DNA of 54,374 nucleotides. It comes from Plicaturopsis crispa FD-325 SS-3 (lineage: Eukaryota; Basidiomycota; Agaricomycetes; Amylocorticiales; Amylocorticiaceae). The translations under genes and the position numbers were made by a program. The notes under the pieces were generated by a model. The model had not been told where the DNA came from and did not search any database. It was given only the letters and a program-made list of their open reading frames with translations. Every line of letters begins with the position of its first letter. The stretch's first letter is position 1. The DNA lies in NCBI GenBank assembly GCA_000827205.1, contig KN832559.1:720529-774902 (forward strand), written 5' to 3'. Shown one piece after another: positions 1-54,374 of the stretch.

Positions 1-1378
1 CGGAAAGACAAATTGAATGTGCAGCCCCGCGACCACCCTCAACAGAGCACCACCATCTTTCTGCTCTTCGCATGCAAGCAACGCATTGACATTAGCCCCT
101 GTGTGTCCGCTACCTACGGCTACAGCCCTGCCACGCCCGCGGAACTCTCGTGCCCGTCCGCAGAACACATTCGCAGCATGGACGATGCACACGCCCCCTG
201 CTCGTAGGCCCCCAAAGCACCGTCCAGCCTCGCCGGTGGATCCACCGCTGCCGTGAACAGCTCAGCCTTGCGAGCGCCAACGCGCACTGTTCTCGGCCGG
301 TCATTACTATGCTTACCCGAGGATGCGAGCCAATGCCGCGGCGTAGCGGCGGCGGTGGCACGCGTTGCACGTCATTCTGTGCGCCAGCGGCCGGACTGCC
401 CGACGCAGCACAGCGCGCACCGACGGCGTCTACACCTGCTGCACTTTATGGTGTAGTATGTAGTACGCAGTTCCTTCCCTACATCAATGTATCGTAGCAT
501 ATCTGGAATATATATTGTGTTTTCCGTACTGTCCATGAAATTAGTAAAACAGGTTCATAGTGCTCGGGTAGCCCGTTACATGATGGTACCCGTTAAACGC
601 GACACAGTAGCATGCAGCGTCAGTCGAAATTTGGCAGGGACAGAACGGGTTAAATCGGTCATAAAAGGGATCATTGTGTCTCGGATTTTTCAACCCGTTT
701 GGCGGGTTAAAATTTTGACGATGGGTTAATGTATGTCAGGTAACCTAAGTACAGTTGCACAGATAAACTGATTATTCACCCAGCAGAAATAACCCGTTCT
801 GGGTTCCATAGTGTTCGTATCAAAGTCAGCTCTACTGTCGATGGATACAGGGAAAGCAAGGCGTCTAATTGCAGTATGTATAAGTGTCTCAAACTATGTT
901 ATGTACTGAAACGTGTGTATCGTGGATGAATCGTGCGGTATCGGCGTGGTATGCGGGAGAAGATTAAGTGGCCAAGTGTAAGGAAAGGGAACCCGTAAAA
1001 GAGAACAATATAAGTACTGTAACAATATCACAATAAGTTGATCATCATGCATCCTTCAATGGATGCGCCAAGAAACAACGGTGCGCCGCAATGTCTCGAC
1101 GTCAGTTCCCATTAATGCGAGGGAAACTATGCCCGCTGTTGGTAGTGTCATGCTCATGGATTATAGCATGGGAGTCACATGGATTTACTCGGCAACAATC
1201 GTGCTCTATGATGACGGCCGGCCCCACTGTCTATAGATTGGATCGTCCTGTTTCGTGTCAGGGTGCACCTGGAGCCGGCCCTCCCACAGCGCTGCGGAGG
1301 ACTTGGATGGGTCCGAGTGAGCTGGATCGGAAAGTTGACCGTGGTCTGGTGACCAGCCGGCGCCTACGGACGATGCGA
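1..1378. other. Left-edge region without a supported gene
   Basis: No ORF here looks like a conserved protein and no good chain of exons is visible. The first 450 bases are GC-rich and could hold the tail of a gene outside the window, but I cannot show it. From about 565 to 1000 there is a dense group of AACCCGTT / AACGGGTTA-like motifs in both orientations, described separately. The last part is the downstream flank of the Ca2+-ATPase gene, which ends at 1379. Confidence 0.5.
564..998. repeat. Cluster of AACCCGTT / AACGGGTT motifs
   Basis: Short related motifs recur in both orientations: near 564-577 (CGGGTAGCCCGTTA), 586-594 (TACCCGTTA), 643-653 (GAACGGGTTAA), 690-711 (an inverted pair, CAACCCGTTTGGCGGGTTAA), 721-729 (ATGGGTTAA), 790-806 (AACCCGTTCTGGGTT) and about 989-996 (GAACCCGT). 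The spacing is irregular, so this is not a simple tandem satellite. It may be a group of binding sites or the remains of a diverged repeat. Confidence 0.5.
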
Positions 1379-4300
1379 CTAGTGATGGGACCATAGCCAT
1401 GAGTGACGGGCTGTGAAACTCATATTTAGATTTTTGCATCGAGGACGACAATGGAAGACAACATACAGAGGCATCCTCGATTCCTCATCCCTTACGCGCG
1501 CGGAACGGCTCTTGATGACGAATGATGACGAGCGCACACGGCCACCGCGGAGACTTGCGAATGTACCCAGATTATCCCTTACGAGCTCGATCGCCGAGTT
1601 CCATTCTGCTTCGGGGTGAACGGTGGGGAGGACTTCTGGATTTTGCAAGAGGTGCAGCTTAATGAACAGCCTTTCGAACGGTCCGTTGGGCAGAAGCCGG
1701 ATAAGAGCGCCTAGGGGAATTGAGACAACACCGAGAGCAAGTGAGATACCCCATTCACGACCACCAATGCGGGTGACTTGGAAGGCGGCACCGCCGACGA
1801 AAACAATGAGGACCTGAACAGCAATTTCTATAGGTGGACGATAAAATTAACCGTGACGATTGAGAAAGCAAAGAGAAAACGCACCGATGAGAGTGATCAC
1901 GATGAAGTACCAATTCCGCAACATGCCCTCGAAGATATTGAACTTGTTGTCCAGGCGCCGACAGTTGACCGAGTTGAATATTTGTGCAAAGACGAAGGCG
2001 TTGAAAACGAGCGTTTGAACGATAGTATCATTCCTTTTCTGTGTGATGGTATTTGACGATGTCGTTTGTCCCAATATCCGCGCGCCGAGGAAGTGGAAGA
2101 TGAGTGTAACGGCAATTTGATAGGTCGATTGGAAGAGAATTTGCTTGTACATTTCCACAGAAAAAAGAGGGGCGGTCTTCTTGTCGGGTTTGCGGTCCAA
2201 CAGTTGTTCTGAGGCAGGGTCCGTAGCCAAGGCGAGGGCGGCGAAAGTATCCATGATGATGTTGATCCATAGTAGCTGCACGGCAGAAAGGACAGACGAT
2301 TCGGAGGCGGACGCCACGGCTGACACAAACGTGATAACTACGGCCGTCACGTTGGTCGAGACCTGGAACTGAAGGAACTTGCGCACGGCGTCGTTGACGC
2401 AGCGACCCCACATGATAGCCTTCACGATTGACGAAAAGTTGTCGTCCATCAGGATGATGTCGGAGGCCTCCTTGGCGACTTCAGTGCCGGCGATGCCCAT
2501 GGAGAACCCAACATCCGCAGTTTTCAGTGCCGGTCCGTCGTTCGTACCATCTCCGGTGACGCCAACGATCTCACCCAACGACTTGAGCTTCTCCACGAGC
2601 AACTGCTTGTCATTGGGCGACGATCGCGCGAGCACCTGCAGACGTGGAACGACTTCGAGCATCTCCGCCTCGCTGAGCTCCCGGAAAACAGGGCCTTCCA
2701 TGATGATGCCGCCGGCGGTGAAGATCCCACATTGCAGTGCGATCGACCGCGCCGTGAGGACGTTGTCGCCGGTACACATCTTGACGGTGACGCCGGCTTT
2801 GTGACATTTGGCGACGGCCTCGCGAACACCTTCCCGTAGGGGGTCCTCGATACCAGTGATTCCGATCAGGGTCAAGTCGTGTGCTAGGAATTCGTACGGA
2901 ATCTGGGTACGCATCACTAGGTGTCGCCAGTTTAGTTTAGAACGAATAGACGCACCTCATCCTCGTCGTTTGCGTCTGCCCCCTGGGGAGGCCAGGACTC
3001 GAAGTCGCGGTAGCATAGAGCAATAGTCCGTAATGTCTGGTTGGCATAGAAGATAATAGTCCTGGAGATGTTATCACTGTCGAGCGCGTTGATAGTGTCG
3101 GTCTCGATCTCGCCGCTCTGCCCGCTCTGCTGGCTGCCATCCTTCTGCACCACGACGTGACGCGTGCACTTCTTTGTCAGGATCTCGCTAGCGCCTTTCA
3201 AGTACAGTCTCCACTTGTTGCTGCCCTTCAAGCGCACGACCACACCCATGGCTTTGCGCTCGCTCGAGAACGGTATCATCTGCACAACATTGGCGGCGTC
3301 CCGGATTTCCTTGTAGTTCGCCCATCCGAGTTCCTTCGCAAAGTTGAGCAGCGCAGTCTCTGTCTTGCTTCCCACGAAGACCATTTCACCGGTCTCGGGA
3401 TCGGTATCCTCAAACGCGGTCGAGTTCACGCATATAGCGGCGGAAAAGAGGTCCCGCAGTGCCGGTGTGATCACGGTGTTCAGGTTGGACTGGTCCAAGG
3501 AGAAGTCGTCCGGGTGCTTGCGCTTCGTGGACTTGCCCGGCGAGCCGCTGCTGACCTCCTCGTCGGCGTTCGTCCGCGTCTGGTTGTCCTCCAAGTTGCG
3601 CACGAATTTCGCGTGGATGCCGACGGAGCCCGCGACCACCGCCATGACGTTCTGCGTCAGCGTGCCGGTCTTGTCGGTGCACACGACGGAGGCGTTGGCC
3701 ATCGTCTCGCACGAGCCGAGCACGCGCACCAATAGTTTCTCATATGTCATGCGCTTGGTGGCAAAAGCCAGCGCCAAAGTGACAGCCAAAGGAAGACCTG
3801 AAAAGAGGGTTAGACGATAGGGGCAATGCCTGAGGTGTACATACCTTCGGGGACAGCGACGACGACCAAAGTGACAGAGATAATGAGGATCTGGACGAAA
3901 GCGATGCCATACTCCGATGGTGTCCTACACAGCGCTCATCAATATTAGATCACTCGTTCCGAGCTGAAATACATACCGAGCGGGTACACCCTGTCCCAAT
4001 TGCACGAAAAAGCGGATCATAAGGGCCACGAAAAGTATGAGGCCAGCCGCGCTACCGAGTTTCGCAATCAATTCCGCGAGTGCATTTAGCTTGAGCTGTA
4101 ATGGCGTATTTTCTGTGTCGCCGCGGAGCGCTGAACCAATTACAAAACGTGAGTAATCCACCCTATTCAAACGACCACAGGCTGGCTACGCACCCATCAT
4201 AATGCGGCCGTTGAAGCTCTTGGTGCCGACGGCTACAACGACATAGCTTCCGACGCCCTCCAAGACTTTGCTGCCGCTCACCACGAAGCAGTCCGTGTGG

Positions 4301-6177
4301 GCAAGGGACCCACCAGCCGCCGCGTCGTGCCCGCCGGACGGCCCGTCGTTCCCGCTGCCGAACCCCGCCTCGCCGTGCGCCAAAAGGTCCTTGTCGCGCA
4401 GGGCGATGCACTCCTCGTATGTGAGTTTCTTGATCGCATCACTCTCGCCGGTGGCGCCGGACTCGTCGCACTTAACGTTGTGCCCAGACAGAAAGACGCC
4501 GTCGCAGGGGATGATCTCGCCGGGCTCCAGGAGCGCGATGTCGCCGACGACGACGTGCTTGATGTCCACGACCTTCTCGACGCCGTCGCGGATGACTTTC
4601 ACGCCGCGCTCCTCCTTCTTGTCGTTGAGCGTCTGGAACTGCCGCTCCTTCTGCCAGTCGTTGACCGAGCCGACCATGACCTGCGTGCGCATCATCAGCA
4701 CGAGAGATAGATTTCTGATCAGGTACTGATTGGGGACGTACAACGATGAATATTGCCACCATGATGGCGACACCCTCGACCCAGTCCACAGGCGGCTCGC
4801 CCTCGGGGAGAGTCGTGCCGAAGTCTTGGAATAAGCCCAGCGCAAGCGATACGACAGCAGCGATAGAAAGGATGACCTTTGGTGGTTGATTGAGCGACAC
4901 AGCTGCAACGGTGAAAAGTTGCGAATACGACGTACCAGAACTTTATCCTTCAAAGCGAGCCACATGAGAGCCCAAAGGCTCTTACTAGCGCGATGCGGGA
5001 GCACATTTTCACCGTAAATCTTTCGCCGTAGGTCCAGTGTTGCCGCAAAGGCGTCACCGTCGTCGTCGTCATGAGAATCCGGGCCAGGTGCGTCCTTGGA
5101 AGCAGGTGGTGAGACGACGATATCTGGACTGCCTTTGGAGATGCTGCTCCGGTCGTGACGCTGCGAGGTGCCATCCCCAGCCCCTGCCTGGGCTTCCCCT
5201 CTCAGATTGAAGCTCTCGCTGCGCAACAGCGCCTTCCGTCCAAGCCCGCGTAACCGACTAGTCCCTAGACCCTTCAAAAGTGCGTCTACGCCACCCATCC
5301 CCTCCAAAACATTGAGGTCCTTCGGGTCAAGCAGGCTCGCGAGCTTAAAAGGTTTGTAAGCGAATGGCGCGGGATCAAGGTCCGTGTCCTGCGCAAGATC
5401 GACGCGCTCTGCGTGGGGCAGCGCGCCCTCCTTCGCATCGCCGCCCTCTTGGGCAGTCGCCTCGTCGTGAGAGGAGCGCCGCTTGCCCATCTCCATATAA
5501 TCCGAGTCACCGGAACCTGATTTCTTACCGCGTGACCGCGACCTCGACCGTTCGGATTTTGTGTCGACGTGTGTAAGGGTAGGAGAGGCGACGGTGATGC
5601 TCGTGGCATTCGATTTCGCGCGTCTGAGCTGCTGGTCGCCGTCGTCCGGCTCAGTGCCGTCAGCGCTGCTCGGGCCGTCTATCGAGCTCGCAAAAGTGGC
5701 ATTACTCGCTTTCCTGCGGTGCTTACCACCCTCGGCTTCGGCTGGATTCAGCATGCCCAGCGAGGACATGCCTGACCGCGAGTCGGGCCTGTTGTCGCGA
5801 AGAGCGGTTGAAGTCGCGAAATGAACTGACGAGTGGTTGGAAAGGGTCGGCGACGGCGGCACGATTATGGACGACCCCTCGTTGGACGACGCGTAATATG
5901 TGGGAGAGGCGGAGCCCGAGTCGAAAGAGGAGCGTCCCGCACTGTGCATGACAGGCGACAGGAACGCATTGTCGCTAGGAGTGCGATTGTGCTGGATCGC
6001 GAGCCCCCGGGTGGGCCGTGGGGAGAGAACTGTAGGCGACTCTGGCGATTCTGGACGGTTATCAGCGTCGTGGTCTGAGAACTCTACCTGAGGGGCTTCC
6101 CTGTCCTCGTTGAGTGCAGTCGTCGACGACAGGTCAGTCGTGACGATCTGTGGGATTGCGGGGGGCGTGTTGGGCAT
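1379..6177 (-). CDS. PMC1: P-type Ca2+-transporting ATPase, PMC1/PMCA-like
   Basis: This is a Ca2+ pump of the P2B class, in fungi normally a vacuolar pump that clears cytosolic calcium with ATP. Eight exons fit with matching phase: 6177-4936, 4876-4742, 4680-4194, 4130-3977, 3924-3845, 3797-2956, 2902-1885 and 1827-1379, giving about 1468 residues. The phosphorylation motif DKTGTLTQ lies near residue 736 and the hinge motif TGDGTNDGPALK near 1094. The actuator-domain signature PGEIIPCDG and the M4-type segment ending VVAVPEG are also present. The first 380 or so residues are a Ser/Pro-rich extension, longer than the yeast pump's N terminus; a basic tail follows the last membrane segment. The start is the ATG at 6177 (MPNTPPA). 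Regulation by a terminal autoinhibitory region is known in the family but not demonstrated here. Confidence 0.93.
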
Positions 6178-9100
6178 TGCAGTGCACAACTACAGCTACC
6201 ACCACAGAGTAAAAGGGAATGAAAGCGCGAAAGAGAAATGTAGGACAGGATGCAGCGTTATAAAGGGGAAGGCCCAGCGCCGAGCATGCTGTTATGGTGG
6301 TGTGTACTAAGAGTCCGAGCGGGCACTGCCTTTCAAAAACCCAAGACTTTGGATCCTTACAAGCGCCAAGCCTTTCAAACTCCGGCCTACCTGAATCATA
6401 ATGCCCGCCTCGTTCACATTCTTTGTTTCTTGCTCTCAGGCTGCACTTTCTATCGCTCTCGCACTTCTATGCTACCAGTTCTTGTCTTTCGCCGTCGTAT
6501 TGTGCATCTCAGCTTCTTGTCCAACATTCGCCGTAATGACTTGCACATTGGTTACCTCAAGCCCCACATCGAGCCGAGTGTCTCCATGCGATCGTCACAG
6601 CAGCGTCATATGGACGCCCTCCCTAACCCAGTCAAGTCAAGACTGTGTCCACGATATGCGTATCTGTTGGAGTCGCTGGCGAGAGCTCAGTGCCGTGCAC
6701 TGCTGTCGGCTGAGGAGAGGCAGAGCGGCGGCTCTACGATATCCCGCTTTGCTGCACGGCCTTCAACGGTGATGCGATAGTGAGGCTTAGACCGCAGTTC
6801 GCCGTGCGTAGAACCTTGCTCATCACACGCCGATTGCTCTACGGGCTCTTGCTCTTGCTTCTTGGTCACCCTCCAGATCTGCAGCTTCGACGGCCTCGAG
6901 GCTCGCGCATTGTTATGAATCTGCTTCTACAAATCCTCGATACTATCCGAGAACGTCGATGCATTCTCCTCGCTCCCTAACGATAGAACAAGGACGTTTT
7001 GTCCCATTGTTCGGGCCCACTAAGCTGTGTAGAACGCCGATGTCTGCATCTCGGGCTGCGCACACTGGACCAGCGTTCGATGTATCGAACCTTAGGCATG
7101 CTGCAAACGTCTCTGCGTTCTCCTGTGTCTGCGCGTGCAATCATCATCTTCTCCCCAGGATGTCTCGCCTTGCGTGAGGATTTTCTGCCGTATACAGTAT
7201 AGCTGCTGTTATTTTTTCCGACAATTAGCGTGCTGTGGTCAATAAGCGCTCATGTATCTTGTCTTGTCATTCATCAATTCGACCAGCTGCTATTGAAAGT
7301 CATTATTCGCAATCGCTCATGTACACAGCTCGTACATATTCGGATGCGCAATTTTGCCTCCGCTTTGTATTCACATCAGAATCCGCGCGACAATTGTATA
7401 TGAGGCGGCGCGCCCCGCACTCTTGGCGGGGGCATATGTTTTTCCCGCCACACTTCCGCATTATTTAAATGTGCGTCGTATGTATGCTGCACTGCCTACT
7501 CGTGTTCCTCATCTTGGCGGCCGTCATCCGACATTCATCGGGAGGGGCTTGGAGATTTTGCCCAGCGCCCACCTATCAATCGCCAAAAACTCCTGTTTGT
7601 TCTTTCCGAGGCGTATCGCTCCCCGGAGACCGACGGCCCCGCGGATTGACTCGTACACATTGTGCAGGCGCCTACACGGCGTGTCGCTAATTTTAATCTC
7701 GAACCGGCGGTATGCTATTAATGTTTCGATGCACAGAATGAAACAGCCCTGGAGGTCGAGACGCGAAATCAGCATCCCCGACGACGCCCTTCATTTCTAT
7801 GGCGAGGGGGCTGCATCTGTGTCACACAGGCTGCCCAGTGTCTTATGGGCAGTGATCAGTAGTGAGTGCGCTGCTGCTGTACTGATAAATGTTTGCGATT
7901 TGGCGGTGGGCGATATGTATAGAGCCCCGAGCTGTGCGCCGGGCACCGATCATGCCGACCCACCTGGCATACTCTCCGACGTTTATGCCATTGGGCTGTC
8001 CCCGTCAACCTACCGCCCGCGCAAACTCCGCGAACAACTTCGGCATGCGAGCGTCTATCGCGCGTCTATCATATCTTTATCTGATTACACGCCCTCGTCA
8101 AGTCGAGCTTGCTCTACACAGTGCCCAGTGCGTGTCGAGATACCAGCTCCACCTGCTCCGGGAAACGCAGTACTCACTGTCAGGAGCACATTTCAAATTG
8201 AAATACAGCGCACACCGCCTCCGGGTGAAGGAACTGCGGACGAGGTGCCGGGCTAGGAGGACTACGCGCGTACAATGGTGAGGCCTGTCATTCATCCATC
8301 GGCTATGTACTTAATGACGAGGCATTCAGGCCCCTCCGAGCCGCCTGACCTGCGATGCGTTTGCGGGCTGTTCCAACGCCCCTTATCTGCGCTGTGGGCG
8401 GCAGACTAATGCAGCGAAAGACGTGGCTACAATGCTGCGCGCTAATCCCTGGCCGCCTTTCTTATTACCTTAATGGCCAATATTCGGGCCGCTCGTCCTG
8501 AATATGTGGCGCGGGTTATACTCAGACTTTACGCCCCCCTCACATACCCAGGCTGGTACGTTCATGTTTACGACAGGCTGCACTGCCCGTGTTCATTGTT
8601 CCTTCAATCTAGCATCGTACGGTCCGTATACCTATCATTATCTGCTCGTAATGCCTCCATTCTGCTCCAATTCCCCACTCGCAGATCAGCGTATTTATTC
8701 GGCTGAACCCTGCCCTTGATACTGGCTTACTTTTCGACGTCTTCCAACCTTCCAGATCCACCCTCTCCCACAAAGGCAAGCACCTCCCCAGTGGCCATGG
8801 CGCTCGGCCCCGGTACTTATCCCTCCCTCCTGCGCTGATCCCACTGCTTGACTGCTTAAGCATCCGGTTCCTCACTCCGCAGCAGAGCCAATGTCACGGT
8901 TGTGATTAGCTGTAGCCTGTAGTACTTCAAAAGGTGTGCGCGTCAATCACATGTGCTCGTGTGCGTATATATGCTTTTCCGAGGGTGGTAGCGGGGCGGC
9001 GCCCGTGGGTGCGAGGTCTTTCGTGCGAGGAATTTGCGATACGTTCGCAGTGCCTGTACTTGGCAGTGAAAGCTCTGCACCGCGGCGATATACTGGCCAT

Positions 9101-9896
9101 TAATATTGCTCCTGTGTTTTGGCTTTGCTAGCCCCTTGAGAATCGGTCCCTAGAATTTTGAATCGCACACAGAACACTCGAATCCACCACTGCCAACTCG
9201 ATCTTGAGGATCGTGAGTTGGACGGCCCTAGGTCGCAGGAAGATTGCCCGTAAAATCGAAGTTCGTGTTGTCCAAATATGGAAGGTAGTGTTCACGCATA
9301 ATCTCGCGTTGATCACCGGGGGACAGCCTAGACGTCGTCGTACACAGAGATCCTAGCTACCACAAGCAACGACGCAGTACTCTTGAGTCTTGAGAGAGAA
9401 AGTCACCAAAAGAGAAGCCTGCAACTCGATATTAGGTTTTTGGTGCTGTTTGTTTGGTACGCAGACCCTGCGCACAGGTTTCGATCCACAAGACCAAACT
9501 CGGCGTTGCGTTGCTTACCCAAAGGCTTGCAAAATAGCAATCCTTTCGCCGGCTGCTCATCCGGCGTGAGTTGTGACCCTCCACGTCGCATTCTTGCCTG
9601 AGCAGCTGCTCCGCAGTGGTCGAAGCGCAAATCGATGATACCGAACATTGCCGCCGGCCTCTCGCTATCCGCGCCAACCGAATTCGTCGTGGGCGAAGAA
9701 AACCGAATGGGAAAGAGGGCAATGCCACGAGCAAGGGTGCGTGTATATAGGAAGTCGTACATCCAGTGAAATCCAGTGCATAGATAGAAGGTAGAACGCT
9801 TTCAAGACACCGCCCTGATGGTCCCTATTTTCGAGATTGAGCAAGAAGTTCAAACTGGTATTAAGTGAGTGGAGATCCATACCGTATCACCAGGGA
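6178..9896. other. Long region without a supported gene
   Basis: These 3.7 kb separate the 5' end of the Ca2+-ATPase from the 3' end of the TPR gene. Several open frames exist, the longest with 300 codons on plus (7354-8256), but they begin at non-ATG codons or show no family resemblance, and good splice donors are rare. An ATG-started 119-codon minus frame at 9403-9762 is also unrecognised. The ATPase promoter must lie at the left end. The rest could hold a long noncoding transcript, a fast-evolving gene or decayed repeat sequence. Confidence 0.5.
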
Positions 9897-12158
9897 TCAC
9901 GGGCCTCCATGCTGTACTTCAAGGATATCCAGCGTTAGCACGTCGTCCAATGTGTAGTCCCCTCGCTTGATACCGCTTGAAGCAATGCCATGAAATTGAA
10001 TAATACGAGATAAAATCTCGTCGCGGCCTTCTTTCGCCAAGTCTGAGTGCTGCCAGATTTTGACCATGTCTGGGAACGATATGCGGACACGATCTGCCAA
10101 TGGTAAGGTCTCTCTAAGGGGCGACTGCAGTCGCCAGTGCACATCCAGTGCACACTTCAGTGACCCTGCATCAAGTAATCAGCGAAGCCCAAAGTGAAAA
10201 TGGAGAAGGATGCACATGGGTGAAGCTCGTCGTCGCGGGGGAAGACCGAAGCCGCCATGGCATAGTCTCTTGCGGCAGTCCGTGCCCACTTTTGAAGCAC
10301 CTCGACCTCACCGTTGCCCCGCTGCGACCATTCGTCTGCACAGAATGCACGCATCCTGCGGGAAGGAACATGAGGACGCGCAGCAAGGATGGAGGGGTGG
10401 GACGAACATGTGCGCAAACGCGGCCGGGTACACTTCGAAAGAGATCCGCATCTCTGGTCTGTCGTAGTGTCGCGAGCGATCCGGTCGATTGATCTCCTCG
10501 GCAAGGTCGTCCGTGACTGCGAATATCTTCATCAGCGTGTCGGAACGATTCGTACCCGACGCTTTATGTACATAGGCCTATGCACAGAGCATCAGTGGCC
10601 GTGAATCATGCCAAAAACGGATTCTTACATCCTTCAGAGCGTACATGTACAGGACACGCACTCCGCGGATGAAAGTGTCCTCAAAGATCGCCCCGCGTGT
10701 GTCGCGGTCTAGATCTGGCCACTGGTTGCGGCCCCAGTTGATTACCTCGATAGCATTGTGCAGCAGCTCGACCGCATATGCACGACGCTGATGTACCCGA
10801 GTTTGTATGGTTGCTCGCAGGATCCATGATCTACGAGACAGTGCAGTATTCAATGACAGCGCTGCAGACAAAAACAGTGCACATACCGAACAGTGGTGGC
10901 CAATGCCGGACGAACATACTTCCATCCAAGGCCGCGAAGGCGCACGAGAGCTTCAGATATAACCTTTTGCGGCCCACCGTCTACCCAATCTTCGCATCTA
11001 CGATATTTCATTTCGTGAAGGGCTGGTGCAGTCGTTAGCTCTTGAACTTGCGTTGTTCACCTACCTCAGCGCACCTTGGGTATTGATTTTCTCGAGCCAT
11101 GCGTATTTATCACCTGTTAAATGAAATACGCGCAAATCGTGCATCACACCGTTTGTGAATCTGGTGAGTGCCTGAGGAATTGAACATGAATATGAGTGAA
11201 AGGATACAATTGGCTAGAACTGACTTCGGAAACGCCCTCCCAGGCAAAATTTGAGGAGGTGATGAGGTAGTCTGCCGAGCGTACACCGTCCCTGATCTCC
11301 TATATACGGAGTTCAATCAACGTTCTGAACAGTCGACATGGCTTTTACGCACTAGATATGCAGACGCGATGCCGTGGGCCTGAATTCATAGGATTCTAAG
11401 CAACGTTTTCAATGCGACACAACTACCATGGCTCACGCTACTTGTGTTGTTCCCCCGCTCGAAAAGCCTTGGCTTGATAGCCAGTGCGAACTTCCACGGC
11501 GGCCACTCTTCATCTCCGAGTAGTGTTGCTATATCACCTTTGTCGGACAACAGCGCTGTGCCCAATTCCACGGACCGATGCCATGCCTTGATGCCCTCTT
11601 TGCATCGTTTTTTCTGCTTCTGCTGTTGCGCGGTAAGGTTGGAGGACGGTAGCATTCCCAATGCCTTTTTCCACCATGTGAGAGCAAAGGGCTCATTCAG
11701 ATACTGCCAGTGATATCCGCTGAGTCAGTAGATGCAGCTTAAGAATGACTCGGGCACTACGTACCCCCGCACATGTCGCGCGGAGCATCCATGCTTCAAC
11801 GCTTCGGTCGTCAAGCTTGACCGCCTACATATCTTTCAAGTTAGCACATGGTGATATACGTCGAAACACTTTGCTAACGCTGACCTTCTCAGCGTTGGTC
11901 GATGCCAATATGTACCTATTCGAAATATCATCAGCCGCGCTGCACGAAAATTGACGAAAAATAGTCAGCAGGTCAGAAAAATGAATCTTACACTTCCATA
12001 TGCAACAAAGCCTCAGACTGTCCTAAGTACAGCCAGTAATTCTCGCCATCGAGCAGGATACCTGCACTATAGCTCCTGGAGGCTTTGAGGTAGTCCTTCT
12101 CAGCGAGGGCGTCGTCTCCCGCCTTTCTCAGCTTAGCGACCCGAACTTTTATAGACAT
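9897..12158 (-). CDS. Tetratricopeptide (TPR) repeat protein
   Basis: A multi-exon protein of unknown specific role. Its N terminus (MSIKVRVAKLRKAGDDALAE, from the ATG at 12158) has the TPR pattern, followed by ENYWLYLGQSEALLHME and, in later exons, KLDDRSVEAWMLRATCAG. The middle exons encode YLNEPFALTWWKKALGML, EEWPPWKFALAIKPRLFER and ADYLITSSNFAWEGVSE. The C-terminal exons encode NAIEVINWGRNQWPDLDR and a helical region ending TLDILEVQHGGP, stop at 9897. This layout matches a family of TPR-containing hypothetical proteins common in Agaricomycetes; I know no assigned function. The exon chain was followed by eye and some small exons are approximate. It is divergent from the methyltransferase gene 666 bases away. 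Confidence 0.75.
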
Positions 12159-12824
12159 GTTCAAAGCAAAAGGGCGAGTAAAGCGTAGTCCATGTGGCCT
12201 GGTAAGTCCAGCATAAAGGTTTCGCCGACCTAGTACGCGTAGAAACAAGATGGATTGACCGCGACTGTGCAGTCGGCAAGTGACTTTGACAAGTACGAAC
12301 AGCGTCTGCGCACGGGCCCCAGTGCCGCATTGAGCCTGACCAGCTTCGGCAACCCCTTTGCATCGTCATCGCTGAGCCATCGCAGACTCTACTACTACTC
12401 TCGCACTCCCTCGCATCCAACGAACTGTACTTGCAATTGTACCTCCTAGCAGCACTCTGCAGGGATTTATCCTTGAGATCTTGTGATAGGCCTCGACTGT
12501 GAGTTTGTACATTCAAGGCAAGCACGGATACCCGTGCACTGCCAGTGCGCCACGGCTGCTCTCAGCTTCAAGTTCCCGGAGAGCACTTCGTAGAGCCGAC
12601 ACCATTCGAACCTGTCCAAACTCGTCGGCTACACCGACGGTGACCGTACACGACACACTCTCTCATTGCACAGGCTATCTGATACTCGCTATATTTATCA
12701 GATTTGCACATCTGACTGCGATGCCTATTCTTAGCTCCAGTATCACCAAACGGGCGTCCCAGGGCGTCCCTCATTGTCAACTCGCCCTTTCCTCCCCTCT
12801 GCAACTTAGCCTCCTGCTGCCATC
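12159..12824. promoter_or_regulatory. Divergent intergenic promoter region
   Basis: Head-to-head spacer between the TPR gene (minus, ATG at 12158) and the methyltransferase gene (plus, ATG at 12825). An A/T-rich stretch (ATATTTATCAG near 12691) about 130 bases before the methyltransferase ATG could be a TATA-like element, and a C/T-rich stretch follows just before the ATG. Minus-strand open frames across this spacer are upstream extensions of the TPR frame without conserved sequence. Confidence 0.4.
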
Positions 12825-13941
12825 ATGGCCTCGCATGACTTTCCGTCCGACTATGTTGTGCCGCCGCTGCAGCCGAGTTTATACAATCTATCCCCTGAGG
12901 AGCTTCAGTTCTTCAAATCCCAAACGGGAATTGAAGATGAAGACGCACTGCGGGATCATATCATGGCCGTTCAGGCCAAGGCGTACAAGGTAACGAATAT
13001 ATCGATGCAATATCACACCTAGAGCTCTAACCGTGACCGGCGGATTGACAGCACTATCCATACCCCTGCATACGGCGGTTCGCATTCACAAAGTATGTCT
13101 TGAGAACTCTTCCTCAGCGGCAAATGATTGACCGAAGTGTTTCAACAGCATGAAGATATCTCGTCTCCCGGCCTATCCGCATGTGTTAGATCTTGCTAAA
13201 TCCCGCAAAGACGCCATTTTGCTTGATCTTGGGTGTTGCTGTAAGCCCTGATACTTCCTGTTCACATGCGAGCATCTGAAATAGCGCCTTGTGTATAGTC
13301 GGAAATGATGCGAGAAAAGCTGTCGCCGACGGATTCCCTATCCAGAATGTCATTGCTTCTGATTTGCGTCCCGGTGAGCGCAAATAGGTCCTCCAGGAAT
13401 TACCACTGTGCTAAACCTGCGAACGGTAGAATATTATGAATACGGCCTGGAGCTCTTCAGGTCGACTCGCGAGACGTTTCCCCTCCATTTCATCGCCGGA
13501 GACGCGTTCGATCCGGCCTTTCTGGACCCCGCTCCACCGTGCTACGAGCTGCCCGACGGCCCCGCACCGCCACTTTCTTCGCTGACCACTCTCACCCCTC
13601 TACGCTGCCGCATCTCTGCCATACACGCGTCTTCCTTCTTCCATCTCTTCGACGAAGACCAGCAGCTGCAAATGGCCCGACGAGTCGCGTCCCTGCTTTC
13701 CCCTCTCCCGGGATCCGTTATTTTTGGCATGCATGTCGCACGGCCCGAGAAGGGTTACAGGGAGGTCCTGAACCACAGAGGCGGGCACATGTTCTGCAAT
13801 TCCCCGGAAAGCTGGAAGGAACTGTGGGATGGGACTGTTTTTGAGAAAGGGACGGTCAAAGTCGACACGGAGCTCACGGAGGCGGAACGCGACGCTGGCC
13901 AGAAAGTATTCATTCTTCAGTGGTCCGTCACGAGAGTTTGA
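12825..13941 (+). CDS. SAM-dependent methyltransferase, fungal small-molecule type
   Basis: Five exons fit exactly: 12825-12989, 13052-13092, 13149-13240, 13299-13373 and 13430-13941, giving 294 residues. Motif I, the SAM-binding loop, reads LLDLGCCFGNDARKA and spans the third intron. It is followed by the acidic strand end VIASDLRPEYYEYGLELF and by IHASSFFHLFDEDQQLQMA, the usual class I methyltransferase core. The N-terminal part (LYNLSPEELQFFKSQTGIED) and the C-terminal part (HMFCNSPESWKELWD) match a fungal family that includes methyltransferases of meroterpenoid and other secondary-metabolite clusters. No synthase or P450 gene lies nearby, so a pathway cannot be assigned. It is intact. Confidence 0.85.
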
Positions 13942-15318
13942 AAAGTATGTAATGCATTGGAATGGACTTGTAGAACTGTATAGAACTAGGTGTACATTGT
14001 ACCAGCAGATCAACTTATTTCTCGTGTCGTGAGATTAAGTGAGCCACCGCTGCTAGACAGAGAGTTCGCTGGGTCTGGGCTGACCACGCCTAGCAGAAAC
14101 ACAATATCAATGGCAGTGCGTCTGGTCGACTTGGCGGACCTGCACTCCCCACAAGCGTCGCCCCTCCCCCACAACGACATTCAGCGAGCTCCTTGGCGGA
14201 TTCCACACACTACAGCCACGCCCCGCCTACCGAGGGAACAGACCTTACACGCATGGACAGCAAGGCGACAATTCTAGACAAACACCTAGTTCGCGACTTC
14301 AATCCGGGGTAGCCAACATCGTCATTCGTACACCGAAATCAATGCACGGGCTATGGTTCGTCGTCGCGACTCTTGCACCGAGACCATGCGGGACGGGTAG
14401 GTACGATCACACATGCCTGCATTCATAGCCGCGCACCAGTATCGAGGCTGCTAGCACCGCTGCTTTGCCAATCAAAAGTCTCGACGTACCGACCACATTG
14501 TTCCAGCATTCACATGCAATCCCGTTTTCCGTGGCGCTCGCGATTTGATTCCCGTCCTCTGGACCCGTCTGTCTCAAAACTAGCTTTATTAGCGGTGATA
14601 AATGTACAATGATGTGTTTCCAGAGTCGACGCAACGTATTCATTCCCGTAGAAGGGTCAGGATAGTGTCAGGTCGGAAATCCCGCCAGGGCGACCCGCGT
14701 TACACGGCACATCGGAGTACCCCCTAGCACCCCCTCGATTCCACGGTCTTATCTTTTGAATTGAGAAGCTGTTAGTGAGGCTAAGCTTTGATAGATCCCG
14801 AGGGGACGACTCACGCAGTCATTTCGCAAATCGATGGACCGATGTTGGAGCAGCGATGTGTTGTGAATGGTCAGAATTTCAAGCATGCTTCGTCATTCGG
14901 AGCAAAGACCGCGAAGACTTGGTCGAGTGGGAGGCCGACTGGGAGCTAGAGTGGTGTTTTCGGTGGCCTTCTTCGCTTCGATTGGTAGAGTCCCAGGTTA
15001 TGCCCGGGGCACAAGAACATATCGCGGAAGATTCAGAAGAGGCAAGTACTCACTTTATCTCAAACCTTCACGGGAGGATCACGTGGAGATGTGTACGCTT
15101 GTGCAAGTCTTACTCAGTTTGTCCGTGCGATGCGAGCGCCATCTGAGCATCCTCGCTGATTGCCTTAGATGAGGGTGTGAACTGTTATAAAAGGGCACAG
15201 GAAGAAATCAGTGGCGCCTGCTTCAGCCCCCCGAAGTTATCCACATCGAACAGAAGTGCGCACCTCGTTTATACCTTAGGATATACCTTCACATGAAACA
15301 GATCCGACAGATCCATCG
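13942..15318. other. Intergenic region, no gene seen
   Basis: About 1.4 kb between the methyltransferase and the tiny Cys-rich gene. Plus-strand open frames at 14775-15172 exist in two phases but neither resembles a protein. I found no repeat or structured RNA. The promoter of the downstream small gene should lie in the last few hundred bases. Confidence 0.4.
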
Positions 15319-15824
15319 ATGGCGTATACCGAGCAAAAGATCCCTGTAAACACCTGCTATGCTGTCAAGTGTGGGCAGTGCGGAAAAACAACATGGAAGG
15401 TGAGTAGATGAGAGCCCCGGTATCCTTGACGCCTAGGGCACCCGCATTCCCCATGCAGCCCGGCCTGGAGTCTGGGTAACGAGATGCATGGCTTGCCATT
15501 CGTCGGTGCAAACCGCGAAGACGTGTACAAGGCAAACTCATTCGCTGACGCCGTCTTTTTAGGGTTGTGGTCTGCACGTTGAACAAGTAAGTCAGAGCAG
15601 CACTTTCGGGGTTCTGAAGTATGTCAGCGGACATCACCCATTGTGTTGTCCTCTCCGATCTCATCCCGTTCTAAATGCCTGAGAGACGGCGAAATTCTGG
15701 GGTGTTGGCCGTTCGGAGACCGTCGGCAGACTGCAGTTTCCTGGTGTGTTTCCCGACTGACGCGGTACTGAACTAGGTAATGAAAGATGTAAAGGAAGAA
15801 GACAAGTGCACTTGTGCAAGATAA
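15319..15824 (+). CDS. Tiny cysteine-rich protein, three exons, 50 residues
   Basis: Too short per exon to stand out as an ORF, but the splice structure is clean: exons 15319-15399, 15563-15586 (only 24 bases) and 15777-15824, all in phase 0, with donors GTGAGT and GTAAGT and AG acceptors. The product starts MAYTEQKIPVNTCYAVKCGQ, contains KCGQCGKTTWKGCGLHVEQ and ends EEDKCTCAR. The CxxC plus later C and CxC suggest one bound metal. It resembles a widespread family of very short proteins of the type CxKCGKxTWxGCGxHxxxxxxxVxxxxxCxC, seen in fungi and other organisms, whose function I do not know. Two introns sit inside a 153-base coding sequence. Confidence 0.8.
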
Positions 15825-16068
15825 ACCGATGGGAAAGCGGAGGGGAAGGGGCAAACGACTCGGAGACGGAGGATTCAGAAGAGACGGAAGACAGAACAGA
15901 GTGTCCGGGGTCCGCCTGTATATCTTGGACAGCTCCAAAGCAGCCGTATTCGCGCCCATCTTCGACTTTCGTTCTTTCTTCTGGCTATCACTATTTCGTC
16001 CTCTTCCGTCACCTATTCGCGCAGCCTTTCGTGGGCTATTTGGTCAGGAAACACATGAATGTATTTCA

Positions 16069-18964
16069 ATGATGAGCGCGCACTCGCACATGGACCCCTC
16101 GCAGGGCGGTCTCCGCTCGCTTCCAGCTTTCGATCCGCCTCAGGCTGTTCGCATTACCAACCTCCAGTCCTCAGTTCACGGCGCGAAGATCATGTACAAC
16201 TACTATGAACGTGGACCGGAGGTAGGCAAAGGTCAACACGGCCATGTGTACAGGTGCAAGGATACAAGGACGGGCGACGATGTAGTAAGCAAATCCGCAC
16301 TCCTCTGTGGCCACGCGACTTTACGCTCGAAATTAGGCGATTAAAGTCGTAAGGCGCAATAATCCTCGCGCTGAGAAGATGAACAAGCTCCGCCAACAAA
16401 GTCGTAAGCAGCCTACGCTTGGGTCGTCCCATTCGCTGCCCCAAGACAAGGATAAACTGGGCACCGCCGAATATAAAATTCGCAAAGAAATTGCAATCAT
16501 GAAGAAGTGCCGGCACCCTCATGTGGTCCAACTACTAGAAGTAATCGACGACGTTCAGCACGAGAAAATTCTGATGGGTGAGTGCACGACTGATTTACCG
16601 CAACAGTGTCGGTAAAGTACTCGACGGTATTGTGTCTGTTCAACTTAACTACTTAATTCTGACGCGTATATTCTCTAGTCATGGAATACCTTGGAGGCGG
16701 AGAACTAAAGTGGAGAACCTCAGACGATAAACCGTTGCTCAGAGTCTCGTGCGTTTCCCACCACATCGAAATGAGTACGCGCCAACTAACATATTCCGCA
16801 GTCAAACAAGACGCATTTGCCGGGATGTTATACTCGGACTTGAATACTGTTAGGAGTTTATCTGACGGAATACTGCGCACAATTTATTGACAATTCCAAC
16901 AGTACATTATCAAGGGATTATTCACCGCGATATCAAACCTGCCAATCTCCTATGGACTGCCGATCGACGTGCGGTCAAAATCTCGGATTTTGGAGTCTCG
17001 CACTTCTCCTACGCCCAGAGGCTCGCAGCGGCCGGTCGAAGTCAAGTCGAGCACGACGACCCAAACGACCCCATCCTCCTTGACGACTCAGATCTCTCCA
17101 AAACCGCCGGTACCCCGCATTTCCTCGCTCCCGAGGTCGTAGCGGAACCTACGCTCGAAACTCAGGGTCCAACCGACTCCTCCTCAACCGTGCAGATGGT
17201 CCCTCGCAAGCCGGCCATCACCAACATGATCGACGTCTGGGCATTAGGAGGTACCTTGTTTTGTTTGCTCTTTGGCAGACCGCCCTTTCAGCCGCCCGAC
17301 GACGGGAACAAAAACCCTTATCGTCAAGAGTACATGCTTTATCAGTCTATACGCACTATGGATTGGAGTCCAGACGAAGTCATGGGGGCAGATATGAAGC
17401 CCACAGGCGGAAGGCATCCTGAGGACCCAAAATCAGAGGGTGGCATAGTGATGGACGTCCTCGATCGATTGCTGGAGAAGGATGTCGAGAAAAGGATCAC
17501 CTTGCGCGGTCTCAAGGTCAGTCTTCACACCCTAAAGAAACGTTTTCGGTACTTTACCGTGCCCATTTTCGCTAGGAACACCATTGGATCACCGACGACA
17601 TCGTCGACAAGGAGCGCTGGCTCTTAGCGACCAATCCGAGCAACGTCGAGATGGTCGAGGTTACAGAGACCGAGACAAGCTCAGCAATGTCACCTCTCCT
17701 CTTCAGGTGGATATGGAACAAGGACCGTTTCAAGAAATTCTTCCGCACCGTTCGACCACGGGGTTCGGGCAAGCGCGAGCGGGACACTGTGGGCACGACC
17801 TCAGCTGATGCTGCTATGGGACGCTCCCGGAGCGCCCGCGGTCTGACTACAGCGCACAAGCGAGATGCAAATGCGAAACGTCCTCGGGCGCCCGCTGCGC
17901 CCCCTGCACACGACTTCGGCACTTTCTCGAATAAATGGAAAGGCAAAGGCCGCGCTAAATCCCACCCCGACATCGACAATGCGCGATCGGCGCCTCCTAC
18001 CCCCGAGCCCCGTGGAACTGCTGACCCGTGGCCCGCACCGAATATGGGGTCAGCCTTGCCCCCGAAGAAAGCACGGCGAGGCTCAGAAACTCTGCTCGGC
18101 GCTCCTTGCCCCCTTCACCCAGCTTCCGCAGCGTCATATCCTGCCGACGACTCAAGCCCCACAGACGAGATGTGGAGCGATAGCCGTCAGCAAGACCCGC
18201 GTAGAGGTTCGTTATTGCGACGTCTCACGCGGTCTTGGCAGCACAGCACCCCAGGCAGTTCGTCGACTGCTTCGTCCTTTGTACCCTCCCCTGCTACATC
18301 CTCTACCAGCCATGCGGACGCCTCCAATGATACTAGCCGTAAAAGCGGCGACAGCGACTGGCACAATGACAAACTTCCCCGGCGCAGTGACAGTGGCAGC
18401 AGTATGCACTTCACTGCGGCCAGACGGGCATCTAGCTGGGGTGATGCCACCGATTACGAGACAGATGCTCTTAGCGTTCAGGGCGCTGACCGGCTAGATG
18501 ACGAGGCCTTGAATATTGGCGCTGGCGGAGTGGCTAACGATGCGGTGCCGTTTACACTGAGCGTCCCGCAGAGCCTTTCTTCTTTGGGCGAACACTCTGG
18601 AAGGATCCCAACCACTATCCCAGAGCATTCCTGGACCGACGGTATAACACCCTCGACCCTGCCAAAACCTGCCGCACATGAACAACGGTGGCCCAGGTCG
18701 TCGACGAGCCCGCTCGCCCAAGAACTGTATCAGCACGAGCAGGGATGCGCTTACGATGACGACGACGACAATTCGAGCCTTGGAGACCTGCAGGCAAGTC
18801 GTCTGCATCCAGACGAGACGGGCCACGGGCACGTGTACACGGACGATGAAGACGACGACGAAAGCACCGAGGCTCTAGAGTTTCGCCGCAGGCCGTCGGT
18901 TTCCGTAGTGGCCGCGTCTCCCCCTTCCTCTTCGTCCGATTCCGAGTCTGAGGACTCTCATTAA
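16069..18964 (+). CDS. Ser/Thr protein kinase, CaMKK/Snf1-activating type
   Basis: Likely an upstream kinase of the Snf1/AMPK pathway (family of yeast Sak1/Tos3/Elm1 and fission yeast Ssp1). Six exons fit: 16069-16284, 16337-16577, 16679-16748, 16802-16848, 16903-17516 and 17576-18964, giving 858 residues. Visible parts are the Gly loop GKGQHGHVYRCKD, the Lys strand AIKVVRR, the CaMKK-type insert before KIRKEIAIMKKCRHPHVV, the catalytic loop HRDIKPANLL near residue 200, KISDFGVSHF, and an activation segment ending AGTPHFLAPEVV. The last 400 or so residues are low-complexity, rich in Ser, Asp and basic stretches, and are probably disordered. The frame stays open upstream of 16069 but reads as 5' UTR, so the MM at 16069/16072 is preferred. 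Confidence 0.9.
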
Positions 18965-19493
18965 TGTGCGACTTATATATGTACTTAGCGGCCTTTACCA
19001 CTGTCCTGCGGTCGGAGGACTTATCCCCCATTTTCCGCGATACCACATGTTACTACTCTTATTTTTCTTGTCTTTCCACACCACCATTCATCATAGAACC
19101 ATTGGATCCCTCCTAGCTTGAAAGCATGCTTCAGAAGATTTGATCAAGTTTCACTACGAAACCATAGCCGAGGACACTAGTCTAAGAGAGCAAGAGAGCT
19201 AGTGGCAGAACACCCTCGATTCACTTCAGTGTATGTGGATGATATTCGATGTTTCAATCGCAATGGATTCCCGTTCATATACAACATATGTTACACGTCT
19301 ATCCGACAAGCAAAAAGAGAGAAGTCAACGTGCAAGGGAAATCGAGGCAATGAGTGGTTGTGCATATATGCGATGATAAGTCAGAGATAATAAGCTGCGA
19401 GGGAATAACGTAGGCATGGTAAGTAATCGAGTTGAGGTGGAAATCGTGAGGGCATAAAAATAGCTACGGGACAGTGCAAGAAGCGATGAGAGA
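18965..19493. other. Convergent 3' spacer
   Basis: Lies between the stop of the kinase gene (plus) and the stop of the coiled-coil gene (minus). It is relatively A/T-rich with no coding potential seen, and must contain both polyadenylation regions. No repeat was noted. Confidence 0.4.
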
Positions 19494-22400
19494 CTATGTC
19501 GGCCAGCCTTGAACGAGCCGCGCGGCGCCGCCGCCGACACGGCCAAGAAGATTCCATACTGCAGCGGTGCTGTCGGGGCTGAAGCCCTCGCCACCGGCGC
19601 TCATGGAGTTGAAGCTATTCCAGGCCGCGCGATCGTAGTAGGTCGGGGAGCCAGGGACGGAGTAGTGGGGCATCACCAGCGGCGTCATAGCGAGGAACAC
19701 GGCTGCCGACGCACCGACGCACAGGAGCAGCTGCGTCGCGGGGCCAGAGGGGAAAGAGGAGCCTCCGCCCTCCTTGCCGCCGTAGATGTACGTGTTGTAT
19801 ATGTTGTAGAAGCGGCCCCGGCGAGAGTGTTTCCCATCCTTGGGAGAGCGGTCAGCGAGTTCAGAGGCAGCAATGATTTTGTCGATGACGGAGCAGTCGA
19901 CGCCAAGTTCTGCCTTGAGCGCCTTCCATTCCTCTCTTGCTTCTTGGGAGACACCCCCCGCGATGGGTACGACTGGTAGGTCGGTACCGGGATGCCAGCT
20001 CTTGAGAGTTTCAACAGCAACTTTCCGATCGCGCTCTTCCCGGTCCTGCTGTGCCACCTTTGCGTAATCCGGCGGCAGGTCGTGGGGGTGGAGCTCGACG
20101 GTTTGCGCGCGTGGTGTAGGTGGCCTCACAGTGGATGAAGACGATGCTAGTGCCTCGTCTTCGTCGGGGGTCGCGGTCGCGGTCTCAATTTCGTCAGTCT
20201 GGATCTCCATGCTGGCGGTGTGTCGGGGTGTTGGTTCAGGCTCGGGATCGGTCTGCGTGGAGAAAGTCGTCAGGGTGGGTGCATCGGTTTGGATGCTGAA
20301 TGACGCGGTCAGGATTTTGGGCTCGGGATCCGTCTGTGTCTTCGCGGAGCGAGTGAATTCGTCCAGCTCGTGCTGGATACCTGCGTCAGAGTACTCCTTG
20401 ACCTCCTCGTACCGTCTCGTCTCTATCTTCTGCGCGCGACTAGCGACCTTCTGCAAACGAAGAATATATGTGAGTGTGTGCCTCGTAGCCAAGAAATGTC
20501 ACGTACCCGTTTATGACGCGTAATGATCGTCTGGACGAAATCCTCACCCTCCGTGTCGTCATCGTGCTCGACATCGATCTCCGTACTGGTATCCTGCGAG
20601 CTGTCGTCCTCGAGGTCATCGTCCATGCCCCACTGGCCCTTCATCTTCCCTAGCAGCTCCGCGCCGAGACTCTTGCTCACACTATTCGCGGCGCTCGACA
20701 CCCCGCTCCCGCCACCCTGGGTGTGCAGGGCCGACGCACTGCTGCGCATCTCGTCCATGTCGAAGCGCATGCGGTCGATGGTCTCCTTGAGCATGAGGTT
20801 CTCCTGCTTCTGCTCGTCCAGCTGCGTGTGCGCCGCCTGGGCGATGGCGATCTCTTCCTCGAGGAACTGGATGCGGTGTTCGTACGCCTCGTGCTCCTTC
20901 GCCCACTTGGTGTTTTCGATCTGCTGCAGTGCGGCCGCGTCCTGGAAGTCCTTGACCTCCTCGTCGCGCCGCCGCAATGCATTTCGGTACCGTTCGGACT
21001 CAGCTACGGCGTATGGTTAAAAAAGCAATGACATGTATAGATGACCTGGACGCACCACACTGTTCTTGGTATTGTTTCTGCAGGCTCTGGTAAACGGCAC
21101 GCGAATTTTCGAGATTCTTCTGCAACTTTGCAATCTCTGACTCGAGTGCAGTGATTTGGTTCGTATTTTGCCGCTGAGAAACGATACGTGTCAGTGCGGA
21201 GATACGATGCGAAATAGCAATGACGAACCTCCTTGGACCGGAGCTCCTTCTCCTCCCGCTTTGTGGAGCTGAGCTCGCTCTTCAGTTCTTCGATGCGGCC
21301 TTGCATTTCCTCCAACTCGACCTCGTGGTCAGACAATTTGTGCTGCAGCGTGCGCTCGACCTCCATCAGTTTGTGGCCCAGGTCCACGTTCGTGCGCTGA
21401 AGGGCTTCGAGCCGCTCGGTGGCCTCCATCGACACCGTCGACGACGCGGTAGACCGGTCCATTACAAGACCCAGCGACGAGTCCTCGTCCCCGTCTGAGT
21501 CGTAATCGTCCGACGACCGAGGCATGGGCAGCGACGATACATGCCGCGAGAAGCTGCCGTCGCGACGCTCGCCATCGTACATTGGGTTGTCGAGGTCGAA
21601 ATCGGGCGGCGGTGACATGATGCGCGAGCCGTCGCGGTCGTCCTGTGGGGACCCGTAATAGCCGAGCGATTGTGTGCGCGAATGTGGCCGCGAGCCAACG
21701 AAGTTCGGTGACGATATCGACGCGAGGCTTGGCTGCGTGGCGTACGAGCTGGGAGAGGTGGGGTTCGAGGGCGCACGCGAGCGACCGGGCGTCCGGCCGA
21801 ACGAGCTGGGGCTCGCGGACTGCAGAGACGTGTCAGCAGACTGCGCTTGCGCAGCAAGAGTAGGAACTCACCTCGGAATCACTCAGCGCGCGACCGTGGT
21901 GGCTGCCAGCATCACTCTTTCTCCGCGAAGGTGGCATGGGGCGTTTCGTCGTCCAGCTCGAAGGTGCAGCGTTTCCGAGCGGCGTCGAGCGCTGCCGCCG
22001 CGACGCGTCAAGCGGGGATATCGAGGCCTGGCCGTTTGCGGTAGTGGGCGTCTTGGGTGGCACGGGCGGGCCGACGGAACTCTGACGCGAACGCGGGCGG
22101 TACACAGACGTGCCGTTCGAGTCGTTGCTGGATGAGCGCGAGTGATGATTGTATGTGCCGTCCCGGTCGAAGTCGCGTCCCCGATCCGGCAGATGCGCGT
22201 CGTCCTCCGCTGGCGGCGATCCTTGCGGGCTGTTTGTAGTGCGGGTGGCGATGAACTGGAGGAGCATTGCGGGTGTGACCTCGAGCCCCGGGTTCACCTG
22301 GAGCAGTTGCTTGAGCATGCCCAGCTCGGTGTCGGTCATGAGCTCGACATCGTCATAGACTTCGGAAAACGCGCGAAAGATGTCGACAAGGCTGTCTCCT

Positions 22401-22576
22401 GGTACTACGGCCTCTCCTGCACTGTTGGTGTGCGATAGCGGGTGCTGTTCGAATATTTCCTCAAGTTGGGCCTGAATATCTGCGATACTCTGTCTGTTTC
22501 GACCATAGGTGGCCTTTGGGTGCATCCTAGGTCGGCGAAGAGGACTACTGCGATAGGGGGAGTTTGGACTGACCAT
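19494..22576 (-). CDS. Coiled-coil membrane protein with TQT repeats, possible LINC/spindle-pole protein
   Basis: Five exons fit exactly: 22576-21872, 21819-21229, 21173-21056, 21003-20507 and 20450-19494, giving 955 residues. The N-terminal 100 residues contain a helical, EF-hand-like segment (IADIQAQLEEIFEQHP, then LVDIFRAFSEVYDDVELM). A Ser-rich linker follows, then long coiled coils over about residues 360-600 (TERLEALQRTNVDLGHKLME). Residues about 673-726 hold four spaced motifs: KTQTDPEP, SIQTDAP, STQTDPEP and EIQTDE. A single hydrophobic segment (QLLLCVGASAAVFLAMTPLV) lies near residues 873-898, followed by about 60 residues. The layout resembles KASH-type nuclear-envelope or spindle-pole-body proteins that bind dynein light chain, but this is inference. 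The longer 5' frame begins at a non-ATG codon, so 22576 (MVSPNSPYR) is chosen. Confidence 0.8.
20185..20343 (-). repeat. Four spaced QTD peptide repeats inside the coiled-coil gene
   Basis: Within the last exon, the coding sequence repeats a short unit: TQTDPEP, IQTDAP, TQTDPEPEP and IQTDE, with spacers of about 8 to 12 residues. The nucleotide copies share GATCC-type cores (TCGGGATCCGT, TCGGGATCGGT on plus), which suggests an origin by duplication. The peptide core matches the known TQT anchor bound by the dynein light chain LC8. Confidence 0.7.
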
Positions 22577-22940
22577 GGCGAAGTCTTGAGGGGGGCGTCT
22601 TGAACGCGAAACAGCGCGCCCTTTGTACAAGCTGACGAACGGTTAGTGGAAGTAGAAAGTCAAGGAGAGAAAGTTCAAAGTTGGTTCAAAGTGCCAACGA
22701 AATCAAACGCGCATTGTTTACGTAATCAAATTGGCGGGCAAAGACAGACAAAGCGGAAATTATCTAGTCCACAGCGGTCCACATATTCCCCTTTCGTTCG
22801 TCCAGGTCGCCGTAAGGAATGCACAAAGGCATTGTACAATGACATGTCTCAGATATCATCCCCCCACTTCCCAGGGTCTCCTAGTTCGACTGTGGACTAA
22901 GGGCCAGTTTGGGTGACGCGGGCCCAATCTATGGAATTAT
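22577..22940. other. Upstream region of the coiled-coil gene
   Basis: Contains the presumed promoter and 5' UTR of the coiled-coil gene on the minus strand. Nothing else can be supported. The 3' limit of the possible gene that follows is unclear and could extend into this stretch. Confidence 0.35.
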
Positions 22941-24316
22941 TTTCAAATCCAGGATGTACAGTGAGCGCTTGCCCTGTTCGGACAGATGGAAGGTACGAGG
23001 CTTAGCCCCACAACGTCTGGTGATACCAGGATGACCTTCAAAGCACCGTCATCCAACAACCAAGGCAGTTTGATGGCGGACAGGACTCACTTCAAGTTGA
23101 TTCCGCACCAACACCGCGGCATCGCGTGCACGGTATGCTATGCATGACAATTTGCATTTTTGGGCCCGTGGAATGAAGTGGGTCTTCGAGTGGGACTTCC
23201 ACCTCATGAAAATGTTTGGTCGCCCTCGCGCACTGTGCAGAATCCGGATAGGTCTAGATTTGCGGTGAAAAATCGCGCACATCACCATCGTAGTACCGGA
23301 TTACATTACACTCCTAGTATTGGGGCGCTTCATGAAGATCTACCGTGTGGATGCTTGCACTCTGGAGGCGTAGTAAGTGAAGCGTACACCTCGTTTGGCA
23401 CATCAAGCTAAACGCACCTTCTGATGAATTCACGGCTTGTGTCCTGACGCGCTTTGGACGCGTCTCGTGACAGAGATCATTGGCACGAAGAGGGAGGACC
23501 AGTGGAGGACCGAGTCCCGTTGCAAACAACGCGATGGCTTCGTCGGTTTCAAGGTTGGACTGCCGCGGTGTCATTCCTTGAAAACAAGATAGGTCAAGAG
23601 CGATATCGATCGGTGAGTAGTAAGACCACTAGCATTTGAGTACTTACTCGATTTGGGATCGATACCCGGGACAATGCACGCAATGAAACGACCAATACCG
23701 CGGTGCCCGGAGCCAGTGATCTGCATGCCGCACCACGCGGTTGCTGGACAATGGGGCGATATATTTTCAGCATTGAACAAGCATATGACGGCGACCACGA
23801 GCAACCAAGTGAAAAGGGGATATGTTGGGGCTGAGCTACAGCTGGTTGACGCGTACTACGCGAACTGAACGCGAAATTCATATTGAATAAAGACGAAACC
23901 GAGATCGATGAGGGCGGGAGCGCGTCGTGGTCCATCCGAAACAGGTTCGTATACCTGTGCATGCATAGTAATCGCAGGACAACGGCAGGCAGATGGCATG
24001 AAACGAAAGAAATCATGAAACAGACGTTGAACCGGGGAGCTTGAGTCCGAGAGCTTTATTTGAAGGAGTTCGTTCTTGAAACGCCGCGTGGTCTGCAGCG
24101 CTTCTTCTTCTCGGCCGTTCAGGTTTTTGTTTTCGTGGTGAGCCACGACATGCATAATCGATTCTTTGGACTAGCTGGAGCATACAAATTTACAGCAAGA
24201 TATCGATGGATAGACTGACGTATGTTGACCGGATCAAGGCCTAGCGATTCCTTTAATAAAAGCGAACCAATACGCCCGGAAGCCATGGCGACATCATCCT
24301 CCGCTGCCATGCGCAT
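22940..24316 (-). pseudogene. Possible spliced gene or decayed gene, unclassified
   Basis: Exon 1 could run 24316-24220 (ATG-started, containing MAAEDDVAMASGRIGSLLLK), joined by a 56-base intron to a frame starting at 24163. That frame reads VVAHHENKNLNGREEEALQT, later VQRLFHDFFRFMPSACR and APALIDLGFVF, then, past one in-frame TAG at 23856-23858, PLFTWLLVVAVICLFNAEN and WCGMQITGSGHRGIGRF. It ends at a good donor, GTAAGT, near 23650. The next piece (NLETDEAIALFATGLGPPLV) joins in phase. A further possible exon ends near 23083 at GTGAGT. The frames have coding-like base choice and a membrane-like segment. I recognise no family with confidence; a PAP2-like lipid enzyme is a weak guess. Either an intron spans the stop or the gene is dead. 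Confidence 0.35.
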
Positions 24317-24552
24317 ATGCACACAAGGTCGAACTGCAAAACATGGTATTTTTCCTCCATCAACGATCCCTCGAACTCACCTTCTCCCTCCCTTCCTCCA
24401 GGTCCCTTTTACACGGGCATCCTCAAGAGCCCTAGGCGTATCGTTCGCCGCTGACATTCTTTACTTCACGTCGCTCATTCGTTCGTCTGATATAAAACCC
24501 AAATAAACACCGACAACCGTCCGTCGATTTACGATTAATCGACGTGCCATCC

Positions 24553-25624
24553 ATGGCACCCACCACCTCGCTATTGCGCGCCCTGTCTCGTCGTGCGGAC
24601 GATTCGACGAGCAGCATCACGAACCCAATATACCTTGCTGGAATCGCTGCGGCAGGCGCACTTGTCCTCGGCTGCGCACTCTGGTTGATTATCAGGGCAG
24701 TTAGAAAGCGTGCGCAGGCAAAGAGGGACAATGCACGCGGTGCCGCGTTCCTCTCTGTGCGCGGATTGGTCAAAGAGGACGCCGACGAGAAGTTTCCGGA
24801 GTGAGTGTGGGCTGCTACCTTTTTTCTGGTTGAAACAGCTTGTCTAGGCTCGACACAGCTCTTTCTTTTCTAATGCTGAAGAGATCCTATTTTTGCCTGT
24901 AGCATTGGTTTTTTAGTTCACCGTTTGCTAATAAAAAATCATTAGATCCAGTCAAGTAGACGTTTTTTCGCGCTCTCGCTTGACCGAGTCCGTCGTTCTG
25001 CCCGAAAAAGCTCGTTTGCACCCTCCCGCCGCCACGCACGACGATATCCTCGACTTCCACCGCAGATCCGGTACCATACCCCGCCCCTTCTCCTTCGCCC
25101 TGCACGCCCCCAGCCGTGCGCGGTCCCCCTCCATCTATTCCACCGCCTCGTCCGGCTCGAGTTCGCCAGTGCAACCGGCCTTCACGCGCGAGTCCTCCTA
25201 CAGCGTCACCTCGGGCGGGGCGGGCAGTCGCTTCTCGATGCTCTCCGCGGCCTCGTCGCAGACGGCCACGGCGGGCCACGCGCGCAAGGTCCGCCAACTG
25301 TTCAACCCGGTGCTCCCGGACGAGTTGCTCATCACGCACGTCGGTGAGCGCCTGACGGTCGTCCAGTCGTTCGACGACGGCTGGTGCGTCGTCGCGCGCG
25401 AGAGCGCCGGGGTTTTCCAGGGCTCGAAGTCCAAGGCCTTTGGCGCGAAGCCCTCTGACGACGGCGTCGAGCTTGGCGTCGTTCCGGCCTGGTCGTTCAT
25501 CAAGCCTGTCAAGGGCCTCCGCGCCGAGCGACCTGTGCGTAGCTCGAGTTTGGGCATCACTGTTGAAATCGAGAGGCCCGGGATGGTCTCCAGGGACGAA
25601 GTCATTTCCTGGTCGAATTTCTAG
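24553..25624 (+). CDS. Single-pass membrane protein with C-terminal SH3 domain
   Basis: Two exons, 24553-24800 and 24946-25624, join in exact phase to give 308 residues. The start is the ATG of MAPTTSLLRAL; there is no classical signal peptide. A transmembrane helix lies at about residues 24-48 (LAGIAAAGALVLGCALWLII) followed by a basic stop-transfer stretch (RAVRKRAQAKR). The middle is Ser/Ala-rich. From about residue 185 the SH3 fold is visible: KVRQLFNPVLPDELLITHVG, then ERLTVVQSFDDGWCVV and LGVVPAWSFIKP. The layout, a membrane anchor plus a cytosolic SH3 domain, is typical of fungal cell-polarity or fusion adaptors such as Fus1, but specific orthology is not claimed. Confidence 0.85.
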
Positions 25625-26126
25625 ATGATGACGTTGCCGATCCGTCCTTGGGTTTCTTCGCAATTCTACCCGCTGTTCTTTGGCCGCTTTCTTGTTCTCC
25701 TTCACCGTCGCGCTTTGAAGTGCGACCGCCTTGCAGGCACACCATACCATTTTATCGTGTCGAACACGAGCAGGCTGATACCTCTTTACCACTTGCTATC
25801 CGTATTCCCTCTGCCATGACATGTCATCTGCCATACCCCTAGAGATTCTAGAATAGCTCTGTATGTACTAGCACGTATCTGGGTATGGTTTGTTGTACCT
25901 ACTCCCCAGTTCTTTTGAAGACCTTCGTTCTGCCTTCGCTTCCAGAGACACATTGTATAACAACGTTCATTATCTTTGCAATCGAATATTGCACTTGCTG
26001 CGATACCAGGTCGGTAGCAGTTACGGTAAGGTCAAGACATCCGAGGGGGGCAGCAACATACACATTATATTATCAACGCACAGCTCCAAGTCTACATGAT
26101 ATCCGCGACGAATTCCGAGCATAGAT
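25625..26126. other. Convergent 3' spacer
   Basis: Lies between the stop codons of the SH3 protein gene (plus) and the NmrA-like gene (minus). It holds no supported gene or repeat; both 3' UTRs are expected here. Confidence 0.4.
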
Positions 26127-27552
26127 CTACAGCTTGGCCATGTTCTCCAGGTTGAGCCCAAACATCTTGTTGTCCTCGATGTTCTTGAGCAATCCCGCGT
26201 ACCCCACGCCGGTGTATCCCGTCTCGCGCATCCAGCTTTCGACACTGTGGCTATTCGGATTGATCTTCTTGACCCAATCCATATCACGCTGAAGGATATC
26301 GTCACGGAACATCCTCCAGAAAGCGCTGAAGTTCTGTCTACACCAGTGTGTAGGGTTTTAGCCAGTCAAATCCGGTAGATTTACGGCCTGGGTAAAGCGC
26401 ACCTGGTCGTCGTAGACCCATCGCCATAAGCTCTCTCGTTCGCGATCGGCGCGTCGACGTTGGTGAAATTGCTCCACCACTCGTCCAGCGTCAGGCGCTT
26501 GAACACCGCCGGCTGTCCCGTCACGCGCGTGAACGTCTCGACGAGATGCTCCCAGCCGACGATCTCGCTCGCGACCTCGAGGTCCTTTGTCGACGTCTCC
26601 GCTCGGTGGTCGAAGATGTAACGAGCGAAGAAACCGACGTCGGTGAGCGCGACCATGGGGACGTGCCCGTCGCCGATAGGAGACGCGAACACGAACGTTC
26701 CGTCCTTGCGCCGGTTGAGAGGCATGAACATTGGCTGTGGAAAAAAATTGTACACCGTCAAGAAATGGCAGATAGAAATATGTTGGAGGTCTCGCGCACG
26801 AGATTAAGCATGTCCATATATGGCCCGGTCGTGAGCTGATAAGGGACAGGCTTAGTCTACTGTGGGTGCTGTGAGCGGAATTTACGCACCGTAGACCACG
26901 ACATATTGTCTTCGCTGACAATCGACGGTTGCGCCTTGAGCCAGTCTCCTACACGACCTTTCCCGTCGTAGTGACCAGTGTTGTACTCAGGTTTATGACC
27001 GCTTTTCTGTTGACAGACGAGATATCAGCACTTCGGGAGCTTGTAGTCTGTGGCATCTACAACGAACCTTGGTAGCATAGTCGAGGTTGCTCCAGACGTA
27101 ATGTCTCATAGTCGAAATGGTTTTTGCAATTTCGAAAATTCGCATGCCACAGAACAGCTCTTTCTGCTCGCCGACAGTGAACCTGAGGACAGTAGTAAGT
27201 ACTGGCGCTAGAAAAGAGAGGGCTGGAGGCATTACCCGTCTGTGTTGTTGAACAGTCCGTAGCATCCCTCAAGAGCGGCAGCGACAGACGCGAAGTCGTC
27301 GAAGGAACCTAGCAATGATGAGATTGAATTGACCATAGGAAGGTGCGCAACAATAGCATTACCTTTGACGCACTCAACACCTTTCTTTGAGAGCTCTTGA
27401 GCTCTGGCGTGAGACGGGTCGCGAGTGAGGGCGCGTATCGCGTACGGGGACGGCGTCCCATCTTCGCCAGGCTGAAGGAGGGCGTCGATGACTGCCACAC
27501 CCTGCGCGCCAGTAGCACCGATGACAAGGATGAGTTTCTTGGGTGACGACAT
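26127..27552 (-). CDS. NmrA-like NAD(P)-binding protein with PTS1 end
   Basis: An atypical short-chain dehydrogenase-like protein of the NmrA/HSCARG family, which senses or uses NAD(P). The first exon (27552-27363) encodes MSSPKKLILVIGATGAQGVA, with the GATGAQG dinucleotide loop, then RALTRDPSHARAQEL. The next exon begins at 27308 (SFDDFASVAAALEGCYGLF). Later exons encode NLDYATK, HYDGKGRVGDWL, TTGPYMDMLNL and PMFMPLNRRKDGTFVFASPI, then a C-terminal exon containing FWRMFRDDILQRDMDWV. The usual catalytic YxxxK pair is not obvious, as is common in NmrA proteins. The protein ends MAKL, a canonical PTS1 peroxisomal signal (AKL). Internal exon limits are approximate; all pieces lie in order and no break was seen. 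Confidence 0.85.
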
Positions 27553-28271
27553 AGCAGTTATGTTAGTTGATGTTCTAGTTAGGTGGATTGTGCAGTACCT
27601 CGCATATCCAATGGGCCGTTTAAATACCCCCCTGCGACGGAAGGGCACGAGACCGGCCGAGGATGCTTGGTGATAATCTGACAGGGAAGGCATCCGTCTA
27701 CGGGGTGACTGTCGATGGAAAGGTTATCGTTAGTGGGCCGTTTCATTGTCTCTGAATAAAAATCCGCGGAATACCGTTTCAAGTGCAATACACAGAAGCG
27801 CTCAGTTATGATCCATGGATACTATAGCGCATGGGAATCCATAGGAAGCATCCAGTAGCTTCGTACAGCAGTCAGTGGTGACATCGTGAAGCCCGGATTG
27901 TACTTGAACTATGTAAGCTCGGACTCGGCGACATATTCTTGGCGTTCCATGGCCAATCCACGGATCTAAGGGCGTTTATTCGCGTAGACGGTGAGAAAGA
28001 GATTCGCAGCGAAAATGCAAGAAAGACTCAATGAACAGCGAGGCATGCACGAGCGATGTTCCACAGATCATGAGCGTCAAGTGTGACGGGATGGCATAGT
28101 TCAACGACTAGAAGAGAATTTGCTGAGACTCATTGAATAGTTGTACTTGTCAGAGCTGAAAGATGCGTTTCCTGCGGGAGTCACATGATGAGGAAGTACA
28201 ATGGCGGAAGGTGGCCGTGGCACTGGGAGGGTGCAGTTGCATTATGCGCTACAACGCCGGCTCGCCTTTGC
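27553..28271. other. Intergenic region, no gene seen
   Basis: About 720 bases between the NmrA-like gene (ATG at 27552, minus) and the 3' end of the first acyl-CoA dehydrogenase gene (minus). It should hold the NmrA promoter and the other gene's terminator. No coding or repeat signal was recognised. Confidence 0.4.
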
Positions 28272-30832
28272 TCACAAACGTGCATTCTTAGGCATGGTTC
28301 TGAACGCCTGGCGCACACCGAGATCTCCCAAAACATCCTCAGCTACGCCAGCGCTCAGTCAGCAAAAGCAGGTGACATGCGGAAGCGGCGTACACGCACC
28401 TCCACCAAGAACAGCATCAAATGTGACAGTCCGGTGATACTGAAGACTCCGAGATTAATAAGGGAGTACAGAAAGGACACGAATAACCCGGAAGGTGGAC
28501 GAACATGTTCTGCCAGACGGCCCATGCCTGTGGTTGTGATGCCCCGACCGCCAAATATCTGCACCGCGTCCTCGGCGGTTTCTTGGGCGGTCTTGGTGCA
28601 ATGCATCTTGACCAGAGCAATTTGACTGAGAAAATGCATTAGCAAAAATCCGAAATAAGATACGAGGAGCATTTACCCGGCCAACTTTTGTGCTTGTTCA
28701 TGATACTGCAAGATGGTAGTTTTCCAGCCTGTCAGTTGACTAGACTCCTCCCAGGAGCTATGACATACGTTCATATGGCACATCTGATAGGTAACATTTT
28801 CAAGCCAGTTTTGAGTGCTTTCGACGCGCGATATCATGGCGGCAAGCTTTGAGCGAATCACCGCTTGTGATGCGAGAGGTTTGCCAAATACTTTGCGTTG
28901 GTTGACCCATCTGGAAGGTAATCAGCTATGGATGTCCCGTCTGATAAGATAGAGCCAAGTGGTATAACGCACTTCAAACATTCCTCGACTATTGCTCTCT
29001 GAGTGGCTGCGGTAGCGCATGCCATTACCCATCTTTCATGGTTGAAGTTGCTGAAAATGACTTGAAGACCGCCATTTTCGGGGCCCAGCGTGTGTTCGAT
29101 AGGCACTTTGACATTCTCAAACGTAACGAACGAAGTGCCAGCCGTCGCACTGTACGACGTCTTGATAGGCTTGGTCTCCACTCCCTCGCCACGTTCAACG
29201 AGAAGAACGGTGAAGCCATCCTGATTGTAACGACTGTGAGCAAAGAAAGCTACATATATGCATATGCATAGATTCGCAAATACCTTGGTTTTGCACGCCA
29301 CAGTGAAGCTGTTGAGCAGATAAATTAGAGATCTTGGAAGTAAGGGGTGTGCCGCACTAGTCCGCGAACGTTCCGTTCGTGATCCACCTGGTAGATGTTG
29401 CAATACAATACTGAATGGATCCCGCCGCACTAAAACATTTTTTGAGACGTACTTTTTAGTGCCATTCACAGTCCAGTACTTTCCATCTGCGGATTTTTCC
29501 GCAAAAGTCCTGAGGCCAGCAACGTCGCTTCCCGCAAAGGCTTCGGAGATTGCAAGGCACATGTGCTTCTTTCTATTCATACAACGCGCATGGAACGATG
29601 ATGAATCAGCTTTGCACGACACACAGAGTGGGGAGTACGCACCCTGCAAGTACATCGGGGACAACTTTATCGCGGATCTCAGGTCTACCGAAGTTGACAA
29701 TAGGAGGAAGGGCTATGACGGTGCCCATACCAAGTCTGTATATAAACTCGTTTTAATGCAGGTTCCTAGTCGTCGTGGTACCGAAAGGAAGCACGAACCC
29801 GTCATGATACCCTACGGAGAAAGATATTGAGATCTCGCCACAAATACAGGATGAAAATGTACTCACCACGCTGCATCATGCGAGGTCCCTCCAAGCATAT
29901 AATCATTTCATGGAAATAATCGAACTGAAACGACGTGTAAGTCTCCGAGGGTACTCCTCGAGAAAACGACTGTGCCTACCTCCTCGCCAGGAAGGATTCC
30001 ACCCATAAGCTGAAGACCCTTCAGATGAGGCCCAGGTCCAATCCTCATGGCGGGGCTAATTCTCGATTAGTACATGGTCACAACCTGTGCATCAACTGGC
30101 CCGCTTACATATTCATTTTCCCCATCTCGTCAAAAACATATTGACTGGGCCGTTTCCCATCCTCCTCCCGAGCCATGGCATCAGGCAATACTACTTCGTC
30201 GATAAACTTCCTGAATGCTGCTTGGAAACGGCGATGACTCTGGGCCTAGTTGAGAAACAATTACCGCGGAAACCAGCGAAATAATCACCTCCTTATAGTA
30301 CGGACTATGATATCCTTTCGAAAGCCAGGTTGGTTCTGCGTAAGGGACCGTGCTGAGAGCACCGGGTGCGCGGGGTCTGATCTGTTCCTCTTCGCCCTCG
30401 ATGGTGCCTATCTTCAGTCGTGCATACTGCGGTTTCTGCAGAACCTCCAGGCGATGCAGACTGAAAAATGCCTCCGTCGCATCGTGTCCAGCTGAGCCAT
30501 TAAGTTGTATCAGGTCGTGGTTTTTTATGCGGAACGAGGAAACAAAGTTGAGAAATCGGACACGTACCGATTTCCTCGTCGTAGAGAACCGTCGGCCCTC
30601 CAGGATGTAAAGTTGCAAACCTAGACAGGTCAAAGACTTTTGAATCGATCACAACCCACTAAAATGACACGGTAAGTAACAATGCAGGTTCTACTTCAAG
30701 GACGCTTACCAGGTCCCCTTTTCGGTTGTGCTGCAGGTGTAAAATTTAGATACCACGTCGCCCGGCGTATGCTACCTGTCGGTGATGGCTCACCTTTGCC
30801 ACCTCGTCTCGCGTAAACTGTTTCGATGCCAT
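28272..30832 (-). CDS. Cytochrome b5-acyl-CoA dehydrogenase fusion, copy 1, PTS1 end
   Basis: A flavoenzyme expected to oxidise acyl-CoA thioesters, with an N-terminal heme domain. Exon 1 is 30832-30794 (MASKQFTRDEVAK) and exon 2 only 21 bases (30730-30710, HNRKGDL). The heme domain shows WVVIDSKVFDLSRF and LHPGG, and the second likely heme His is in ATEAFFSLHRLE. The dehydrogenase part shows CLAISEAFAGSDVAGLRTFA, KKWITNGTFADYFTVACKTK, HTLGPENGGLQVIFSNFNHE, RKVFGKPLASQAVIRSKLA and AVQIFGGRGITTTGMGR. The last exon gives DLGVRQAFRTMPKNARL, a PTS1-type end (ARL). Junctions checked are in phase. It differs from copy 2 by an extra intron after VLYDEEI and by lacking the intron after FDYFH. It looks intact. 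Confidence 0.88.
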
Positions 30833-31305
30833 TGCAGCTGCGGTGGGTGGCTAACAGACGTTCGAGCGTGCGAGGGAAACCTGCACGGCGCATATACTTA
30901 TGGCGCAGCCGGACGAGCGCCAACTAGGTCAGCGGCCACTCGGCTGAATCATAATTCAACTTCTTGCTCCCCGCAAGAGCAACCGGGGAAACGAGGGGAA
31001 GCACAATTCCATATAGACCGATCCCCACGGAAGGCGTTCTGGATCTGAATGCTTCGCCAATATTAACTACAATAAAAGTCTTCGTGAGCGCTACAATGTA
31101 CTAGGACATGAGTGAGACTGGCGGAGTGAAAGACAAGGATTCCTATTGCTCACCGGGAAAAATGTATTGGAATCACCGCAGGTATGTTGCGTTCATACGT
31201 GTGAATTAATTTTACAACAAGTCCAACATTGTGTTATACATATGAACTAGGATATCAAATTTGAGTACTTTGTGTATAGAAGAGTAGGAGAGTCAACGCA
31301 CTAGA
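30833..31305. other. Spacer: promoter of acyl-CoA dehydrogenase copy 1 and 3' end of the LysM gene
   Basis: About 470 bases between two minus-strand genes. It contains an A/T-rich stretch around 31030-31280. No ORF or repeat can be supported. Confidence 0.4.
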
Positions 31306-32440
31306 TTATGCCCGCCTAAGCAACTTGCTTCCACCGCCAGCGGCATCCCCCCGTTTCTTGGCCGAGCTCGACTGGCTCGAAAAATACGGAAAAGTTGGGA
31401 TGATGGCCGACCTACCCGCCCTCCTCTCGCTCTCCTCCCATTCCGCATCGTCTAGATATCTATCAAGGGCCCGGCTCTCGACGTCCGTTCTTACACCCTT
31501 GGTTGGTACGGCGTCCTCCTTGAACTTCGCGTAATGGCCCAAAACGTCTTCAGGATCATCGGCGAGCGCAACATAGGCCTTGGCGACCCTCCAGTCAACC
31601 TCTTTCGTCAACGTCTGCAGTCGCTTCTCAGCACGTTCACGGGCTCTACGAGATTCGCGCTCCTGATTATCACCTTGCGAGAGGGCGCCTTTCTGAGCAA
31701 GAAGCTTGCGGGATGCCGGAAGTATGATCACGTTACGAGTATGCAATATATGCGGCGTAGTGCTCAGTGTGCTCGGAGGGAGATTGTTGAGGCGGCATAG
31801 CTCGTGGCCCTGCGTAGCTGATGAGACTTGTAGCATTTTGCAAGGTATATGCACTCACGTTCACACCGAATCGCAAGGCTATGCCTTTCAAGGTGTCGTC
31901 GGACTTTATATAATATTCAACTTGCGAGACCTGCGTAGAGGCATCGCCCTCTAGAGCAGGAGATTCTAGGGCCGAGGAAGAAGGAGTCGGCGGCGCGTCA
32001 GGAGCAGGCGTAAACGAGTCTACCGCTGAAGCGGAGTATGGAGGAGGTCCCTCGGTGGAAGGATGCAGGCCGGCGGGCTCGTCCTCGTCTTCGTCATCAT
32101 CGCCGATAACGTATGTATCTTCATCTCGAACGGCACCGTCCAGATTTCGTGGAGCAGCAGAAGCAATCTCTGGGGCGACGCTGCTCCGACCTCCTGACCT
32201 CGCCGTTGTACCTGCACCGCCGAAGCAAGCCAGACAAGGATCATACCGAGCCAGCCGAGGGTTGGAGGAGATACAAGCAGGGCAGATCGGTCTCCTGCAG
32301 CACCGAGTGATAAATATGCCCGAACCGTCGTATGGGTGTGAAGACGATGAGCTCGCCATCCGTGGTGGCAGCGAAGACGAGCATGCCAGGCAAAGAGGGC
32401 TGCTTCTGGTTGTCGGCGACGATGATTTCATAGAAGACAT
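31306..32440 (-). CDS. Intracellular LysM-domain protein with N-terminal Cys cluster
   Basis: Two exons, 32440-31859 and 31809-31306 (a 49-base intron), give 361 residues. There is no signal peptide. The N-terminal 80 residues carry paired cysteines (SPLCLACSSSLPP, then RCCRRPICPACISSNP, then YDPCLACFGG), a likely zinc-binding module. An acidic, Pro-rich linker follows (EDTYVIGDDDEDEDEPAG). The LysM domain spans the intron: VEYYIKSDDTLKGIALRFGV, then GHELCRLNNLPPSTL and HTRNVIILP. A basic helical region (RRARERAEKRLQTLTKEVDW) and a tail ending SKLLRRA close the protein. LysM domains usually bind chitin or peptidoglycan, but the architecture here points to the cytosolic LysM family (LYSMD-like). 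Its first ATG is 165 bases from the Atg17 ATG, on the opposite strand. Confidence 0.88.
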
Positions 32441-32605
32441 TGATGCAGATTTCTATGAGCACAAGTTCTTCACAAAGAGGTATATCCAAGGTATATCTGT
32501 GTGTATATCGTATAGATAGTGATGGTCGAGATTAAGGAGTGCGGCGGCGCGAGAAGAACGTCCGCGCGTGGGCGAATGCATCGAAATACAGGTTCCTTCC
32601 GCACC
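32441..32605. promoter_or_regulatory. Short divergent promoter, LysM gene / ATG17
   Basis: Only 165 bases separate the two start codons on opposite strands, so the two genes must share or overlap their promoter elements. A GTATATATCC-like A/T-rich piece lies around 32480-32515. Confidence 0.45.
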
Positions 32606-34537
32606 ATGGCCTCCTCGCCAACGGCGGCGCGTCCTGAACAGCCTCACCTGGTCTCACTGGTCTTGCAGTCCAAGAAAGCACTGCAGCACGGCGAACAGCT
32701 GTGCTCCCGCGCTAACTCTCTGTCAAACGCGTCTGCGCAATGTGCAGTCGATGTCCTGGCTCTCGACGCCAAAGTGAGGTGGATCACTGACGCCGTCCTG
32801 GAACAGCTGAAGGTAAAGCAAAGTCCCTGCTGCGCTCTTAGTTCTCAGAGATTGATGTTGGTTGTTTGTCGGTGGTCAGCTAGCTGCGAGCGTGGCCAAA
32901 AGCATTGAGCACAAACGCGCCCAGCTAGGCAAACGAGTAAACGTATGAGCCTCATTCCCTCGTGTCAACATTACCGTTCTCATACTGGGCGAATACGCAA
33001 AGGAATGGGACAAGGAACGCGCAATTCGTACGGATGCACTTGACGCTATTCTGGAGTCTCTCGGATCGCAGCTGGTCCCTCCCGATTTCCACCAGCAGTC
33101 TTCGGACTCCTCCCTCTTTGGCAGTCAGCACTCCGACGAGGAGATAGAGAACGGCGTCAATGCTCAACATCCTGAGAATAGCCCCACCGGGACCGTGCGC
33201 CACATCCGTGTCGGCCACAAGAATCGAATAGACCGGTCTAAATGGAAGACGCTGCGGGATTTCGTGGACGAACGGGCGATCGAGGATGTGCTCGAGACGA
33301 TGGACAATGACCGGACTACTTTCGACGTGAGTGAACGAACCTGAGCACCAGACCCCCATGGTAGTCCCTTCAGGCTAAACTCCCAACAGGATATCATTTC
33401 TGCGACGGTCGATTATCCGGAAACACTTGCGAATACAGTCGCGACAATCCAGGCCTCTTTACCGGACGACGAGCCGTTACCTCCCATCGAGAGCATAATT
33501 CGTTCTCAAGAGGGGGTGTCCACAAATATGGCGAACCACCTGGAAAGTTTGGCCTCACATTATGACCAAATGGCCAGTGCACTGCATGAAAGCGAGGCAG
33601 GCGAAGTATTCAGCGAAGACGATCTGCAAGGTCAGCGAGACGGGATCTAATTTCAAATGAGCACCGAGAGACTTACACTGTCCAAGACATGAATAGGGAT
33701 ACGGAAGAGCTCCCTTCCATTATGCAAGAACTTGAAGAAGGCATAGTTGCTATCGAGGCTACCCAGTGAGTGCAACCGCTGTGTGCATGCGCGCCACTCA
33801 CTCACCCTAGCGGAAAATGGGTCAAAGCCAGCAACTAATGACTGCAAAGTCTACGTCCCAGCAGCGATTACAGACTCACCATAATGTTCTCGACGATCTA
33901 GACGAACTCGGGGACATCATGACTGAGATGCTACAACGCCAGCAAACTGTTGAAGTAAGTAACCCGCTATTCTTGCCGTCCGGCTCAGGCTGACCTAGTA
34001 AAGGATGACTGCGATGCCCATCTGACGCAAATTCAGCATCACTTACTCACACTCGAGGAGCTCAACCACCGCTACCTACTCTATCAAGCCTCGTTCAACA
34101 AGTTACTTGTTGAGATTGCGCGGCGTACGCAGTATCGAGAAGCGGCCGAGAATATCGTCCGGACTATGATGGCGCAATTGGACGCCATGACCGAAGGTAC
34201 GTTTTCCCATTGCGATGGCTGCACCAACTGAGTTCACTGACTATATGCTCCGTACAGAGGAGCGTCAATTGCGCGAAGAATTTAGAGATGACCACGGCGG
34301 TCATCTCCCGGAAGACATTTGTCTCTGCATAGAGAATCCTCCAACGAAGTGGGAGATCGTCCCGTGGAATGGTGAAGCTCTCGAAGCGCTACCTGAGATC
34401 GATAATGACATCTTGGCCGAGGTAAGACAGCCCATATTCTGTTCAGTTGTGAGCCGCGTTGCTCATCGCTTGACTCGTAGGCGAAAGATCGTATTAGCAA
34501 TGCCGATGGTATTCTTCCTGGAAGCGAAAGCCTTTGA
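32606..34537 (+). CDS. ATG17: Autophagy protein Atg17
   Basis: Scaffold subunit of the Atg1 kinase complex that starts autophagosome formation at the phagophore assembly site. Nine exons fit with phase: 32606-32812, 32880-32942, 33003-33326, 33390-33630, 33687-33765, 33828-33954, 34004-34196, 34258-34421 and 34481-34537, giving 484 residues, close to the family's usual length. Family features are the N-terminal helix (LVSLVLQSKKALQHGEQLCS), KTLRDFVDERAIEDVLETMD, SLASHYDQMASALHESEAGE, LDDLDELGDIMTEMLQRQQT, LTLEELNHRYLLYQASFNKL and the C-terminal part ERQLREEFRDDHGGHLPEDI followed by CIENPPTKWEIVPW. The protein is mostly helical. The ATG at 32606 (MASSPTAARP) is preferred. Confidence 0.92.
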
Positions 34538-35788
34538 GGAACACTTGCAACGATTTTAGGTCCTGGTTCTTACGCTGGCCGTAGCACTACTCACTGCCAT
34601 CAGTCGAAATCAATCGGTGCTCTCTGTCATTGGAACCAATGCATTCATGATGCATGAAATGCCCGTCCTTGCTCGTACTCGGATTATTCTTCAATGGCTT
34701 AGCTCCAGACGCAATCTCATGGCATTGAATGTCACACATGGAACGTAAGTACATGCAAAGAGGAGTCTAGCCAGTCCGCCTCTATCCTGGACCTCGAGAT
34801 TCTCTTCGCTCACCCTCTCCCCACCGTCATCGCTTGCTCAATTTCATTACGACGTCAGTCGCAACGACACCGTCGACCACTGGCGCCCGATCAGGTGAAA
34901 TGGTCCACGAATGTCGTATAGATCGAACGGCCACGCATAATGAATAGGCGGAAAAACCTTGCGTCTGATCATATGTCAACGCTGTGTCAACGTATGGCAG
35001 TGGATGCATGCGTGAACGCGTGACAGGTGCGATATTATTTGGATACAAACGCGTGGACGTGTCGACGGGTGAGCCACAGTGGTGTGGTGCGTTCCGAGAG
35101 TGCGCACCGTCTGATACTTTGCGGGTGGGCAGGCGTGCGCATACCTGCATGCCGTCCGAACTCGGGCTTGCTAGACTCAAGCTTCTCGACAGTTTTGCGA
35201 ATGTTTGCTGCAGTTCGGGTGACAGGACCAGCACATTTTGAGTCCGACTTGCATAGAAAGGAATGAGTCTACTGGTGTCCACTGGAATTTTGCAAGATAA
35301 AGGTTGGATGAAGGCAAGATGAAGGAGCAGATGAAAGCTGGGCGCCGACGCCGCAGCGCCGCAGTGTGAATTGGCTCCAAGGCGTGGGAATGGCAACCGC
35401 CTGCCGAGGCGGCATCGCCTGAACGCCCGCCTCGGGCTCATTTGGCGCAATAATTGATCCCGTCCGTCGTCTTGAAACTCTCCCTCCAACGTCGATCTCG
35501 ACGACGACGACGACACCGACAACGACAATTTTTCAAGGGTCTTGTCATCCAAGTATCTCGTTTTCTTCGTTGATGCGCAACAGTCTGCCTTAGTCGGTGC
35601 GTCCAGCTTTTCCGTGTCCTTCTATCCACTCTGACCACTTTTGCCAATACCTCCAGAGTCCGCAGTGCTTTTCAGCTTATTTTTCTTGCAACTTGCTCCC
35701 AGCAGCTGCTGTACACTCTTTCACACCACCGTCGCTCGTTCGCTGTAGCCCCCACGCTCAATCCCCATCCCCAACCGCCACTTTTGCC
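34538..35788. other. Intergenic region with C/T-rich promoter
   Basis: About 1.25 kb. The right half is strongly pyrimidine-rich on plus near 35450-35790, with a CGACGACGACGACGACAC microsatellite at about 35498-35515, as expected for the promoter and 5' UTR of the downstream gene. A 241-codon minus frame (34827-35552) starts at a non-ATG codon and has no family resemblance, so I do not call it. Confidence 0.45.
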
Positions 35789-37126
35789 ATGCCCGCCCAT
35801 CCACAGGCGGCAAGGCGTCTACACAAGCGACAGGACCCACCTCCCGTACCTACCGCGTCTGGTATAACAGGTGCTACGTCGGTAGCTGACTCCCAAGCCA
35901 CTGCCGGTGCCAACAGTCTCCTGCTTGACACCTCGGCAGCTGCATCTACCGCCACCTTTTCCGTCCCCCCAATCGCTGCTAGCATAGCACCGGTCGTGTC
36001 GGAGACACCGACTTCTTCGGTCTCATCTGCAGCCTCTGCTGAACCGTCATCCTCCTCCTCCGGCAGCAGCAGCGATATACCCATAGGCAGCGTTGTCAGC
36101 GCAGTCGTAGGGTCGATCATTGGAGTCATTGTACTTATCATATTTGCCGTCCGGTGTAATCGTCGCCTGTCCCGTTTGCCGAAATCCACTTCGCGCAGTC
36201 CTACGTCGCCCTCCGACGCTCGCAATGCCAACGGAGAGCATGCCCGGCGCCGTTCGCGTCTTGAGCCTTGGGCCAAGCTCGATGATGCGTCGGAGACGAA
36301 GGAGGTGGCAGACTCGGCCGCGATGGAGAAACTCACCATGTTCAAGAAGTCTCCCAGTCTACGCTCGGGCGACAGCGAGAAAGTTACCTCGGATGGTGGA
36401 CATGAAATCGACCTCGGAGGCCCGCCGGCGTTCGCGAAGTATCATCCACAACTCGCAGAGGAGCTTGCGAAGACCCCCCAGCGGCAATTCCTGGGACGGG
36501 TCGACGCTGGCGCGCCCATATCCTGGGGCGATGCTGATACCCTGGGCGACGAGTCCTTCCTCTCGTTCAGGGACTCGAAACTCAATACCTCCCATCTTGA
36601 CTCCATGGCCTCCACGGGCTCTGTCACTTCCTCTGCTGTTGTCCGCAACACTCCCGCAGCCACAATTATGGAACACAATTGGCAGTCCGCGGAGGTCATG
36701 CACTACGAGGGCGAGGGCGAGACTGGCGAGGTCCAGAACCCATTTGCAGATGAGCCCCCGGTCGAGCGGCGTAAGAGCCAGAACAACCCCTTCTTCAGCG
36801 GACGCGACTCGCATCAAGGCAAGCGCTCCCGTTCACGCTCCCGTTCGCAAAACCCCTTCACGGACGCACACGCTGCCCGTGCACCCGCCCCCATCTCTAC
36901 GGACTCGCGCCTGCTGACGCACACCAGCACCGACAGCAGCGAGCAGGCCATGCAGTCACTCATTGCAGCTCTGGATGTGTCGCCGGGCGGCGCTCTCCGC
37001 GGCCACTCGATGCAGCCGTCAGTCGTGCGGAGCTCGGTGATGACAGGTTACACCGACAGGACGGATGATATTGAGGGCGCGTTCCCGCTGCCGCCAACTG
37101 GGCCGCAGTACTCGTCTTCGCAGTGA
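35789..37126 (+). CDS. Single-pass membrane protein with Ser/Thr-rich ectodomain and NPF motifs
   Basis: An intronless frame of 445 residues from the ATG at 35789 (MPAHPQAARRLHKRQ). The first 105 or so residues are rich in Ser, Thr, Ala and Pro. The transmembrane helix reads GSVVSAVVGSIIGVIVLIIF and is followed by basic residues (RCNRRLSRL). The cytosolic half contains three NPF-type motifs (VQNPFADEPP, QNNPFFSG and SQNPFTDAH), the classical ligand of EH domains in endocytic adaptors, and a basic SRSRSRS stretch. There is no clear cleavable signal peptide, although KR at residues 14-15 resembles a Kex2 site. Overall it resembles fungal plasma-membrane sensor- or mucin-like proteins; no ortholog is assigned. 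Confidence 0.85.
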   Translation: MPAHPQAARRLHKRQDPPPVPTASGITGATSVADSQATAGANSLLLDTSAAASTATFSVPPIAASIAPVVSETPTSSVSSAASAEPSSSSSGSSSDIPIGSVVSAVVGSIIGVIVLIIFAVRCNRRLSRLPKSTSRSPTSPSDARNANGEHARRRSRLEPWAKLDDASETKEVADSAAMEKLTMFKKSPSLRSGDSEKVTSDGGHEIDLGGPPAFAKYHPQLAEELAKTPQRQFLGRVDAGAPISWGDADTLGDESFLSFRDSKLNTSHLDSMASTGSVTSSAVVRNTPAATIMEHNWQSAEVMHYEGEGETGEVQNPFADEPPVERRKSQNNPFFSGRDSHQGKRSRSRSRSQNPFTDAHAARAPAPISTDSRLLTHTSTDSSEQAMQSLIAALDVSPGGALRGHSMQPSVVRSSVMTGYTDRTDDIEGAFPLPPTGPQYSSSQ

Positions 37127-37727
37127 ACGGACACGATCTATACTCCGCTTGGTTATTCATTCTCACCCTACTTACCCTTTAGTTGCATACCATTCTCTTC
37201 TCTGCGAATTTGGTTGCATGCGATCAAACTCCTAGGCCATATGTGTACACCCCCATCTTCGCCGTTGCTCGACGCGCTGTCCGCCCCCCTTTGCGATCAG
37301 GCAATCGAATCTTATACTATCTTCTTGCTTTTGCGGCGTATCTTGGCACTTACCCTTTTACCACGAGCCGTGGTCCTATTTATTTATTTCGGGTCTTGGC
37401 CTACGAATCCATGCATTGGACTTGGCTTATCGTCTTGGGCATATTGCTAAGAAAGTGTAACGGTTGGACGCTAATAGACGAGCTCGAGTTTGCCCTACAG
37501 CTTGCCTACAGCGTTGTAACTTGTAAGCAATTCGATTTCTCTGTGGGGCAATTATCGCGAGCGGATTGGTCCCCGCATATCGCAAGTTCCCCGGATGCCG
37601 AAGTCCGTCATCGGCTGTCGTGCATCGGGCGTGCATATCGCAAGAAACACATGAAAGCCTCGCAAAGATATATCACGGCCACAAGCCAGTCCCGTCAATC
37701 GTATTCACCTCTCTCTCTCTAACCGCC
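37127..37727. other. Intergenic region upstream of acyl-CoA dehydrogenase copy 2
   Basis: A plus-strand open frame of 179 codons covers this stretch but begins with TTG and shows no conserved sequence, so I read it as 3' UTR plus promoter. A CT-repeat (CTCTCTCTCTCT) lies at about 37709-37720, just before the ATG at 37728. Confidence 0.45.
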
Positions 37728-40130
37728 ATGTCAGACAAACTGCTCAAACAGTTCTCGAGAGATGAGGTCGCAAAGGTGCGTCGCTCGCTACTCTGGTTGG
37801 CGCGTTACGGATCCTGACTCCGCGTGCAGCACAACAAAGACGGTGATCTGGTTCGAACACGATTTTGTCTCGTTTATATACGCGTGTGCTTATACCGATG
37901 ATAGTGGGTCATCGTCGACACCAAGGTCTTTGACCTGACGCGCTTCAAGAACCTCCATCCCGGAGGCTCGTTCGTCCTCGTCGATATCGCCGGGCAGGAC
38001 GCCACCGAGGCGTTCTACAGCCTCCACAGACATGAGATCCTCGAAAAGCCGCAATACCAGCGCCTGCAGATTGGCACCATCGCCGAAGAGCAGAGCAGCC
38101 TCTCCAGCACTCTTCCGGGAGAGCTCAGTCAAGTGCCATACGCTGAACCCACATGGCTCGCGAAGGGTTACCACAGCCCCTATTACACTGAGGTGGGTGT
38201 GCACGTATGTCGACGCGAAGTACGCGAGTTAATCTCGCGAGTAGGGTCACAGGAAGTTCCAAGCTGCTATGCGGGCTTTCCACGACGAGTGGATATATCC
38301 GGACGCGCAGGCTCGTGAAGAGGATGGTGAGCATCATTACATCCCTGGGCTGTATATAGATGCTCATGAAGGTTCCAGGAAAACGCCCTGCTCAAAGTGT
38401 TATAGACGCCATGGCGTACGTGCGCGTAATTATCTGTATCGCGCGCTTGCTAACAGGACTACAGGGCCAAGAACCTACACGCAATGCGTATGGGACCCGG
38501 CAAGCACCTGCAAGGTCTCACTCTCATGGACGGCCTTGTGACTCCCGAGAAAGTGCGTACATTTAGTACCCGCTGTTGACGTTGACTGAGCTTAACTCTG
38601 CATGTAGTTCGATTATTTCCACGTATGCGATCTCCTCAAACCTTGGTTGCGCTCCTACTTACCCGGTTTTTTCTCTTTAGGAACTTATCATCACTCAAGA
38701 ATTTTCTCGATGTGGTGCTCGTGGCTACGGCGACGGTACGCCTGCTCATATCTTCCGTTGGGGGATATAACTGACCCCAAATGTTTTCGCAGGTCTCCAG
38801 GGTGGCTGTGTCATCGGTCTTCCCCCGGTGCTCAACTTCGGATCGGACGAGCTCAAAGCAAAAGTTGTCCCTGAAGTACTATCGGGCAAGAAATTCATAT
38901 GCCTGGCTATTTCTGAGGCGCATGCGGGAAGCGATGTCATGGGGCTGCAGACGACAGCGACCAAAACCGAAGACGAGAAATACTGGATCATCAACGGCAG
39001 CAAGAAGTGGATAACGAACGGCACGTTTGCAGACTAGTAAGTTTCGTGTCATTTCACTCATGTATCGCTTTACTGACAACCCGCGACATTAGCTTCACTG
39101 TTGGCTGCAAAACGGAGGTATGTCTTCGTCTTTCGGTACAGTGAGATATGTATACTGAACCAGTCACTTTAGGATGGCTTTACGGTCATACTGGTTGAGC
39201 GCAGCGAGGGTGTAGAGACTCGTCAAATCAAGACGAGCTACTCGACTACCGCCGGTACGGCTTATATCACGTTCGAGAACGTCAAGGTCCCCGTTGGAAA
39301 CACGCTCGGCCCCGAGGGTGGAGGAATATTCGTCATCCTCAGGTAACACTCCCACATCAGGTGATTGGGAGGGCTGCATGCTGACAACGATTGACAGCAA
39401 CTTCAACCACGAGCGGTGGGTTATGTGCTGTGCGTCAGCACGGAGTCAGCGCTCCATTGTTGAAGAGTGCCTCAAGTAAATTTTCAGTCTTACTCCTTTT
39501 GTAGGCCGTGTTGTGCTGACGACGCTACTCAGGTGGACCGCCCAGCGGAAGGCTTTCGGCAAGCCGCTCAACTCGTTGGCAGTTATCCGGTCGAAACTCG
39601 CTGCGATGATTGCGCGGGCTGAGAGCGTGCAGAACTGGCTCGAGAGCATCACATATCAGATGAACAACATGAGCTACAAAGAGCAGTCCTCGAAACTTGC
39701 GGGGTGCGTACATGCCAGGTCCACGGTCTTCATATGTATGATCGCTGATCATGCCCTCGCATCCGTTCTGCTGGACAGGCAAATCGCATTCTTGAAGAGC
39801 TACAGCACACAATGTGGCCAGGAAACTGCACGGGATGCTGTGCAAATATTTGGTGGCCGTGGCATTACGAAGTCGGGGATGGGTCGCTTCATCGAGCATG
39901 TGCGTGTCCCTTTTGCTTTTCCCGCCTATGTTCCTTTCCCTAATCTACGCCTTCCCAGTATCATCGTACCATCCCATTCGACTCGTTACTTGGAGGCGGT
40001 AAGCAGTTTCCTCAACTCCAATTCTCGCTGGACTGTTATTAACAAAATACATTTGTTAGCCGAGGACGTGCTGGCCGATCTTGGTGTCCGACAGGCAATG
40101 AGGGGCATGCCCAAGGACGCGCGGTTGTAA
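37728..40130 (+). CDS. Cytochrome b5-acyl-CoA dehydrogenase fusion, copy 2, PTS1 end
   Basis: A paralog of the gene at 28272-30832. Sixteen exons sum to an exact 517-residue frame: 37728-37775, 37830-37850, 37905-38192, 38245-38326, 38379-38415, 38465-38552, 38608-38622, 38681-38735, 38793-39036, 39093-39117, 39173-39342, 39398-39475, 39533-39703, 39779-39899, 39959-39998 and 40060-40130. The heme domain shows WVIVDTKVFDLTRFKNLHPG and DATEAFYSLHRHE. The dehydrogenase part shows FICLAISEAHAGSDVMGLQT, KWITNGTFADYFTVGCKTED, LGPEGGGIFVILSNFNHERW and VQIFGGRGITKSGMGRFIEH. It ends RGMPKDARL, a PTS1-type signal. The 15-base exon encodes FDYFH. Near the C terminus the sequence is LLGGAEDVL where many acyl-CoA dehydrogenases have YEGT, so the identity of the base residue is uncertain. 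Confidence 0.92.
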
Positions 40131-40364
40131 GGGATGCAGCTTGCATATCTTCCAGTAGAGGGTACCTTGGACCGTGTATACACCATCATAATGTTGTCGG
40201 TGAAACTATATATTATTTCTATCTTGTCGTACAGCGATGGAGTATACAACCAAGACAAACATGGTCAACAAAAGACAACAGGAAAGCAGGGAGAAATGCC
40301 AATAGCACAACAACACCGATACGTACAACCCCAAGTACATAGCCTAAGTCGAGAGGAAATATAT
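40131..40364. other. Short convergent 3' spacer
   Basis: 234 bases between the stop codons of acyl-CoA dehydrogenase copy 2 (plus) and the Zn2Cys6 factor (minus). It holds only the two 3' UTRs. Confidence 0.4.
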
Positions 40365-43300
40365 TCAATTAAACGGGAATTCTGTCATCATGGTTGAACC
40401 GGGGTCAGCGGACTGCATGTGCACGTCGGGCGCAGGCGACGGCATCTGGTTCATCCATGCAAACCCTGTGTGCGCGTCGGTTAGTCCGAACTATCATCCT
40501 TGGCACGACTTCAGCTCACCAGGTATAGCCGTGTCATGCCAGGCGTGGTTGCTCAGCTGCTGCATCGACTGCAGCAGCTCGTCATCGAACGGCAGTGGCG
40601 GCCTGAAGAGGTCCGTAGCGTCCATGTTTAGCATCGGCTGTGTGTCGAGCGAGGCACGCCGGCCCGTCGGCGCTAGGGATTCTGCGCCGTCTAGAAGAGG
40701 CGCGAACTGATCGAAGGCCATGGATGTAGCAGACGTTGGCTGAGGAGACAGGGGAGCATCCTCTCCAGGGGATGTAACGTAGACACTACTGCCGGTGATA
40801 GATTCGATGCTGGTTTCGCTAGAGGATTGGCGGGGCAGCGAGGGCTGACGGGTCTTCAGATCGCTTGGTGATTGCGAGTCGACCCTCGCCATCGGTGTGG
40901 CAAGGAGGCCTTTGAGGAAACGTGAATAGAGCTTGGGGCCATGGCGGTCGTCGATGGCGATGTCGGGGGATCCAAGCAGGTCGATGACTTGCTGCACCAG
41001 ACTTCTGATTTCTTCTCGCTGTTCTCTCGATAGGTACGACGCGAATTTGGGTTGCAACAGCTGACAGCGAGTGTCAATATCAGAGCGAAAATGCTTGCGG
41101 CTATGAGAATCCTACCTTGACGAGGAATGCACATGCAAAGGTCACGAAGACGCTCTGTGCTTCAGGACCATGGCGCAGATAAACTCCTGCATAGACATCA
41201 GCATTCGACCACGCAGATAAAATTGAGAAAAGCGTACTTTGACTTGGTCTGGCAACGTCGTTCAAGATTGTGTTTACAACATCCGAAGCCGCACGGTAAC
41301 ACTGAAAACAGTGTTGAGTTAACATATCCAACCGCTACAGAGAGGATGATAAAGACCTACCCGAAGAAGAAACGGGTTTTCGTCCGTGTTGTTTTTCCCA
41401 AAAGCATGCTGGAAGCCAAATGACAGTGCTAAAAGTCGCGCGTAGCTGTATGCGAGTCGTAAGAGCCCAGTTCTGAAGCAAAACTGCGGATTCGTCGTGT
41501 CGCCTTGCTCGAGGCACTTGAACCATCGATCGCCTAGACTGACAAGGTCATCATCTGTTTCGATGGCAATCTTCTCAAAGTCGGCCTCCTGCGATGGACA
41601 TGTAACACGTCAGAGAGACAGACACCGTAACAGGGTGATTATTCGCACCTTGTTCAAACCGGTCGGATGCTTGGGGTCATTGTATATTTTTTGCAAAAAG
41701 GCGCCCATGACCCGTAGCTCGGAGTTGTACGCGCAGGTGTGCACGTCGAAGTTGGACAGATTGTAAGCGGAGCTGCACCACCAGGAGACCGAGTTGTTCG
41801 CGACATAGTCCGTACTCGGGATGATGGGCGTCTTTCCGTACTGCGATCCCGTCGAACGGTCGAGGTTGAAACAGTTTAGCCAGAGACGGCTGCGGTTCAG
41901 CATCTCCCGCGCATGATGCTCGTTCAAGGGCGTCGCTGTGTTCGGATGGTGAAGATTGAGATCTATCGCTATTCTGTGAAGCAAAAGGACCATGAGCACT
42001 GCGAGGCACAAAGGTTTGTTCGATGACAGCACGCACCGGATGGCTAGCCCAAGATAGATCCAACTCCGGTCTTCTTCCCAGCGCCTCGCAGGCACAGGGT
42101 AAAGACACATAAGAATATAAGCATGGCAGACATCCACACTTTTTTGCCCGCTGATGAGTGCAGTACCAGCCGCCAACTGAGCGTACTTCATAATTTGGTG
42201 GTAAAGCTCTGGCCGCTCCGTGTAGAATCGCGAAGCGATGGCGCATACTGGTTTAAGTTATCAATGGCATATCCAGCAAGTATGACAGGGCAAAACTACT
42301 TACTGACGGTGAACAGGAAGGGATTCCTCCAGCAAGTATTTTGAGCAGTATATATCACAGGGTCCAACAGGGAGACAGAGAGGTTCATGTAGTCGAAATA
42401 TCTATTTCGTTGTGAGGAAAGTTTCGCAGCAAATTGAGAAATAGATCGCACATGCTGAATAGCTTCTCAGCTTCTTTCGTAGTTATGATGCCGCGTGAAA
42501 GAATATGTGGGACCTGCGGCTCTTGGTGAGATCCATTGCTAGCGGTCCTAGCAGGATCGGGCCCGGGACCTAAGAGTACCACATATCGTCAATACCCCTT
42601 CTGTACTCACGGCGACAGATAGGGAGCGTACTCGGCCGGAAAAAATTGTCATTTGCGAGGCCCACGTCATCCGCGTTCGAGCCGACGCTGCTCCGCCTTC
42701 GCCGACTTTTCTTGAGCGCCATATCCGCCATGAGCCCAAATGGCGAAGCACCTGACGGAATAGTCGCTAGCTTGTCGCCACTCGACCTCTTCGGCGCCGG
42801 ATCGCGTTCCTTCGAAGTGCTGCGTGCCCTGTCCTCCGAGCGGGGGCTTTCGTCAACGCCAGACCCCTCACCATAAAGGTCCTCCACGGCCTCTTCATAC
42901 GCGTCTGGGTCAGATTCAGAATCCTCTGGGTCCTCGTCTACGAGAAGGGACTTCGTCATGCCGGCGCCCCCGGCACCGATAAGGCCACCGAACGCATCGA
43001 TGGATGCGCGCGCCTCCGCGAGCCAGTCCCGAACTTCGGGCTTCGAGTCGTAGGAGCCCAGGGTCGGAGAGTGTAGGTCAGCATCTCCACTAGACGAGGG
43101 GGAGGGAGCCTTGGTTTCCTCCAGCAGTGCCATGAGTCTTTGAATTTCCGATGCCTGCTCGCGGATCTCTTTCAGAAGATGCTCGCGTTTTCTATTGCCG
43201 ATGAATATTTGCAACATGGACAGAGACGAAGTGGACACTTACGGAGGCACCCTGCGCTTTTTGCGGCCCGGGGTAATGCATTCGTGCCCTCCGTTCAAGC

Positions 43301-44155
43301 AGCGTTTGCACGGATCCGTGTCTGACGAGGATTCACATTTGACCTAGAGCAGATTCAGTAAAAGTAGGGGGTCATCATATTTATCTAAATACCTTCAGGC
43401 TTTTGCACCGAGAACAAGCGCCAGGACTACGGAGAAACACGTTAGTGCGGTAACCTTCGGCAGGATACGACTCACGGCTTGATTTTTGCTCCTCCGTCCT
43501 GGGCATTTTCGGGGACATGGTTATCGTCGTCATCTCCGTCATCGGCGTTTGGAGCCCCACGCGGTCTCTTGGATGCATGCAAGTCACTTTTGGTCTTGTA
43601 GTGCTGGGCACCAGTCCGCTGGAATGGTGCCAACATTGGAGGAGATACCTGAGGAGGGGTCAGGCCACCGTCGTTCGCATGAAAATTAGTAGCGGGTGCG
43701 CTCTGGCCGGCTGCAAACTGGCCATGATAGTCATACGCCGGTGTGTACGATGTCGATGGGTTTTTGGGAGGATAGGGCGGAGCACCCGCCTTGAATTGGG
43801 GCTGGCTCGTAAAAGTGAAGTCGGACGCAGATAGTCCAGGGCCTGAAGAAGGGTAAAACGAGCCACCCGGCGCTGCGCTATATGGTACGCCGCGATGCTG
43901 GTGAGTTCCTGAGGCCGCATGCCCGTTGGATGGAGGAGAAAACTGTGTAGAGTAGAACTGGGGTGCAGAAGCTGGGGGCCCGGACGCAAACTGCTGCATG
44001 TACTCGCCGTTGCCCACGTCCCCCTGCTGCGAAAAGTCGAATGAGCCATTGCCGCTGGGGATGTCGTATTCGTGTTCTAGTTGAAGGTGCGGTGCGGCAG
44101 GAAACTGCTTTTGCGGGGGAACGCCCCAGCCATCGTATACTGGCATAGTGGACAT
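40365..44155 (-). CDS. Zn2Cys6 fungal transcription factor
   Basis: A binuclear zinc-cluster DNA-binding regulator. The start is the ATG at 44155 (MSTMPVYDGWGVPPQKQF). A long Gln/Pro/Ser/Gly-rich N terminus of about 220 residues precedes a KRPRG nuclear-localisation-like stretch. The zinc cluster is split across small exons around 43250-43480: ACSRCKSLKV, KCESSSDTDPCKRCLNGGHE and C, giving CxxCx6CxnCxxCx6C, followed by the basic linker PGRKKRRVPP and a coiled-coil dimer region (LLKEIREQASEIQRLMALLE). The middle part, around 41.3-42.6 kb, matches the fungal-specific regulator domain (LWLNCFNLDRSTGSQYGKTP). The last coding piece is Met/Pro-rich and ends MMTEFPFN at 40365. Many exons; internal limits are approximate. 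Such regulators often control nearby catabolic genes, but the target here is unknown. Confidence 0.88.
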
Positions 44156-44505
44156 CCTGCAGGTGTGCAGATGGCTTGGGAACGGGGTGCAACAGCCTAG
44201 ACACGGACAGTACTCTTAAATAGGGATCCAGTGTCGAAAAGCGCCCAAGCGCCTCAATAAGACGAGCCGTTTCCCCATATTGCGGCATTCGATTGTGGTT
44301 AACTTTAAGGTTGATGATGGAAAAGCCAGTACTTGTTTCAACTTTCCGGTGCTCGGTGTACTGACATGTCTATATGTTTTATATCTCTCTTTGCTCAGGA
44401 TACTGCGATAAATCTCATGAAGTAGTTGTTCGGGTGCATAAACGAAGGTCGAGGCAGGGATAAATACAGGCGCGTGAGTGCATAAATAGTACTGGGAACG
44501 GACAC
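44156..44505. other. Spacer between two minus-strand genes
   Basis: 350 bases between the promoter end of the zinc-cluster factor and the stop codon of the CoA-transferase gene. An open frame runs through it but shows nothing conserved. Confidence 0.4.
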
Positions 44506-46035
44506 TCAAAGTTTGGCATTCACAGGATTTTCGTGCGGCTGTGCGATGACTCTGTCCGCGGCAAGCCTATGGCGTTCATCCTGAGAAATTCCAAGCTCTG
44601 CAAGAATTTCATATGTATCAGCTCCAGGGTGAACGACCTCAGGGCCCTCCGCTACAGCACGCGGCGGTGTCCGCGAGAGGAGGCTATGCATAGTGGGCGA
44701 TGAGGAAGCAGAAGCCTCGATAGCTTCGTCAGGCGTAAGCACCGGCACAACGCAGCAGTCGCTTCCTACGGAGAGTCAGTTCCATTGGAAACACGATATT
44801 AACACGCGGCCATACCGTGAAATATTCCGGTCCAGAAATCTCTGGTCTGCGTCCTGAATCCGTTCTCCAAGTAGGTTCGCAATCTACCCCAATGCACTCT
44901 GTCTTCTTGCATTTCAGGGACCGGAACCCACCCACTCTCGTCAGGCCCGACTTCTCTGACGAACAACGCTAGGAATGCGGCGAAGAAATGGGGCTCGAGG
45001 GCGCCTACGGACATCAGCCGCTGCGGGGAGTCCGCACACGCGTACACCCCATAATAGGGCGCGCCTCCGTCGAGTGGATTTTCGCCATGTGGGGCCGAGA
45101 AAAACGACGTCTGAAGATACTTGTGAAGAAGTGGGAACGACGCAAGATAACGCGTGCCTGTGACCTGCAAAATATTCGAATAAGCATTGGGCCAAGGAAG
45201 ACAGGTACGTACCATATCTGCATCGACGATTTGTCCGCGCTTACTACGGGTGCGTTCTAGAAGTGCGAGGAGAATGCCGATTGCACAAAATAAGCCACCT
45301 CCGCCAAAGTCGGCGAGGAGGTTGAGTGGGAATTTCGGCACCGGCGAGCCAGGCAAGAGCTGAGCCTACCGTGAGGACGCATGCATGCAAATATGAGAAC
45401 ACAGACTGACAGGAAGTAGACCGCTGAGAGCGAGATAATTGATGTCGTGACCTGACAGAACTGAGGTCAACACAGTACGCACTTCGAAGCCACCAAAGAT
45501 TTACCTGCCATATTTCTGTGCGGACCTGCAAGTATATAGGCATCAGTAGGGAATGCGAGATATGGCATATTTACGTACCCGTCCGCGGAAACCTGTCATT
45601 ACATTAATTATCCGTTCGATCTCATAGACGAGGAGCTTACCCGACAATGCGCGCATAGACCAGCTTTTCATTCAACCCACGCGTCTCCCCTGCGCCGAGG
45701 AAAACCTCTGGTCCCAATCCTAGCTTTTCCATGACTCCCGGGCGGAAGGGGTCGATCACGACGTCTGCCTCCGAGATGAGCTTTTTGAGCACGGCGCATC
45801 CCGCAGGCACTCTAGCATCGATTGAGATAGACCGCTTTCCGCGCGATAGCAGGTCACTGGTCTGCGCGCCTGGCTTGTCGACGCGTGTGACACTTGCGCC
45901 GTTGTCGGCTAGAACGAGGCCGGCGAAAGGTCCTGGTGCAAGGCCTGCAAACTGGGGCGTGTTTGTTAGCTATCGTGCATTCGCTTGCAAGGGTAGAGGA
46001 CACACCTCGACGACTTTGAGACCTGTTAGAGCCAT
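44506..46035 (-). CDS. Family III CoA-transferase / alpha-methylacyl-CoA racemase-like, PTS1 end
   Basis: A CaiB/BaiF-type enzyme; members move CoA between acids or epimerise 2-methylacyl-CoA before beta-oxidation. Start ATG at 46035. The first exon shows LKVVEFAGLAPGPFAGLVLA and NGASVTRVDKPG, the latter part of the CoA-binding region. Next come SIDARVPAGCAVLKKLISEA and DVVIDPFRPGVMEKLGLGPE, then small exons, then GHDINYLALSGLLP, containing the family's catalytic-site signature with the Asp after Gly-His. Later come NLLADFGGGGLFCAIGILLA and RGQIVDADMV, then the exon with DGGAPYYGVYACADS and a C-terminal part containing VHPGADTYEILAELG. The protein ends VNAKL, a canonical PTS1 (AKL). AMACR itself acts in peroxisomes and mitochondria, so this fits. 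Some exon limits are approximate; no break was seen. Confidence 0.88.
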
Positions 46036-46387
46036 TGCACGCAGTATTTAGGTGTTTGTTGTGGGTCCTAAACAAGAAGTGATCCCATGGAGTTTGGAGG
46101 CACTTTGCAGAGGTGCGATCCGGAGCGCGAGCACAAACGGCCGTGATTTCGCATCGTCCATCAGAGAACCTTTTACTGTCCAGTGTGCTGCCGGCGTTGA
46201 GATCCTGAAAGTCGATGAAATTAGGATGAAATACAATAACGTTAACCAGAGATTCTGAGCAGGCTGCAGCTGAGGCCGATCCGGCGGCGTCTGGCCTTAC
46301 ATATTTGGAAATAATCCGGCACTCTCCGACTCAGCGCTGCGCCTGCTCGCAGTCGCGATCTCCAGTGTTTCCCTCAGACTATACGAA
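46036..46387. promoter_or_regulatory. Divergent promoter, CoA-transferase gene / ARP3
   Basis: 352 bases between two start codons in head-to-head orientation. The stretch must serve a presumably regulated metabolic gene and a housekeeping cytoskeleton gene. No clear TATA box or named site was recognised. Confidence 0.4.
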
Positions 46388-48116
46388 ATGTCGTTGCTCG
46401 CGCCTATAATCTGCGACAATGGTACTGGGTACTCCAAAGTCGGGTGCGTAGTAGAAATGTGCAGGCGAAATATCGACTGACGAGCATCTTTGGCCAGCTT
46501 TGCGGGCAACTCAGATCCGTCATTGTAAGTCGATGCAATCTTGAGTGCGGGGGCACACAATTGACATCGCAATGCAGCGTCTTTCCAACCGCGATCGCGA
46601 CACGAGGTGCTGCACAGGCTGCAAGAGGGCCTGCTGTGCCATCCAAGCCCGGTCACCTTGCGTCCAAACGCGGAGTAGAGGACCTTGACTTCTTCATCGG
46701 AGATGAGGCACTGGCTAACGCGAAGACGCCCGGTTATGGCGTCCATTATCCTATTCGACACGGTATGATCGACAACTGGGATCACATGGAGCGGTACTGG
46801 GAACAGACAATCTTCAAATATCTGAGAGCTGAGCCCGAGGATCACTACTTCCTCCTCGTGAGTTACTATGACTTCTTGGCGTAGGCTCGTACTGACGACT
46901 CTCTGCAGACTGAACCTCCGCTCAATCCCCCAGAAAACAGAGAGCAAACAGCTGAGATCTTCTTCGAGTCGTTCAATATCAAAGGGCTGTATATCGCCGT
47001 GCAAGCAGTCCTCGCGTTGGCCGCGTCGTGGTCCTCCAACCGCGTTGTTGACCGGACACTCACGGGTACTGTCATCGACTCCGGAGACGGTGTCACGCAC
47101 GTCATCCCCTGTGCGGAAGGCTATGTCATTGGCAGCGCCATTAAACATATCCCAATCGCCGGCCGCGATATCTCCCAGTTCGTCCTCAATTTGATGCGTG
47201 AGCGGGGCGAGATGGCTACTGTTCCTCCGGAGGATCAGCTCAAGATCGCCGGGAAGGTGAAGGAGAACTACAGCTATGTTTGCCAAGATATCGTCAAAGA
47301 ATTCCGGAAATATGACGCCGAACCATACAAGTATTTCGAGCGATACGAGGGTGAATACAGTGTAACCGGACGGGTAAGGCAACCTGGCATCATTATTCTG
47401 GGCTACCATATAACGATTTTACACAGAAATATGGCGTCGACGTCGGATACGAACGCTTCCTCGCTCCTGAAATCTTCTTCAATCCCGAAATCTATTCCTC
47501 GGACTTCCTGACACCCCTTCCCGATATTGTTGACGACGTCATTCAACAATCTCCCATCGATGTCCGGCGTGGCCTGTACAAGGTACACTCATATGCTAGG
47601 CGTGTTTGTATGCAAATCATCTGACGTGCACATAACTCTGCAGAACATAGTCTTATCGGGAGGATCAACAATGTTCCAGCATTTCGGACAGCGTCTCAAG
47701 CGCGATTTGAAGCAGATAGTCGACAGGAGACTGGATGCCAGTCAAGCTGCAAGTGGCAGTGCTCTCAGAGTGAGTCATCACGGCCCCACAATGTCTGTAG
47801 ATCCTAATCATTCGCTCGCGATAGTCTTCCGGTGTCGAGGTGGACGTCATCTCTCACAAGCGTCAACGGTGTGTTTCTCCCATTTTTCAGAAAGTCTATT
47901 GTTGTCTCAAACCATCGGTCGATAGGTATGCTGTGTGGTTCGGCGGCTCCCTACTAGCATCCCTCGTGAGTCCTTATGACGCCGACGTACCGCGCAACGC
48001 CAATAATGTATCGTCCACAGCCCGAGTTCTACACATCCTGCCACACAAAGGCGCAGTACGACGAGATCGGCCCCAGCATTTGCAGGAGGTACCAGATCTT
48101 CGGCAGCGCCACATAA
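46388..48116 (+). CDS. ARP3: Actin-related protein 3 (Arp2/3 complex)
   Basis: Subunit of the Arp2/3 complex that nucleates branched actin filaments at sites of endocytosis. Nine exons fit: 46388-46443, 46498-46524, 46578-46857, 46909-47373, 47427-47582, 47644-47769, 47825-47868, 47926-47965 and 48021-48116, giving 429 residues, the usual Arp3 length. Actin-fold ATP-site motifs are visible: [40 protein letters not shown] and [20 protein letters not shown]. Arp3-specific sequence includes [54 protein letters not shown] and the end IFGSAT. The gene is intact and highly conserved. Confidence 0.96.
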
Positions 48117-48561
48117 ATGTAATACTGTTACCTTCCTGTCAGTGCTTCCCGCCCGTGTACTTTGAAAATCCTTCCGCGCCGTATGGAGTGATCAAGACAG
48201 ACAGGCCTGTGTTTCAAAGCAAGACAAGATCGTATACTGTAGCCATCCGTCCACAGAGACGCGTGACGGTACCCCTCCGACGCAACCTCAACGTGAGCAC
48301 ACGACTACTGCATACAGCAGGTGCATTTGATTATATGAACAAGGGCACAATGAGGGTACAATGAGCCACGACGTCGATGATGAGGGGCTTCAGGCTCAGG
48401 CGACAGGAAATTTAGTCACGCGCGGTGTCCGACTTACACATGCCACTCAATTGCAAGGCTTTCAGAAGGTACTACATACAGCTGAGATACAGGTACACCA
48501 TTCCCCAGTCTATACTCCCGACCGGGTCTGCGCGGACGGAGAGTACCCCGCGGTTGATTGA
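48117..48561. other. Convergent 3' spacer
   Basis: 445 bases between the Arp3 stop (plus) and the stop of the first epimerase-like gene (minus). Open frames on plus here are not conserved. Confidence 0.4.
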
Positions 48562-49995
48562 TCATTGATAAAGGTGCATCGACGTATTTCCACTTTTCAG
48601 GATGGCTTCCACTTCGGGCTTGATGCTGGCGAGCAGATCATCCGTCGTCTTCGTAGGCTTCCACCCTAGTGCCTTCGAGCGGGTTGCACGAGAGCGCGAG
48701 TTCCTTGAAAGGTTCAAAATCTGGGCCAGAATCGAAATTGAGTACGCTTTTCAACGATGTATACAACATATTGTCAGTGAGGCTTCACACTCACCGCAAA
48801 GTGCTTTATATAATCCTCTTCTGTAAACGTCGTCGGCTCTGGGCTCTCGCCTTTCCCAAGCTCGAACAAAGCTTTGGCAATGGCGACACTAACGTCGTAC
48901 ATCTTGTGCTCGCCGTTCTCGCCGAAATAATACCCTTCCTGACCGTGGCCCGCTGCATTGGACCCAGAGAGGACTGCGTCCAGGATTAGGATGTAAATGT
49001 CTGCAACTGTAATGATCTTTAGTAGACAGTATAGTGGCAGAAATGAATTGAGGAGTTACATACCTTCATCGATGTGGACATTATGCCAGAAATTAGCACC
49101 CTTGCCTACGACGCCGCCCTGTCCTCGCTGAATGGAGGCCTAAAATGAGTCACTGTCAGATGTCTCGCGAGTACACTTCATCGAACACCCAGCACCTTTA
49201 TAAGACCCGGAATCTGGACTGAATGAGGGTTCTGGAACCCGATATCAACGAGGGGGCCAGTGGCCAATCCATATATCATGGAGGGTAGGACGATGAACGA
49301 TCTCGCGTATCCCGCAGTATCGGCGGCTTCAATGGCCAAGTCAATTCGTCGGTGCGGTTGAGTGGCAGGGAGCGTGGCGATCTGCGCTGCATCCGCGTCG
49401 TCATAGATGTCTTCGGTAGGATACATGCCGGCGGAGCTGTCTCCGAGGACACCTACGTGTCGAAGTGGGTGCAATTAGACATTGCCACAAAAGAGCACAC
49501 GACAAGCGGGCCCACCAGTCCCTGACTAGAATCGCTATAAGCGATCATCCCTGGTCATAATTAACATAGACCACAGAGTAGACGCACGGTATGTATGATC
49601 ACGGGCACCTTTCCAGTCTCCTGGTGTCGCCTCTTAAGCCCGCGCACAATCGCCTCTGCCGCCGGCAGGTCGTCGCTGTCCGCAGCACTGACGATAATAT
49701 CAGCACTGGCTGCTGCGTCCTCCAGAAGCTGAAGGTCCTGGTTCGCGCCTATGATCGGCGTGACAGACGGGTACTTGGACGCGATGAGAGCAGCTTTGTC
49801 CTTGTTGCGGATGAGCGCACGAATCCTGAACTGGGCGGCCTTGGGGTGCTGGAGGAGGCGCGTGAGGACCGTGCCGCCAATATAGCCTGGAAGTAAGTGT
49901 TTAAAGGTTAGTTTAATTATATCAATCACTAGAAGAGAAAGAGAACGCTGCGCACCTGTGGCCCCGGTGAGGAAGATGTCGATGGTCGAGGACAT
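48562..49995 (-). CDS. NAD(P)-binding epimerase-like protein, tandem copy A
   Basis: A Rossmann-fold protein of the extended short-chain dehydrogenase / NDP-sugar epimerase group. The ATG at 49995 gives MSSTIDIFLTGATGYIGGTV with the GATGYIGG loop split by an intron. Next are RALIRNKDKAALIASKYPSV, IIVSAADSDDLPAAEAIVRG, VLGDSSAGMYPTEDIYDDAD, RRIDLAIEAADTAG, VLPSMIYGLATGPLVDIG and GVVGKGANFWHNVHIDE. The last is the conserved His-rich segment that precedes ILILDAVLSGSNAAGHGQEG and YYFGENGEHKMYDVS. The C terminus has KALGWKPTKTTDDLLASIKP and ends MHLYQ. About six exons, approximate limits. It is the downstream member of a same-strand pair with the gene at 50475-52009. The substrate is unknown. Confidence 0.85.
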
Positions 49996-50474
49996 TACAA
50001 GTGCTGTCTGAAGCCTGGTGATGATACTGTTAGAATTCGGTTGGATTACTGGAACCCCTGGATCAGGCCATCCATTATATACCTGGTTAAAAATGCGTTA
50101 GTCAGTCGATTCACGCACTCGGCCACCGATGAACCACCGGCGACCAGTGTGGAGAGGGTCTCTTCGTATCGGCCTCGTACTTCCGTATGGGAGAATATGG
50201 GGCCATGGCCATTGGGCACACATGAGTCAATCTAGTTGCAGGTGCGTTGCGTGCGGCACCGACAATCGCTTGGTTATTCGTGCGGTCCGACTTCAACTCT
50301 TCTTCTGAGCCATTACACCATAACTTGTGGGATGACGGCCAGTACGAAGTTTTGAACGTAAATTCTTGCTGTAGTAAAACCAGTATCGTATCAGATTGGT
50401 GCTCCAAGAGGATTCTATTGCTGACTAGGCTGTCAGCACCGGTGTCAAGGTTTGTGAGCATCTACCAAAGTCTT
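49996..50474. other. Spacer within the tandem pair
   Basis: 479 bases between the end of copy B and the start of copy A, both on minus. It should contain the copy A promoter. Nothing else is supported. Confidence 0.4.
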
Positions 50475-52009
50475 CTACTCGTCTCTTCGGTGAAGGATCG
50501 CCTCAACTTCGGGCTTGATACTAGCCAGGAAGTCCGCCGTTGTCTTAGTAGGCTTCCACCCCAACGCCCTTGCACGCTCGGCGACGACGCGCGAATTAGT
50601 GCCCAGCCATGGAGCCTGTTGCACAATTAGGCATGGGTCTAAACCTTCAACTAGGCTAAGTATAGTTACCCAAAAATACTCTCCCATCTCCTCCTCGGAG
50701 AACACCATAGGTGTAGCGTCCTTCCCCTTCCCGAGGTCGAACATTGCTTGGGCGACTGCCGCGCTCACGTCGTATAGCCTGTGTTCGCCGTTCTCGGCGA
50801 AATAATAGCCTGCGTGGCCGCGAGGAGCCTCATCGATTCCAGAGAGCAGGGAGTTGAAGATTACTATAAACAGGTCTGCGACTATGTATAGAAGATTGCT
50901 TGTGAGCGTGGAGCAGTCCTGAAAGAACGGGAGACAAAACTAGGATAGATACATACGCTCATCTATGTGGACATTGGGCCAGTAGTTGGCGCCCGTGCCT
51001 ACGACACCGCCCTGCCCTCTTTCAATGGAGGCCTGTCACGCCGCGTAGGATGTCATCGACTGTCATATCATAATCTGCGCAACGAAACGCACCTTGATGA
51101 GAAGGGGGATTTGTATGGAATGGTTGTTTTGAAACCCGATGTCGACAAGAGGCCCAGTAGCTATCCCGTATACCGTCGGAGGCAAGACGATGTACGTGTT
51201 GACGTAGCCTATTCGGATGTGGGATTTTCGGTGGTCAGGAACGTTGACATCAGGCTGCGCCACTGACCTGCGGTGTCGGCTGCTTCGATGGCCAAATCTA
51301 CAGTTCGATGAGGCTGCGTGGAAGGGATAGAGGCAATCTGCTCTGGGTCTCCGTCGTGGTAAATATCCTTGCCGGCAAAAAGACCTCTTGCATTGTCTGC
51401 TACAACACCTGTATTCATGGATAGTCAATATTCGGGCGAATGACGGCGTTTTCTGTGACAGATCATCACCTGTGCCAGACTATACGTTGTGTAATCAGTG
51501 AAAAGTACTCATCGACACACAGGGCCTAGCGATACAGTAAAAACGTACAGTATGGATTAGCGCAGACTTTCTCCCAGTCAATTCGTAGCGTTTCTTCAAC
51601 CCGCGTAAGATTGCATTGGCTGCAACTTGATCATTGATGTCTGCCTGCCAGTGACAAAACGAAGATATCAACGACCGCGTAAACGACAGGATAGTCAACT
51701 GGAGCATACAGCGGTGATGACAATATCTGCCTCGGCCGCAGCCTTTTCGAGGATCTCGATGTCCTGGTTCGCTCCTATGATAGGCATGACCTGGGGATAT
51801 TTGGACGCGATGAGAGCAGCTTTGTCCTTGTTGCGAATAAGAGCATGTATTTGGAACTGTGCGGCTTTAGGGTGCTCGAGGAGACGTGTTAAGACGGCCC
51901 CGCCGATGTAGCCTATAAATAATGGTTACTGCTACATGCGATAACAGAACGAGCATTCAGCGCACATACCGGTTGCGCCTGTAAAGAAGATATGGGTGAC
52001 GGAGGACAT
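50475..52009 (-). CDS. NAD(P)-binding epimerase-like protein, tandem copy B
   Basis: A close paralog of the gene at 48562-49995 in the same orientation. The ATG at 52009 gives MSSVTHIFFTGATG, then YIGGAVLTRLLEHPKAAQFQ, HALIRNKDKAALIASKYPQV and MPIIGANQDIEILEKAAAEA. Later exons show VVADNARGLFAGKDIYHDGD, RTVDLAIEAADTAG, VLPPTVYGIATGPLVDIGFQ, GVVGTGANYWPNVHIDE, SGIDEAPRGHAGYYFAENGE and RARALGWKPTKTTADFLASI, ending ILHRRDE. Compared with copy A it appears to have at least one extra intron, before DINDQVAANAILRGLKKRYE. Both copies look intact, which argues that each is used. Exon limits are approximate. The family role is probably an oxidoreductase or epimerase step; the substrate cannot be read from sequence. 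Confidence 0.85.
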
Positions 52010-52735
52010 GACTGTAGGTTTGTGGGAGTGACACTTTTTGGTTCGCGTTGCCCTCTATATACCTGTAGAGATCAAGATCCCGTGATATACGCGTATACAA
52101 GCGCTCGCTGGCGCCGAGTAGACACATACGCAGACGACGTCCCAGAATGAGTGAACGCGTCGGGGATGGGCCCTTGTAGCAATCTTCTATATGGCGATAA
52201 TTGTGTGCATTGGGGGCTAGACGAGGAATCTCTGCGTACCACCTACTGGAACTATAAATTCAAGTCTTCTCGCATCAACAAATGAGTTGAAAGGAGCTCA
52301 AAACTCTCCGCACCTGTACATATTCGCAACGACCGTTGGGAAAACAAAAGTAAGACTCGGATTATGATTCCCCTCCGAGTCGGACTCCGAGTCGGGGCGA
52401 TGTTTGGAAGAGTAAGTACTGACTTTCCTAACAATCAATCACATCAGGCATTGAGATTGATACTTTTACATTGACTCTGAGTCTGCCGTATGCGATGACT
52501 AGAATGAGGGAGCGGTACACCTTGAGCATTAGGTAGTGAGCGGGACGTCTTCACGCCATCTAGAAAAAGCGCAAAGTATGTCAATGAGTAGTGCATGCTA
52601 CGGCCTCCAATGACTTGATCAGTGACCACTATAATGCTTACACTGCGGGAGACATTAGTACCAGTTCAAGCAGTATCTTGTAACCACACACCAGTTGCAA
52701 AATGTTAGTCTCACTGATACAGATAAATATTGAGG
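52010..52735. other. Intergenic region with short direct repeat
   Basis: About 725 bases between the copy B start and the PLP protein stop. Around 52373-52395 CTCCGAGTCGG occurs twice in a row with one base between, with a partial inverted copy (GACTCGG) about 15 bases to the left. No gene was seen. Confidence 0.45.
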
Positions 52736-53765
<1,030 letters not shown>

Positions 53766-54016
53766 CTAAGTACTTGCTCACTACAGTGAGAAGGCGGCAA
53801 TTTTCAAGCACTGTATGACAGTCATATCTGAACAAAACAAAGTGAGTCTTTCAAAGCATTTTGACCTAGGCAACGGCATTGAACGGACGATGTGTTACTC
53901 GCCACAGGTGGCGTGTGCCACTGGGTACAATCCACCGAAATCTGGCCAGAATATGCTAAATAAAGCCTAGTTTTAGAGTGAATAAATTGACCAAAATCTG
54001 AGCAAGAATTTTGTAA

Positions 54017-54035
54017 GAAGTTTTATCAAAACTTC
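54017..54035. repeat. Perfect 8-bp inverted repeat, 3-base loop
   Basis: The arms GAAGTTTT and AAAACTTC are exact reverse complements with ATC between them, in the AT-rich right edge. A T-run does not follow, so it does not look like a bacterial-type terminator and is listed only as structure. Confidence 0.6.
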
Positions 54036-54221
54036 AGACTTTCCTGGCACAGGATACACTAGATATACATTCAGTAATACATACAGTTTCTTCAGAATAA
54101 CCTGTTTGATAATCATACTATATTCTTGTCCAAAGTACATTCAAATTTTTGAGAGAGAATATGCAAAGAAAGTTCAAGTTATTCTGTCTCACAATCATGC
54201 TAACATAATTTACAGATTTGT

Positions 54222-54248
54222 CAGGATATACTGGTAGATAATATCCTG
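54222..54248. repeat. Perfect 8-bp inverted repeat, 11-base loop
   Basis: CAGGATAT and ATATCCTG are exact reverse complements. Immediately after comes GAGGATACTG, a partial copy of the left arm's neighbourhood, which suggests a small repeated unit in this AT-rich stretch. Confidence 0.55.
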
Positions 54249-54374
54249 AGGATACTGTGGAGAAAATTCAAAATAGTACATACAGTATTATTGCCTAGAT
54301 TATCTTAAGATTATTGGGAACATTACTGTGAGATTATAGTGAAGAATATCCAGATAAAGGTTTGTGTAATATCA

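Follow-up and report, generated by a model that had tools for sequence, protein, structure and literature searches.

Acyl-CoA dehydrogenases (ACADs) with a C-terminal peroxisomal PTS1 are already known from basidiomycetes (PMC9133605). In that paper um01466, an acyl-CoA dehydrogenase of U. maydis with the tail QALRMMPENARL, is included in a GFP-PTS1 dodecamer library of presumed peroxisomal enzymes and treated as part of peroxisomal beta-oxidation, with Camoes et al. 2015 cited for the peroxisomal acyl-CoA dehydrogenases of this fungus (PMC9133605). Like the ACADs described here it is a basidiomycete enzyme, and its tail is nearly identical to the ACAD tail QAFRTMPKNARL of the present locus. 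A Cyt-b5 domain, as found in the ACADs here, is present in one of the 14 ACADs of the ascomycete Fusarium sacchari, according to PMC11817166. Isovaleryl-CoA dehydrogenase (IVD, PDB 1IVH) and long-chain acyl-CoA dehydrogenase (LCAD, PDB 8W0T) have the same acyl-CoA dehydrogenase fold, but they are mitochondrial and lack a fused b5 domain. MCR of M. tuberculosis (PDB 1X74) belongs to the same family as the racemase at this locus and aligns with it at three active-site residues, whereas the racemase here also has a PTS1 tail and genomic partner ACADs. NMRAL1/HSCARG (PDB 2WM3) gives an N-terminal match to a homologue of the NmrA-like protein of this locus, over residues 4-152 of 357 only. Searching the main text of the Histoplasma peroxisome proteome (PMC13343957) by term turned up neither acyl-CoA dehydrogenase nor racemase, NmrA or cytochrome b5, the peroxisome review PMC10822820 contained no relevant ACAD passage, and a literature search on SQL as a PTS1 gave no lead. 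No description of a linkage between ACAD and racemase genes was found in searches of the non-subscription literature.

The window analysed is a stretch of 54,374 nucleotides (C6:720529-774902) of the 33.2-Mb, 49-contig genome of Plicaturopsis crispa. Based on the conserved tails and gene linkage reported below, the locus is probably a peroxisomal acyl-CoA module of long standing in Agaricomycetes, made up of A-type and B-type b5-fused ACADs and one racemase, a reading that we hold with moderate confidence. Spliced models of these three proteins and of the NmrA-like protein (Table 1) were built from anchors plus protein-guided alignment, and all four read through without an internal stop. Homologues guided the modelling of the last exons, except in ACAD2, for which the guide was the database copy of the same protein (PLICRDRAFT_159111 of Plicaturopsis crispa, completely identical over 517 aa). 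One ambiguous acceptor in the racemase model allows either of two lengths and leaves the C-terminal end unaffected. The four PTS1-type C-termini noted in the sequence-only reading (MAKL, ARL, ARL and NAKL) are present in both the DNA and the spliced models. The regulator that it placed between ACAD2 and the racemase was also recovered, with a Fungal_trans domain match at 41613-42257 (-) inside the gene and a Zn2Cys6 motif within 43201-43460; the latter was read by eye in translations across an intron, and a one-frame pattern scan for it returned nothing. An ATG17-like gene and an actin-family gene sit between or beside the module genes. The ATG17-like matches in the window were under the Pfam cut-off, the one LysM-region ORF scanned (31736-32452) had no Pfam match, and none of the five proteins scanned matched an NCBIfam family above its cut-off.

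Table 1 Genes of the locus, with positions counted from the first nucleotide of the window.
Gene	Positions	Strand	Model and tail	Basis
NmrA-like gene	26127..27552	-	357 aa, 7 exons, tail ...LENMAKL (stop)	spliced model
ACAD1, cytochrome b5-acyl-CoA dehydrogenase, B-type	28272..30832	-	18 exons, tail ...TMPKNARL (stop)	spliced model, tree
ACAD2, cytochrome b5-acyl-CoA dehydrogenase, clade A	37728..40130	+	517 aa, 16 exons, tail ...GMPKDARL (stop)	
Zn2Cys6 / Fungal_trans regulator	40365..44155	-		limits from the sequence-only reading
Alpha-methylacyl-CoA racemase	44506..46035	-	390-392 aa, 8 exons, tail ...NPVNAKL (stop)	

We defined the strict PTS1 motif as [SAC][KRH][LM] at the very C-terminus and profiled its occurrence in the best homologues of each protein. 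The ACAD set comprised the best 120 of 3313 matches among at least 7996 candidates, and the racemase set the best 120 of 7775 matches among at least 7998 candidates. The strict motif was present in 102/120 ACAD homologues (absent from 18) and in 82/120 racemase homologues (absent from 38), so the PTS1 ends on which the sequence-only reading was based are kept in both families. Terminal [KR]L was found in all 120 ACAD tails, while among the racemases 117/120 had K or R at -2 and 117/120 had L or M as the last residue. When each protein was shortened by 1 to 40 residues, these decoy ends reached strict maxima of 3/120 for ACAD, 2/120 for racemase and 2/120 for NmrA. Conservation in the racemase was confined to the last two positions (entropy of ~0.5 bit vs 2.8-3.7 bits at -4 to -15), which is the pattern expected for a sorting signal. 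The ACAD tail was conserved throughout, and ARL alone is thus weak evidence in that family. Five b5-ACAD genes were found in the genome (two in the window, two on C8 and one on C1) and all end in ARL; the three copies outside the window are unlinked to this locus. Several ACAD homologues are already named peroxisomal acyl-CoA-dehydrogenase.

The genomic relationship of the ACAD and racemase genes was profiled across species by equating contigs of equal size, which was usable for 104 of the 120 rows per family. Both genes were on a common contig in 34 of the 39 species present in both best-120 lists, with at most 1.94 species expected by chance (P 4e-47) when the racemase is placed at random, a 30-Mb genome is assumed and species are assumed independent. 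The five unlinked cases were Heliocybe, Neolentinus, Hygrophoropsis, Pleurotus pulmonarius and Schizophyllum commune. Only B-type ACAD rows were among the matches listed for Heliocybe and Neolentinus, and different assemblies are likely for Pleurotus, given its differing tag prefixes, and for Schizophyllum, where one racemase row came from a named strain. At the gene level, six species had locus tags that run sequentially under a single prefix and could be compared, leaving out far-apart DRAFT numbers; the smallest gaps were 1 in Amanita phalloides and Stygiomarasmius, 6 in Marasmius tenuissimus, 8 in A. polypyramis, 14 in A. inopinata and 76 in Volvariella. The two DRAFT numbers were consecutive in A. 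thiersii, though possibly not positional. In Mycena citricolor the racemase and ACAD are contained in one 897-aa model, which probably represents two adjacent genes fused by annotation. Conservation of the neighbourhood is thereby seen for ACAD and racemase at the contig level in most species and at the gene level in a few, and as judged from these genome positions the linkage is old in Agaricomycetes. With conserved PTS1 ends and linkage in many Agaricomycetes, two of the tests that the sequence-only reading itself set for its refutation favour it for the ACADs and the racemase.

Could the tails have clustered by chance? Of the 1620 ORFs counted from stop to stop in the window (minimum 20 aa), 10 had strict ends, four of them belonging to the four genes, which leaves a background rate of 6/1616 (0.4%). 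In four flanking stretches the motif ended 5/865 ORFs of at least 20 aa, every one of them 22-59 aa long; one of these stretches yielded just 9 ORFs and carries almost no information. At the 0.4% rate, four of eight genes (our own count of the genes between 26 and 46 kb) gives a single-window P of ~1e-8, which becomes ~2e-6 when the paralogous ACADs are counted once (3/7 genes) and 3e-5 for the same 3/7 genes at an assumed real-proteome rate of 1%. These values describe one window, and any 20-kb window of the 33-Mb genome was eligible, so a chance cluster is less unlikely than the last figure implies and the cluster alone is only moderately surprising. We judge it to be more than chance because both the tags and the linkage are conserved. 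The ACAD and racemase tails are maintained in homologues whereas the decoy ends are not, and pure chance was rejected for ACAD1, ACAD2 and the racemase; that all four tails are accidental is very improbable. For the NmrA tail alone, a chance origin stays a live reading. The linkage itself has one main competing explanation, plain macrosynteny, in which the proteins are peroxisomal but their genes stay together through slow chromosome rearrangement in Agaricomycetes, with no functional meaning. Most of the linkage is at the contig level, so macrosynteny could yield part of it without function, and many of the linked contigs exceed 1 Mb. The unrelated ATG17-like and actin-family genes in the neighbourhood also fit this explanation, as does the NmrA-like gene, a neighbour of doubtful function that is itself linked somewhat above chance. 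However, the linkage held in 11 of 15 species even with ACAD contigs <450 kb, tag gaps were 8 or less in four of the six species with comparable tags, and NmrA linkage (6/24 species) was far below that of the racemase, NmrA being an imperfect control as a multi-copy family. On balance, we regard meaningless macrosynteny as a serious but rather unlikely explanation.

The NmrA-like protein, which the sequence-only reading had proposed as an unrecognised redox-sensing peroxisomal partner in a four-gene neighbourhood, showed a different pattern. Its spliced model contains GATGAQG and its homologues carry PF05368, in keeping with the NmrA-type dinucleotide-binding domain of the NmrA/HSCARG family. 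Among the best 120 of 599 matches (3777 candidates), the strict motif was present in 20/120 and a terminal Leu in 99/120. A tree was built from 118 of these homologues, with two >450 aa omitted, plus two P. crispa proteins, giving 120 rows. On it the strict label required 20 changes vs 20.5 in shuffled data, with 230/500 shuffles as low, and was thus unclustered; a conserved strict PTS1 in this family is unsupported. A relaxed PTS1 pattern matched 53/120 homologues and was slightly clustered (34 changes vs 39.9 shuffled, 14/500 as low). Membership of the NmrA-like protein is favoured by the relaxed pattern, by the frequent terminal Leu and by the diverged paralogue on C20 of the same genome, which also ends in MAKL. 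It is further favoured by a contig in common with ACAD in 6/24 species (expected <=1.35, P 9e-4), and by the higher frequency of the strict motif in rows linked to ACAD or racemase (5/10 vs 15/108 others, Fisher 0.012, kinship ignored). Set against this are the scarce and unclustered strict motif, the racemase linkage of 3/17 species (expected <=1.03, P 0.07) in a multi-copy family, and the ends VLL, ALL and KGL of the linked rows of Mycena vulgaris, M. rosella and Gloeophyllum. Gene-level adjacency to module genes was not seen among the best-homologue rows, and in Ganoderma adspersum the NmrA tag is 1215 from the racemase tag. The grouping for peroxisomal beta-oxidation in the sequence-only reading is supported for the ACADs and the racemase, with their conserved tails and linkage, and is not supported for the NmrA-like protein, whose tag was the most eye-catching part of the original observation and is the least supported. 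Inclusion of this protein as a fourth partner is unlikely in our view. Across the family the final Leu appears to be kept while the PTS1-like end is unstable, and a peroxisomal location is possible. Most likely the gene is only a neighbour of the module, with a PTS1-like end that lacks conservation.

Returning to the three-gene acyl-CoA module, the relationship of its two ACADs was evaluated in a quick tree of 123 rows. Clade A included 83 rows (SH-aLRT 95), ACAD2 among them, and ACAD1 was placed outside it in a group with the two C8 copies (support 99). We refer to every row outside clade A as B-type, which is not necessarily a clade. A and B rows were on a common contig in 7 of the 12 species with both (expected <=0.47, P 8e-9), and the A- and B-type locus tags of Tricholomella are three apart. 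As part of the joint module reading, and at the same moderate confidence, ACAD1 and ACAD2 are probably an anciently diverged pair of b5-fused dehydrogenases. A recent tandem duplication was rejected, as the two are 69% identical and lie on opposite sides of a supported split.

The residues expected of the encoded enzymes were retained. The window exons and PLICRDRAFT_159111 match the cytochrome b5 domain PF00173, and the heme-ligand residues His41 and His64 are present in 123/123 ACAD rows. Glu363 of ACAD2, also invariant in 123/123 rows, aligns to Glu254 of IVD, which we take to be the catalytic Glu. IVD and LCAD have the Glu at the same position and act on branched acyl-CoAs, which fits the racemase partner. 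The racemase matched M. tuberculosis MCR with an E of 5e-75, and His126, Asp156 and Glu241 of the latter, presumably its active-site residues, were aligned. No second racemase copy was detected in the genome, which has two other CoA-transferase III loci, on C1 and C5. The alternative that the gene encodes an ordinary class III CoA-transferase is disfavoured, as its best solved relatives are racemases.

The linked ACAD and racemase genes of many mushrooms suggest that their products may work together on a particular type of fat. Judging from fold and partner, the substrates of the module would most likely be alpha-methyl-branched or long acyl-CoAs, and straight long chains may be used by the ACADs as well. 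ACAD1, ACAD2 and the racemase would be imported by Pex5 through their C-terminal PTS1. The racemase, given its aligned catalytic residues, would interconvert (2R)- and (2S)-2-methylacyl-CoA and supply the correct epimer; the first oxidation, which introduces the alpha,beta double bond, would fall to the b5-fused ACADs. The fused b5 heme would then take the electrons from FAD and hand them to a further acceptor. To our knowledge, how a peroxisomal acyl-CoA dehydrogenase disposes of its electrons without an electron-transfer flavoprotein is an open question. We tentatively consider that the linked genes could form a module dedicated to alpha-methyl-branched acyl-CoAs, with the b5 heme as a built-in acceptor in place of ETF or an H2O2-making oxidase, though this more specific version is doubtful. 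If it is true, possible sources of the branched acyl-CoAs would include phytol, the side chains of sterols and branched lipids in decaying plant material. The conserved genomic link between b5-ACAD and racemase hints at the substrate class and offers a testable system. Matches to Pex14_N and to an acyl-CoA oxidase were found in the P. crispa genome, which makes it likely that the fungus has import machinery as well as a parallel oxidase route.

The Plicaturopsis crispa protein P0121, which is identical to the second cytochrome b5-acyl-CoA dehydrogenase of the window (ACAD2), is encoded on a contig whose length is given as 1938800 against 1877716 for the window contig, C6, and thus the assemblies of P0121 and of the genome studied here (G000) differ. 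A b5-ACAD tandem on another contig of G000 (L037) consists of genes with 9-10 exons, compared with 16 in ACAD2 and 18 in ACAD1.

The MAKL end of the window NmrA-like protein recurs in the spliced model of a diverged paralogue (L039), and the terminal leucine was kept in 99 of 120 Agaricomycete NmrA-like proteins (P0001-P0120, the best 120 of 599 homologues), the rest of the tail being variable. Translations revealed two similar NmrA/NAD-binding genes in tandem within the window, adjoined by an Ala_racemase_N gene.

Features within and outside the window
Feature	Location	Strand	Remark
Tandem b5-ACAD genes (L037)	G000:C8:722000-728500		mutually 98% identical
NmrA paralogue (L039)	G000:C20:247300-250000
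NmrA/NAD-binding tandem	window 48301-54374	(-)
ORF in this tandem	window 49564-50097	(-)	Pfam match
Racemase micro-exons	window 45505-45592	(-)	14 and 21 nt

The micro-exons in the spliced model of the alpha-methylacyl-CoA racemase gene are a pitfall for automatic gene prediction. In Stygiomarasmius scandens, two racemase homologues (P0306 and P0335) have consecutive locus tags and adjoin an ACAD.
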